Shown piece after piece: positions 1-48,030 of a stretch of 48,030 nucleotides of DNA. The stretch comes from a virus. The number at the start of each line of letters is the position of its first letter. The first letter of the stretch is position 1. Below the pieces are notes generated by a model, which worked only from the letters and a program-made list of their open reading frames with translations, was not told where the DNA came from and did not search any database. Made by a program: the position numbers and the translations under genes. The stretch is from IMG/VR virus record IMGVR_UViG_3300045051_001294, positions 1 to 48,030 of that record. One strand, given 5' to 3'.

Positions 1-3000
1 CGTCGGTTACGGTGAAGGTAATGCTGTGAGTGCCGGCTTGCGTGTAATCGGGCGTCCAGTTGAAGGTCCCGGTGGAAGCGTCAAGGCTGGCTCCGGCGGG
101 AAGGCCGGTCGCGCTGTAGGTCAGGCTGTCGCCGTCAGGGTCTGTCGCGGAGAGAGTGAAAGAGATACCTGCCTTTTCGGCGATGGTCTTGTCGCCGATT
201 GCTGCCATTACCGGGGCGCGGTTGACGTCGTTGACTGTTATTTCCACAGTCTCGCTGTCGGTGAGAGCGCCGTCGGTTACGGTGAAGGTAATGCTGTGAA
301 TGCCGGCTTGCGTGTAATCGGGCGTCCAGTTGAAGGTCCCGGTGGAAGCGTCAAGGCTGGCTCCGGCGGGAAGGCCGACGGCGCTGAAGTAAGTCAGGTT
401 GTCGCCGTCAGGGTCGGTTGCGGAAATGCCGAACGCCAGGGCTGAAGACTCATCGACGGCCTTGCTCCCTGTTACAGCCATTACCGGGGCGCGGTTGGTG
501 TTGGTTACGAGGATGTCGATAGCTTCGCTGTCGGTGAGGGTGCCGTCGGTGACTGTAAAAGTAACTCTGTAGCGGTCGGCTTGAGTGTAATCGGGCGTCC
601 AGCTGAAGGCCCCGGTGGAAGCGTCCAGGCTGGCTCCCGAGGGAAGGCCGATGGCGCTGTAGGTCAGGTTGTCGCCGTCATGGTCTGTCGCGGAAATGTC
701 GAAGGACAGGGCTGAAGACTCATTGACGGCCTTGTTTCCTGTTACTGCCATTACCGGGGCGCGGTTGACGTTCGCAACGTCGATGCTGATTGACTCGCTG
801 TCGGTGAGAGCGCCGTCGGTGACGGTGAAGGTCACGCTGTGAGTGCCGGCTTGCGTGTAATCCGGCGTCCAGCTGAAGGCCCCCGTGGAAGCGTCCAGGC
901 TGGCTCCCGATGGAAGGCCGACGGCGCTGTATGTCAATTCGTCGTTGTCGGGGTCGGTGGCGGAGAGTGAAAAATAAAGACTGGAATTCTCAGATACATT
1001 CTTGCCGCCGACGGTCTCAAGCACCGGCGCGAGGTCGACGTTGCTTACCGTGATATCCACTGTTTCGCTGCCGGCGAGGGCGCCGTCGGTGACGGTGAAT
1101 GTAACACTGTAGCTTCCCGACTGGGTGTAATCAGGTGTCCAGCCAAAAGCCCCTGTGGTTGCATCCAGAGTCGCTCCGGCGGGAAGGCCTGTAGCGCTGT
1201 AGGTCAGCCCGTCGCCGTCAGGATCTGAGGCCGAGAGCGTAAAGGAGATATGGGTGTTTTCGGGGGCGGTATTGTCTCCGACAGCATCCAGAACCGGAGC
1301 GCGGTTGACGTCGATGACGGTGATTTCCACTGTTTCGCTGTCGGTCAGGGCGCCGTCGGTGACGGTGAAGGTCACGCTGTGCATGCCGGCCTGCGTGTAA
1401 TCGGGAGTCCAGCTGAAAGCACCGGTAAGGGTATCAAAGACCGCTCCCGAGGGAAGCCCGACCGCGCTGTACGCCAGGACATCGCCGTCAATGTCGGTGG
1501 CCCGGAGGGTAAAGCCCAGCTCGGTGTTTTCATCCGTCGTCCAGGAGCCGATGGGGCCAAGAAATGGGCGATGGGACACGTCGATCATGAAAGAAAGCGA
1601 GGGGACCGCCGTGCTTGTGGCTACCCCGGTGCCGGCCTGGCCGTAAAGGTTGTTTCCCCAGGTCCATACGGTGCCGTCGTCCCTCAGCGCAAGTGAATGG
1701 GTCCCCCCGGCTACAGCCGCTTTTACGTCGGCAAGGCCCGGAACCGAAATGGAATTCAGTCTATCGATCACTGTCCCGTCGCCAAGCTGCCCATAAGAAT
1801 TGTCGCCCCAGGCCCACAATTTTCCATCTAGTCCAGCCGCAAGGGAATGGGCGCCGGAAGTAGCCGGAATTGCGTACGAAAGGCCGTTAACCTGAACCGG
1901 CACAAGCCTCTCCGTCTTTGTCCCGTCGCCAAGCTGCCCATCACCGTTCCAGCCCCAGGCCCACACCGTGCCGTCCGCACGCAGGGCCAGTGAGTGACTT
2001 GTTCCTGAGGAAATGGCGACCACACTGGTCAAGCCGACGACTTGCACGGGTCTTGAACGGTTTGATCTTGTCCCGTCGCCGAGAATGTTCCAGCCCCAGG
2101 CCCATACCGTGCCGTCTCCCCGAAGGGCAAGGGAACTCCTCGTCGATGCGGAAATCGCAATCACACCAGTCAAATCGACGACCTGCACAGGGATTAGCCT
2201 GTTTGTAACCGTTCCGTCTCCAAGAATGCCCATGGAGTTATAGCCCCAGGCCCATAAGGTGCCGTCGTCTCTTAAGGCAATAGAGTGCAAATCTCCTGTG
2301 GCGACGGCTTTAATGCCGGTCAATCCGGCAACCTGCACCGGCTCTGGTCTGTCTGTCGTTGTTCCGTCGCCCAGTTGCCCGTTGACGTTCCATCCCCAGG
2401 CCCACACGGTGCCGTCGCCGCGCAGGGCCAGGGAGTGGGAATACCTCGATGCAATAGCTGTTATCCCGGTCAATCCTGTAACCTGCACCGGGTCCCAGCT
2501 GTCTGCCGTTGTGCCGTCGCCCAGCTGACCTCTTGCGTTTCTACCCCAGGTCCACACAGTGCCTTCGCTGTCCAAGGCAAGGGAATGCTCCAACCCTGCG
2601 GCAACCGACGATACCTCTCCGATGCCTTTAACCTGCGTCTGCCCAAGCACGTAAGACACGGTGTCATCGCCCAGCTGTCCGTAGTAGTTGTTACCCCACC
2701 CAAATACTGTGCCGTCTTCTTTCACGGCAAGGGAGTAGAGCTCTCCCAGTGAAACCGCTGTAACTCCGGTGAGACCGGCGACTTGCACCGGCACCCATCT
2801 GTCTGTCGTCGTTCCATCGCCCAGCTGACCGATGCTGTTGCTACCCCACGTCCACACGGTGCCGTCGTTTTTGAGCGCCGCAGAGTGTGAGTATTTTGCG
2901 GAAACCGCGGCAACTCCGGTCAGGCCGACCACCTGAACCGGGTTATACCTTATAGTGTTTGTCCCGTCGCCCAGACTTCCGCTGCTGTTGCTGCCCCAGG

Positions 3001-6000
3001 CCCAGACTGTGCCGTCGCCTTTTACCGCCAGGGTATATGAATTGCCTGCTGAAACCGTGGTTACACCGGTCAAGTTTGTAAGCTGGGCAGGCGTTGACCT
3101 GTTTCCGATTCCAAAGCCGAGTTGACCTGAAGAGTTATTTCCCCAGGCCCACAACGTTCCGTCGCCCTTGAGGGCCAGAGAATGGTCCCCCCCAGCGAAT
3201 ACGGCCGTCACTCCCGTCAGGCCCGGCACCGGTACGGGAACGCTTCTGTTGTTCAATGTCCCGTCGCCAAGCTGTCCGAAAGTGTTTCCACCCCAGGCCC
3301 ATACCGTGCCGTCGTTGCGCAATGCCAGCGAGTGGTAGCCTCCGGCTGAGATAGCCGTCACTCCGGTAAGGGCTCTTACCTTGACCGGCGACCACCTGTC
3401 GGTCGTTGTGCCATCGCCAACGCGTCCATAGATGTTGCATCCCCACGCCCATACGGTGCCGTCGGCATGCAAGGCCACGGAGTGAAAACCCCCGGCGGAA
3501 ATGTCGGTTATTCCCGTCAGACCGGCGATTTGGACCGGCGACCACCGGTCCGTGGTTGTTCCGTCGCCCAGACGTCCATACTCGTTTGAACCCGAAACCC
3601 AGACAGTGCCGTCGGAGGCTAATGCCAGAGTGTGCCTGGGCCCCGCGGAAATCTTTGAAACCGGCAACAGAAGCTTTTTTATTACTTTTACGGTCTCGGT
3701 ATCTTTGAGGGGAGGAGTCCCGTTGTCGGTCACGGTAAAAGTGACGTCGTAAGCGCTTGCTTCCTCTGCCGTGGGAGTCCAGTTGAAGATCTTTGTCGAG
3801 GCATCGAAGGTCGCCCCCGGAGGAAGACCGACAGCATCGAATACAAGGCCGTCGCCGTCGGCATCTGAGGCTGACAGGGCGAAGGTCAAGGACTCACCAG
3901 GGTAGATTGTTTTATTGCCTACGGCTGAAAGAACCGGCGGGTTGTTGTAGCCCGTTACCGTTATCTCCACCGTTTCGCTGGTGGACAGGCTTCCGTCGCT
4001 GACGGTGAAGGTGACCGGGTGGGTTCCAGCCTGAGACAGGTCCGGCTTCCAGCTGAAATATCCGGAAAGCTCGTCGAAAACCGCCCCAGAGGGGAGTCCT
4101 GAAGCGCTGTAAGCCAGAAAATCGCCATCGGGGTCCGAAGCTCTCAATGAAAAGTCGAGAAGCTTGTTTTTATTGACCGTCTTTGGCCCTATCGCCCAAA
4201 ATGACGGCGCACGGTTCATATTTTGTACGTTGATGACAATTGTCTCGCTGTCGGACAGGGCGCCATCTGAAACTGTAAAGACAACGCTGTAATAGCCCTT
4301 CTGCGTATAGTCAGGCGTCCAGTTAAAAACCCCTGAGGAAACTTCGAGAGTCGCTCCGGCAGGCAGGCTTGCAGCGCTGTAGGTCAACGTATCGCCGTTC
4401 GGATCGGTCGCACATAGCGTGAAGGACAGCGGTTCGTTCTCTTTGACGGTCTTGCTTCCGATAGCCGCCAGCACCGGAGAGTCAGCGCTGATGACGGCTA
4501 TGCTTATCGTCTCGCTGTCGGTGAGTGCGCCGTCGGTTACGGTGAAGGTAATGCTGTGGGTGCCTATCTGCGAGGAACCGGGCGTCCAGTTGAAGATTTT
4601 TGTGGCTGCGTCGAAGCTCGCCCCAGTGGGAAGACCGGTCGCGCTGTAGACAACCGGGTCGCCGTCGGGGTCTGGTCCGGAGATCGTGAAAGACAAAGCC
4701 GTGTTTTCAACTACGCTCTTGCTTCCTATAGGAGCCAGCACAGGTGGCTGATTGACGTTGTTGACAACAATGCTTATCGTCTCCGTATCGATGAGGGCGC
4801 CGTCTGAGACAACAAAAGTTACACTGTAGCTGCCCGACTGCCAGTAATCGGGCTTCCAGAGGAAGGTTCCGGTAACAGGGTCGAGGTCCGCTCCGTCAGG
4901 CAGGGGTATAGAGTCGTAGGTCAGAAAGTCGCCGTCGATAGAGTCGGCTCTGAGGATGAAGGACAGAGTGGCGTTTTCGTTGACGCTCTTGTTGCCTATG
5001 GTGACAAAATAGGGCGGAACGTTAATGTTTGTAACGGTTATTGTGATGGTCTCGGAATCGCTGTTTGCAGGAGTCTGATCGTCAGTAACGGTAAAGGTCA
5101 CCTCGTAGCTTCCCGCCTGGGTAAAATCCGGTGACCAGACGAATTCCCCCATCGAGGGTTCGAACGTCGCACCGGCGGGGAGCCCGGCTGCGCTGTAGGT
5201 CAAATGCGAACCGGGAATAAAGTCATCTGTGGACAGCAGGAAGAAAAGATTTTCCTCTTCAGAGAGGTTTTGGTCGCCGATGGGGGAAAGCAACAGAGCG
5301 TGGATATTGTTGTTGACGACAATGGTGGTCGTCCCGGTGTCTGTCAGGACGCCGTCGGTTGCCGAGAAGGTCACGCTGTAGGTGCCCGACTGTAAGTAAT
5401 CGGGCGTCCAGTTGAAGGCCCCGGTGGAAGCGTCGAGGGTGGCACCGGCGGGAAGTCCGGTCGCGCTGTAAGACAGGATGTCGCCGTCCGGATCGCTTGC
5501 CAGGACGGCAAAGGAGAGGGCGGTGTTCTCGTCGACCTCCTTATTTTCTACTGCGGACAGCACAGGAGGGCGGTTTACGCCGCTTACCGTTATGTCTACG
5601 GTTTCGCTGTCCGAGAGGACGCCGTCGGTTACGCTAAAGATAACGCTGTAGGTGCCCGACTGTAAGTAATCGGGCGTCCAGTTGAAGGCCCCGGTGGAAG
5701 CGTCGAGGGTGGCACCGGCGGGAAGTCCGGTAGCGCTGTAGGTCAGGGTGTCGCCGTCCGGATCGCTTGCGGAGACAGTGAAAGAGAGGTTTGAATTTTC
5801 TGAGATAATCTGCAGCCCGATGGAGTCCAGGAGCGGTGCAAGATTACCGTCGATGATAAATGATTGAAACGGCGTAAGCCATTCGGCGTCGTTTCCCGTG
5901 CCCAGTTGTCCATATCCGTTACTGCCCCACACCAGCACGTTGGTGTCTTTCAGGGCCATGGAATGATATCCCCCGGCAGAAACCGTTGTCGCGCCGGTAA

Positions 6001-8020
6001 CGAAATCCACCTGAACGGGCGTAAGACTGCCCTGGGATGTGCCGTTACCCAGTTCCCCGTTCGTATTGCCCCCCCACGCCCATGCAGTACCGTCATTAAC
6101 AGTTGCCAGTGAATGTCCGTATCCCGCGGATACTGCGGTCGCTCCTGATAGGCCTGCGACCTGAACCGGTCTCAACCTGGATGTCGTCGTTCCGTCGCCA
6201 AGCAGGCCGTTGCCGTTGGTTCCCCACGCCCACACAGTGCCGTCATTCCGGAGGGCAAGGGAATGACTTATCGCTGTAGAAAGAGCGATTATAGAGGTCG
6301 TGTCGGCGGTCTGAACCGCATTAGGCCTGTTTGTCGTTGTTCCGTCTCCAAGCTGCCCGGAGTTGTTGCAGCCCCACCCCCAAACAGTGCCGTCGTTTCT
6401 TAGGGCCAGGGAGTAGTAGGCTCCGGCGGAAACCGCGGTTGCGCCCGTAAGGCCTGCTACCTGGACCGGGCTATAAGATGTCCATTCATTCCCGTCTCCA
6501 AGCTGCCCGTAAGAGTTCGAGCCCCATGCCCATGCCGTACCGTCGTCCCGCAGTGCAAGAGAGTGGATGTACCCGGCGGAGATTGCGGTTGCGCCGGTCA
6601 TGCCCGATACTTGCACCGGCGAGTATCTGTTTACTGCCGTGCCATCGCCGAGCTGGCCTGTTGCGTTGTAGCCCCAGGCCCAAACGGTGCCGTCGCTGCG
6701 GAGGGCGAGGGAATAATCATTTCCAGCCGAAACCGCGGTAACGTTTGCAAGCCCGCTCACCATTACCGGAGACAATTTTTCAACTGTTGTCCCGTCGCCC
6801 AACTGGCCATAAAGATTGTTGCCCCAAGACCAAACGGTGCCGTCGCTGCTAAGGGCAAGAGAGTGCCTGGCTCCTGCAGAAACTTTTGAATAACCCGTTT
6901 GTCCGGCAATTTGAACGGGGGACCATTCGTTGAACATCGTCCCGTTGCCAAGTTGGCCGTAAGCAATGTCTCCCCAGGCCCAAAAAGAGCCGTCGCTGCG
7001 AAGGGCAACGGAGAAACCATAACCATCGGAAACAAGGGTGACGTCCGTCAGGCCGTTTACCTGCGCCATTCCACTGCTATTCCACTTCCATGCAGTGCCG
7101 TCGCCCAGAATGGCCAGGGATTGGTAAAACCCGGCAGAAACGGCGGTGACACCCGCCAAGGCTGCTATCTGAACCGGAGACGGCTTATCAACCGTTGTTC
7201 CGTCACTCAACTGACGGAAGGCATTGTCGCCCCACGCCCAAACTGTGCCGTCGTTTCGGATGGCGAGTGAAGAAAATGCACCCGCAGAAATCGCAGTTGC
7301 ACCAGTAAGACCGGTGACCTGAACCGGCGCAAACTTGTTTGTAGTAGTCCCGTTGCCAATCTCACCGGAGCTGTTGTAGCCCCAAGCCCATACTGTGCCG
7401 TCGTTACGGAGGGCCATTGAGTGGCGGTATCCGGCGTCAATGGCGATTACGCCCGTCAAGGCGGCGACTCTGACAGGAGTAAATTTTGCTGTAGCCGTCC
7501 CGTCGCCCAGTTGGCCGGTAGCGTTATAGCCCCATGCCCATACGGTTCCGTCGCTTTTGAGTGCCAGGGAGTGATGCTGACCGGCGGAAACTGCGACGGC
7601 ATCCGACAGTCCGACAACCATCACGGGGGTTGTCCTGGTGGTTTGCGTCCCGTCCCCGAGTTGTCCCCAATTGCCATACCCCCACGCCCACACAGTGCCG
7701 TCGTTTCTCAGGGCAAGAGAAAAGTTCGACCCGGCAGAGACCGCGTTTACACCGCTCAAACCGTTTACCTGCACTGGAACCGGCCGTATTGTCGTTGTTC
7801 CGTCGCCTAATTGCCCGTACTGGTTATTCCCCGAGGCCCAGACGAAACCATCGGAATCCACCGCCAGGGTATGATAAGCAAATCCGGCGGATATTTTGGT
7901 GAATCTGAGTGTTGAAGCTGTTGAAATCGCGAAACTTCCCGATAGAAGAAGCAACACCGCCGACAGTGCACATAATCTGATCATGTTTATTATTGCCCTG
8001 CGGGTTTCCGGAAGTCTCAT
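1..8020 (-). CDS. Giant secreted RCC1 / Ig-like repeat protein (partial, 3' end outside window)
   Basis: The frame stays open from an ATG at 8020 to the window edge, over 2,670 codons, with no stop. An AGGAG box (8027-8031) lies 6 nt before the start. The N-terminus has basic residues and a hydrophobic core (CALSAVLLLLSGSFA), a Sec signal peptide. Domain order: 14 RCC1-type repeats (about 7905-5860, typical core DGTVWAWG...GQLGDGT), 8 Ig-like He_PIG/cadherin-type repeats (about 5845-3690, typical core GLPAGATLDASTGAFNWTPD), a second set of 14 RCC1 repeats (about 3660-1600), then at least 6 more Ig-like repeats. RCC1 repeats fold into seven-bladed propellers, so each block of 14 could form two propellers. 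The acidic DPDGD motif recurs in the Ig-like units, as in calcium-binding adhesins. An exported surface or matrix protein is inferred; the ligand is unknown. A riboswitch lies in the leader. Confidence 0.9.
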   Translation of the reverse strand, partial: MRLPETRRAIINMIRLCALSAVLLLLSGSFAISTASTLRFTKISAGFAYHTLAVDSDGFVWASGNNQYGQLGDGTTTIRPVPVQVNGLSGVNAVSAGSNFSLALRNDGTVWAWGYGNWGQLGDGTQTTRTTPVMVVGLSDAVAVSAGQHHSLALKSDGTVWAWGYNATGQLGDGTATAKFTPVRVAALTGVIAIDAGYRHSMALRNDGTVWAWGYNSSGEIGNGTTTNKFAPVQVTGLTGATAISAGAFSSLAIRNDGTVWAWGDNAFRQLSDGTTVDKPSPVQIAALAGVTAVSAGFYQSLAILGDGTAWKWNSSGMAQVNGLTDVTLVSDGYGFSVALRSDGSFWAWGDIAYGQLGNGTMFNEWSPVQIAGQTGYSKVSAGARHSLALSSDGTVWSWGNNLYGQLGDGTTVEKLSPVMVSGLANVTAVSAGNDYSLALRSDGTVWAWGYNATGQLGDGTAVNRYSPVQVSGMTGATAISAGYIHSLALRDDGTAWAWGSNSYGQLGDGNEWTSYSPVQVAGLTGATAVSAGAYYSLALRNDGTVWGWGCNNSGQLGDGTTTNRPNAVQTADTTSIIALSTAISHSLALRNDGTVWAWGTNGNGLLGDGTTTSRLRPVQVAGLSGATAVSAGYGHSLATVNDGTAWAWGGNTNGELGNGTSQGSLTPVQVDFVTGATTVSAGGYHSMALKDTNVLVWGSNGYGQLGTGNDAEWLTPFQSFIIDGNLAPLLDSIGLQIISENSNLSFTVSASDPDGDTLTYSATGLPAGATLDASTGAFNWTPDYLQSGTYSVIFSVTDGVLSDSETVDITVSGVNRPPVLSAVENKEVDENTALSFAVLASDPDGDILSYSATGLPAGATLDASTGAFNWTPDYLQSGTYSVTFSATDGVLTDTGTTTIVVNNNIHALLLSPIGDQNLSEEENLFFLLSTDDFIPGSHLTYSAAGLPAGATFEPSMGEFVWSPDFTQAGSYEVTFTVTDDQTPANSDSETITITVTNINVPPYFVTIGNKSVNENATLSFILRADSIDGDFLTYDSIPLPDGADLDPVTGTFLWKPDYWQSGSYSVTFVVSDGALIDTETISIVVNNVNQPPVLAPIGSKSVVENTALSFTISGPDPDGDPVVYSATGLPTGASFDAATKIFNWTPGSSQIGTHSITFTVTDGALTDSETISIAVISADSPVLAAIGSKTVKENEPLSFTLCATDPNGDTLTYSAASLPAGATLEVSSGVFNWTPDYTQKGYYSVVFTVSDGALSDSETIVINVQNMNRAPSFWAIGPKTVNKNKLLDFSLRASDPDGDFLAYSASGLPSGAVFDELSGYFSWKPDLSQAGTHPVTFTVSDGSLSTSETVEITVTGYNNPPVLSAVGNKTIYPGESLTFALSASDADGDGLVFDAVGLPPGATFDASTKIFNWTPTAEEASAYDVTFTVTDNGTPPLKDTETVKVIKKLLLPVSKISAGPRHTLALASDGTVWVSGSNEYGRLGDGTTTDRWSPVQIAGLTGITDISAGGFHSVALHADGTVWAWGCNIYGRVGDGTTTDRWSPVKVRALTGVTAISAGGYHSLALRNDGTVWAWGGNTFGQLGDGTLNNRSVPVPVPGLTGVTAVFAGGDHSLALKGDGTLWAWGNNSSGQLGFGIGNRSTPAQLTNLTGVTTVSAGNSYTLAVKGDGTVWAWGSNSSGSLGDGTNTIRYNPVQVVGLTGVAAVSAKYSHSAALKNDGTVWTWGSNSIGQLGDGTTTDRWVPVQVAGLTGVTAVSLGELYSLAVKEDGTVFGWGNNYYGQLGDDTVSYVLGQTQVKGIGEVSSVAAGLEHSLALDSEGTVWTWGRNARGQLGDGTTADSWDPVQVTGLTGITAIASRYSHSLALRGDGTVWAWGWNVNGQLGDGTTTDRPEPVQVAGLTGIKAVATGDLHSIALRDDGTLWAWGYNSMGILGDGTVTNRLIPVQVVDLTGVIAISASTRSSLALRGDGTVWAWGWNILGDGTRSNRSRPVQVVGLTSVVAISSGTSHSLALRADGTVWAWGWNGDGQLGDGTKTERLVPVQVNGLSYAIPATSGAHSLAAGLDGKLWAWGDNSYGQLGDGTVIDRLNSISVPGLADVKAAVAGGTHSLALRDDGTVWTWGNNLYGQAGTGVATSTAVPSLSFMIDVSHRPFLGPIGSWTTDENTELGFTLRATDIDGDVLAYSAVGLPSGAVFDTLTGAFSWTPDYTQAGMHSVTFTVTDGALTDSETVEITVIDVNRAPVLDAVGDNTAPENTHISFTLSASDPDGDGLTYSATGLPAGATLDATTGAFGWTPDYTQSGSYSVTFTVTDGALAGSETVDITVSNVDLAPVLETVGGKNVSENSSLYFSLSATDPDNDELTYSAVGLPSGASLDASTGAFSWTPDYTQAGTHSVTFTVTDGALTDSESISIDVANVNRAPVMAVTGNKAVNESSALSFDISATDHDGDNLTYSAIGLPSGASLDASTGAFSWTPDYTQADRYRVTFTVTDGTLTDSEAIDILVTNTNRAPVMAVTGSKAVDESSALAFGISATDPDGDNLTYFSAVGLPAGASLDASTGTFNWTPDYTQAGIHSITFTVTDGALTDSETVEITVNDVNRAPVMAAIGDKTIAEKAGISFTLSATDPDGDSLTYSATGLPAGASLDASTGTFNWTPDYTQAGTHSITFTVTD

Positions 8021-8086
8021 CGGAATCTCCTGATAGAAATAATTTCCGTCACCTTCAATTATTTTCAGCTGCCGCGAAAAAACAAA

Positions 8087-8119
8087 AAAGCGCCATTTCC
8101 AAAGGGGAAAAGGCGCTTT
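8087..8119 (-). terminator. Intrinsic terminator in the leader of the giant gene
   Basis: Read on the minus strand, AAAGCGCC pairs with GGCGCTTT, with a further TTTCC/GGAAA pairing inside. The stem is followed directly by a T-rich run (TTTTTTGTTTTTTC). It lies downstream of the riboswitch aptamer and about 67 nt upstream of the giant gene's ATG, so it is placed to act as the expression platform rather than as the end of another gene. Confidence 0.8.
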
Positions 8120-8129
8120 ACGCACTGCA

Positions 8130-8216
8130 GCACCCTCTTCGTCAACCCGGCCATCCACTTGCTGGACCCGTGGCTTTGCGCCGCCGGATTTCTCCGGCTT
8201 TGCCCTTATCGGAGGG
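8130..8216 (-). ncRNA. Cyclic-di-GMP-I (GEMM-I) type riboswitch aptamer
   Basis: The minus strand carries the GEMM-I hallmarks in order: GGGCAAAG, a GCCGG...CCGGC hairpin with a GAAA-like loop, the conserved CGCAAAGCCACGGGTCC segment, a second hairpin, and GGCCGGGTTG. The outer P1 helix is closed by CCCTC (8211-8216) and GAGGG (8133-8137). GEMM-I RNAs bind cyclic di-GMP; a Geobacter subclass (GEMM-Ib) binds 3',3'-cGAMP. The GGGCAAA run, which holds the base that separates the two classes, looks like the c-di-GMP form, but this assignment is from memory of the alignment. It sits just upstream of an intrinsic terminator and the giant surface-protein gene, which suggests transcriptional control of that gene. 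Confidence 0.8.
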
Positions 8217-8220
8217 ACAT

Positions 8221-8453
8221 TTTCACACCTTATCAAATCCCCGCTTGTGAAACAAGTCTCTAGTAAAATTTATTCAGTGGTAACGCAGACAAATCCAATC
8301 AAAACGGTTGAGACGGGAAAATAAAATCGACCTTTGCCGCTCTCCTGAATCAGGCCAGTGAATCAGGCCAGGCCAAAAGGCGAGTTGGAGTGGCTTCGAA
8401 AAGGTTGTCGCCGGGCGGCTGACAAACCGGGGCGTGCGAGAAGAACGACCGAC
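8221..8453. other. Host intergenic region between riboswitch and phage left end
   Basis: No convincing gene is seen. The promoter of the leftward giant gene must lie here, but I cannot assign a clear -35/-10 pair. A 12-bp direct repeat TGAATCAGGCCA occurs at 8346-8357 and 8359-8370. Confidence 0.5.
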
Positions 8454-8458
8454 CTCCT
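8454..8458. repeat. Target-site duplication, left copy (CTCCT)
   Basis: CTCCT sits immediately before the proposed phage left terminus TGTACGGGG and is repeated immediately after the right terminus at 47750-47754. Mu-family transposition makes 5-bp duplications, which matches. Confidence 0.7.
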
Positions 8459-8636
8459 TGTACGGGGGTACTGAGTATAGGACCGGCGGTAAATAAGGAA
8501 GAGTATGAAAAATGAGTCAAAAATGCGTTGAAATAACGGGAAAAAATGAAAATTTTAAGAGGGTGAAAAGAGAGTTTAAAAAAATGGGACCAAAAGTCGA
8601 AAAAAACAAAATTTGCACCGAAAATGAGACCGCCCG
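8459..8636. other. Phage left end (attL region)
   Basis: The sequence runs from the TG terminus to the end of the first phage gene. It is A-rich on the plus strand and holds several GAGAC/GAGTC words (for example 8515-8519 and 8625-8630) that could be transposase sites. I do not see a close copy of the 18-bp repeat found at the right end. A 62-codon ORF that starts here overlaps the phage gene on the other strand and is not judged real. Confidence 0.55.
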
Positions 8637-9170
8637 TCAGGGGTTGAAAATAGACCCTTTTGGGAAAGAACTCCCACTTTCATTTTTAAAGCGCTCGTAA
8701 AGGGAAGAAAACTTCGGAGAGGTATAAGTAACGTTAGTTTCTTCCGCTCCAGACATTTTTAGGACTGTCACCGAAAGGGTGTTTTTATCAAATCCCCAAG
8801 TAATAGAAATACCTTTTTTGTCGAAATCTCTCAATTCAGCTTCCGTAGGAATGCGTGAAGGTTTTCCAAATTTTTTTTCGGCTGAATGGAGTACTTCGTC
8901 GCTACTAATCCACGAAGGTACATTTATAATAAGTTGGTGAAATTTATTATTGAAAAAAATAATTCTCGCGCTTGTGGATTGATCTCCCCACTTAAAACGA
9001 GGGCACGTCAAAGCGTCTAAACCAATAAAACTGTCCTGATAGCACTGCCCCGCAGTGTCCTCCATAATTGTCGTCTTATCTGCTCCCCAATTCCACTCAT
9101 TGTATCCATCAACAGCAAGAGCCGATCCCGCGAAAACGAGAATAATCGCAACCGCCAGCATTCTCTTCAT
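8637..9170 (-). CDS. Small secreted protein, candidate lysogenic-conversion gene
   Basis: 177 aa with a clear Sec signal peptide (MKRMLAVAIILVFAGSALA, cleavage predicted after residue 19). The mature part has two cysteines close together (within QCYQDSFIGLDALTCPRF) that could form a disulfide. I recognise no family. It begins 15 nt after the repressor stop, on the same strand, with a GGGGGA purine stretch ahead of the ATG, so it is probably transcribed with the repressor and expressed in the lysogen. Its place between repressor and attL is where transposable phages can carry cargo genes. An exported product made during lysogeny suggests alteration of the host envelope or superinfection exclusion; this is inference only. 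Confidence 0.8.
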   Translation of the reverse strand: MKRMLAVAIILVFAGSALAVDGYNEWNWGADKTTIMEDTAGQCYQDSFIGLDALTCPRFKWGDQSTSARIIFFNNKFHQLIINVPSWISSDEVLHSAEKKFGKPSRIPTEAELRDFDKKGISITWGFDKNTLSVTVLKMSGAEETNVTYTSPKFSSLYERFKNESGSSFPKGSIFNP

Positions 9171-9185
9171 CTTGTTACCATCCCC

Positions 9186-9923
9186 CTACAAATTCTTCCC
9201 TGCCCACACCGCGCGCCCTAGAACGCGAAGCCTTTCGGTATCAGGGGCGCTGATAATCTCCGTCTCATACGCCGGATTATCACTCTTAATAATAATAGAG
9301 CCGTCAATTCTGGGTTGCAAACGCTTAACGCGAACGTCGCCAGCAACTTCTATAACGTAAATAGCGTCGGCAGAAGGTTTAACATTCCTTAAATCCAGCA
9401 TTATATCGTCGCCGTCCAGCAATGTAGGCATCATAGAATCGCCCACAACGCGAACAACCGCTAATTTTTCCGGGTCCAACCCTCGAAACTTTATCCATCT
9501 ACGGCTGAAAGCCAGCCTGTCCAGGACAAGTTCCCCTTCTACCGACGATCCCGGCCCAGCCGAAACATCCACTCCATAGCGCGGCACCTGCACATAATCG
9601 GGATCAGGGGGGCAGGCTCGCATAGAGCCGGAATCTTCTAAGGGCACCACTTTCGACAGCGGCGTCCCCATTCTGCTCCCCATCTCGAACCCTTTTGTTA
9701 TGGTGGGCTCGCGAATAAAAACTGGCTCCTCGCCTGCTAAAATCCAGTTAGCGTTGAAACCGGCCTTCGTGACGAGAACTTCAATGACCTGACTGCCGGG
9801 AGTAGATTTCCCTGACTCATATACCTGCCACGAGCGATAGCCGACGCCCAAAAAATTGGCCATCGACTGCTGATCCATGCCCATTAAATTGCGTGCTTTT
9901 TTCAGCCTTTCCGCGAGACTCAT
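9186..9923 (-). CDS. c: Phage repressor, XRE-type HTH plus S24 autoprotease domain
   Basis: 245 aa. Residues about 5-60 form an XRE-type helix-turn-helix (RLKKARNLMGMDQQSMANFL). The C-terminal half is a LexA/CI-like S24 peptidase domain with nucleophile Ser163 in GDSMMPT and Lys200 in VRVKRL. The 37-residue spacing equals that of LexA. A likely self-cleavage Ala122-Gly123 pair lies in VSAGPGSS. This design implies induction by RecA-stimulated self-cleavage, unlike the classical Mu c repressor, which lacks the S24 domain. The start at 9923 has an AAAGGGA box. It is divergent from ner across a 263-bp control region with repeated GTGTGGCA boxes. Confidence 0.93.
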   Translation of the reverse strand: MSLAERLKKARNLMGMDQQSMANFLGVGYRSWQVYESGKSTPGSQVIEVLVTKAGFNANWILAGEEPVFIREPTITKGFEMGSRMGTPLSKVVPLEDSGSMRACPPDPDYVQVPRYGVDVSAGPGSSVEGELVLDRLAFSRRWIKFRGLDPEKLAVVRVVGDSMMPTLLDGDDIMLDLRNVKPSADAIYVIEVAGDVRVKRLQPRIDGSIIIKSDNPAYETEIISAPDTERLRVLGRAVWAGKNL

Positions 9924-9937
9924 CCATTCCCTTTAGC

Positions 9938-10070
9938 TACCACACTTTCAAAGTCTAAGTGTGGCAAAAGTGTGGCGGGCTCAAGTCGCTGCCACACTTT
10001 CTGTAAGCAGCCGTAAATACAAGCAAAACAACTAAAAACACAAAAAAGTGAGAAAAAATTTAGTGTGGCA
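9938..10070. promoter_or_regulatory. Cluster of five GTGTGGCA operator-like boxes
   Basis: The box AAGTGTGGCA or a near match occurs at 9938-9948 (minus), 9957-9966 (plus), 9967-9977 (plus), 9990-10000 (minus) and 10061-10070 (plus). Two copies lie head to tail and two face the others. Four sit in the leader of the leftward repressor gene and one just upstream of the rightward -35 box. They are the best candidates for repressor or Ner binding sites; which protein binds is not shown by the sequence. Confidence 0.7.
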
Positions 10071-10083
10071 ACTATCTTAATGG

Positions 10084-10112
10084 TTGACATCCACAATATG
10101 GCGCGCAATAAT
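10084..10112 (+). promoter_or_regulatory. Early promoter Pe
   Basis: A perfect TTGACA (10084-10089) is followed by a 17-bp spacer and AATAAT (10107-10112). A GTGTGGCA box lies 13 bp upstream of the -35. It faces ner and the transposition genes. Downstream, CCCCGG (10157-10162) can pair with CCGGGG (10171-10176), overlapping the ner ribosome site. Confidence 0.75.
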
Positions 10113-10186
10113 CGGCGTGTCTATCTTACACGTCAACTGTAGAAGGCCCTTAAAAACCCCGGCGGTAAGACCGGGGAAGGATACAG

Positions 10187-10486
10187 ATGAGCGCCGCTAA
10201 AAAGCTGACAAACAGAAAAATGGACGTCCACCCTGCAGACGTCGTCGCCGCTCTAAAAAAATGTGGGTCCAGCCTTGCGGCGCTAGCCAAAGAACACGGC
10301 TACGCACGGCGCTCTTTTTCCTCGGTTTGGGTAAAAGCGTGGCCGCAGGTGCAGGATATTCTCGCCGCCAAGCTCGGAACCACTCCTCAAGAGCTTTGGC
10401 CTACCCGCTACAACCGCGACGGCTCCCCTAAACCGAAATGTATTGTCGTCAGGATAGCCGACCTTGACAGGGGTCGCAATGCCTAA
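10187..10486 (+). CDS. ner: Ner-like DNA-binding regulator
   Basis: 99 aa. A basic winged or helix-turn-helix domain of the Ner/Nlp (SfsB) family covers about residues 12-80: MDVHPADVVAALKKCGSSL followed by LAKEHGY and the conserved ending PQELWPTRY. In Mu, Ner is the first early gene and represses both the early and the repressor promoters. Here it is likewise the first gene after Pe and divergent from the repressor. The GGGGAAGG ribosome site is partly buried in a predicted 6-bp hairpin, which may moderate translation. The last residues overlap the next gene by 8 bp. Confidence 0.9.
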   Translation: MSAAKKLTNRKMDVHPADVVAALKKCGSSLAALAKEHGYARRSFSSVWVKAWPQVQDILAAKLGTTPQELWPTRYNRDGSPKPKCIVVRIADLDRGRNA

Positions 10487-10943
10487 GCGCAAGGAAAAAA
10501 TAGAATCCCGGCAAGGGTCTTTGCTCGATCTCCTCATGAGCCTCCAGTCCACGCCCGAACCCCGGACGGAAGGCAGCCTCGACGTCGCCGAAAAGCTTCG
10601 CCTATCCATTATAGACGCAATAAAGCAGAGCCCTCTTTCCCGCTGGGAGATCGCCGGAAAGATGGGCGAGCTCCTCGGGCGCGATGTCTCGAAATTCCAG
10701 CTAGACGCGTGGACGGCTGAATCCAAAGAAGCCTATCGCTTCCCCGCTGAATACCTCCCCGCCTTCTGCTCCGCCACCGGCTCTCAAGAGCCCCTTCGGC
10801 TGCTCGCCCAGGCTGCCGGGATGTTCGCCCTGCCGGGGCCGGACGCCCTGCGCGCCGAAATCCAGCGATTGGAGGAGGAAGAGCGCCGGATCAAGGGCGA
10901 AAAACACAAGCGCAAGCTCTTTTTAAAGGAAATGGAGAGCTGA
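10479..10943 (+). CDS. Conserved Mu-like phage protein of unknown function
   Basis: 154 aa from an ATG at 10479 with AGGGG five bases upstream; a TTG at 10464 is a poorer choice. The middle (about residues 38-110: IIDAIKQSPLSRWEIAGKM, then LDAWTAESKEAYRFP) looks like a helical DNA-binding fold. The C-terminus is a charged coiled coil (LRAEIQRLEEEERRIKGEK). It lies between ner and the transposase, a place where Mu itself has no gene. Similar proteins occur in Mu-like phages as far as I recall; no function is known to me. It is part of the early operon. Confidence 0.8.
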   Translation: MPKRKEKIESRQGSLLDLLMSLQSTPEPRTEGSLDVAEKLRLSIIDAIKQSPLSRWEIAGKMGELLGRDVSKFQLDAWTAESKEAYRFPAEYLPAFCSATGSQEPLRLLAQAAGMFALPGPDALRAEIQRLEEEERRIKGEKHKRKLFLKEMES

Positions 10944-10945
10944 AA

Positions 10946-11092
10946 ATGGAAAAAACCGGCTGCCAGAAATGCGCCGAAGAGCGCGATAAAGAGCAAGCGG
11001 CCTCCTTCATAGAGGGCGTCGCCGTCGGCGCGGTAGTCGGCACTGTTATTTTCGCCGGTTTCTTCTTCTGGTGGTCCGGGGGGCTCGGCTGA
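10946..11092 (+). CDS. Small single-pass membrane protein with CxxC
   Basis: 48 aa from an ATG at 10946, two bases after the previous stop, to TGA at 11090-11092. The N-terminus carries CQKC; residues about 21-43 form one transmembrane helix (FIEGVAVGAVVGTVIFAGFF, then FWW). It is in frame for translational coupling with its neighbours and ends two bases before the transposase ATG. Early expression of a small membrane protein could serve host modification or exclusion; there is no direct evidence. Confidence 0.65.
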   Translation: MEKTGCQKCAEERDKEQAASFIEGVAVGAVVGTVIFAGFFFWWSGGLG

Positions 11093-11094
11093 CC

Positions 11095-13290
11095 ATGCAC
11101 AAAGAATGGTTTTCGGCTGCGGAATTGGTAGGGCTGCCCGGCTTGTCATCTCACAAAAAGAACATCATAGCACTGGCGCTATCTCAAAACTGGCTTTCAC
11201 GCCCCGTCACCTGCCGTGGCGGCCGCCGCAACGAGTACCATATCTCCAGCCTCCCCGAGCCCGCGCGGATCGCGCTGGCGGTGACGAAAAAACCCGTCTG
11301 CGACGCCTCCACCGCCGGGGCCGAGGCCGGGCGCAAAATCCGCGAAGTCGCCGCGAAAAAAGCCGAAGAAAACCGCGCGAAACGCGAGCGCGGCCTCGCC
11401 GAATACAATCAGCTATCTCCCGCGAGAAGGGCCGAGGCCGATGCCGTCGCCGCCCTCCTCAAAGAGCGCGACGCCTTTATAGCCGCCTCCGGCCTCCCCA
11501 AGCGGCGCGGCACGATCCTTTTCTGCGAGCTGCTCCAGAAGGGCTCCATCGACCTTGCGGCGGAGATCATCGCGCCCCTTACCCGCAACGGAAAAATAGC
11601 CGTCTCGCGGTCAACGGTAGACAGGTGGTCGTCGGCCTACGAAAACGGCGGACTCGGCGCACTCGCCCGCAGCTACGGCGCGGCGCGAGGCCCCCGCACG
11701 ATAACCTGCGAGCAGCAAAAATTCATCGTCGCCATGATGGTCGAACACCCCCACGCGAAGATCGAGCACATCCACGACGGCCTCGCGGCGCGCTTCGGCG
11801 AGGCCCCCGATTACCACGCCGTCCGCCGCTACGTCGTCAAGTGGAAGGCAGACCACGCCGCCCTCTACCTCTACATCACCAACCCCGACGCGTGGAAATC
11901 AAAATACATGTATGCCGTCGGCAAGGCCGACGAATACATCACCCGGCTAAACCAGCGCTGGGAGATGGACTCAAGCCCGGCCGACATACTCCTTTCCGAC
12001 GGCCTGCGCTACAACCTGCTCGGCCTCATCGACGTCTACTCGCGCCGGTTAAAAATCCTCGTCAAACCCTCTTCCAGCGCCGCCGGAATAGCCGCGCTGA
12101 TACGCCGTGGGCTCCTCGACTGGGGCGTGCCGGAAAAAATACACAAGGACAACGGCAAGGACTACACCGCCGCCCACATCACCAGGGTAGAAGACGAGCT
12201 GAAGATAGAGCCCGTGCTCTGCAAACCCTTCAGCCCCGAAGAAAAACCCCACATCGAAAGGGCCTTTAAAACCTTCGCGCATGGACTCTTGGAGCTTATG
12301 CCCGGCTACATCGGCCACAACGTAGCCCAGAGAAAAGACATCGAGGCCCGGCGCTCCTTCGCCGAGCGGCTGACCAGAAAAGACAAAGATAAGGTCGAAA
12401 CCATCGAAATGCGGATGAGCCCCGAAAAGCTCCAGCTCTTCTGCGACAACTGGTGCCGCGCCATCTACGAGCAGGATGCGCACGAGGGGCTGGAGGGCCG
12501 CACGCCGGCCGAGGTCGCCCGTGAATGGCCCGAACCCGTGCGCACGATTGCCGACGAAAGAGCGCTCGACGCCCTCCTGGTTCCGGCGGCGGAGAATGGC
12601 GGCTTCCGCGTGATAAGGAAGAAGGGAGTAGAGGTCGGAGGCCCCTTTTACGCCGCGCTGGAATTTGCCGGGCACGAGGGAGAGAGAGTGCTCGTCAAGC
12701 CCGACCCCACGGACATGGGCCGGGTCTACGTCTACCTCGCCACCGGCGAGTTTCTCGCCGTCGCCGTCGATCCCAGCGCCCCCGAGATCGACCGCTCCGA
12801 GTTCTCCTCGCGCCTTCGCGCAAAGCAAAAACAGATACTCGCCGAAGCCTCCAAAGCCCTCAAAAAATCCGCGAAAGAACAGGCCGTCGGCTCCATCGGC
12901 GAAGAGATCATGGACGCCGCGCTGGCCCGGCTGGAAAACGTCGTCGAGCTGCCGCGCGCCACGGCCCCGTACTCCACCGAGGCGCTCCGTCAGGCCGCGC
13001 GGGCGGTAGAGGCGAGAGACAACTGCGACAGGGGGGAAAGCCCGGATTTTGTGCTCAGGGGGTCGGATTTCACCTCGCTGCAAGACGAGCCCGAAACCGC
13101 CGAAACAGCCGAGATAGTCCCGCTCTTCAGTAGCGCCGTCGAGGTCTACGACTACTTCTCTCGGCTCAGGAAGCAGCGCTCATTGACGCCCGGCGAACTC
13201 GCCCAGGTCAAGGCGGCCTACGAAGAATCGAGACAGGTCAGGATGCTTGCGGAGATGGAAGGCGACAAGGAGTGGGTCGCCGCCAGCTGA
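11095..13290 (+). CDS. A: Mu A-like DDE transposase
   Basis: 731 aa from the ATG at 11095; a GTG at 11071 would overlap the previous gene. Residues 1-70 match the Mu-type N-terminal DNA-binding domain (EWFSAAELVGLPGLSSHKK). A second HTH-like region lies around 100-240. The integrase core has Asp292 in RWEMDSSP, Asp352 in HKDNGKDY and Glu388 in EKPHIERAFKTF, a complete DDE triad. A Mu-transpos C-terminal beta domain follows (about 440-580), then a charged, helical tail that likely contacts B. The D-E spacing is 35 residues, against 55 in Mu A. It catalyses strand transfer at the phage ends. Confidence 0.97.
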   Translation: MHKEWFSAAELVGLPGLSSHKKNIIALALSQNWLSRPVTCRGGRRNEYHISSLPEPARIALAVTKKPVCDASTAGAEAGRKIREVAAKKAEENRAKRERGLAEYNQLSPARRAEADAVAALLKERDAFIAASGLPKRRGTILFCELLQKGSIDLAAEIIAPLTRNGKIAVSRSTVDRWSSAYENGGLGALARSYGAARGPRTITCEQQKFIVAMMVEHPHAKIEHIHDGLAARFGEAPDYHAVRRYVVKWKADHAALYLYITNPDAWKSKYMYAVGKADEYITRLNQRWEMDSSPADILLSDGLRYNLLGLIDVYSRRLKILVKPSSSAAGIAALIRRGLLDWGVPEKIHKDNGKDYTAAHITRVEDELKIEPVLCKPFSPEEKPHIERAFKTFAHGLLELMPGYIGHNVAQRKDIEARRSFAERLTRKDKDKVETIEMRMSPEKLQLFCDNWCRAIYEQDAHEGLEGRTPAEVAREWPEPVRTIADERALDALLVPAAENGGFRVIRKKGVEVGGPFYAALEFAGHEGERVLVKPDPTDMGRVYVYLATGEFLAVAVDPSAPEIDRSEFSSRLRAKQKQILAEASKALKKSAKEQAVGSIGEEIMDAALARLENVVELPRATAPYSTEALRQAARAVEARDNCDRGESPDFVLRGSDFTSLQDEPETAETAEIVPLFSSAVEVYDYFSRLRKQRSLTPGELAQVKAAYEESRQVRMLAEMEGDKEWVAAS

Positions 13291-13300
13291 AAAAACGAAA

Positions 13301-13322
13301 GGCCCGGATGGCAGTCCGGGCC
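13301..13322 (+). other. Hairpin between transposase and B gene
   Basis: GGCCCGGA (13301-13308) and TCCGGGCC (13315-13322) form a perfect 8-bp stem with a 6-base loop. No T tract follows, so it is not a standard terminator. It fills the 80-bp gap between A and B and may stabilise the mRNA or set the A to B ratio. Confidence 0.5.
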
Positions 13323-13370
13323 CCAACTACGCCCCGAAATGGGGCCACATGGCAAAGAGGAAAATAACAG

Positions 13371-14090
13371 ATGCGGAAGAGATTCGCAACAACCAGAAAC
13401 GTAAAAGCGTTCATGACGGGAATGGAAGCCCTCGAAAACGCCCCTTCGGGAGACGCCAAAATGGGGCTGGTCTACGGGGCCTTCGGCACGGGAAAGACAG
13501 AGACCGTAAAGAAATACGCCCGCGACAGGGCCTTCCCCTACGTCCGCTGCCAGAAGGTAGACACCCCGCGCGTACTGCTTGAACGCATCGTCGCCGAATA
13601 CCGCGTCGTACCTCGCAAGCGCACCGCCGAGCTGCGCGACCAGGCCGTGGACATCATGCTCGACACCGAAAAGTGGCTCATCATCGACGAGGTCGATTAC
13701 CTGCTCGAATCCGGCGACGGCGCGAAAATGGTCGAGATACTGCGCGACCTCCACGACATAACCGACGTGCCCGTAATCCTCGTCGGCATGGACCAGACCC
13801 TCCAGAAAATGAAGAGCCGCAACCTCAACCACCTCGTCGACCGCTGCCGCAGCGTCGTTCGGTTCGACACCTTCGACGCCGCCGCCGTCGCCGACCTCGC
13901 CAAAGAGATATGCGAAATAGAAATAACCCCCGAGGCCATCGAAAAGATAACCCGCGACGCGCGCGGTCGAATCCGGCCGATAAGAATGTGGTTCGAAGCC
14001 GCCGAGCGCTTCGGCCGCCGCAACAACCTCGCCGCCATCGAGCTGGAGCACCTCTCAAAACTTCGCGTCCGGATCGACGAGGGCAACTGA
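13371..14090 (+). CDS. B: Mu B-like transposition ATPase
   Basis: 239 aa AAA-type ATPase. Walker A is GAFGTGKT (residues 36-43) and Walker B is WLIIDE (Asp106-Glu107). A conserved arginine-rich region (HLVDRCRSVVRF) follows, as in Mu B and related target-selection ATPases. It is shorter than Mu B (312 aa) and lacks the N-terminal HTH of Mu B, starting almost directly with the ATPase. B binds target DNA, delivers it to the transposome and gives target immunity. An ATG at 13349 is out of frame. The stop overlaps the next ATG (TGATG). Confidence 0.95.
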   Translation: MRKRFATTRNVKAFMTGMEALENAPSGDAKMGLVYGAFGTGKTETVKKYARDRAFPYVRCQKVDTPRVLLERIVAEYRVVPRKRTAELRDQAVDIMLDTEKWLIIDEVDYLLESGDGAKMVEILRDLHDITDVPVILVGMDQTLQKMKSRNLNHLVDRCRSVVRFDTFDAAAVADLAKEICEIEITPEAIEKITRDARGRIRPIRMWFEAAERFGRRNNLAAIELEHLSKLRVRIDEGN

Positions 14091-14635
14091 TGGCCCCCGT
14101 GATGGACCCCGTCATCGCGTGGATCAGCGCGCGCGAAGGCAAGCCCTTCACCCTCTCGATGCTGTGCGAAGAGGCGGGCCTGCCCCGCAGACCCTCTCTG
14201 CGGGTCTGCGACAAGCTCGCCAAAGAAGGCTACCTCACCGAGCTGGCCGACGACCCCGTAGCGCCCCGCCTTGGCGAGCACGGCCCCGCGCGCCAGAACC
14301 CCACGTGGAAAGAAAGCAAGCAAAAACCCGCCGCGAAGCGCCCAAAGCCCCGCCCCGCGCGCCTCACAAAGCGCGACCGCATGTGGGCCTACATCACCGA
14401 CGCCATCTTCTTCACCGTCGGCGATCTCCAGATAGCCCTCGACGACGGCAAAGAGCAAAAGCGCGAAGCAGTGGAGGACTTCATCTACATGCTCAAGGGC
14501 GCCGGTTACGTGCGCGAGCACGGCAGACGCGGGGCAGAAAAGCTCTGGAAGCTCTGCAAAGGGCGCGGACAGCCACGTCCGGCGTTGCCCGACCCCAGCG
14601 CCGGACGCAAAGCGGCGAAAAGGAGCCGCCCATGA
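14090..14635 (+). CDS. Winged-helix-like early phage protein
   Basis: 181 aa from an ATG that overlaps the B stop. Two helical segments separated by a basic linker look like tandem winged helices: residues about 6-52 (ISAREGKPFTLSMLCEEAGL, DKLAKEGYLTEL) and about 100-155 (MWAYITDAIFFTVGDLQIAL, FIYMLKGAGYVREHG). The linker (about 65-95) is rich in Lys, Arg and Pro. A DNA-binding role is likely; no named family is recognised. It is coupled to the next gene by an ATGA overlap. Confidence 0.75.
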   Translation: MAPVMDPVIAWISAREGKPFTLSMLCEEAGLPRRPSLRVCDKLAKEGYLTELADDPVAPRLGEHGPARQNPTWKESKQKPAAKRPKPRPARLTKRDRMWAYITDAIFFTVGDLQIALDDGKEQKREAVEDFIYMLKGAGYVREHGRRGAEKLWKLCKGRGQPRPALPDPSAGRKAAKRSRP

Positions 14636-14949
14636 TCTGGATGGAGATACTCCGCCGACAGGTAGAGCAAAAAGGGCAGTCTGTAGTCGCCCGCGAGCTG
14701 GGCTACACGCCCTCCACCATCAGCCAGATACTCGCGAGTAAATACGGGGCCGAAACCAGCCGAGTGGAAGAAAGAATCATGGCGGTTTACGGCCACAAAG
14801 GGCTTGTCGATTGCCCTATTCTCGGCGAAACCGCCCCCTCCCTGTGCGCCGAAAATCATGACCTGGCCCGCAAAATCGGCCTTCGCACGGGCAACCCCGA
14901 CACCGCGCGGCTCTACAAACGCTGCCAAAACTGCGAGGTGCGAAAATGA
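14632..14949 (+). CDS. Small HTH protein with C-terminal cysteines
   Basis: 105 aa from an ATG at 14632 overlapping the previous stop (an in-frame ATG at 14641 is possible). Residues about 8-35 form a helix-turn-helix (QSVVARELGYTPSTISQIL). The C-terminal part has conserved-looking cysteines (DCPILG, SLCAE, RCQNCEV) that could bind zinc. Small HTH proteins of this kind are common in the early operons of Mu-like phages; the role is unknown. It overlaps the next gene by 4 bp. Confidence 0.75.
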   Translation: MIWMEILRRQVEQKGQSVVARELGYTPSTISQILASKYGAETSRVEERIMAVYGHKGLVDCPILGETAPSLCAENHDLARKIGLRTGNPDTARLYKRCQNCEVRK

Positions 14950-15146
14950 CAACCGCCTACGAATCCCCCAAATCCGACGCCGGTTTCGACGCCCTTGCCG
15001 ACGCCTATCTTGAGCGCGGCCTCAGCCGGTTTTGCACGTTCAGCCAGTACGCCCACAACCCCGAGCGTTACAACCTCATGGCCGACCAGGCCGACAGGTT
15101 CGAGCGCACCGCGAGCCCGAACTTCTACTGCGAGGCGGCGTCATGA
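14946..15146 (+). CDS. Hypothetical small protein
   Basis: 66 aa, unrecognised. It overlaps both neighbours by 4 bp (ATGA). The sequence is soluble and aromatic-rich near the C-terminus (RFCTFSQYAHNPERYNLMAD). The overlaps and the high-GC codon use shared with its neighbours support that it is translated. Confidence 0.65.
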   Translation: MTTAYESPKSDAGFDALADAYLERGLSRFCTFSQYAHNPERYNLMADQADRFERTASPNFYCEAAS

Positions 15147-15451
15147 GCGCCGTGCAGCTCGGGATGCTCGGAGTCCCCGACGAGCCCGCGTACACGGCTA
15201 TGCGCCGCGAGCAGTTCGGAGCCTGGGGCGGAGGCTACGCCGCCGAGCCCGGCACCGGCCCGGAAGGCCTCAAGTGCGCCGACTGCTTCAACTACCTGCA
15301 AAACTGGAGCGACAGCCCCAACCACGACTGGCGCGACGACAGGTGCGGCCTGGTCTACCTCGAAGAGCGTAACCGCAAAATCCTCGCCCCGCTGATAGAC
15401 GCCGAATCCCCCGCCTGCGCGAAGTTCGGCGAACTCCCGGAGTGCTGCTGA
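15143..15451 (+). CDS. Hypothetical cysteine-containing protein
   Basis: 102 aa from ATG 15143. It contains CADCFNY in the middle and ends CAKFGELPECC, with aromatic and acidic residues between (DWRDDRCGLVYLEE); the spaced cysteines suggest a metal site. No family is recognised. It sits in the chain of ATGA/TGATG overlaps of the early operon. Confidence 0.65.
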   Translation: MSAVQLGMLGVPDEPAYTAMRREQFGAWGGGYAAEPGTGPEGLKCADCFNYLQNWSDSPNHDWRDDRCGLVYLEERNRKILAPLIDAESPACAKFGELPECC

Positions 15452-15945
15452 TGGAACCCGCCCGCGACATCTACGAAACGAGCTACGGCCTTTACTCGCC
15501 GCTAAGCGACTACCGTCCCGGCATGGGGCTAATCCACTACGGCGGGCTCCCCGTGCCCGGCATGGACGACTGGTCGACCACGAGGCCGCAGCGCACCTAC
15601 AACCAGTGCCCGCGCCTATTAAACGGCCTTTTCCCCGGCGACGCCGCCGAAAAGCCCGCTCCGGTGAAGAGCGCGGCTCCGAGGGTACCCCGGCTCCCCA
15701 AGCCTCCGAAGCCGCCGAAACCGCCGAACTACCGCTACCTCACCGACGAAGAGATCGCCGATATCCTCGCCGCCATAAAGGCCGAGGATATAACGGTCAA
15801 AGAGTGGGGCATCCGTTTTGGTTGGGGCAGTTCGGTTTACATCAAGTTCTCCCCGCGCCGCCGTGAGATCGCAGGCGGGAAGGTACACCTCGAACAGATA
15901 ACAAAGCTCAAAAAACTGCTGAACATAAAGGAGAAAGAAGCATGA
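15451..15945 (+). CDS. Hypothetical protein with proline-rich linker
   Basis: 164 aa from ATG 15451, overlapping the previous stop; a GTG at 15442 is less likely. The N-terminal 65 residues are aromatic-rich. Residues about 75-93 are a Lys-Pro-rich linker (PRLPKPPKPPKPPNYRYL). The C-terminal 70 residues look like a small HTH domain (LTDEEIADILAAIKAEDITV, KEWGIRFGWGS). Possibly DNA-binding; function unknown. It overlaps gam by 4 bp. Confidence 0.7.
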   Translation: MEPARDIYETSYGLYSPLSDYRPGMGLIHYGGLPVPGMDDWSTTRPQRTYNQCPRLLNGLFPGDAAEKPAPVKSAAPRVPRLPKPPKPPKPPNYRYLTDEEIADILAAIKAEDITVKEWGIRFGWGSSVYIKFSPRRREIAGGKVHLEQITKLKKLLNIKEKEA

Positions 15946-16457
15946 CCAGAATAAAGCCCAAATCACTGGTGATAGGCACCATAGACGAGGCCGACGCCGC
16001 CCTGCTCGAATTGGCCGGAATCAACCGCGACGTAGCGCTCATCGAGGCCAACATGAACGAGCGCATCGAAGAGGCCAGAAGCGAAGCCGCGTGCTCCACC
16101 AAGCCCTTCCGCGACAGGGCCGACGAGCTGGCCAAGGCCCTCGAAGCCTTCGCCGTCATCCGCCGCGCCGAGCTTTTCGAGGGCGACAAAAAGAGCCGCG
16201 AGCTTGTTCACGGCACCATCGGCTTTCGCCTCTCCACCTCGCTCAAGCTGGCCGCCAAGCAGACGATGGCCGGAGTGCTCGAACGCCTCAAAGACCTCGG
16301 CCTGCGCGAGGGCATCCGCCAGAAAGAGGAGGTCAACAAAGACGTACTGCGCGACTGGCCCGAAGAAAAGCTCGCCCTGGTCGGCATGAAACGCGACCAG
16401 AAAGACCTCTTCTTCTGCGAGCCCAAGGCGGAAGAACTCCCGAAGGAGGCGGCGTGA
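15942..16457 (+). CDS. gam: Host-nuclease inhibitor Gam
   Basis: 171 aa, the usual size for Mu Gam (174 aa). The N-terminal half is a long helical coiled coil (LLELAGINRDVALIEANMNE, then LAKALEAFAVIRRAELFEG), followed by the conserved HGTIGFRLSTSLK segment and a C-terminal region with LREGIRQKEEVNKDVL. Gam dimers bind linear double-stranded DNA ends, protect them from RecBCD-type nucleases and resemble Ku. A GGAGAAAG ribosome site precedes the ATG. Confidence 0.95.
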   Translation: MTRIKPKSLVIGTIDEADAALLELAGINRDVALIEANMNERIEEARSEAACSTKPFRDRADELAKALEAFAVIRRAELFEGDKKSRELVHGTIGFRLSTSLKLAAKQTMAGVLERLKDLGLREGIRQKEEVNKDVLRDWPEEKLALVGMKRDQKDLFFCEPKAEELPKEAA

Positions 16458-16837
16458 TGAGAGGTCTGATAAGGGCCTCGGCCCCCCTGCCCGAAGACTA
16501 TAACCAAGAAGAACTCGGCGAGATCCGCAAGCTGATAAATGCCGCCACCCTGTTCACCAGCGCGTCTGCGGCGCGCCTCTTCGAGAACGTCCGCGAAGGC
16601 AAGCGCGGCTGGGACGACCCGGCAAACCTGCCGGGGCAGGTAGCCAGCTGCAAAGAAGACGCCAGCCTGCTGTGGCTTGCCCTCTGCGCGCCTAAAACCT
16701 GCTCGCGGCTGACGGGAGATAAAGAGGCCGCCGACCCCCATCTCCTCTGCCTCGACATCGCCAACCGCGCCATGTTCATCTGGCGCCAGCTCGAAAACGC
16801 CAAAGCAAGCCGCGCAGCCGGGAAGGAGGGCGAGTGA
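16457..16837 (+). CDS. Hypothetical early phage protein
   Basis: 126 aa from an ATG overlapping the gam stop (TGATG). Mostly helical and soluble; no motif is recognised. The segment LLWLALCAPKTCSRLTGDK is amphipathic rather than a clear membrane span. It ends with an overlap to the next small gene. Confidence 0.65.
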   Translation: MRGLIRASAPLPEDYNQEELGEIRKLINAATLFTSASAARLFENVREGKRGWDDPANLPGQVASCKEDASLLWLALCAPKTCSRLTGDKEAADPHLLCLDIANRAMFIWRQLENAKASRAAGKEGE

Positions 16838-17013
16838 TGGGGCCCAACGTAGAAGTCGGCGACAAGGTCAACTACTGCGGCGTCACCGCCCTGGTCGTAA
16901 AGGTTCACACCACGCGCACGGGAAGGAAACTGGCCTACATGGAAGGCCGCAAAACCCCGGTGGATACCTATGACCTCAGGATCATAGCCAAGAAGGAGGC
17001 CCCTCATGGCTAA
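16837..17013 (+). CDS. Small KOW/SH3-like protein 1
   Basis: 58 aa from ATG 16837 (TGATG overlap) to TAA 17011-17013. The pattern VEVGDKVNYCGVTALVVKVH looks like a small beta-barrel of the KOW/SH3 type. The next gene encodes a protein with the same opening pattern, so the two may be paralogues. Role unknown. Confidence 0.55.
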   Translation: MGPNVEVGDKVNYCGVTALVVKVHTTRTGRKLAYMEGRKTPVDTYDLRIIAKKEAPHG

Positions 17014-17185
17014 GCGACGCGGCAAAAAGCGCTGGATACAGGTCGGCGACCAGGTCGTCTACAACGGCAAGCCCCGCACGGTTGAAAAGCTCGGCGACAT
17101 AGGCGGCCACAAAGTCTGCTGGCTCTCCGGCCTCAAAAACTGCGTCGAATTCAAAGACCTCAAGCTGGCGGAGGGCGAGAGATGA
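17006..17185 (+). CDS. Small KOW/SH3-like protein 2
   Basis: 59 aa from ATG 17006. Residues about 10-50 (WIQVGDQVVYNGKPRTVEKL, then KVCWLSGLKNCVEF) parallel the preceding small protein and again suggest a small beta-barrel. It overlaps the previous gene by 8 bp and thyX by 4 bp. Confidence 0.55.
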   Translation: MAKRRGKKRWIQVGDQVVYNGKPRTVEKLGDIGGHKVCWLSGLKNCVEFKDLKLAEGER

Positions 17186-17853
17186 AACTGGTGCATCAGT
17201 CTCACGAAATACTGCACCCCTTTAGCGCTGTGCCCCTTGACACCAGCAATCGCGCCCGCAACGACCATGCCGCGCGCGCCATGCTTGAACGCATCGAGGC
17301 GGCTGGACGCACCTGCTACAAGTCCGAAGATCAGATAACCGAGACCAGCGCTGACGCGTTTGTCCGCAAAATCGTCAAATCCGGCCATCACTCTGTGCTG
17401 GAACACGAGGTCATACAGGTCCGATTTATTACCGACCGGGGCGTCACTCACGAGCTGGTGCGTCACCGGCTGGCGTCTTTCTCCCAGGAATCTACCCGTT
17501 ACTGCGACTACGGCGACGGGGACATCCAGTTTATCCTCCCCGTGAGGTACGAGAAATCAAAACCCGAAGCCGCATACAGCAATTGGGTTATAGGGATGGA
17601 AGAAGCGGAACGTCGCTACCTGTTATCCAGACAGCTCGGCGAATCCCCGCAAGAAGCTCGTGACCACCTCCCCAACTCACTCAAAACCGAGATCGTGGTT
17701 ACGGCCAACCTTCGGGAGTGGATGCACATTCTCGACCTACGCACCTCCAAAGCAGCTCATCCACAGATCCGGGCACTGATGCTTCCTCTCCTCGAGGAGC
17801 TGGGGGGTTACCTCCCGCAGATATTTGGGGCCCTATGGGAGACGCGCCGGTGA
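17182..17853 (+). CDS. thyX: Flavin-dependent thymidylate synthase ThyX
   Basis: 223 aa. The diagnostic RHRX7S motif is present as RHRLASFSQES (Arg94 to Ser104), followed by TRY. Other ThyX marks are GHHSVLEHE (68-76) and the C-terminal NLREWMHILDLRTSKAAHPQ. ThyX makes dTMP from dUMP using methylene-tetrahydrofolate, FAD and NADPH. The length is normal and no key residue is missing, so it is probably active. It is embedded by 4-bp overlaps in the phage early operon and so belongs to the phage. Its coding sequence looks somewhat lower in GC than its neighbours, suggesting acquisition. It would raise dTTP for replicative transposition. Confidence 0.95.
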   Translation: MKLVHQSHEILHPFSAVPLDTSNRARNDHAARAMLERIEAAGRTCYKSEDQITETSADAFVRKIVKSGHHSVLEHEVIQVRFITDRGVTHELVRHRLASFSQESTRYCDYGDGDIQFILPVRYEKSKPEAAYSNWVIGMEEAERRYLLSRQLGESPQEARDHLPNSLKTEIVVTANLREWMHILDLRTSKAAHPQIRALMLPLLEELGGYLPQIFGALWETRR

Positions 17854-18209
17854 TTCACCCCCACGATGCGCTTCGTGCGCACCTTCTGGAGGGGCTCGGC
17901 CTCGGCGATCCGCGCCGGGTCCCTCCGCTTCCCGAACTCGCGGCGACCGAGTGGTCGCCCGCGTTCGAGAGGCTTATGCGAAACCGGCTGCTCATGGGGG
18001 CGATCCGCTACGGACGCCTCGGCGAGGCGGGCAAGCCCGCTTTTGAGCGCATCCCAGACATCATCCGCCGGGCGAAAAAGTACGCCGAAGACGGCAACCT
18101 TGAGCATCTGGTGGATCTCGCCAACCTCGCGCTCTGCGAATACGTCGAGGGGCGTCACCCCCGGCGGCACTTCGCCAGCGCCGACGATGGCGAACACACG
18201 AAGGGTTGA
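17850..18209 (+). CDS. Conserved phage protein, possibly nucleotide-metabolism related
   Basis: 119 aa from a GTG at 17850 that overlaps the thyX stop (GTGA); an ATG at 17835 is the alternative. The central part (FERLMRNRLLMGAIRYGRLG) and NLEHLVDLANLALCEYVEG are all-helical, reminiscent of MazG-like or other small phage nucleotide enzymes, but I do not see a confident EEXXE-type metal site. Being next to thyX is consistent with nucleotide metabolism. The function is not established. Confidence 0.7.
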   Translation: MIHPHDALRAHLLEGLGLGDPRRVPPLPELAATEWSPAFERLMRNRLLMGAIRYGRLGEAGKPAFERIPDIIRRAKKYAEDGNLEHLVDLANLALCEYVEGRHPRRHFASADDGEHTKG

Positions 18210-18213
18210 GACG

Positions 18214-18385
18214 ATGGACGAGAACGAAAAGGTCATGACGCTGGGTGAAATGCGGGACATCCTCGCGGGGCTGCGGGGGGGGGGGTATATTCCCCGAACT
18301 CGACGACAAAACCGCCTGCGTCGTCGGCCAAGCCGTCGATGACGATGGGACGTTTTACCTCTGGGTCGAGCCGGTGACGCCATGA
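18214..18385 (+). pseudogene. Small ORF interrupted by frameshift at an 11-G tract
   Basis: From ATG 18214 the reading frame (MDENEKVMTLGEMRDILAGL) enters a run of 11 G at 18275-18285 and then stops at about 18340. In the +1 frame after the tract, the peptide FPELDDKTACVVGQAVDDDG runs to a TGA at 18383-18385 that overlaps the next ATG (18382) in the ATGA pattern used throughout this operon. With 10 G the two parts join into one protein of about 56 aa. The break may be a sequencing error, a real inactivation or slippage-based switching. Function unknown. Confidence 0.6.
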
Positions 18386-18594
18386 AAATGAGAGGAAAAT
18401 GCGTGAAGGGGCGCTACACGAGGAGCGCGGCTATGTGCCCCTATCTCGTTCCCCCGCGAGAGTGGCCCGGCTTGAGACGTGGCGACGGGGCCGGTCTTTC
18501 CGGGCCTCTCACGTGGTTTAGATGCTCCGCCCCAGGGGGATTTTATATCCGGGATCTCAAATGCTGTCCTTTGGATGTAGCCGATGGCCGGTGA
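18382..18594 (+). CDS. Hypothetical small cysteine-containing protein
   Basis: 70 aa from ATG 18382. Basic N-terminus (MKMRGKCVKGRYTRSAAMC), four further spaced residues of Cys or aromatic type, and a CC pair near the end. No family recognised. It overlaps both neighbours, by 4 bp upstream and 11 bp downstream. Confidence 0.5.
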   Translation: MKMRGKCVKGRYTRSAAMCPYLVPPREWPGLRRGDGAGLSGPLTWFRCSAPGGFYIRDLKCCPLDVADGR

Positions 18595-18778
18595 CAAGCA
18601 CTGCGGCACGTGCCGCTACTTCGGGTTTAAGGGGCTTGAGAAGCGCTGCCGCCACCCCGAGCACCCCGGCGAAATCACCGAGTGGCCGTGCTGCTGCGAA
18701 GACTGGCTCGACAGCGATTTCAAGCCCTACGGCGCGAAGACCTTCCCCGACCCCGTACCACTGGAGCAAAGGCCATGA
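18584..18778 (+). CDS. Small cysteine-rich, probable zinc-binding protein
   Basis: 64 aa. CGTCRYFG near the N-terminus, then CRHPEHPG and PCCCEDW give a cluster of seven cysteines within 36 residues, like small phage zinc-ribbon proteins. Role unknown. The stop overlaps the next ATG by 4 bp. Confidence 0.65.
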   Translation: MAGDKHCGTCRYFGFKGLEKRCRHPEHPGEITEWPCCCEDWLDSDFKPYGAKTFPDPVPLEQRP

Positions 18779-18885
18779 CGATCATGATCTCGATGGACCT
18801 CAACGGCCTGATAGGGCTGTCAACCATGCTGCTGGTCGCGGGTTTCATTCGCTACGTCTGCACGAAACTGGAGCAGAGGCCATGA
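18775..18885 (+). CDS. Very small membrane protein
   Basis: 36 aa from ATG 18775 to TGA 18883-18885. One transmembrane helix (LNGLIGLSTMLLVAGFIRYV). Overlaps both neighbours by 4 bp, which supports translation despite its size. Function unknown. Confidence 0.5.
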   Translation: MTIMISMDLNGLIGLSTMLLVAGFIRYVCTKLEQRP

Positions 18886-19118
18886 TCGACACCTTCTTGC
18901 GCGGGGCCGAATTTATAGGCCGCAGCTACCTCGTGGTAATCGGCGTCGGCGTCATCCTTCTCACGCTGCGGGCCGCGCTCGGCATCCTCTGGCTTCTGGC
19001 CACCCGCAAGGCGCGCCTGAAAGCCGCAGTGTGGCGGCAAACCCGCGAGCGCATGGAAGAAGACCAGAGCAACCGCGCGGTTGTCTACGGCGGCTTTTAC
19101 GTCTGGATAGAGCGCTGA
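18882..19118 (+). CDS. Small membrane protein
   Basis: 78 aa from ATG 18882. A hydrophobic stretch at about residues 15-41 (SYLVVIGVGVILLTLRAALG, then ILWLLA) is followed by a basic, helical tail (RKARLKAAVWRQTRERMEED). Predicted to be inserted in the inner membrane with the tail in the cytoplasm. Unrecognised family; paired with the preceding tiny membrane protein. Confidence 0.65.
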   Translation: MIDTFLRGAEFIGRSYLVVIGVGVILLTLRAALGILWLLATRKARLKAAVWRQTRERMEEDQSNRAVVYGGFYVWIER

Positions 19119-19636
19119 TGCACCTGAAATGCCCCTCTTGCGGCATCGTGGCCAGCAGCGAATTGTGGGCAAACAACGGCGACGCCGCCCCGGCCTTCGT
19201 CGCCGCGCTAAGGCTCCCCAAGGCCGTCCAGGGCGAGCTGCTCGCGTACCTCGCCCTCTTTAGGCCAGACGCCCGCGCCCTCTCGTGGGGCCGCGTGGCG
19301 TCGGTCGTCGAAGACCTTGAGGGCCTGGTCCGCGCCGGGTACGTCACCATCGATAAGCAGGTGCCGCGAAAATGCCCGCCCGAGCTATGGGCCGAGGGCA
19401 TGCGCGAAATGGTAGACCGCAAGGGCGGCCAGAAAATGCACCTCAAGAATCACAACTACCTTCGCGCCGTTGTCTACCCCAAGGCCAACGCCTACGACGC
19501 GCAGGATGAAAAGCGGCGAGAAAAGCTGCTGCAAGACGCCTCCGGGAAGGGGCGCCGCGAGCACGAGCACGAAGAGATGAGCCCCGAAAGCAAGCGCGAG
19601 TGGGAAGCCATGAAAAAGAAGCTGGGCCTGACATGA
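19118..19636 (+). CDS. Zinc-finger-containing phage protein
   Basis: 172 aa from ATG 19118. It opens with a CPSCG zinc-ribbon half-site (LKCPSCGIVASSELW). The middle holds a winged-helix-like part (WGRVASVVEDLEGLVRAGYV), followed by a highly charged C-terminal tail (GKGRREHEHEEMSPESKREW). It is probably nucleic-acid binding. Its role in the middle region is unknown to me. Confidence 0.75.
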   Translation: MHLKCPSCGIVASSELWANNGDAAPAFVAALRLPKAVQGELLAYLALFRPDARALSWGRVASVVEDLEGLVRAGYVTIDKQVPRKCPPELWAEGMREMVDRKGGQKMHLKNHNYLRAVVYPKANAYDAQDEKRREKLLQDASGKGRREHEHEEMSPESKREWEAMKKKLGLT

Positions 19637-19851
19637 CCAAAAAAGAGTGGCAGCAGTGCGGCAGCAAATTCCGTTTCAAGACCGCGCACAAGGCGCAGTG
19701 GGCGCTGGGCGAGCTTGTACGCAAGGGCAAGGCCGCGCAGGGCTCGCTGCACGTCTACGGCTGCACCTTCTGCCACGGCTTCCACGTCGGCCACAACGCC
19801 AGAAGCTGGGAAAGGGCACGGGAATGGCAAACCGCCAGCCAGTCCACATAA
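19633..19851 (+). CDS. Small zinc-finger protein
   Basis: 72 aa. The pattern KFRFKTAHKAQWALGELVRK followed by YGCTFCHGFHVGH (CXXC plus nearby His residues) is typical of small phage zinc-finger proteins. It likely binds nucleic acid. It overlaps its neighbours by 4 and 28 bp. Confidence 0.75.
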   Translation: MTKKEWQQCGSKFRFKTAHKAQWALGELVRKGKAAQGSLHVYGCTFCHGFHVGHNARSWERAREWQTASQST

Positions 19852-20171
19852 GCGCCGTGCTGCTTAGCCTTTTTCGGCTGCGCCGCAAAGGTTTCGCCCC
19901 GCCCTCTACCGAGCGCGTCGTCGCCGATCTCGGCCACGGCCAGCTGCTCGACGCCCGCTCGTGTAGGGTGGGCACCGCCCACCATTCCGACCCGCTAAAG
20001 CTCGCCTACCAGCAGGGCTACGAGCGCGGCTACCGCGACGGCTTCGCAAAGCGCCGCGAGCGCGACGCGATTCTTGTAATAGACGAACCTGGCAACGAAG
20101 CCATTAAAGAAGCATGGACTGCGGGCTGGATGGCCCGGAAAGCGCTGATGGAAGATGAAACCGCCGACTGA
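19824..20171 (+). CDS. Hypothetical protein carrying a REP-like insertion
   Basis: 115 aa from ATG 19824. Helical, with a conserved-looking centre (AYQQGYERGYRDGFAKRRER). The stretch encoding residues about 46-54 is a perfect palindromic repeat (19967-19983), which may have inserted into the gene. It overlaps the preceding and following genes. Function unknown. Confidence 0.65.
   Translation: MANRQPVHISAVLLSLFRLRRKGFAPPSTERVVADLGHGQLLDARSCRVGTAHHSDPLKLAYQQGYERGYRDGFAKRRERDAILVIDEPGNEAIKEAWTAGWMARKALMEDETAD
19967..19983. repeat. REP-like palindrome, copy 1
   Basis: GGTGGGC-ACC-GCCCACC preceded by GTAG. It is shared with the copy at 22061-22081 (TAGGGTGGGC, TTTA, GCCCACC). Such TAGGGTGGGC palindromes are dispersed in many bacterial genomes. 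This one lies inside an open reading frame without breaking it. Confidence 0.6.
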
Positions 20172-20619
20172 CCGCAACGCCATGATAGCCAAGATACACG
20201 TCGCAAAGGCGCAGCTCGGCCTCGACGACGCCGCCTACCGCGCCATGCTCAAATCCATCACCGGCAAAGAGAGCTGCGCCCAGCTGAGCGCCAGCGATTT
20301 AAGCCGCGTGCTCGATGCGGTTAAAGACAAGGGCTGGAAGCCCAAAGCCGCGAAGAAGGCAAAGAGTAAAGCGCCACTGGCCGACAGCGACCAGGCTAAA
20401 AAGATACGGGCGCTGTGGCTTCAGCTCCGCAACCTCGGCGTGCTGCGCGATTCCTCCGAAAAGGCGCTCGGCAGCTACATACACCGCATGACGGGGGTCA
20501 GCGCGCTTAACTGGCTCAGCCCCGCGCAGTGCTCCCGCGTCATCGAGGCGCTAAAGAAGTGGATAGCCCGCGTGGAAGAAGAAAGGGTGGTGGTCGATGG
20601 CCCAACCGTGGCTCTTTAA
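20155..20619 (+). CDS. gemA: GemA / Mu gp16-like regulatory protein
   Basis: 154 aa, DUF1018 (Mu gp16, GemA) family. The conserved N-terminal part MIAKIHVAKAQLGLDDAAYR is present, then LKSITGKESCAQLS; the C-terminal half has KIRALWLQLRNLGVLRDSSE and LNWLSPAQCSRVIEALKKW. In Mu, GemA affects host gene expression and DNA supercoiling. It precedes mor, as in Mu, and overlaps it by 23 bp. Confidence 0.93.
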   Translation: MKPPTDRNAMIAKIHVAKAQLGLDDAAYRAMLKSITGKESCAQLSASDLSRVLDAVKDKGWKPKAAKKAKSKAPLADSDQAKKIRALWLQLRNLGVLRDSSEKALGSYIHRMTGVSALNWLSPAQCSRVIEALKKWIARVEEERVVVDGPTVAL

Positions 20620-20995
20620 CGACCTGCCCCAGCCCGAAAGGGCCGAGGCCGAGGCCGATCTGCCCGAATCCCTGCGCTCGCTCGTCACCTCCGGCGTGAG
20701 TGAAGATACCGTGCGTCTGCTGGTGGAGAAGGCCGGGGGGCTAAGGGTAAACGTCCCGGTGATGGGCAGCCACCGGGTGGGCCAGCTCGCCGAAATGCTC
20801 GGCGAAAACGCCGCCGAGCTGAGCCGCGTCTGCGGCGGCTCAAACCTCTACGTGCCCCGCTGCACAGCGTGGCTCGCCGCCAGCCGCAACAGGGCGCTGC
20901 GCGCCGACTACGACGCCGGGGTAAGCGTCCACGAGCTGTGCCGCAAATATAAAGTCACCGAACCGACGGTGAGAAGGATTTTAGCCGATACTTGA
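20597..20995 (+). CDS. mor: Mor-family middle transcription activator
   Basis: 132 aa, close to Mu Mor (129 aa). It has a dimerisation region (about 40-95) and a C-terminal helix-turn-helix (SVHELCRKYKVTEPTVRRIL, about residues 109-130). Mor activates the middle promoter, which in Mu leads to C and then to late transcription. Only one Mor/C-family gene is present in the window, so late control may be arranged differently here. Confidence 0.93.
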   Translation: MAQPWLFNDLPQPERAEAEADLPESLRSLVTSGVSEDTVRLLVEKAGGLRVNVPVMGSHRVGQLAEMLGENAAELSRVCGGSNLYVPRCTAWLAASRNRALRADYDAGVSVHELCRKYKVTEPTVRRILADT

Positions 20996-21021
20996 CAACC
21001 CCCCGCCGTTGCTCCTATTCT
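20992..21021 (+). promoter_or_regulatory. Putative middle promoter after mor
   Basis: TTGACA (20992-20997) overlaps the mor stop, followed by an 18-bp spacer and TATTCT (21016-21021). Just downstream, GGCACC (21025-21030) and GGTGCC (21039-21044) form a hairpin near the expected transcript start. In Mu the Mor-dependent promoter sits at this same place. Confidence 0.55.
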
Positions 21022-21088
21022 GAAGGCACCTAAACTACGGTGCCGTCTCAGGTTCGCGGTTTGTTCGACGCGGAAAGGAGGGTGGCAA

Positions 21089-21130
21089 ATGGGCAAATTC
21101 AATTTAGCCCAAGTGTCTCGGATACCGTGA
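21089..21130 (+). CDS. Candidate 13-aa leader peptide
   Basis: ATG 21089 to TGA 21130 encodes MGKFNLAQVSRIP. A near-perfect AAAGGAGG ribosome site ends 8 nt before the ATG, one of the strongest in the window. Most of the ORF lies in the 5' arm of a long stem-loop, so its translation would open that structure. A role in translational attenuation of the following genes is inferred. Confidence 0.5.
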   Translation: MGKFNLAQVSRIP

Positions 21131-21180
21131 GGTCCGAGGCGGCCCGTAGCCGTAGGTACACTTGGGCTATTCATTTGCCC
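21091..21180 (+). promoter_or_regulatory. Long interrupted stem-loop in the post-mor leader
   Basis: GGGCAAAT (21091-21098) pairs with ATTTGCCC (21173-21180), and TAGCCCAAGTGT (21105-21116) pairs with ACACTTGGGCTA (21158-21169). This gives 20 bp with one asymmetric internal loop. The 41-base apical part holds a second hairpin (CTCGGA/TCCGAG). No T tract follows. ACCTAAACTACGG occurs on both sides (about 21028-21040 and 21191-21203). Confidence 0.75.
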
Positions 21181-21212
21181 AAAAACCTAAACCTAAACTA
21201 CGGAGAACAAAG

Positions 21213-21422
21213 ATGAAACTCACCGACGAAAGTCACACCCCCGCCGACATTCTCGTGCACTCTTCCTGCGTCCTCTCCATGCTTACCACCCTTCTGTCCT
21301 CGGGCGCTCCCGGAGCCGCCATCAATCTTTCCGAGGATGCCGCCAGCGGCCTCTTTTACGTGCTTGCCGCCGTGGAAGATTCGCTCTCCGATGCGCTGAC
21401 AAGGCTGGAGGTGCGCCAATGA
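21213..21422 (+). CDS. Hypothetical small helical protein
   Basis: 69 aa from ATG 21213 with a GGAG site upstream; an in-frame TTG at 21162 is unlikely. Mostly helical (VLSMLTTLLSSGAPGAAINL, then LFYVLAAVEDSLSDAL). No family is recognised. It is the first full gene after the structured leader and overlaps the antirepressor-like gene by 4 bp. Confidence 0.65.
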   Translation: MKLTDESHTPADILVHSSCVLSMLTTLLSSGAPGAAINLSEDAASGLFYVLAAVEDSLSDALTRLEVRQ

Positions 21423-22063
21423 CCGCCGCCGAGCACGCCCTTATGGCCGTCCCTTTCCACGGCAAAAAGCTCGCTATCTTCCCTCACGAGGGCCAGCCGT
21501 GGGTTGCCATGCACCCGGTTTGTAAGGCTATCGGCCTCCACATATCGAGCCAGCGTAAAAGGCTCGATGATCCAAAATTCAGTAGTGCGCGAATGCGCAC
21601 TACTGCCACAGACGGGAAAAGCTACGAAGTGTTGGCTATCCCCCTACAAAAACTCCCCGGCTGGCTCTTCTCTATCAACGCCCGTAGTGTCAAGCCCGAG
21701 GTGCGCGAGAAGCTGGAGCTTTTTCAAGAGGGGTGCTTCGGCGCGCTGTGGGATTACTGGACAAAAGGCGTGGCGGTAAAGTGCGACGCGCCCATTCCCC
21801 CGCCGCCCCCTGTCCGCCCCGGACAGGCCGAGGCCGTGCTTGCGCCGGCCAATACCGTCACCGTCCCCGTTGACGAATACATCGGCCTGCTCAAATCCCG
21901 CATCGAGGCGCTTGAAAGAGCGCCCCGGCGCAAACGCATGCCCCCCGCCGAGCGCGAAAAGATACTCGCGCTGCGCTCGCAGGGCTACCGCCCCTTCGAG
22001 ATAGCCGCGCTGGTGGGCCGCCCCGCCGCCTCCGTTAAAAACGTCCTCGACCGCAACAGGTAG
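21419..22063 (+). CDS. Antirepressor-like protein, P22_AR_N plus C-terminal HTH
   Basis: 214 aa. Residues about 8-130 match the phage antirepressor N-terminal domain (FHGKKLAIFPHEGQPWVAMH, then PVCKAIGL, and LPGWLFSINARSVKPEVREK). A proline-rich hinge lies at about 126-133. The C-terminus has a helix-turn-helix (EREKILALRSQGYRPFEIAA, then SVKNVL). It sits where Mu has gene C, between mor and the lysis gene, so it could act as antirepressor or as a late regulator. The stop codon lies inside a REP-like palindrome. Confidence 0.85.
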   Translation: MTAAEHALMAVPFHGKKLAIFPHEGQPWVAMHPVCKAIGLHISSQRKRLDDPKFSSARMRTTATDGKSYEVLAIPLQKLPGWLFSINARSVKPEVREKLELFQEGCFGALWDYWTKGVAVKCDAPIPPPPPVRPGQAEAVLAPANTVTVPVDEYIGLLKSRIEALERAPRRKRMPPAEREKILALRSQGYRPFEIAALVGRPAASVKNVLDRNR

Positions 22064-22081
22064 GGTGGGCTTTAGCCCACC
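22061..22081. repeat. REP-like palindrome, copy 2
   Basis: TAGGGTGGGC-TTTA-GCCCACC. It overlaps the stop codon of the antirepressor-like gene and matches the palindrome at 19964-19983. Confidence 0.6.
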
Positions 22082-22091
22082 AAAACCTTTC

Positions 22092-22120
22092 AAGCCCCGG
22101 CCATAAACCGGGGCTTTTTC
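22092..22120 (+). terminator. Intrinsic terminator ending the early/middle region
   Basis: AAGCCCCGG, loop CCATAAA, CCGGGGCTT followed by TTTCTTT. A strong GC stem with a T tract, lying between the antirepressor-like gene and the late lysis gene. Confidence 0.9.
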
Positions 22121-22230
22121 TTTGTCTTGCTATCGCCTGATAGGTCGCCGGGTTTCGCGCGCGCGCGTAAATTCGCGCTGTACAACGAGGGCGGCGATTA
22201 CCGCCTTACCTGCATTTTGGAGGGCGAATC
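22121..22230 (+). promoter_or_regulatory. Late promoter region (undetermined)
   Basis: A non-coding gap between the terminator and the amidase gene. It has an alternating CG run (about 22156-22167) and a GGCGG/CCGCC hairpin (22190-22205), and ends in a GGAGG ribosome site. The late promoter should lie here, but no sigma70-like pair is clear, as expected for an activator-dependent promoter. Confidence 0.4.
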
Positions 22231-22809
22231 ATGGGCAAGAAAACCATAATGCTCGACCCTGGCCACGGCGGCAAAGACCCCGGCGCGGTGGTAGAGGTAG
22301 ACGGCTTTCGCATCGTAGAGGCCAACCTCAACCTCGCCCTGGCCTTTCTCGTGCGCGAGTGCCTCTGCGTGCTTGAGCCCGGCCTCGCCGTAACCCTCAC
22401 GCGCTGCTCCGACGAAGCCACCCTCGCGCTCTCCGAGCGCTGCTTTCTGGCCAACGGCGGCGACCCCGCCCTCTTCGTCTCCATTCACTGCAACGCCGCA
22501 GAAAACACCGGGGCCAGGGGGCTTGAGGTGTGGACCACCCCCGGCGAGACCCGCGCCGATCCCGCCGCGCAGCGCATAGCCGAAAAGCTTCAGGTCGCGC
22601 ACAAGCTCCGGCCCGACCTTAGCGACGGCGATCTCGACCGCGAAGAGCGCTTCTATGTTCTCGCCCACACCCGCTGCCCCGCCGTGCTCGTCGAGTGCGG
22701 CTTTATCACCAACCCCGAAGATCAAAAGATGCTCCGCAGCTTTCAGGGGCGCGAGCAAATCGCCCAGGCTATCGCCGAGGGCATCCTCGACTGGCTGAAG
22801 GAGGCGTAA
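22231..22809 (+). CDS. Endolysin, N-acetylmuramoyl-L-alanine amidase (Amidase_3)
   Basis: 192 aa zinc amidase. The metal ligands are His12 (LDPGHGGKDPG), Glu30 (IVEANLN) and His86 (SIHCNA); the catalytic Glu is Glu155 (LVECGF). The whole protein is the catalytic domain with no signal peptide, so it needs the holin to reach the wall. It cleaves the bond between N-acetylmuramate and L-alanine. First gene of the late region, where Mu has lys. Confidence 0.93.
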   Translation: MGKKTIMLDPGHGGKDPGAVVEVDGFRIVEANLNLALAFLVRECLCVLEPGLAVTLTRCSDEATLALSERCFLANGGDPALFVSIHCNAAENTGARGLEVWTTPGETRADPAAQRIAEKLQVAHKLRPDLSDGDLDREERFYVLAHTRCPAVLVECGFITNPEDQKMLRSFQGREQIAQAIAEGILDWLKEA

Positions 22810-22812
22810 CCC

Positions 22813-23811
22813 ATGAACTGGAAAGAGATAGGCTTAAAAGTTGCGGGCTTCGGCCTGCCCGTCATAGGCACCATCCTCGGCGGCCCGGCTGGCGGCACAA
22901 TCGGCACTCTCATAGCCTCCAAGCTCGGCGTCGAGGCCACCCCCGAGGCCGTGGCCGAGGCCATAGAGAAAGACCCCGAGATCAAGCTCAAGCTGCTCGC
23001 GCTCCAGAACGACCACGAGCAGGAGATGGGCAAGCTGTATCTGGAAGCGAAAAACATCGAGAGGCTGGCCGACAAAGACTACCTCGAAGACCGCGCCAGC
23101 GCCCGCGACCGCGACGTGGCCATGCGGCAGGCGGGGCAGGCCAACAAACGCGCCGATTACATGATTATCGGCGACGTGCTGGGGCTCATAACCTGCGTCA
23201 TCGTGCTCGCGATCCTCTTCTTCCAGGGCAGCGGAGACCCGCCCGTCGGGATCACAACCGTGCTCACCACCTTCGCCACCTACTTCGGCCTTGGCCTGCG
23301 CGACGCCCACAGCTTCGAGTTCGGCTCCAGCCGCGGCTCCAAGGAAAAAGGCGAAGCCCTTCAGGAGATGGCCTACGCCGCGCCGCCTATAAAGCCCTTG
23401 CAGGGCGGCTTCGCCCGCCCCGGCCTGCTGGCCGCGCTCGCACTTCTCGCGCTTCTCCTCCCCGCCCTTTGCTTCGCCTGCTCCCCCGGCTGCTCCGAGC
23501 CGCTCGAAAGAACCATGCTCGTCTGCGAAACCGTCCAGGTGCAGGAATGCCTGGGCGGCGACGGCTCCTCGGCCTTGTACTTCTCGCCCTGGCTTATGCC
23601 TAAAGAGGAGCTTACCGGCGACGAGGTGATAGAGCTTGGCCGCGTGATAACCGCTTCGCGGGAGATGCTTCACCAGCTGCGGGTGAAGCTGGTGGCCACC
23701 CTCGGCGAGCCGACCCCGGAAGAGATAGAAGAGCTGCAAAACCTTTTCTACCAGCTTGACGCGGTGCTTGACGAAGCCCCTGCGCTGCTCTCGAAGCCGT
23801 TCGCCAAGTAG
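22813..23811 (+). CDS. 3TM holin-like protein fused to a second membrane-anchored domain
   Basis: 332 aa. The N-terminal ~175 residues resemble the 3TM holin of gene-transfer agents: a Gly-rich hydrophobic segment (VAGFGLPVIGTILGGPAGG), a charged helical part, then two spans (YMIIGDVLGLITCVIVLAIL and TTVLTTFATYFGLGLRD). A second hydrophobic, signal-like stretch follows at about 196-217 (GLLAALALLALLLPALCFAC), then a Cys-rich soluble domain and a helical C-terminus. The frame is continuous. An in-frame ATG at about 23368 could start a separate spanin-like protein. It lies just after the endolysin, so it belongs to the lysis cassette. Confidence 0.8.
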   Translation: MNWKEIGLKVAGFGLPVIGTILGGPAGGTIGTLIASKLGVEATPEAVAEAIEKDPEIKLKLLALQNDHEQEMGKLYLEAKNIERLADKDYLEDRASARDRDVAMRQAGQANKRADYMIIGDVLGLITCVIVLAILFFQGSGDPPVGITTVLTTFATYFGLGLRDAHSFEFGSSRGSKEKGEALQEMAYAAPPIKPLQGGFARPGLLAALALLALLLPALCFACSPGCSEPLERTMLVCETVQVQECLGGDGSSALYFSPWLMPKEELTGDEVIELGRVITASREMLHQLRVKLVATLGEPTPEEIEELQNLFYQLDAVLDEAPALLSKPFAK

Positions 23812-23814
23812 CCC

Positions 23815-24063
23815 GTGGCCGACGAGGTGGACCGCGCCCAGGACGCGGAGGAACTATTCCGCGCCCTGTCTCTCGCGGCGCTAAAGCTGGGGCTCACGCG
23901 AGAGCCAGCCAGCCCCAACCCCGGCCGGTGCGTAGACTGCGCCGAAAAGATCGAAGCGAAGCGGCTGAAGCTAAACCCCGAAGCCCTTCTCTGCATAGAG
24001 TGCCAAAGAGCAGAAAACGAACATAAAACCGGCTTTAAACGGCCATCAAAGGGGAATGAATGA
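23815..24063 (+). CDS. TraR/DksA-family C4 zinc-finger protein
   Basis: 82 aa from a GTG at 23815, three bases after the previous stop. The C4 site is CVDCAEKIEAKRL ... LCIECQ, as in phage TraR/DksA proteins, with a helical N-terminus (QDAEELFRALSLAALKLG). TraR/DksA proteins bind the RNA polymerase secondary channel and change promoter use without ppGpp. Mu-like phages often carry one next to the lysis genes. Confidence 0.9.
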   Translation: MADEVDRAQDAEELFRALSLAALKLGLTREPASPNPGRCVDCAEKIEAKRLKLNPEALLCIECQRAENEHKTGFKRPSKGNE

Positions 24064-24500
24064 CCGCCGAAGAAATCGGAGCACTCGCAAAACTGTTGAC
24101 CCTCATCGGCGGCTGGCCGCTGGCCACGATAGTCGTGCTGGCCTCGCTGGCTGCGGTCGTCGCCCCCTGGTACGTGCTCTGGAAGTTCACCGGCAAGCTC
24201 ATCGAGATGCTGACGGGTCAGAAGCAGGCACTCGAAACCCACATGGCCGAGCAGAAGCTGCGGCTCGAAACCCACATGACCGAGATCCGCAAGCAAAACG
24301 AAGCCGGGTGGAAGGCTTACGCCGACAACGTCGATCTCGTAAGAGAGATGCAGGCGATTGCCAAGGGCTACGCCGAGCTGGCGGGCCAGCAGGCCGAGAC
24401 GATCTACCTCAACACCCAGATGATGACCACCCTCGTAGACGCTATTAAAAACAACCTCTTTTGCCCCTCCGTCCGGAAGGCAATGGGGAAAGACACATGA
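24060..24500 (+). CDS. Membrane-anchored coiled-coil protein
   Basis: 146 aa. One hydrophobic segment at about residues 20-42 (PLATIVVLASLAAVVAPWYV) is followed by a long helix (KQALETHMAEQKLRLETHMT, EIRKQNEAGWKAYADNVDLV). This layout fits an inner-membrane spanin (Rz-like) or the small membrane proteins found at the position of Mu gp23-gp25. It overlaps both neighbours by 4 bp. Confidence 0.7.
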   Translation: MTAEEIGALAKLLTLIGGWPLATIVVLASLAAVVAPWYVLWKFTGKLIEMLTGQKQALETHMAEQKLRLETHMTEIRKQNEAGWKAYADNVDLVREMQAIAKGYAELAGQQAETIYLNTQMMTTLVDAIKNNLFCPSVRKAMGKDT

Positions 24501-24745
24501 ATCTCGAAAGAGCCGCCATGAAGGGCAGACTGGCCGAAGCGCGCGCCCAGAAGGCCCAGCTCGAAAACAAGGTCAGGGCCCTTGCGGAAGCAATGCGTCC
24601 GAAGCTGAACCTGAACCTGCTCGCGGATCCCGCCGATCTCGACATCCTCGCGCTCTCGTCGCTGATGGAAGAGCTGGTCATCCACACCGGTGAGTTACTG
24701 GCGGTTAAGAGCGAGATATCCCGGCTGGAAAAGGAGCTGGAGTAA
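24497..24745 (+). CDS. Small coiled-coil protein
   Basis: 82 aa from ATG 24497. Coiled-coil N-terminus (MKGRLAEARAQKAQLENKVR) and C-terminus (LLAVKSEISRLEKELE). It sits directly before the small terminase, at the place of Mu gp26; function unknown. It overlaps both neighbours. Confidence 0.7.
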   Translation: MNLERAAMKGRLAEARAQKAQLENKVRALAEAMRPKLNLNLLADPADLDILALSSLMEELVIHTGELLAVKSEISRLEKELE

Positions 24746-25236
24746 TGGCCGTCAAGGGCGCGAAGGGCGGCCTCGAAGCCGTCGCGCGGCAGCTTTATGC
24801 CGACGGCATGAGCCAGACGCAGATCGCCAAAGAGCTTGACGTCTCCGACGCCACCGTAGGCCGCTGGAAGAAAGATAGCTGGCTCCCCGGCGAGAACACC
24901 GACGAGTGGGAAAAGGCCCGCAAGACGAAGCGCTCCACCGTCGAGCGTCTCGCCGTGCTTTTCGACCGCGAGCTGAAGGCCGCCGAAGACGCCGCCGCGG
25001 GCACGGTCGGCCCCGCCACCTTCGACGCCCTCCAGAAGCTCGGCGGCATGGTCCGCCGCTGGCAGGAAATCGAGCGCGAGGATTCCTCCGCGTCCTCTAT
25101 CGACCGTCCGAAGGTCTTTCTCGAAGATCTCCAGTTCATAGCCGAGCACCTCAAGAACACCGACCCGGAAGGGCTCAAGGTGCTCGCCCGCAACTTCGAC
25201 CCGCTGGTGATGGCGTTCAAGGCCAAGTATGCGTAA
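24745..25236 (+). CDS. Small terminase subunit-like protein (DUF1804 / Mu gp27 position)
   Basis: 163 aa. N-terminal helix-turn-helix (MSQTQIAKELDVSDATVGRW, about residues 22-41) typical of small terminases, followed by an oligomerisation-like helical part. It lies directly before the large terminase with an 8-bp overlap. It would recognise the phage end and load the motor for headful packaging. Confidence 0.85.
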   Translation: MAVKGAKGGLEAVARQLYADGMSQTQIAKELDVSDATVGRWKKDSWLPGENTDEWEKARKTKRSTVERLAVLFDRELKAAEDAAAGTVGPATFDALQKLGGMVRRWQEIEREDSSASSIDRPKVFLEDLQFIAEHLKNTDPEGLKVLARNFDPLVMAFKAKYA

Positions 25237-26818
25237 GAAGCCGGTACTCTCGGAGGTCGGGTTCGACAAGTTCGCCGACGAGCTGCGCGGCTGGATAGCC
25301 GACTCCGTTTCCCCCTTCGAGGACGACACCCCGGAAAAGAAGGCCGACCGCATAGAGAGGGCGAGAGCCGACAAGCTCTTTTTCTTCCAGACCTATCTGC
25401 CCCACTACTTCAGCACCGATTTCGGCGATTTTCACCGCGAGTGGGAGGCCGTCACCGAGCTTAAAGACGAGGTCTTTCTGCTGGGCGCGCCCCGCGAGCA
25501 CGCCAAATCCACCTTCTTCACCTTCGGCGTCCCCGTTCACAACATCGTCTACCAGCTCCGGCGCTTCCAGATTATCTGCTCCGATACCAACGACCAGGCT
25601 ACGGGGTTCACCCTGGCCATACGCGTCGAGCTGGAAGAGAACCCCCGCCTAAAGCACGACTTCGGCGATCTGCGCGGGACAAAGTGGCAGGCGGGAGACT
25701 TCGTCGCCAACGACTGCCGCACTCTGGCTCGCGGCCACGGCCAGAGAGTGCGCGGCCTGAAGCACAGGCAGTACCGGCCAGATTTCGCCGTCGCCGACGA
25801 CTTCGAGAACGACGAAAACGTGCAGAACCCGCGCCTTGTCGCCGCCAGGCTCGACTGGCTTATCTCCGCAGTCATCGGCTCGATGGGCAAGGGCTTTTTG
25901 TTTCTCATGGTCGGCAACCTCTTTCATCCGAAGAGCGTCCTGAGCCAACTCATAGCCGCCCGCGAGGAAGAGACGGGCGAAAAGCTCTACAAGAGCTTCG
26001 TCTACGAGGCGTGGATCGATTACGGCCTCCCCACCCAGCGCCCCCTCTGGCCAGCGAACTGGCCGCCCGAGAGGCTGGAGCACAAGCGCAAGATAATGGG
26101 CTCGCGGCTCTTCAACAAAGAGATGATGAACAAGGTCGCCGTGGAAGACGCGGCCTTTCAGGAATCGTGGATTGTCGGCTACGAGCCCGAGGAGCTTAAC
26201 GGCAAACTTCTGGTCAACCTCACCGGCGCGGATCCTTCCGCCACCTCAAAGGACACCTCCGATTTCAAGGCGCTGATCAGCGTCGCGCTCGATCCGCAGG
26301 CCATGATCTTCTACGTCCTCCACGCCTACATCCGCATAGCTTCTCCCGGAGGCTTTTTCGAGCAGGCCTACCGCCAGCACGACGAGTACGGCGGCCAGGT
26401 CGTGGTCGAAGAGAACATGCTCAAGGACTTTCTCCACGAGGCCATAGCCAACTTCGCCAAAGACAAGAAGCGCTACATCCCGTGGAAGGCCGTGCAGCAC
26501 TCCACCAACAAGATCGCCCGCATCATCGGCACGCTCCAGTACCTGGTCGAGTTCGGCAAGCTTCGCTTCAGGCGCGGCCACTCCGACCAGGAGCGCCTCA
26601 TCGAGCAGCTCCTCTACCTCGAAGACACCAACACCAACGACGACGGCCCCGACGCACTTGAGATGGCCGTGAGCGAATTGCAGAAGGGCGGAGGAAGCAT
26701 GGATTTCATGTCCACCGGCAAGCGGCGCGAAATACTCAGCGCCCTTGGCGGAGAGATCGAGATAACAGACAGGGGCTTCGGCACTGTCCGCAGCGCCGAC
26801 AGGAGATACCCGACATGA
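25229..26818 (+). CDS. Large terminase subunit (Mu gp28-like)
   Basis: 529 aa. The ATPase domain has a Walker A-type GAPREHAKST (86-95) and Walker B with AVADDFE (Asp190-Asp191). The C-terminal nuclease domain includes GADPSATSKDTSDFKA (Asp335) and a late acidic site (DDGPDALEMA). It pumps DNA into proheads and cuts it. For a Mu-like phage, packaging starts near the left end and extends into host DNA. Confidence 0.95.
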   Translation: MRKKPVLSEVGFDKFADELRGWIADSVSPFEDDTPEKKADRIERARADKLFFFQTYLPHYFSTDFGDFHREWEAVTELKDEVFLLGAPREHAKSTFFTFGVPVHNIVYQLRRFQIICSDTNDQATGFTLAIRVELEENPRLKHDFGDLRGTKWQAGDFVANDCRTLARGHGQRVRGLKHRQYRPDFAVADDFENDENVQNPRLVAARLDWLISAVIGSMGKGFLFLMVGNLFHPKSVLSQLIAAREEETGEKLYKSFVYEAWIDYGLPTQRPLWPANWPPERLEHKRKIMGSRLFNKEMMNKVAVEDAAFQESWIVGYEPEELNGKLLVNLTGADPSATSKDTSDFKALISVALDPQAMIFYVLHAYIRIASPGGFFEQAYRQHDEYGGQVVVEENMLKDFLHEAIANFAKDKKRYIPWKAVQHSTNKIARIIGTLQYLVEFGKLRFRRGHSDQERLIEQLLYLEDTNTNDDGPDALEMAVSELQKGGGSMDFMSTGKRREILSALGGEIEITDRGFGTVRSADRRYPT

Positions 26819-28284
26819 CCACCGAAGCAAACAAAAAGCCGGTGATGGAAGAGCTCGCCGTGGTGACCGGCGGCAAGGATATAACTCGCGGCTACGTCGG
26901 CGACACCCTGCTGATCTCGCAGGATACGGTGCTCACCAAAGAGCTTTTCGGGCGCATGGAGCTTTACGAGGAGCTGCTGCGCGACGACCAGGTCAAGTCC
27001 GTCTTCCAGTCGCGCCGCTCCGCCGTAGTCTCGCGCGAGTGGGGCGTCGAGGCCGGGGGAGACGACAAGGCCAGCATGTCCGCCGCCGAACACCTCCGGG
27101 AGCAGCTCGCGGCGATCAATTGGGACGGCGTCACAGACAAGATGCTTTTCGGCCTCTTCTACGGCTACGCCGTCGCCGAACTCCTCTGGGAGCCCCGCGA
27201 CAACAAGGTTTGCATCAAACGCATCAAGGTCCGAAAGGCCCGGCGTTTCCGCTTCGGCCAGAGTGGAGAGATCCGGCTCCTGACAACCACCTCGCCGAAT
27301 GGCGAGGAGATGCCCGGCAGAAAGTTCTGGACGTTTTGCGCCGGGGCCGACAACGACGACGAACCCTACGGCCTCGGCCTCGCCAACGCGCTTTACTGGC
27401 CGGTGTGGTTCAAGCGCAACGGCGTCAAGTTCTGGGCGGTTTATCTGGAGAAGTTCGGCCAGCCGACTCCCATCGGGAAGTTCCCGGAGGGCACGGACGA
27501 CACGAAAAAGAAAAAGCTCCTCGAAGCCGTCCAGGCGGTCCATACCGACTCGGGAATCATCATCCCGGAAGGCATGATTATCGAGCTTCTGGAGGCCACC
27601 AGATCGGGAAGCGCCGACTACGCGCAGTTCGCCGGGTATTGGGACAAGGCGATAGCGAAGGTCATCCTTTCGCAGTCGGCCAGCACGGAAGGCACTCCCG
27701 GCTCGCTCGGGTCGGAACAGGTTCGCTCCGACGTCAAGGACGAGGTCATAAAGGCCGACGCGGATCTCGTCTGCCAGTCGTTTAACGAGGGGCCTGCGGT
27801 ATGGCTCACAGAGTGGAACTTCCCCGGAGCGAAGCCCCCGCGCGTCTGGCGCAAGACCGAACAGGACGAGGATTTAAAGGCCCGCGCCGAGCGCGAGAAG
27901 CTCATAGCCGAAACCGCAGGCCTCAAGCCCACCAGGAAGCACGTCGAGGAGGTCTACGGCGGAGAGTGGGAAGACAAGCCCTCGCAACCGCCGGTCCAGC
28001 CGGTTCCCCCGGTCAAGCCCGCCGAATTCGCCGAGGCCGCCGCCGCGGACTCCGTTGACCATCTCGTCGAAGACATGATGGGCGATTACGAAGAGGTGCA
28101 GGGTCCGCTCGTCGGCGAGCTGCTCCGCCGCATCGAGGGGGCACAGAGCTACGAAGAGGTAAAGGCCATCCTCACCGAGGCCGCGACAGATCCGAAGGTA
28201 AGCACCGAGCAGCTCCAGCAGGTGCTTCTGGCGGGCAACCTCGCCGCCCGCGCCCTGGGCGACGTAGAGGTCGTCGATGGCTAA
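26815..28284 (+). CDS. Portal protein (DUF935, Mu gp29-like)
   Basis: 489 aa. The order and features match Mu-like portals: N-terminal LFGRMELYEELLRDDQVKSV, central LFGLFYGYAVAELLWE and YLEKFGQPTPIGKFP, and LSQSASTEGTPGSLGSEQVR. The C-terminal region is helical with a proline-rich linker (QPPVQPVPPVKP). It forms the dodecameric channel at the head vertex. It overlaps its neighbours by 4 and 8 bp. Confidence 0.95.
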   Translation: MTTEANKKPVMEELAVVTGGKDITRGYVGDTLLISQDTVLTKELFGRMELYEELLRDDQVKSVFQSRRSAVVSREWGVEAGGDDKASMSAAEHLREQLAAINWDGVTDKMLFGLFYGYAVAELLWEPRDNKVCIKRIKVRKARRFRFGQSGEIRLLTTTSPNGEEMPGRKFWTFCAGADNDDEPYGLGLANALYWPVWFKRNGVKFWAVYLEKFGQPTPIGKFPEGTDDTKKKKLLEAVQAVHTDSGIIIPEGMIIELLEATRSGSADYAQFAGYWDKAIAKVILSQSASTEGTPGSLGSEQVRSDVKDEVIKADADLVCQSFNEGPAVWLTEWNFPGAKPPRVWRKTEQDEDLKARAEREKLIAETAGLKPTRKHVEEVYGGEWEDKPSQPPVQPVPPVKPAEFAEAAAADSVDHLVEDMMGDYEEVQGPLVGELLRRIEGAQSYEEVKAILTEAATDPKVSTEQLQQVLLAGNLAARALGDVEVVDG

Positions 28285-29026
28285 GGTCAAGTACGGCGGC
28301 GTAGTCCCCGAAGAGGCGCTTCGCTTCATACGGGGCAGGCTCAAAGACCTCAAGCCCTCCTTCACGTGGGAATCGGTCTACGGGGCCGAGCACGCCGTCT
28401 CCGGGGCCGTGGCCGGGGTGGTCAAAGAAGATCTTCTCAAAGACATCCTCGGCTCCATCGAGACGGCGATCGCCGAGGGCACGCCCTTCGCCGCGTGGAA
28501 GAAAGCCCTTCAGCCCACGCTGGTCAAAAAGGGCTGGTGGGGCTGGACCGAAGTCGTGGACGAAACCCCCGGCTCGCCCACCTACGGCGAAGTCCGGCGG
28601 GTGAACGTCACTCCGCGCCGCCTGAAGCTCATCTACGAATCCAACGTCCGCACCGCCTACGCCGCCGGTCAGTTCGAAAGGGCCGAGGCAGTGAAAGACA
28701 CGCTGCCCTATCTCAAGTACTCGCTCGGCCCCTCCATCGACCACCGGCCCGAGCACGTTGCGTGGGACGGGGTGATCCTCCCCGTCGGCGACCCGTGGTG
28801 GAACTCCCACATGCCGCCCAACGGCTGGGGCTGCAAGTGCCGCGTGCGAAGCGTAACGCGCTACGAGGCCGCCAAGACCGGCGGGCCGACAGACCCCGCC
28901 CAGGTGCCCGACTTCGGCATGGCCGAATACAGGAACAAGGTCACCGGCCAGACCCACCAGGTGCCGAAGGGCATAGACCCCGGCTGGGAGACCAACCCCG
29001 GCAAGGTGAGAAAGGCCGCGACTTGA
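28277..29026 (+). CDS. F: Minor head protein gpF (Mu gp30-like)
   Basis: 249 aa, Phage_Mu_F family. Characteristic motifs are KLIYESNVRTAYAAGQFERA and the C-terminal SHMPPNGWGCKCRVRSV, which holds two cysteines and is near-invariant in the family. Shorter than Mu F because the C-terminal extension is absent. It contributes to prohead assembly near the portal. Confidence 0.93.
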   Translation: MAKVKYGGVVPEEALRFIRGRLKDLKPSFTWESVYGAEHAVSGAVAGVVKEDLLKDILGSIETAIAEGTPFAAWKKALQPTLVKKGWWGWTEVVDETPGSPTYGEVRRVNVTPRRLKLIYESNVRTAYAAGQFERAEAVKDTLPYLKYSLGPSIDHRPEHVAWDGVILPVGDPWWNSHMPPNGWGCKCRVRSVTRYEAAKTGGPTDPAQVPDFGMAEYRNKVTGQTHQVPKGIDPGWETNPGKVRKAAT

Positions 29027-29305
29027 TATCGGGTGATAGGCGGATAAAGCCACGCGCGCGCGGTAGGGTGGGGCCTTGAAGATGAAGCAAGCCGAAGAAA
29101 CTGCAACCGGGGAGAAAGCTCATGTAACGGCATCGGCGCTCAGCTTGGTCCCGGCCTCTCACAGAAGGCCGTTTTTAGACGTTCGGGCGCTTTCCGGCGG
29201 CTACCCCCTCCGAAAACGCCCCGCGTCGATTCTGTGGCAGTTTAAAAACAGTTTAAAAATAGTTTTAGGGGGGTTGTACCCCCACTTTTCGGGAGACGAG
29301 CACAG
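29027..29305. other. Gene-poor central gap between F and I, candidate gyrase site region
   Basis: This 279-bp gap lies at 52-53% of the phage length. It includes CGCGCGCGCGGTAGGGTGG (about 29053-29070), an AT-rich block with AGTTTAAAAA starting at 29239 and 29250 and AGTTTTAGGG at 29261 (an 11-bp period), and a GGGGG-TTGTA-CCCCC hairpin (29269-29283). A 75-codon ORF (29082-29309) overlaps the next ATG but has poor coding character, and I do not call it with confidence. In Mu the strong gyrase site lies in this gene interval. Confidence 0.5.
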
Positions 29306-30433
29306 ATGAAGAAGCTGCACATCTTCAAAGCGGGAAAACAGTGTACGAAGGACGGCGTCGAAATCGAGTTCACCGAGGCCGATCTCGCCGCGAGCGCCGC
29401 CGCCTACGACCCCGCCAAGCATGAGGCGCCCCTGGTCGTCGGTCACCCGCAGAGCAATTTACCCGCCTATGGGTGGGTCCAGTCCTCGACGGCCGTTGGC
29501 GGCGACCTCTTCGTCGCCCCCTCTCAGGTGGATGCCAGCTTCGCCGAAGCCGTGCGCAAGGGGCAGTTCAAAAAGATATCCGCGTCGTTCTATTCGCCGG
29601 ACTCCCCCGTCAACCCGGTTCCCGGCGTCTGGTATCTGCGGCACGTCGGTTTTCTCGGCGCTCAGCCGCCCGCCGTGAAGGGGCTGCGCCCAGTCGAATT
29701 CGGCGAAGCCGAAGAGGGCGTCGTCGAATTCGCCGAGATCGCTTACGAAACCTCGTGGGGATTCAGGGCGATCGCCCGGCTCCTGCGAAGCATAAAAAAT
29801 CAGCTTATCGAAGACAAGGGGGCGGAGACCGCTGACAAACTCCTCCCCGAATACGACATCGAGGAGGTTTCCCGCGCCGCTGAAGCGAAGGTCGCGGCTG
29901 TGGAGGGGAACCCCTCATTCGCCGAAAGCGAGGAAGAGATGAAAGATCTCGAAGCGAAAAAGAAGGAACTGGAGGAAAAGGCCGCTGAGTTCTCGGAGCG
30001 GGAAACCTCCCTCGAAGCCCGCGAGAAGGCGCTCAAGGACAAAGAAGAGGCCGTCGCGAAGACGAAGATACAGTCCGAGGCCGCCGATTTCGCCGAGGGG
30101 CTGGTCAAGGCCGGGAAGGTGCTCCCGAAGGACAAGGCCGGTCTCGTGGCGTACCTCTCCGGAGAAACCTCCCACGTCGATTTCGCCGAGGAGGGCAAGA
30201 CCGAGCCCGGCGACAAAGAGGCGTGGCTGAAAAGGTTCCTCGCCAATCTCCCCCCGGCCGTCGACTACAGCGAGCGCTCCGGAGGCGGAGGCCCCACCGG
30301 CAAGCCCGCCCTCACCGCCGCGCAGCTCGCCGAGAAGGCCGTCGAGTTCATGGAGTCGGAGGAAAAGGCCGGTCGCCGCATATCCTCCTCCGCCGCCGTG
30401 GACCGCGTTCTTAAAGATAACAGCGGCGAATAG
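29306..30433 (+). CDS. I: Prohead protease/scaffold (Mu gpI-like)
   Basis: 375 aa, similar in size to Mu I (361 aa). The N-terminal protease-like part includes TEADLAASAAAYDPAKHEAP, LVVGHPQSN, and FKKISASFYSPDSPVNPVPG. The middle is a strong coiled coil (KDLEAKKKELEEKAAEFSER, about residues 212-255), as in scaffold domains. The C-terminal part probably binds capsid. It processes and organises the prohead. An ATG follows a GGGAG site. Confidence 0.9.
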   Translation: MKKLHIFKAGKQCTKDGVEIEFTEADLAASAAAYDPAKHEAPLVVGHPQSNLPAYGWVQSSTAVGGDLFVAPSQVDASFAEAVRKGQFKKISASFYSPDSPVNPVPGVWYLRHVGFLGAQPPAVKGLRPVEFGEAEEGVVEFAEIAYETSWGFRAIARLLRSIKNQLIEDKGAETADKLLPEYDIEEVSRAAEAKVAAVEGNPSFAESEEEMKDLEAKKKELEEKAAEFSERETSLEAREKALKDKEEAVAKTKIQSEAADFAEGLVKAGKVLPKDKAGLVAYLSGETSHVDFAEEGKTEPGDKEAWLKRFLANLPPAVDYSERSGGGGPTGKPALTAAQLAEKAVEFMESEEKAGRRISSSAAVDRVLKDNSGE

Positions 30434-30462
30434 CCGCCAACCCCATCTGGAGGATATGACCA

Positions 30463-30861
30463 ATGACAACTTCCCACGTCAGCCGCATCCCCGGCCTTTT
30501 CATGGCCTTTCTGGCCGCTGCCGCCATAGGGGCCTTCCGCATCGTCAAGGCGGGAGCCGCCGACGGGCATGTCGAGCTCGCCGCCGACGGCACAGCGCCC
30601 CTTCTCGGCACCACCGACCGCCTCGGTGCGGCTGCTGCCGAAGACAGCGTCGACATCGCGATGAACGGCGCACCCGGAGTGATCCTGGGCGGGGCCGTGA
30701 ATTACGGCGACCCCCTTACCTCCGACGCCGCCGGTGCCGCAGTGGCCGCCGCCCCGGCTGCGGGAACCAACTGCTACATCATCGGCTACGCGCTTGCCGC
30801 GGGCGTGGCCAACGACATAATCCCTTACGACGCAACGGCCAAAGGCCGCATTCAGGGCTGA
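30463..30861 (+). CDS. Capsid decoration protein (DUF2190-like)
   Basis: 132 aa, rich in Gly, Ala and Val. The pattern ADGTAPLLGTTDRLG followed by GGAVNYGDPLTSDAAGAAVA and NCYIIGYALAAGVANDIIPY is typical of DUF2190 decoration or head-stabilising proteins that are encoded just before the major capsid gene. A GGAGG site lies upstream. Confidence 0.88.
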   Translation: MTTSHVSRIPGLFMAFLAAAAIGAFRIVKAGAADGHVELAADGTAPLLGTTDRLGAAAAEDSVDIAMNGAPGVILGGAVNYGDPLTSDAAGAAVAAAPAAGTNCYIIGYALAAGVANDIIPYDATAKGRIQG

Positions 30862-30889
30862 TTAGCGGCCCGGAAGAAAGGATATTCAG

Positions 30890-31849
30890 ATGCCCACAGC
30901 CCCCTTTCCGGTAAGTCGCGAACTGGTCGCCGTCGCCGTCGCGTACAGAGACCCGGACAACGTCTACATCGCCGATCGCGTCCTCCCCAGGCTCACGCCC
31001 TCCTCGCCCCGCAAGGAGTTCAAGTACCTGGACTACGACGCGGGCACCTTCTACTCCGTCGGAGATAACCGGGTCGGCCGCGTCTCCTCGCCGAAGATGG
31101 TCGATTTCGAATCGAGCGAAAAGACCGGCGTGGCCCTCGATTACGGCTTCGACTCCACCATCCCTCATGCCGACATCCGCGAGGCGCAGGCCAACGGCTA
31201 CAACATCAAGAGCCGCCGGATCGAGTTCCTTACGCAGATGAACAAGATCGCCCGCGAGAAGCGCGTGGCCGATCTCGTTTTCGCGGCGGGAAGCTACCCT
31301 GTGGGGTTCAAGGTCCAGCTCGCGGGCGGCGACAAGTGGTCCGCCCCGGCAACCTCCGACCCCATCGGCGATATCAACGCGGCGCTCGACGCGGCCCTCA
31401 TGCCGGTCAACCGCCTCGTTTTCGGCCAGGTCTCGTGGCGGGCGCTTTCCACCCACCCCAACATCCTGAAAGCCGTCAACCATAACGACGGCGACGCGGG
31501 AAACGCCACCAAGCAGGCCGTGGCCGATCTCTTCGGCGTCAAGGAAGTCCTGGTCGGCGCTGGGCGCATCAACAGCGCGAAACCCGGCCAGGCTGCGGTC
31601 TACACCAGGTTGTGGGGAAGCCACTGCGCCCTCCTCCACATCAACGAGACCGCCGACAACACGGCTGGCGTGACCTTCGGCTACACCTACCAGGTCAACG
31701 CCTCCGGCTCCGGCTCTGCCATCGTCGCGGGCGAGATAGACGACCCCAAGATCGGGCTCGAAGGCGCCACGATCGTGCGCTCCGGCGAGATCGTCAAAGA
31801 GATCATCGTCGCGCCGATGGCCGGCTACTTCATCCAGGACGCGGCGTAA
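30890..31849 (+). CDS. T: Major capsid protein (Mu gpT-like)
   Basis: 319 aa. It has the profile of HK97-fold Mu-like capsids: N-terminal DPDNVYIADRVLPRLTPSSP, FKYLDYDAGTFYSVGDN, and the C-terminal SGEIVKEIIVAPMAGYFIQD. Mu T is 305 aa. It follows the decoration gene, and a strong hairpin follows it. Confidence 0.93.
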   Translation: MPTAPFPVSRELVAVAVAYRDPDNVYIADRVLPRLTPSSPRKEFKYLDYDAGTFYSVGDNRVGRVSSPKMVDFESSEKTGVALDYGFDSTIPHADIREAQANGYNIKSRRIEFLTQMNKIAREKRVADLVFAAGSYPVGFKVQLAGGDKWSAPATSDPIGDINAALDAALMPVNRLVFGQVSWRALSTHPNILKAVNHNDGDAGNATKQAVADLFGVKEVLVGAGRINSAKPGQAAVYTRLWGSHCALLHINETADNTAGVTFGYTYQVNASGSGSAIVAGEIDDPKIGLEGATIVRSGEIVKEIIVAPMAGYFIQDAA

Positions 31850-31870
31850 AGAGAAGACAAACAAACGTAG

Positions 31871-31899
31871 AACAGGCGGGGCCAAGCGCCCCGCCTGTT
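31871..31899 (+). terminator. Hairpin after the major capsid gene
   Basis: AACAGGCGGGG (31871-31881) pairs with CCCCGCCTGTT (31889-31899) around a 7-base loop. Only a weak T content follows (ATTGAAT). It could be a partial terminator or an mRNA 3'-end stabiliser. Confidence 0.7.
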
Positions 31900-31916
31900 A
31901 TTGAATCGAGGCGAAG

Positions 31917-32405
31917 ATGAAAGAGACCACCGAATACCGGGTAAAGCACACCGGCATCAAGCACAAGGGCAAGATCCACCAGCCCGGCGAAACCATCGAG
32001 CTGACCGAAGCCGAGGCCGTCGAACTGGCTGGCAACCTGCTCCCGCCCGAGGGCGAAGAAGAAATCCCCGGCGAAGACGCCCCCCTCACCGACGACGACA
32101 TCGGCGAGCTGGCCGCCGCTCTGACCCGCGCCCTCGAAGATGGCGAGTTAATGGTATCCAAGCTGAACGAGGCCACGCAGAAGCTGGCTGACGCCGGGGC
32201 CAAGATCGCCGACCTGGAGGCCAGGCTCGAAGCCATGACCACGTCCAGAGACACCCTCGCGGAAGACATCAAGACGGCCAACGCGCGTATCTCCGAGCTT
32301 ACCTCCGAGAAAGACAAGCTCGTCAAAGAAAACAGCGAGCTGGTCACGGCCAACAAGGCCCTCGAAAAGCAGCTCGAAGCCGCCAAGAAGGCAAAGGCCA
32401 AGTAA
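31917..32405 (+). CDS. Head-associated coiled-coil protein of unknown function
   Basis: 162 aa. The N-terminal 45 residues form a small beta domain (YRVKHTGIKHKGKIHQPGET). An acidic linker follows, then a long heptad coiled coil to the C-terminus (KLNEATQKLADAGAKIADLE, LTSEKDKLVKENSELVTANK). It lies in the position of Mu gp35. It may be a head-tail joining or accessory protein. Confidence 0.8.
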   Translation: MKETTEYRVKHTGIKHKGKIHQPGETIELTEAEAVELAGNLLPPEGEEEIPGEDAPLTDDDIGELAAALTRALEDGELMVSKLNEATQKLADAGAKIADLEARLEAMTTSRDTLAEDIKTANARISELTSEKDKLVKENSELVTANKALEKQLEAAKKAKAK

Positions 32406-32819
32406 ATGCCTTACGCGGTGCAGGCGGATATCGAGAGGGCCTACGGCGAAGAGCTGCTCTACACCATCGCCGACAGAGACGGCGCCGGGGCCATCGACAC
32501 CGGGGCCGTCGCCCAGGCGCTGGCCGACGCTTCCGCCGAGATAGACACCTACCTCGGCAGCCGCTATACCGTGCCGCTTGCAACCGTGCCCCCGATACTC
32601 AAGACCTACGCGGTGGATATCGCCGTCTACCGCCTCGCCCGCACGCCGACCGAAATCCAGAAGGATAAATACAAAGACGCCGTCAAATTTCTCACGGCGG
32701 TGTCAACCGGCAGCCTCTCCCTGGGCGTGGCCGCCCCGCCCGCCCCGGCCTCTACCGACCTGCCGGAATTCTCCTCGCAGCCCCGCGTCTTCAAGCGCTG
32801 CGACATGGGAGGGTTCTGA
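32406..32819 (+). CDS. Head-tail connector (DUF1320, Mu gp36-like)
   Basis: 137 aa. Conserved features of gp36 are present: YAVQADIERAYGEELLYTIA, ADASAEIDTYLGSRYTVPL, and the family-typical YKDAVKFLTAVSTGSLSLGV with C-terminal FSSQPRVFKR. It forms the adaptor ring below the portal. It overlaps the next gene by 1 bp. Confidence 0.93.
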   Translation: MPYAVQADIERAYGEELLYTIADRDGAGAIDTGAVAQALADASAEIDTYLGSRYTVPLATVPPILKTYAVDIAVYRLARTPTEIQKDKYKDAVKFLTAVSTGSLSLGVAAPPAPASTDLPEFSSQPRVFKRCDMGGF

Positions 32820-33388
32820 TGCAGGGCGCGTCCATAGCTCTCGATATCAAGGGGCTGCCGGAAATAGCTCGCGCCGCCAGGGCGATCTCCGAGCTTGGCG
32901 ATCTGCCGCTAAACGAGCTGGCGGAGACCCTCGGCGCCGTCGGCGTCAGTCAGACGCAGGCGCGCATCGCCTCCGGGGGGCCGGGGCCTGACGGGGAAGA
33001 GTGGGCGCCTCTGTCCGATGGCTACAAAGACAAAAAGGCGGCGCAGTCCTCCGGTGGGCTGCTCTCCTTTGGGGGGTTCCTTTTCGCCTCGCTCAGCAGC
33101 GAGGCCTCCGGCGCCGGGGTCGAGTGGGGCTCCAACCTCGATTACGCGGCCATCCACCAGTTCGGTGACGATGGCAGCGAAATAAAGGTCGCTTCTCACA
33201 TCCGCATTATCAGCCAGGCCTTCGGCGAGAATTTGCCCTTTCCCGTGGCTGTGACAGTGGCGGGGTTCACCAGGCAGCAGAACACGCCCGCAAGACCCTA
33301 TCTGGGCGTGTCGGCCGATAACGCCGAAGAGATCGAGGCGACAGCGCTGGAATTCGTCAAGGGCTTTTTGCCGGAGTATGGCCAATGA
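32819..33388 (+). CDS. G: Virion morphogenesis protein gpG (Mu gp31-like)
   Basis: 189 aa, phage virion morphogenesis/tail completion family. Motifs: TQARIASGGPGPDGEEWAPL, YAAIHQFGDDG and PARPYLGVSADNAEEI. In Mu, G lies between F and I; here it has moved downstream of gp36, as in many other Mu-like phages. It overlaps gp37 by 4 bp. Confidence 0.9.
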   Translation: MQGASIALDIKGLPEIARAARAISELGDLPLNELAETLGAVGVSQTQARIASGGPGPDGEEWAPLSDGYKDKKAAQSSGGLLSFGGFLFASLSSEASGAGVEWGSNLDYAAIHQFGDDGSEIKVASHIRIISQAFGENLPFPVAVTVAGFTRQQNTPARPYLGVSADNAEEIEATALEFVKGFLPEYGQ

Positions 33389-33942
33389 CCGGGCTCGCCG
33401 CGATGCGAAAGGCCGCCGTGGCCGCGATAGAGGCAAGGAAGATCTTCGCGCGCGTGAACACGCACTCGGGCCCCGTCTCGGTTGAAACGCTCAAGCTCTA
33501 CAACCAGAAAATGCCCGCCTGCCTGATAGCGTGCCTCCGCGTGAAAGGGCTTGCGGCCATCCCTACCGGCGTCGCGGCCATCGCGGATTGGGGCGCGTGG
33601 ATACTGACAGAGGACAAGCAGGCCGCGAAGCGCGACGAGTTGATGCTGGACGAGGTGACGGCCCTGATGACCCTCTGTTGCCAGCAGAGATGGGGCGAAG
33701 GCGGCGCTCTAACCGCCGAGTCTACGCCTGACCTGCTTTCGGCCAGCAATTTGACCACGCCGATGATGGAACGGGAATACGGCGTAAACCTCTGGCTGGT
33801 CTCCTGGAGGCAGCTGGTCAAGCTTCCGCCGGACGAGGCCGCGTCTTACGTGGCGTTGACCGAAATCGCAACCTCGTACGATCTCGCTCCCGCCGACGGA
33901 ACGGCGGAGGCCCGAGACCAAGTGAAACTTTCACAGGAGTAG
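33385..33942 (+). CDS. Tail terminator-like protein (Mu gp37-like)
   Basis: 185 aa. It sits between gpG and gp38, where Mu gp37 lies. The fold pattern (alpha/beta with ACLIACLRVKGLAAIPTGVA and YGVNLWLVSWRQL) agrees with tail-completion/terminator proteins of about this length. It would cap the tail for joining to the head. Confidence 0.82.
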   Translation: MTGLAAMRKAAVAAIEARKIFARVNTHSGPVSVETLKLYNQKMPACLIACLRVKGLAAIPTGVAAIADWGAWILTEDKQAAKRDELMLDEVTALMTLCCQQRWGEGGALTAESTPDLLSASNLTTPMMEREYGVNLWLVSWRQLVKLPPDEAASYVALTEIATSYDLAPADGTAEARDQVKLSQE

Positions 33943-33949
33943 CCCAGCC

Positions 33950-34126
33950 ATGAAAAAAATCTATGTGATACCCAAGCAGGGGCGCCAGGTCGGCCATACA
34001 AGCCTGCCCGGCAAAATACCGGCAGCGGGCGAATGGCTTCCGGAGGATGTGGAGACGCACCGTCTCCTGCAGGCCGGGGATGTCGAGCGCGCCCAGCCTC
34101 CCAAAACGAAAGCAGGTGACAAATGA
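33950..34126 (+). CDS. Small protein gp38 (DUF2635)
   Basis: 58 aa from ATG 33950. DUF2635 features: N-terminal KIYVIPKQGR, a central LPGKIPAAGEWLPED and a variable end. It is encoded directly before the tail sheath, as in Mu. Its role is unknown but conserved in Mu-like phages. A CAGGAG site is 9 bases upstream, and the 3' end overlaps the sheath gene by 4 bp. Confidence 0.9.
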   Translation: MKKIYVIPKQGRQVGHTSLPGKIPAAGEWLPEDVETHRLLQAGDVERAQPPKTKAGDK

Positions 34127-35586
34127 GCAAATTCATTATTTTCGCGTCCGGGTTCGACGATCCCGGCGTGTACATCGGCACCAGGCCGAATCCCCGTCAG
34201 AAGGGGCTTGCCGAGCTGCCGCAGAGCATTCTGGTGCTGGGGCAAAAGCTCGACACAGGCTCAAGGGCCGCCCTCGTCCTCGATCAGATATACGACGACG
34301 TAACCCCGGAGGCGTACTACGGCCGGGGCTCGATGCTCGCCGAGACCATCAAGATCGTCCGGTCGGTCAACAAGATCACGCCGATCTACGCGATGTCGGT
34401 CGAGGACGCCGGAGCGGGCGGCGCGGCGGTAAAGACGATTACCTTCACCGGCCCGGCTACCAAGGCGGGCATTCTTTACGGCCTCATAGACGGCAAGAGC
34501 GTCTGGGCCGCCGTCGCCAAGGACGCCACCGTCACGCAGATGGCTGCCGCCTTTGCGGCCGCCGTAACCGCCGACGGCACTCTCCCCTTCACCGCCGCGG
34601 CGGCGGAGGGCGTCGTGACCCTTACCTGCAAATGGAAGGGCGAGACGGGCAACCACGTCGAGATACGCTTCAACTACCGGCCGGGCGAGCTGTTCCCGGC
34701 TGGCGTCGGCGCAGCGGTGGCCACGTTGACGCCGGGCGCGGGCAACCCCGACATCCTTCCCGCGCTGGCGGCTATCGGCGATCGCTGGTTTACCCGGTTC
34801 GTCCTGCCCTACACCGACGCGGCCAACCTCGCCGTGATGAAGACGGAGATGGAAAGGCGCTTCGGCTACGAGCTGATGCTCGACGGGCAGGCCTTCGCCT
34901 GGTGCCCCAAGGGCACGGTCTCCGAGACCACCGCCCTGCTCGGCGCGATCGACGCCAAGAACATCAACATCATGGGATACGAAAACGAGCCCGAAAGTCC
35001 CTGGATAAAGGCGGGGCGGCTCGCTGGAGAAGAGACGGCGGAAGGAGATCCCGTCATCCCTCGCGACGGCACCGTGCTGGCCGGGATGCTCCCGCCCGAG
35101 CTGGGCAAGGAACTGACCAACGCCGAGAGGCGGGCTATCCGCGCCGCCGGTGGAGCGACCTACACTACCAGCGCCGCCGGGGTCTGCGCCATCGAGATAC
35201 TCCGGACCACCTACAAGACCAACGAGGCCGGGGTGGCGGACAAGAAAAACTACCAGGACATCGACTCTATGAACCGCCTGGCCGGAATCCGCTACACATC
35301 GAGAATCAGGCTCGCGACCGAGTTCGCCAAGACCAACATCGTCGACAGCATCGAGGGCGTCGGCCCCGGCGTGCCGGTGGTGGATCCGGGCATCATCGAG
35401 GCGACCTTCGTCTCCCTCGCCATCGCCTGGGTACGCAGGGGCTGGATAGAGAACCTGGCCGCGTTCAAGGAAAACTTTGCCCTCGAAAGAGATCCGGACG
35501 CTCCCGGCAGGGTTCAGGCCGCCATAAACCCCCACATCGTCAATGTGCTCCGCCAGATCGGCGTGGCCAACGATTTCACGACGTAA
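34123..35586 (+). CDS. L: Contractile tail sheath protein (Mu gpL-like)
   Basis: 487 aa (Mu L is 495 aa). N-terminal PGVYIGTRPNPRQKG and the C-terminal conserved part with KNYQDIDSMNRLAGIRYTSR, LATEFAKTNIVDS and PHIVNVLRQIGVANDF are typical of sheath proteins of the Mu group. It makes the contracting outer layer of the myovirus tail. Confidence 0.96.
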   Translation: MSKFIIFASGFDDPGVYIGTRPNPRQKGLAELPQSILVLGQKLDTGSRAALVLDQIYDDVTPEAYYGRGSMLAETIKIVRSVNKITPIYAMSVEDAGAGGAAVKTITFTGPATKAGILYGLIDGKSVWAAVAKDATVTQMAAAFAAAVTADGTLPFTAAAAEGVVTLTCKWKGETGNHVEIRFNYRPGELFPAGVGAAVATLTPGAGNPDILPALAAIGDRWFTRFVLPYTDAANLAVMKTEMERRFGYELMLDGQAFAWCPKGTVSETTALLGAIDAKNINIMGYENEPESPWIKAGRLAGEETAEGDPVIPRDGTVLAGMLPPELGKELTNAERRAIRAAGGATYTTSAAGVCAIEILRTTYKTNEAGVADKKNYQDIDSMNRLAGIRYTSRIRLATEFAKTNIVDSIEGVGPGVPVVDPGIIEATFVSLAIAWVRRGWIENLAAFKENFALERDPDAPGRVQAAINPHIVNVLRQIGVANDFTT

Positions 35587-35598
35587 GGAGACTGACCG

Positions 35599-35973
35599 AT
35601 GTTTGCAGGTTCCGCTCAAATATGGGTAGACGGCAAGATGCTTGCCACAACCGCCGACAGCGCCGAGTTGGAGCCGGGAGGCCAGTTCTACGAAACGGTC
35701 TCCACCTTCAGCCGCGTCCTCGGCCACAACCCCGCCCCCGTCCAGCCCGGAAAGGTGAAGGGGGATTTCATCACGGAGACCTCCGCCGACGCCGTGAAGC
35801 TCATGCGGGCGCGGGGCGTGACCGTGATCTTCGCCGAAGACAACGGCCAGAAGTGGGTCATAAACAACGCGGCCCAGGTCGGGAAAAACCCGAACAGGAA
35901 GCGAAGCGGCGACATGGGCATGAGGCTCTCGGGAATCGAGTTCGAGGGCCAGCCCGCCGAGCCCACCAACTGA
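35599..35973 (+). CDS. M: Tail tube protein (Mu gpM-like)
   Basis: 124 aa (Mu M is 118 aa). Phage tail tube family: AQIWVDGKMLATTADSAELE, GDFITETSADAVKLMRARG and a C-terminal KRSGDMGMRLSGIEFEGQ. It follows the sheath, and a strong hairpin follows it. Confidence 0.93.
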   Translation: MFAGSAQIWVDGKMLATTADSAELEPGGQFYETVSTFSRVLGHNPAPVQPGKVKGDFITETSADAVKLMRARGVTVIFAEDNGQKWVINNAAQVGKNPNRKRSGDMGMRLSGIEFEGQPAEPTN

Positions 35974-35980
35974 AACTAAA

Positions 35981-36004
35981 GCCCGCCGGGAAACCCCGGC
36001 GGGC
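35981..36004 (+). terminator. Hairpin after the tail tube gene
   Basis: GCCCGCCGGG and CCCGGCGGGC form a perfect 10-bp stem with a 4-base loop, followed by GAATCCTTT. A likely partial terminator or mRNA-stabilising element that separates the abundant tube from the low-copy tape measure. Confidence 0.7.
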
Positions 36005-36030
36005 GAATCCTTTCTGGAGACAGCGCAGAA

Positions 36031-37377
36031 ATGGCCGACCTGAAAGTCCGCGTAATCCTCGATCTGCTCGGGAACCTTCCCAAGAAGGCGAAGGAATACG
36101 CGCGGGAAGTCGGCGGCATCGGCGGGGCTCTGCGCAGTTTCGGCAGGGGGGCGAAAGCCGCCTTTGAAGGCATTCGCGATGCCATGCACAGAATCCCCCT
36201 GGTTGGGGCTATTTTTTCCGTCGCGGGACTGGCCGCATACCTCCGCAAGCTGGGCGAGGTAGAGGAGTCCTATGAACGGCTGGGTGTAGCGGCAGGCCTC
36301 ACCCAGGAGGAAGTCAAGCAGCTCAAAGCTGACATACATGACGTCGCCGCCACGCCCGATATCAAGATGAGCGCCGAAGCTCTTTTTGCGGCGGCGGCGA
36401 AGGTGGTGCAGAAAACGGGCGATTTGCAGTTTGCCCGCGACAATCTTGTTAACTTCGCTTTGGCGGGGCAGGCCACCGGGGCAGACCCCGATTCTATCGC
36501 CGCGGTCGCCGTGGAATTCAAGCGGCTGAAGCTCGTAAAACCCGAGGAGATAATCAGGGGCCTCGAAATAATGAAGGCGATGGGCGAAAAAGGCTCCTTT
36601 GAGCTGAAGGATACGGCTCAATTCGGCCCTCAGATTTTCGCCTCCGGAGCGATGTTCGGCGACACCGGCGAGAAGGGGCTCCGGTTCCAGAGCGCCCTGC
36701 TGCAAACCGCGATGGATGCCAAGGGCGAGCCCTCGAAGGCGGTTACCGCTTACGAGGCTATCTACAGGGACTTCCTGCTCAAACAAGACGATCTCGCAAA
36801 GGCCGGTTTCTCGCTGCGCAACAAAGAAACCGGCGAACTTCGTCCGATGGAAGACATTATTTTCGATCTCCTCAAACGGCTTAACGGCAACGACGCCCCC
36901 TTGACCAAGATTTTTACCGCCGAAGATCTGCCGGTAATGACCTCCCTGGTCAAACAGTGGAGAGAGAACAACGGCAGGCTTCCACGCTTCGAGGAGATGA
37001 GGGACGTTGAGCCGGCAAGGGGGCAGATATCGGTCGATGCCGCCCGTATATCCGAGATATACAACGCCCGCCTTACCCGAACCTCCGACGCTCTGCTCCG
37101 CATTGGCGAAACGATTACCTACTCTGGAGTGGTCAAAGAAGCCGTCGACGCTTTGGGCACAGTCGCCAACGAAAGCGCGAAGTTTTACGAGAAGCAAGGC
37201 CTTTTCGGCGAGGAAGCATGGAAGAGGAGAAAGTCCGACGCTGATAAGCCTCCAGCCCCGCAGCCGGTTCCTCCGGCCCAAAAAGTAGAGGTTGAAATCA
37301 CGGTCAAGGGCGACAAAGAAGCCGTGAAGCAGATCAAGCAGGTGGTGCGCGAAACTACCGGCGGGATGCGCAAATGA
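36031..37377 (+). CDS. Tail tape measure protein
   Basis: 448 aa. The N-terminus is helical and basic (NLPKKAKEYAREVGGIGGAL), followed by a hydrophobic stretch (IPLVGAIFSVAGLAAYL) and the family region LRKLGEVEESYERLGVAAGL and AEALFAAAAKVVQKTGDLQF. The C-terminus has a proline linker and a small beta domain (KVEVEITVKGDKEAVKQI). It is much shorter than Mu gp42 (about 685 aa), which predicts a short tail. There is no room upstream for a gp41-type chaperone. Confidence 0.85.
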   Translation: MADLKVRVILDLLGNLPKKAKEYAREVGGIGGALRSFGRGAKAAFEGIRDAMHRIPLVGAIFSVAGLAAYLRKLGEVEESYERLGVAAGLTQEEVKQLKADIHDVAATPDIKMSAEALFAAAAKVVQKTGDLQFARDNLVNFALAGQATGADPDSIAAVAVEFKRLKLVKPEEIIRGLEIMKAMGEKGSFELKDTAQFGPQIFASGAMFGDTGEKGLRFQSALLQTAMDAKGEPSKAVTAYEAIYRDFLLKQDDLAKAGFSLRNKETGELRPMEDIIFDLLKRLNGNDAPLTKIFTAEDLPVMTSLVKQWRENNGRLPRFEEMRDVEPARGQISVDAARISEIYNARLTRTSDALLRIGETITYSGVVKEAVDALGTVANESAKFYEKQGLFGEEAWKRRKSDADKPPAPQPVPPAQKVEVEITVKGDKEAVKQIKQVVRETTGGMRK

Positions 37378-38576
37378 GCTGGGAAGAGAAATTCACCGAG
37401 CAGGGCAGCTTTCGCGGCGTCCCCTTCTGGGTCGAGAGCCACCGCTACGGCGGGGGCCGACGCCTCGTCGTCGACGAATATCCGCAGCGCGATCTGCACG
37501 GCCTGCAGGATAACGGCCGCAAGACGGGCAAGGACCAGTCGCTGACCTGTTTCGTGGCCCTCGACAACGTCTTCGACGAGCGCGACGCCCTCGGCAAGGC
37601 GCTGGACGCCGCCGGAGCGGGCCAGCTCGAACACCCCTACCTCGGCTCGCTGCGCGTTCGCATACACGACTGGGACGTCGAGGAAGACACCGAGCACCCA
37701 GGCTTCGCGCGCTTTGACGTGGTCTACGTGCTGGAGGGCGCCGCGGCGTTCCCCGGACGCAGCCGCACCACCGGGCAGCAGGCCGCCGACGCCGCCGACT
37801 GGACCGAGCTTGCGGCCCAAAAAACCCTTGCCGAAAAGCTGGGGCTTGAGGGCTACACCTCCGACGAAAAGGCAGAGGTCGAGGGCGGCGTCCAGGAGGC
37901 GGTTTCGCGCCTTGATAAAGTGCGCGGCCGCGCGAGAGAAGCGGCCGAAACGGCGCGCGAGTACTCCGCCAGAATCCAGCAGCTGGCGCTGGAAACTGCC
38001 GATCTTATCGCCGAGCCCTACGAGCTGGCCGCCCAGATTGTCGGCGCCGTTAATTCGGCGGCGGCGATAGCGACCTACCCCGAGGACGCGCTCAAGCTCT
38101 ACCGCCACCTCGAGGATTTTCGCATCACCATGCCCTTGCCCGGCGTAACCCCCTCGCGCCGCGCCGTTGAGGAGACGCTCGGGGCGATAGAGCAGGCGGT
38201 GCGCGTCGCGGCGGTCGCCGGTGCCGTGCGCTCTCTTTCGCTTTATAAATTCGCCACGCGCAGGGAGGCTTTCGCGGCCAGGCGCTATTGGGCCTGGCGC
38301 ATAGGCGAGCTGCAAAAAGGCGCGACCGGAGAGACCTTCCGCAGCCTGGGGGCGCTCAAGGCCGCGCTGATGAGGGATATCTCCACTCGCGCTGCCGGTT
38401 TCCCGGATACGGCCACTGTGACGCTGCCCCGCCCCGTACCGTCTTTGCTGCTGGCAAACCGCCTTCACGGCCACGAAAACGTGGCGGAAAGGGCGGAGGA
38501 GATCGTCTCGCGGAATAACGCCCCCCACGCCGCGTTTCTTCCCGCCGGAACGGCGCTGGAGGTGAGCGTTGGCTGA
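37374..38576 (+). CDS. N: DNA circularization/baseplate protein gpN (Mu gp43-like)
   Basis: 400 aa (Mu N is 491 aa). DNA_circ_N domain at residues 1-95: SFRGVPFWVESHRYGGGRRL, DLHGLQDNGRKTGKDQSLTC, YLGSLRVRIHDWDVEEDTEH. The rest is long and helical. It is needed for the tail in Mu and corresponds to T4-like hub or baseplate factors. It overlaps gpP by 8 bp. Confidence 0.93.
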   Translation: MSWEEKFTEQGSFRGVPFWVESHRYGGGRRLVVDEYPQRDLHGLQDNGRKTGKDQSLTCFVALDNVFDERDALGKALDAAGAGQLEHPYLGSLRVRIHDWDVEEDTEHPGFARFDVVYVLEGAAAFPGRSRTTGQQAADAADWTELAAQKTLAEKLGLEGYTSDEKAEVEGGVQEAVSRLDKVRGRAREAAETAREYSARIQQLALETADLIAEPYELAAQIVGAVNSAAAIATYPEDALKLYRHLEDFRITMPLPGVTPSRRAVEETLGAIEQAVRVAAVAGAVRSLSLYKFATRREAFAARRYWAWRIGELQKGATGETFRSLGALKAALMRDISTRAAGFPDTATVTLPRPVPSLLLANRLHGHENVAERAEEIVSRNNAPHAAFLPAGTALEVSVG

Positions 38577-39630
38577 GCTGCTTCTGCGCGTCGGCGGCGA
38601 AACCTTCACGGGGTGGAAGGAGATCGATGTCGTTTCCTCCGTCGAGGGCGCTTGCGGCGAATTCACCCTTACCCTTGCGCCCCCGCCGGGCACGTCCAGA
38701 AGGGAAATGAGGGCGATAATAAAGCGCGGCGCAGCCTGCGAGGTGCTGTTTGACGGTTATCTCGCACACACCGGCTGGATCTTTTCCCTCAATGGAAAAA
38801 ACAACGACATCGTGATCTACGGCCGCGACAAGACCGCCGACCTGGTGGACTGCTCGATGCCGGTGACAAGTTTCTCCGGCCTCGGCCTCGCGGCCGTCGC
38901 GCGCAAGGTTATCGCCCCTTACAGGCTTCAGCTGTCCGTCCGCCCGGAGGCTTCGGACCAGGCGCACGTCCCTATAAAGCTGGCGAAGCCCGAGCCGCAG
39001 GAAATGGTTTTTGATTTTCTCGACCGGCTGGCGCGCAGCCTGGGACTCAGGTTCTGGACCGACGAAAAGGGCTGGCTTGTGCTGGGCATTCCCGGCGAAG
39101 AGCTTTTGCCGGTCGAGCTTCGCTACGGCGAAAACATTCTCGAGCGCGACGTGGGCTACGACGATACCTGCCTTTACTCCGAGGTCACGGTGCTCGCCCC
39201 GGAGGAAGAAGAGGGAGGGCTTTTCGGCGGGTCTTCGGCCTCTCGCGCCAGCGGGAAAGCCGTAAACACGCTGGTGAGCAGATACCGCCCCCTCATCATG
39301 GTAGCGCCGGAGCCCGGCGGCAAAAACAAAATGACCGCGCTTGCCGAGGAGCAGGTAGCCCTGCAAACGGCCAGCTCGCTGCGGGCCGCCTACGTCCTTT
39401 CCGGCTGGCTTTCTCCCCTGGGCGAGCTGTGGCCCGCCGGGGCGCTTATAAGCGTTTACGACCCCGAAGAAGGGCTGGAGAATCAGCGGCTGGCCATTGC
39501 GACGGCGCAGCGCACCTTCAACGAAACAGACGGCCAGCGCACGCGCCTCGAACTCGTGCCCCCCGAGGCGCTCCTACGCGAGTTGGAGCCGCTAAAGGGC
39601 GCTGACGAGGGAAAGGGCCTTTTCGGATGA
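38569..39630 (+). CDS. P: Baseplate hub protein gpP (Mu gp44-like)
   Basis: 353 aa from a TTG at 38569; no ATG or GTG is available nearby, and the overlap with gpN supports this start. Motifs: NDIVIYGRDKTADLVDCSMP, PYRLQLSVRPEASDQ and FDFLDRLARSLGLRFWTDEK. This is the gp27-like hub fold known for Mu gp44. It forms the trimeric ring that holds the spike. Confidence 0.93.
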   Translation: MAELLLRVGGETFTGWKEIDVVSSVEGACGEFTLTLAPPPGTSRREMRAIIKRGAACEVLFDGYLAHTGWIFSLNGKNNDIVIYGRDKTADLVDCSMPVTSFSGLGLAAVARKVIAPYRLQLSVRPEASDQAHVPIKLAKPEPQEMVFDFLDRLARSLGLRFWTDEKGWLVLGIPGEELLPVELRYGENILERDVGYDDTCLYSEVTVLAPEEEEGGLFGGSSASRASGKAVNTLVSRYRPLIMVAPEPGGKNKMTALAEEQVALQTASSLRAAYVLSGWLSPLGELWPAGALISVYDPEEGLENQRLAIATAQRTFNETDGQRTRLELVPPEALLRELEPLKGADEGKGLFG

Positions 39631-40124
39631 AACTTGGGCAGTCCCTTAACCGGATGAGGAATGCGCTGCAGGGCAAGATCCGCAGCATCGCCCTGCGCGG
39701 CGTCGTCTTGCGCGGCGGGCAAAAAACCGTGCAGGTCGAAACGCTAAGCGGCGACCCCCTGGAGGCCCGCGTTTTCCACCCTTACGGCCTTTCCTCCTTC
39801 CTCGGCCGGGGCGCTGACGGCGCGGTTCTTTCTCTCGGCGGCTCCAGCGCCTCCGGAGCGATGGTCGGCGCGGGGGATATGGCGCGCGAGCCCGTGCTTA
39901 AGGAGTGGGAAGTCGCCGTCTGGTCGCGTCACGGGCAGATAATCCTGCTCGGCGCCGACGGTCAGGTGCTCGTCAATACAACCGTCAAGGCCGCCATGAT
40001 TGAGGACGCCGTGGGCTCGCTCGACCAGCTCCGCCAATACGTGATGCTCCACACCCATACCTCGGCCGCGCCCGGCTCGCCCACCTCGCCCCCGGTTCAG
40101 CCCGCGCCCTGGGGAGCCGCGTAA
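39627..40124 (+). CDS. Baseplate spike protein gp45-like
   Basis: 165 aa (Mu gp45 is 197 aa). N-terminal OB-fold (MRNALQGKIRSIALRGVVLR), FHPYGLSSFLGRGADGAVL, then a beta-helix part and a C-terminal HTHTSAAPGSPTSPP. The His-X-His near the tip is the iron-binding site of the membrane-piercing apex in Mu gp45 and P2 gpV. Overlaps on both sides. Confidence 0.94.
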   Translation: MKLGQSLNRMRNALQGKIRSIALRGVVLRGGQKTVQVETLSGDPLEARVFHPYGLSSFLGRGADGAVLSLGGSSASGAMVGAGDMAREPVLKEWEVAVWSRHGQIILLGADGQVLVNTTVKAAMIEDAVGSLDQLRQYVMLHTHTSAAPGSPTSPPVQPAPWGAA

Positions 40125-40555
40125 TGCTGGCGCTGGTCTGGAATAACGAAAAAGGCCACGCGGATCTCGCCGTGGCGGGCGGTCGGCTGATGACGGATCC
40201 CGGCATCGAGACGCTGATTCTGATACTGCTTTTCACCGACAAGCGCGACGACGTCGACAAGTCCGGCGACCCGCGCGGCTGGTGGGCCACGAAGCTTGTC
40301 TCGCCCGAAAACATGGAGTGGGGGTCGAAAATATGGGTCGCCAGAAGGGGCAACGTCACCCGCGAGACGGCGGAAAAAATCCGGCGCGAAGCCAAAGACG
40401 CCCTGCAGCCGCTTGTCGCCTGGGGCTATGTGGCCGAGGCCGACGCGAAGGCTGAGTTTAACGACGAAAACCGGCTCGTTTTGACTGTCGTGCTCACAAA
40501 GCCGGGCGGCGAGCCGCAAACTCATCAATTCCAGAATTTTGGAGAGAACCTCTGA
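40124..40555 (+). CDS. Baseplate wedge protein gp46-like
   Basis: 143 aa, GP46 family: PGIETLILILLFTDKRDD followed by GWWATKLVSPENMEWGSKIW and the C-terminal LVLTVVLTKPGGE. This is a gp25-like baseplate/sheath initiator component. Overlaps the gp45 and gp47 genes by 1 bp each. Confidence 0.94.
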   Translation: MLALVWNNEKGHADLAVAGGRLMTDPGIETLILILLFTDKRDDVDKSGDPRGWWATKLVSPENMEWGSKIWVARRGNVTRETAEKIRREAKDALQPLVAWGYVAEADAKAEFNDENRLVLTVVLTKPGGEPQTHQFQNFGENL

Positions 40556-41622
40556 TGGAATATCCCGACCGCCCCACCCTGCCCGAGCTGATAGACCAGT
40601 CCGAGGGCGACATCCTCGCGCAACTCCCCGACATGGAGGAGATACCGCCCGAGTCCGTGGAAAAAGGGCTGGCCGCCGCCACCGCCGGTCTCTCCCACGA
40701 AGAACACAACCACCTCGACTGGATCCGCCGTCAGATGTTCGCCGACACGGCCGACAAAGAGAACCTCGAACATCACGCCTCTCTGAAAGGGGTTTTTCGC
40801 AAGGACGCGGGCGTGGCGGTGGGCCCCATCGGCGCGACGGGGGTAGAGGGCTCGCCGATCGCCGCCGGAACGGAATATATCCGGTCGGACGGAGCCGTCT
40901 ACGTGACCACGCAGGAGGCCGTAATAACCGACGGGGCTGCGCTTTTAACGGTTCAGGCCTCCACCCCCGGCAAAAGCGGAAATACCGTCGCCGAGCTGAC
41001 CCTTAATCTCGTCAGCCCCGTGCCCGGCATTGACACCGCCGCCCTTGTCGCCGCGCCGGGGATTCTTGGCGGCGCAGACACCGAACTCGACGAAGACCTT
41101 CTGTCGCGCTACCTGCAGGCGATCAGGGAAGAGCCCGACGGCGGCGCTCCCCACGATTACGAGAGGTGGGCGAGGGAGGCCGATCCCGCCGTCACTCGGG
41201 CGTTCGTTCACTCCTGTTACCCTCACCCGGCGGCGACGACGGTGATAATCGTCGACGACAATTCCTCGCCCATCGTCCCCTCGGCGGAAACGATCGCGCG
41301 CGTACTGGCCTACATCAAAGACCCCGGCCGCGCCCCGGAAACGGACACGGTTATTGTGAGGGGGCCGATCCCGCAGCCGGTGAACTTTCTTATCTACTCG
41401 CCCGACTCGGCGGAGGTGAGAGAGGCGATTTTACAGGAGCTTAAAGACCTCTTTAAGCGGTTTCCAAAACCCAAAATGAAGATGCCTCTCAGCCGGTGCC
41501 GCACGGCCATCGGCAAGGCGAAAGGGCTGACGGATTACAACATCATACTCCCGGCGGCGGACATAGAGGCCAGCGGCTACGCCCACATGCTGACTCTCGG
41601 CACGGTCGCGTGGAGCGAATAA
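40555..41622 (+). CDS. Baseplate J-like protein (Mu gp47)
   Basis: 355 aa (Mu gp47 is 360 aa). Baseplate_J features: IDQSEGDILAQLPDMEEI, LDWIRRQMFADTADKENLEH, GIDTAALVAAPGILGGADTE and ELDEDLLSRYLQAIREEPDG. It builds the wedges with gp48. Confidence 0.96.
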   Translation: MEYPDRPTLPELIDQSEGDILAQLPDMEEIPPESVEKGLAAATAGLSHEEHNHLDWIRRQMFADTADKENLEHHASLKGVFRKDAGVAVGPIGATGVEGSPIAAGTEYIRSDGAVYVTTQEAVITDGAALLTVQASTPGKSGNTVAELTLNLVSPVPGIDTAALVAAPGILGGADTELDEDLLSRYLQAIREEPDGGAPHDYERWAREADPAVTRAFVHSCYPHPAATTVIIVDDNSSPIVPSAETIARVLAYIKDPGRAPETDTVIVRGPIPQPVNFLIYSPDSAEVREAILQELKDLFKRFPKPKMKMPLSRCRTAIGKAKGLTDYNIILPAADIEASGYAHMLTLGTVAWSE

Positions 41623-42210
41623 ATGTCCGTTGAACACGCCCGAGCGCTCGCCCAGCTTCTTCCCCCAGGCCTCGCGTGGCCGAGGGGCGAGGACACGGTC
41701 TTTTTCAAGCTCCTCACGGCGCTAGGCGCGGCCCCCGGCCGTGTCGACGAGCGCGCGAACACCCTTCTCCGTGAGATGTTCGCGGACGAAGCCGACGGGC
41801 TTCTTTACGACTATGCGAGAATCTACGCCCTGCCGGATCCGGCGCTGCCGCCCCCGGCGGATGACGCCGAGCTGAAAATACAGCTGTTGTCCAGGTTCTC
41901 GGTAAAAGGGGGGATCACCCGCAAGAGATATCTCGCCCTCGCCGCGGCTTACGGCTACCCCACGGCGACAATCACCAATTACCCCTTCGCCGGGTTCGGC
42001 ATGGGCTCGCCGATGGGTACGGCGGTGGGCACCGGCAGAAGCTACGACTGGACCCTGAACCTCCCGGCGACGCCCGTCACGAACAGCTTTCCGATGGGCA
42101 GCGCAATGGGGACTCCCCTGCGGGAGTGGGGGAATAAGTATCTCGAAGCCGCCGTCAAAAAACACAACCGCGCCACGCGCCGCGTCAACTTCACCTACGG
42201 AGCGATTTAA
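41623..42210 (+). CDS. Baseplate protein gp48-like (DUF2313)
   Basis: 195 aa. DUF2313 hallmarks: HARALAQLLPPGLAWPRGED, DLP-type YDYARIYALPDPALPPPADD and KGGITRKRYLALAAAYGY. This is a tail protein I-like wedge component that links the baseplate and the tail fibres. Starts one base after the gp47 stop. Confidence 0.94.
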   Translation: MSVEHARALAQLLPPGLAWPRGEDTVFFKLLTALGAAPGRVDERANTLLREMFADEADGLLYDYARIYALPDPALPPPADDAELKIQLLSRFSVKGGITRKRYLALAAAYGYPTATITNYPFAGFGMGSPMGTAVGTGRSYDWTLNLPATPVTNSFPMGSAMGTPLREWGNKYLEAAVKKHNRATRRVNFTYGAI

Positions 42211-42211
42211 A

Positions 42212-43195
42212 ATGGACAGAACGACATCGCCTGGAACGATAGCAGGACTCCATACGGACGGGAACCCCGGTCTGGGGATACCGGTTTCCTACGCCCAGGC
42301 CGCCGATTTCAACAACCCGCAGGAAGAGATTATCAACCTGATAGAAGGGGCGGGTCTCAATCCGGACAGCGAAGACCTGACCCAGGTGCTGCAGGCCGTC
42401 AGGGCGATCGCCGCGCTTGGGCTTGTCGAAAAAACAGACATCCCCACCCTCTCAAACGCCGTGGGCGACCCGACCCACGACATCAGCGTCTCGGCGGGAA
42501 AGTGCGTGGATAAGGCGGCCTCTCTCGTAATGGTGCTGGCGGCCACGACCAAGCGCCTCGATGCCGTGTGGGCGGCGGGCACGGGGCAGGGCGGGAGAGC
42601 GACGGCCACAACCCTTGTGGGCGCGAAATGGTTTCACGTCTTCGCCATAGCGAAGGTGGACGGCACGGTGGACGTGGGCTTCGACACCGCCGACAACGCC
42701 GTCAATCTCCTCACCGACGCGGCGGGCTACACCAAAACCCGCCATCTCGGCATGATCTACTGGACAGGAGCGGAGATCGGCCTCTTCCTTCAGCGCGGGG
42801 ATAATTTCTACTGGAAAACCCCGGTTTGCGACGTGGTATCCGCGGCACTCTCCGCCGCCGGTTCGCTGCACGCTCTCTCGATGCCGTCGCAACCGGGAAT
42901 GACCGCCGTCTTCGACTTTTCGATGCGCGAAAACTCGGGAACGCAGCGCCACAACCCGATTATACTTTCCTCCCCGCTCCTCGCGGATGCGGTGCCGACG
43001 TCGGTGGCCGAGGGTGACGGGGCGGATGTCTTTTCGGTCTCGATCCTCGAAAATGCAGGGGCCGACCCCGGCGTCTTCATGCAGTGCCGGATGCCCACCG
43101 ACAGCGCCCAGGTGCGGGTACGCGCGAAATACGCCACTGGCGACTACCATATCTCCACCCTCGGCTGGATCGACCCGCGCGGGAAGGATTCCTGA
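42212..43195 (+). CDS. Tail fibre-like protein
   Basis: 327 aa. The N-terminal region (PGLGIPVSYAQAADFNNPQE, then EIINLIEGAGLNPDSEDLTQ) matches the attachment part of Mu-type tail fibres. The remainder is beta-rich and unlike known fibres. It occupies the place of Mu gpS. It ends with a TGATG overlap to the large fibre gene, so the two are probably made together. Confidence 0.85.
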   Translation: MDRTTSPGTIAGLHTDGNPGLGIPVSYAQAADFNNPQEEIINLIEGAGLNPDSEDLTQVLQAVRAIAALGLVEKTDIPTLSNAVGDPTHDISVSAGKCVDKAASLVMVLAATTKRLDAVWAAGTGQGGRATATTLVGAKWFHVFAIAKVDGTVDVGFDTADNAVNLLTDAAGYTKTRHLGMIYWTGAEIGLFLQRGDNFYWKTPVCDVVSAALSAAGSLHALSMPSQPGMTAVFDFSMRENSGTQRHNPIILSSPLLADAVPTSVAEGDGADVFSVSILENAGADPGVFMQCRMPTDSAQVRVRAKYATGDYHISTLGWIDPRGKDS

Positions 43196-46100
43196 TGGGC
43201 GCCGTAAAATCCTACGACACTCTGGCGCAGATGAACGCGGATCTCGTCCCCGCCGACGGCGACGTCGCCATCGTGGTAGACGACCCGACCGTGGCCAACA
43301 ACGCCGTATACCGCAAGCAGGGAGCTTCCGGCGCGGGGTCGTGGGTGAAAAAGCAACTCCACGAGCCGCGCGCGGCCACGACCTTTATCTCGCTCCTCGG
43401 CGATGGCGTCACGACCAGCTTCTACCCGCTCAAGCTCGGCGCGCTCGACAGCAACCTCATTCGCGTCGGCTGGCAGGGTAAACAGACCCTGTCGAAAATC
43501 ACGAGGCGGATAAAAAATTATCGCTCCCAGCCGACCAGCTTGTCGCACTGCCCGTGGCGCTCAGGGGGAGTGACAATCGGGAACCTCACCGATCATGGTC
43601 TCGCCGGAGGCGTCGTTTTCCCGGCCGCGCAGCAGACGGATTACGCTCAGGTAACGGTGGATTCATTGGCCGTCGGCGTCCTTTACGCCTGCAGCTTTTT
43701 CGTCAAGATGAACGATCTGTCGAAGCCGGTCGTCGGAGCCCACACGGACCCGACCGCCGACTTTTCGGTCAAGGTCAGCGGCGAGATATTTTACGCAGGG
43801 GCTATTTATACCGATCTGGGAGGCGGGTTGTGGCGGGTCGACATCCCCGTAACTCTTTCGAACGTTGGGGCGATTATAGGGTACGGACTCCACCGTTACC
43901 CGGTTCACACCGGCGAGGGGTTTATCGTTACCGGCTTCATGCTTATCGAGTCGGCGACTTTCTACCCGTACATCAACAACCCCAATTCCGCTCCCCTCGA
44001 CGTATCCGACTACTCCGAGGCCCCCGACGGCAAGATAACCCTCTCGGCGGCTCCCGAGGCTGGCGCTTACGTCTACTTCGAGCCGACGACCGTCGCCCCG
44101 TCCGCCGGGATTCCGCAGGCCGCTGTGACCGGGCTTGTCGGCGAGGTCGCGCGGATCACCGCCCTCGAGGGAGCCACGGCCGACCTGCCCGCCGCCCTGG
44201 AGGCCTTCGACACCGTCTACTCCAAAAACCTGTTCGTTGTCGCAGCGGCCGCCAACGGCTACTACGTCAATGCGAGCGGCGATCAGGCTCCCTATGCCGA
44301 CTCAATAGCGTTCGGCAAACAGCCGGTCGAAGAGGGCAAGACCTACACCTTTTCGATGGCTCCGGAGGAAATCGGCTACCAGCAGATGGTCTACTGCTAC
44401 AACGCGGCGGGCGCGTATCTCGGGCTCCACCCGATTGCGCCGACCCCGCTGACCGGAGTCAGCTGGAAGGACGCCTACCGCACGATCACCTTCACTAACC
44501 CCGTGGGCTCGGGGATCGCCTATGTGCAGCTGCGGTCAAACTACTTCGCCCACACAGTGGGGGATTACAACCGCATCATCGGCGGAGTGCAGCTCGAGGA
44601 AGGGCCGGTCAAGACGGCTTTCGAGTCCCCGACGCTGCCGCCGAAGAAGGTTGTCAAGACCGCTCACGTCTCCGCCGAAATCGCCCGCGCGGCGGACACC
44701 CCCTATCGCATGCCGGGCCTCTCCGCCGAAAAAGGCGGGATACTGGTGCAGAAGGTCGGCGGCTACCTCTACGTGAGGACGGCCTGGTCTGCGGCCTTTG
44801 ACCTGGTGCAGAAGATCGAGTACACAGCCGGTCTCGCTTTCGAAAACGATGTCATAACGCCGAAAAGCGCCGCGCTGATTCCAGCCGACACAGTGCACGA
44901 ACTCACCTTCGTCGCCTTCATCTCGGGCGAGGTGATGGTGATGCAGGGCGACGACGCGGCCCCGGCCTACTACAACGGCACTTACATCGGCGGCCGCCAC
45001 GGCCCCAGCTTCCTCCATGAGGTCACAGCGGCGGGTCACGGCAAGACGGTAGAGGACGTCGGTTCGACCTGGACCGGAGCCGGGCACACGTGGACGATCA
45101 TGCGGATCGTGGACGCAAACAAACTCTGGCTGCTGAGCGAGGATACGGGCGCGGCGGGCATCTGGAATTTTTCCCTGGCGACGCTTGCCAACACCTTTTT
45201 AAATCACCTCTCCGGAGCGACCCACACCGACCCGATTCCCGTCACCGCGGATACCACGGGCCAGCAGCTTCGCCCCATCATTCAGCGCCAGATCAAGGCT
45301 ATCCGGCTCGATGGCCGCGCCGAAATAACCGAGGACGGGATCTACTATTGCGAGACCCTCAGCCTCTCCGACGCCTACGACATCGCCAACCCGGTCGGAG
45401 TGCTGAACTATGTCCGCTCGCAGGTCGGAAGCGCCTCTCAACCGTCGTTCAACGCCCCTTCAATCGAGTCGGATTTTCGCCTCACCACGACGTGGACCTA
45501 CGCTGCGAACGGCAGCTGCACCGTCTACGCAAGGGCGAGGGCGCGAAACGACGTGCAGCTCCGCTATTTCGGGCTTACGCAGGCGGGCGGGCTCAGCTTC
45601 GCCGGGAAAGACATAATCCAGTACATACCCAAGGTGAAGCCGTGGCAGGGAGCGCTGAAGCTGTGGAATTGGGCCGCTGGCGAGGACACCACGGCCCAGG
45701 TCGAGACATATTACTGCACCGACGATCAGTGGCTCTCCACGAACGACCCGCCCGAAAGGCTGGCCCAGATCGTCAAGAACGGCGGTGTTGCCGAGTACGG
45801 CCACGTGGTGGGTTACGGGCAGCTTCGCGGTGTCGGCATTCCGCTGCTGCGCAAGGCCCTCGTCGATGAAGCTTTGTGGGTCAAAGATACCCGCAAAATG
45901 TACCCGGAGGCCGTTACGGGCTCTGCCTATCCCGACGGCGTCATGCCCGCCGGGACGCAGGTGGAAGGTATCTGCTACCGGGCGCTTTTCAACCCCGCCG
46001 TGCTTCCGGAGGCCACGGTTTTCGCGTGGTATTTCGACGGGGCAGACGTCGTTGTAGTACTGGATTTTCACCAGACGGTCGACCGGCTGAATGTGCCGCT

Positions 46101-46272
46101 TCCCGCCTGGATGATAGGCAAGATGGCGTCGGTTATCGACTCCAAATCGTTCACCTTGCACACGCGAGCCGTGGACGAGGACGGATTGACCGTGTCGATC
46201 GACGGAAACTACGGCTACGCTACTATAAGACTCGCGGGAACAAAGGGCGGGGGAGGAGTGGGAGTAAGATGA
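43195..46272 (+). CDS. Large receptor-binding tail fibre/tip protein
   Basis: 1025 aa from ATG 43195. The N-terminus (VKSYDTLAQMNADLVPADGD followed by VAIVVDDPTVANNAVYRKQG) is a common phage tail-protein module. Two jelly-roll, carbohydrate-binding-like regions follow: about 110-290 (with LYACSFFVKMNDLSK) and about 340-480 (NLFVVAAAANGYYVNASGDQ, with KTYTFSMAPEE). The C-terminal half is beta-rich and probably recognises the receptor. No catalytic motif is seen. It is unusually large for a Mu-like fibre gene. Confidence 0.85.
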   Translation: MGAVKSYDTLAQMNADLVPADGDVAIVVDDPTVANNAVYRKQGASGAGSWVKKQLHEPRAATTFISLLGDGVTTSFYPLKLGALDSNLIRVGWQGKQTLSKITRRIKNYRSQPTSLSHCPWRSGGVTIGNLTDHGLAGGVVFPAAQQTDYAQVTVDSLAVGVLYACSFFVKMNDLSKPVVGAHTDPTADFSVKVSGEIFYAGAIYTDLGGGLWRVDIPVTLSNVGAIIGYGLHRYPVHTGEGFIVTGFMLIESATFYPYINNPNSAPLDVSDYSEAPDGKITLSAAPEAGAYVYFEPTTVAPSAGIPQAAVTGLVGEVARITALEGATADLPAALEAFDTVYSKNLFVVAAAANGYYVNASGDQAPYADSIAFGKQPVEEGKTYTFSMAPEEIGYQQMVYCYNAAGAYLGLHPIAPTPLTGVSWKDAYRTITFTNPVGSGIAYVQLRSNYFAHTVGDYNRIIGGVQLEEGPVKTAFESPTLPPKKVVKTAHVSAEIARAADTPYRMPGLSAEKGGILVQKVGGYLYVRTAWSAAFDLVQKIEYTAGLAFENDVITPKSAALIPADTVHELTFVAFISGEVMVMQGDDAAPAYYNGTYIGGRHGPSFLHEVTAAGHGKTVEDVGSTWTGAGHTWTIMRIVDANKLWLLSEDTGAAGIWNFSLATLANTFLNHLSGATHTDPIPVTADTTGQQLRPIIQRQIKAIRLDGRAEITEDGIYYCETLSLSDAYDIANPVGVLNYVRSQVGSASQPSFNAPSIESDFRLTTTWTYAANGSCTVYARARARNDVQLRYFGLTQAGGLSFAGKDIIQYIPKVKPWQGALKLWNWAAGEDTTAQVETYYCTDDQWLSTNDPPERLAQIVKNGGVAEYGHVVGYGQLRGVGIPLLRKALVDEALWVKDTRKMYPEAVTGSAYPDGVMPAGTQVEGICYRALFNPAVLPEATVFAWYFDGADVVVVLDFHQTVDRLNVPLPAWMIGKMASVIDSKSFTLHTRAVDEDGLTVSIDGNYGYATIRLAGTKGGGGVGVR

Positions 46273-46790
46273 GCTATCTGGGCATATTCAAGTCCGGGGT
46301 GTCGGTGTTTTACTCTTTCAACTTCTACGACGCGGAAGGCCCGGCGGACCCCGTGGCGGTAGCGGCGCAGCTGAGAACCCCCGGAGGCGCATGGGTGGAT
46401 TTGCCCGCGCCCGTCAAGCAAAACGGCAAAACGGGCTACTACGGCGGGGAAATAAACACCGAGGAGTTGGCAGGGCAGTACGCGGTCCACATAGAGGGGG
46501 TTTTCGCCACCGGCGATAAAGCGGAGGGCGACCATGCCTTTAACGTCGACGCCGTGGTGGCCAGCGTGGACAACTACGTTGCGCCGGACAATGCGGGGAT
46601 CACCAAGCTGAATGACATGGCGGACGGTGAAGAAAAGATGGAACTCCTCGAGGGGAAGCTGTATCTGTGCGTCTACCGGAAGGGAACCGGCGCAAGAATC
46701 TCGAAGAGGCGCGTCTTCACCAACAACAACAGGGATTTGCCGCTTCCGCCCCCCGGCGAATATCACGGCACGGGGGCAAACGAGGTCTGA
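46269..46790 (+). CDS. Tail-associated beta-domain protein
   Basis: 173 aa from ATG 46269. The first 90 residues look Ig-like (VSVFYSFNFYDAEGPADPVA, GKTGYYGGEINTEELAGQYA), and the C-terminal part is charged. Such small beta proteins often act as fibre accessories or chaperones. No firm family. Overlaps the fibre gene by 4 bp and the next gene by 1 bp. Confidence 0.7.
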   Translation: MSYLGIFKSGVSVFYSFNFYDAEGPADPVAVAAQLRTPGGAWVDLPAPVKQNGKTGYYGGEINTEELAGQYAVHIEGVFATGDKAEGDHAFNVDAVVASVDNYVAPDNAGITKLNDMADGEEKMELLEGKLYLCVYRKGTGARISKRRVFTNNNRDLPLPPPGEYHGTGANEV

Positions 46791-46945
46791 TGCCTATGGG
46801 TCTTCGACCGTTGAACAGACGGCGCTTAGGGTTGCTGGTTACGCGCGGGCTGGGAGGTTTTCCCTCCGCCCGGCTTGTTGCCGCGCAAAGGTGGACGGCC
46901 AAGCGCCTGAACGTCTGGCGCGCCCTGAGAAGGGGTAAAAAATGA
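46790..46945 (+). CDS. Small basic protein
   Basis: 51 aa from ATG 46790. Very basic (PLNRRRLGLLVTRGLGG, VWRALRRGKK). Short overlaps with both neighbours support it, but the composition could be chance. Unrecognised. Confidence 0.5.
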   Translation: MPMGLRPLNRRRLGLLVTRGLGGFPSARLVAAQRWTAKRLNVWRALRRGKK

Positions 46946-47256
46946 CAAAGTGCCTGGAGATTCTACCCGCCTCCCCCGGCTCCTCGTACCCGAGGGAGTT
47001 TGATTACAGCGGCCTGCTGGCCGCGGGCGACCGGCTGACGGAAATCGTCAGCGTCGAGCAGCTCGAGGTCTCTCCGGAGGATGCTCCGGCCGCGCAGGTC
47101 GCGGAAATCGCTTACGCTCAGAATTTCAAGGGAGTTGTTGCGAAAATCACCGTGCCCGCCGATGCGGCTCCGGGGACCATATATACCTTTCGCGCGATCG
47201 TTAAGACCCTGATGGGCGGCGAGGAGCCTCTGGAGGGTGTTTTACAGGTAATTTAA
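46942..47256 (+). CDS. Hypothetical late phage protein
   Basis: 104 aa. Predicted Ig-like or beta-sandwich (GDRLTEIVSVEQLEVSPEDA, ITVPADAAPGTIYTFRAIVK). The pattern resembles small structural or chaperone proteins that follow fibre genes. No firm assignment. Confidence 0.7.
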   Translation: MTKCLEILPASPGSSYPREFDYSGLLAAGDRLTEIVSVEQLEVSPEDAPAAQVAEIAYAQNFKGVVAKITVPADAAPGTIYTFRAIVKTLMGGEEPLEGVLQVI

Positions 47257-47319
47257 AGAGGAAGCGGCCCTCGGCGAGCGTGAACTCGCTTTGGGCCGTC
47301 AAACCCACGGACATACCCC

Positions 47320-47601
47320 GTGAGCCGACCAAGGCTTCCCCACCGTGCACACGGCAAGAGGGAGCCTAACAACAAACGAGGGGGCACAGCCGATTATGGG
47401 CTTGAGTTTGGCCTCGACGAGTACCGGCGCATGGCCGAGTTGGCGCGCACGATCAAGGGGCGGATGGTGATCTCTGTGGGGGATTGCAGGGAGATGCGCG
47501 AGGCGTTTAAAGGGCTGTCTATAAGTGAGGTGGCGATCAACTACACCATCGGAAAAACAGCCCCGAAAAAGGCCGTCGAACTCATCATTAAAAACTGGTG
47601 A
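47320..47601 (+). pseudogene. C-terminal remnant of a phage DNA adenine methylase
   Basis: 93 codons from a GTG. Residues about 27-93 (EFGLDEYRRMAELARTIKG, MVISVGDCREMREAFKGL, INYTIGK, ELIIKNW) look like the C-terminal part of the D12-type N6-adenine methylases found at the right end of several Mu-like phages. The N-terminal motifs expected of the intact enzyme (the glycine-rich SAM site and DPPY) are absent from the 60 bp upstream and from the first 26 residues, which read as unrelated basic sequence. It is probably a decayed or deleted gene. Intact versions would modify phage DNA against restriction. Confidence 0.65.
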
Positions 47602-47749
47602 AAGACCCTTTTTTGACCGTTTAGAGACGCTTTAACGAATAAGCCGCCGCTATCTAATAATAGCAATTACTGTGCCAATCAAAAAGCCGCCAGCGGCGAC
47701 TTGTCTCAAACCTCGCGCAAAGTTGTCTCAAACCTCGCGCGCGGCTACA
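47602..47749. other. Phage right end (attR region)
   Basis: No gene. Two perfect 18-bp repeats TTGTCTCAAACCTCGCGC at 47701-47718 and 47723-47740 have a 22-bp period, and the outer one ends 9 bp before the CA terminus at 47748-47749. Mu transposase sites R1 and R2 are adjacent 22-bp sites. Confidence 0.75.
47701..47740. repeat. Paired transposase-site repeats at the right end
   Basis: Two identical 18-bp copies (TTGTCTCAAACCTCGCGC), 22 bp start to start, close to the terminus. Best explained as R1/R2-like binding sites for transposase A. Confidence 0.75.
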
Positions 47750-47754
47750 CTCCT
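47750..47754. repeat. Target-site duplication, right copy (CTCCT)
   Basis: CTCCT directly follows the ...GCTACA terminus and matches the copy at 8454-8458. Confidence 0.7.
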
Positions 47755-47798
47755 CATTCCTGATTTGATCCGGGTAGATATAAGGGAAACAAAATTAA

Positions 47799-47828
47799 AA
47801 GGGGTTAGGCCGAATCGCCTAACCCCTT
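47799..47828 (-). terminator. Intrinsic terminator of the tRNA-Arg gene
   Basis: AAGGGGTTAGGC and GCCTAACCCCTT pair over 12 bp. On the minus strand the stem is followed by TTTTAATTTTG, just downstream of the leftward tRNA. Confidence 0.85.
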
Positions 47829-47836
47829 GAATTTAT

Positions 47837-47913
47837 TGGCGCGCCCGGAGGGATTCGAACCCCCGGCCTGCGGATTCGAAGTCCGACGCTCTATCCGGCT
47901 GAGCTACGGGCGC
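47837..47913 (-). tRNA. tRNA-Arg (anticodon TCG)
   Basis: A complete cloverleaf on the minus strand, 77 nt. The acceptor stem is GCGCCCG/CGGGCGC, with discriminator G and an encoded CCA. The D-arm includes AGCTCAGCCGGATAGAGC, the anticodon loop CTTCGAA gives TCG, and the T-loop is GGTTCGAATCC. A TTGACC...TATAGA pair about 15 bp apart lies upstream (about 47928-47956) and may be its promoter. Confidence 0.95.
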
Positions 47914-47973
47914 GCTGGTGGTCTGGAATCTATACTTTTCGGGAGGGTGGGTCAAGAGGTGCGCCGATGCCCG

Positions 47974-48000
47974 TCGCTCTATCCGCTGGGCTACGGGCGC
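47974..48000 (-). pseudogene. Truncated tRNA-Arg 5' half
   Basis: On the minus strand, GCGCCCGTAG and GGATAGAGCG match the acceptor 5' strand and D-arm of the neighbouring tRNA-Arg, starting 87 bp upstream of it. The similarity ends before the anticodon. No complementary acceptor strand or T-arm follows, so it cannot form a tRNA. Confidence 0.65.
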
Positions 48001-48030
48001 TATGTGTTTCGGCAGGTTTTCCCTCCGCCG

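Follow-up and report, generated by a model that had tools for sequence, protein, structure and literature searches.

Rfam groups the c-di-GMP-I aptamer (RF01051), exemplified by Vc2 and Cd1, in clan CL00126 together with two variants, c-di-GMP-I-GGC (RF03167) and c-di-GMP-I-UAU (RF03168). The ligand-pocket positions are numbered here after Vc2 (PMC4744006), in which G20, A47 and C92 are named as ligand contacts (PMC4744006; PMC3764141). C92 is the ligand-pairing base in both c-di-GMP and cGAMP riboswitches (PMC4744006; PMC9262584). Its equivalents, C87 of Cd1 and C75 of pilM, are the Watson-Crick residues for the ligand, and neither RNA binds any longer once this base is sequestered (PMC9262584). 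By the Rfam consensus lines, the GGC variant has the signature G20, G47 and C92 and the UAU variant U20, A47 and U92, while the cGAMP (GEMM-Ib) class is defined by A20. A G20A/C92U double mutant is quoted with a c-di-GMP binding value of 4900 nM against 0.011 nM for the wild type (PMC9049102); a literature search found no published C92A measurement. GEMM RNAs ahead of large extracellular proteins are not unusual, and a collagen adhesion protein in Bacillus thuringiensis is controlled by a c-di-GMP riboswitch (PMC4933901).

The window analysed here, the whole 48,030-nucleotide DNA of IMG/VR virus record IMGVR_UViG_3300045051_001294, carries on its minus strand an RNA that covariance-model searches place in this clan (Table 1). 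The first-pass annotation had proposed a c-di-GMP-I type aptamer with a closing P1 helix and had suggested a search with the Rfam GEMM-I model as a check. That model, RF01051, recognises the RNA with 64.7 bits against a gathering cut-off of 35 (E 3.9e-14), the Rfam match covering 8213-8137, and P1 closes by pairing of CCCUC.CG with CG.AA.GAGGG. The first-ranked clan member varies with the search settings: RF03167 leads with standard filters (59.6 bits, gathering 59, E 1.1e-11), and RF03168 with looser ones (64.4 bits, below its gathering cut-off of 65.9). To avoid reliance on these family labels, a separate covariance model, R1, was trained on 18 other GEMM RNAs with the window left out; it scores the window RNA at 75.2 bits (E about 2e-23), within the range of ordinary members. 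Covariation across the matches is strong, with 95.7% of cells pairing and 232 cells changed in both partners, a level that no shuffle out of 500 reaches, in an alignment that was fitted to the structure and whose counts lean towards it. The basal P2 pair of the window RNA is flipped to G-C, a compensated change, where nearly all other matches have C-G, U-A or A-U. As far as sequence can show, both the membership of the aptamer in the GEMM-I clan and the presence of a terminator switch are secure.

Table 1. Coordinates of the riboswitch, the gene it precedes and the neighbouring prophage in the window
Feature	Position	Strand	Basis or remark
Regulated gene: signal-like N-terminus, RCC1 and He_PIG repeats, runs off the contig	2..8020	-	ORF, Pfam
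Intrinsic terminator hairpin, then U-rich tract	8087..8119	-	-17.7 kcal/mol
Antiterminator 3' arm AGCGCCUUUU	8108..8117	-	also within the terminator 5' arm
Antiterminator 5' arm AGAGGGUGCU	8129..8138	-	10 bp with 8117-8108
GEMM-I / c-di-GMP-I clan aptamer including P1	8133..8216	-	RF01051, RF03167, own model R1
P1 3' strand CGAAGAGGG	8133..8141	-	overlaps the antiterminator 5' arm
C92 equivalent: A	8142	-	covariance-model alignments and census
P3 hairpin, short form	8144..8175	-	covariance-model alignments
A47 equivalent: A (the GGC variant has G47)	8177	-	covariance-model alignment
P2 hairpin GCCGGA-GAAA-UCCGGC, GNRA loop	8183..8198	-	covariance-model alignments
G20 equivalent: G (c-di-GMP-I has G, the cGAMP class A)	8204	-	covariance-model alignment
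P1 5' strand CCCUCCG	8210..8216	-	seven pairs with 8141-8133, interrupted by an AA bulge
Mu-like prophage, not part of the riboswitch	8459..47749	.	PHROG matches, end search
CI-type repressor	9186-9923	-	
MuB-like transposition protein	13371-14090	+	
Gam-like protein	15942-16457	+	

The window RNA shares with Vc2 and Cd1 the three-helix fold, G20, A47, A48, the interhelical bases C44 and G83 (model columns 35 C and 64 G) and a GNRA loop on P2, here GAAA. Unlike them, it has A in place of C92, so that two of the three canonical contact bases are kept and the third is changed; the RF03167, RF03168 and R1 alignments place this A consistently. In the initial set of 122 distinct GEMM RNAs besides that of the window, position 92 is always C. 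A further 23 positions reach at least 93% conservation in this set, and the window RNA carries the consensus base at every one of them. When the census, made with R1, was extended by Pseudomonadota and more Omnitrophota to 217 matches from three phyla and viral contigs, C was found in 215 of them. One of the two exceptions, L276 (26 bits), proved to be a false match, and the other, L265, is an unusual RNA whose junction is altered further, among other things by an inverted P2 base pair. The L265 sequence, from a genome of the Janthinobacterium phylum, holds two GEMM-like RNAs (101-186 and 1329-1414) with an inverted P2 pair (C21-G46) and an altered junction, one with U at position 92 and the other with A20 and C92, both below the GGC and UAU cut-offs. 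Two Omnitrophota-phylum GEMM-I RNAs (L160, 1490-1572; L161, 1509-1599) have C at position 20 together with a normal A47 and C92.

These bases bear on which ligand is to be expected. The first-pass annotation had taken the GGGCAAA element to indicate c-di-GMP and not cGAMP. The element is present and contains G20, which speaks against the A20 class, but it covers one of three contacts; because the C92 equivalent is A, it is not assured that c-di-GMP is the working ligand. A cGAMP riboswitch as in Geobacter is nonetheless very improbable. The J1/2 and P1 sequences do resemble those of L008, an A20 RNA of GEMM-Ib type, but position 20, the base that defines the class, is G. Unlike pilM, GSU1761 and L008, moreover, the window RNA has A92 and not C92, which all seven A20 RNAs of the census retain, and its switch is predicted to be OFF, whereas a Geobacter cGAMP reporter riboswitch is ON (PMC6456294). 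The L008 aptamer (8005-8091 of a viral contig; A20, C92) is followed by a terminator and a small secreted-looking protein, and its locus is perhaps host DNA beside a prophage.

The window RNA is likewise set apart from the two named variants. It narrowly passes the RF03167 cut-off, but has A47 and A92 where the GGC variant has G47 and C92; the label is not diagnostic, as the canonical G20/A47/C92 RNAs L006 and L007 also receive it, L150 being a true GGC RNA. RF03168 ranks it best under looser filters, but its G20 and A92 differ from the U20 and U92 of the UAU variant. With G, A and A at the three contacts, the window RNA is, as judged from its bases, neither a plain c-di-GMP-I riboswitch nor a GEMM-Ib, GGC or UAU RNA.

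Downstream of P1 lies the intrinsic terminator that the first-pass annotation had reported, arranged as AAAGCGCC-U-UUUCC-loop-GGAAA-U-GGCGCUUU and followed by a U-rich stretch, with an energy 6.5 SD below that of mononucleotide shuffles. The limits set at first reading, 8087 and 8216, coincide exactly with the 3' end of this hairpin and the 5' end of P1. An antiterminator draws on the 3' strand of P1 as well as on the 5' arm of the terminator; P1 can form together with the terminator. In foldings of growing transcripts the antiterminator belongs to the best fold at most end points between about 8108 and 8093, and over these ends, until the terminator is complete, the best fold is 3.5-4.9 kcal/mol better than one with P1 forced; the predicted advantage is thermodynamic and small. 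Mononucleotide-shuffled arms pair equally well with the terminator arm in 1.3% of cases for a 13-nt 5' arm and in 4.6% for a 26-nt arm, a control that lends the modelled antiterminator modest support. The layout found in silico is that of a Cd1-type OFF switch, in which the P1 3' strand is common to an antiterminator that excludes the intrinsic terminator. Because the P1 3' strand is shared with an antiterminator that consumes the terminator 5' arm, ligand is predicted to turn the gene OFF; Cd1 is an OFF switch with the same terminator logic (PMC9262584). A scan for consensus promoters upstream of the aptamer gave nothing convincing.

On balance, we favour the view that this RNA belongs to the leader of a host gene encoding a giant secreted RCC1/Ig protein and acts there as a GEMM-I clan OFF switch, with weakened ligand binding and expression that is ON by default. 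Going by this one sequence, the switch is most likely cis-acting and transcriptional. The aptamer would fold while RNA polymerase passes. With a cyclic dinucleotide bound, P1 would stay closed and its GAGGG strand would be unavailable, allowing the terminator to form and the gene to be shut off; without ligand, AGAGGGUGCU would pair with AGCGCCUUUU, the terminator would be blocked and the gene would be read. With A in place of C92, the RNA should bind c-di-GMP far less strongly than a standard aptamer does, and the switch should be biased toward ON. A random single change would rarely hit position 92, which speaks somewhat for a meaningful change, be it a loss or a shift of binding. The intact remainder of the aptamer argues against weakened binding, as the RNA could still bind something well. 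In our ranking, weakened c-di-GMP binding with default-ON expression comes first, a tolerated substitution second, a new specificity third and a base error fourth.

The tolerated substitution would make the RNA an ordinary c-di-GMP OFF switch, in which, for example, the neighbouring C93 slips over and takes on the pairing, or the ligand is held by an A.G pair with A92. This appears unlikely, even though G20 and A47 are canonical and the energetics leave some room for such a slip. In the nearest-neighbour model, forcing P1 costs only about 0.3 kcal/mol, the upper pairs of this helix, which hold C93, being close to neutral, so that C93 is nearly free. The adjacent P1 pair is often dispensable as well, G14 being missing in 36 of the 217 matches, and for Cd1 a less stable alternative binding conformation has been reported just before the ligand-pairing C (PMC9262584). 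However, genuine relatives never vary at C92 but do vary at the adjacent pair, which suggests that the slip is rarely used in nature.

A shift of specificity would agree with the manner in which the known classes differ: the cGAMP class, GGC and UAU depart from one another at positions 20, 47 or 92, and the window RNA changes one of these three and no other conserved position. By Watson-Crick logic, G20 and A92 would call for a ligand with G at the alpha and U at the beta position, as in 3',3'-cGMP-UMP, or for some other dinucleotide not yet known; minor synthesis of cUGMP by CD-NTases has been reported (PMC7288161). We regard such a variant as doubtful, and it is at least as doubtful that a natural G20/A47/A92 pocket senses a dinucleotide besides c-di-GMP and cGAMP, possibly one that presents a pyrimidine opposite A92, such as 3',3'-cGMP-UMP. 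Against a specificity variant, no second A92 RNA was found by an A92 pattern scan of 84,980 GTDB species genomes, a scan whose pattern catches no more than 18 of 123 sampled GEMM RNAs (about 15%), so that its result is only partly informative. Pattern scans of viral contigs likewise gave no second example, and patterns made for close relatives found none in viral contigs and none in 392 genomes of one phylum. A relaxed A92 pattern returned only chance matches and C92 RNAs from 193 genomes. Of the four GTDB matches to the A92 pattern, three were C92 RNAs to which the pattern fitted in the wrong register, and the fourth was no GEMM RNA; two viral matches were not aptamers. The A92 RNA is known here from one sequence without a close relative.

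With a single unverified contig and a departure of a single base, an error of metagenome assembly also has to be weighed, in which case the true base at 8142 would be C and the RNA a standard c-di-GMP-I riboswitch. We hold this to be improbable, as the error would have to strike this one base of about 80, and the sequence bears no other sign of poor quality, the long reading frame downstream being unbroken.

The base at position 92 determines what a GEMM-I aptamer pairs with in its ligand, and natural RNAs almost never vary there. An RNA found in nature with A92, the rest of its aptamer being perfect and its terminator switch intact, lends itself readily to testing: either a single base has released a giant secreted protein from control by a second messenger, or the scaffold is able to form a third kind of base pair with a ligand. 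Given the change from C to A at the ligand-pairing base, the window RNA should not yet pass as an ordinary c-di-GMP sensor, and it illustrates that neither a family score nor a short motif suffices to assign a ligand.

The gene behind the switch starts with an ATG at 8020, preceded by AGGAGA at 8031-8026, and its frame is open for at least 2,673 codons to the contig edge, in agreement with the earlier prediction of an ATG beyond the terminator and a protein of more than 2,670 residues. Pfam identifies about 25 RCC1 repeats and 14 He_PIG Ig-like stretches, and the N-terminus is signal-like as judged by eye. Of its first description as a giant surface repeat protein, the size stands; the surface location does not follow from the RCC1/Ig repeats and the signal-like N-terminus, the C-terminus lying beyond the contig. 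Among relatives of the RCC1 protein in viral contigs, no GEMM leader scored above the cut-off. A 4.6-kb viral contig (L051) has two canonical GEMM-I aptamers (1689-1772 and 3595-3678), each before one of two paralogous repeat proteins, one of which is confirmed as Laminin_G_3/Ig.

From about 8.6 kb onward the genes of the 48-kb virus record are Mu-like and include a CI-type repressor, a MuB-like transposition protein and Gam. The riboswitch leader and the giant gene accordingly appear to be bacterial DNA adjoining a Mu-like prophage. Candidate prophage ends at 8459 and 47749 combine TG...CA with a CTCCT direct repeat, a weak signature, since chance alone should yield a few pairs of this kind. 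The phage regulator region had no DNA match in annotated phages, and comparison of the leader DNA with plasmids gave nothing useful. The repressor operon of the prophage (8637-9923) is transcribed toward the riboswitch and in the same direction, and read-through from it could feed the leader. A thymidylate synthase gene (phrog_85, 17182-17853) lies among the early genes of the prophage, and at the right end of the prophage TTGTCTCAAACCTCGCGC occurs as tandem 18-nt repeats (47701 and 47723) that resemble transposase sites.
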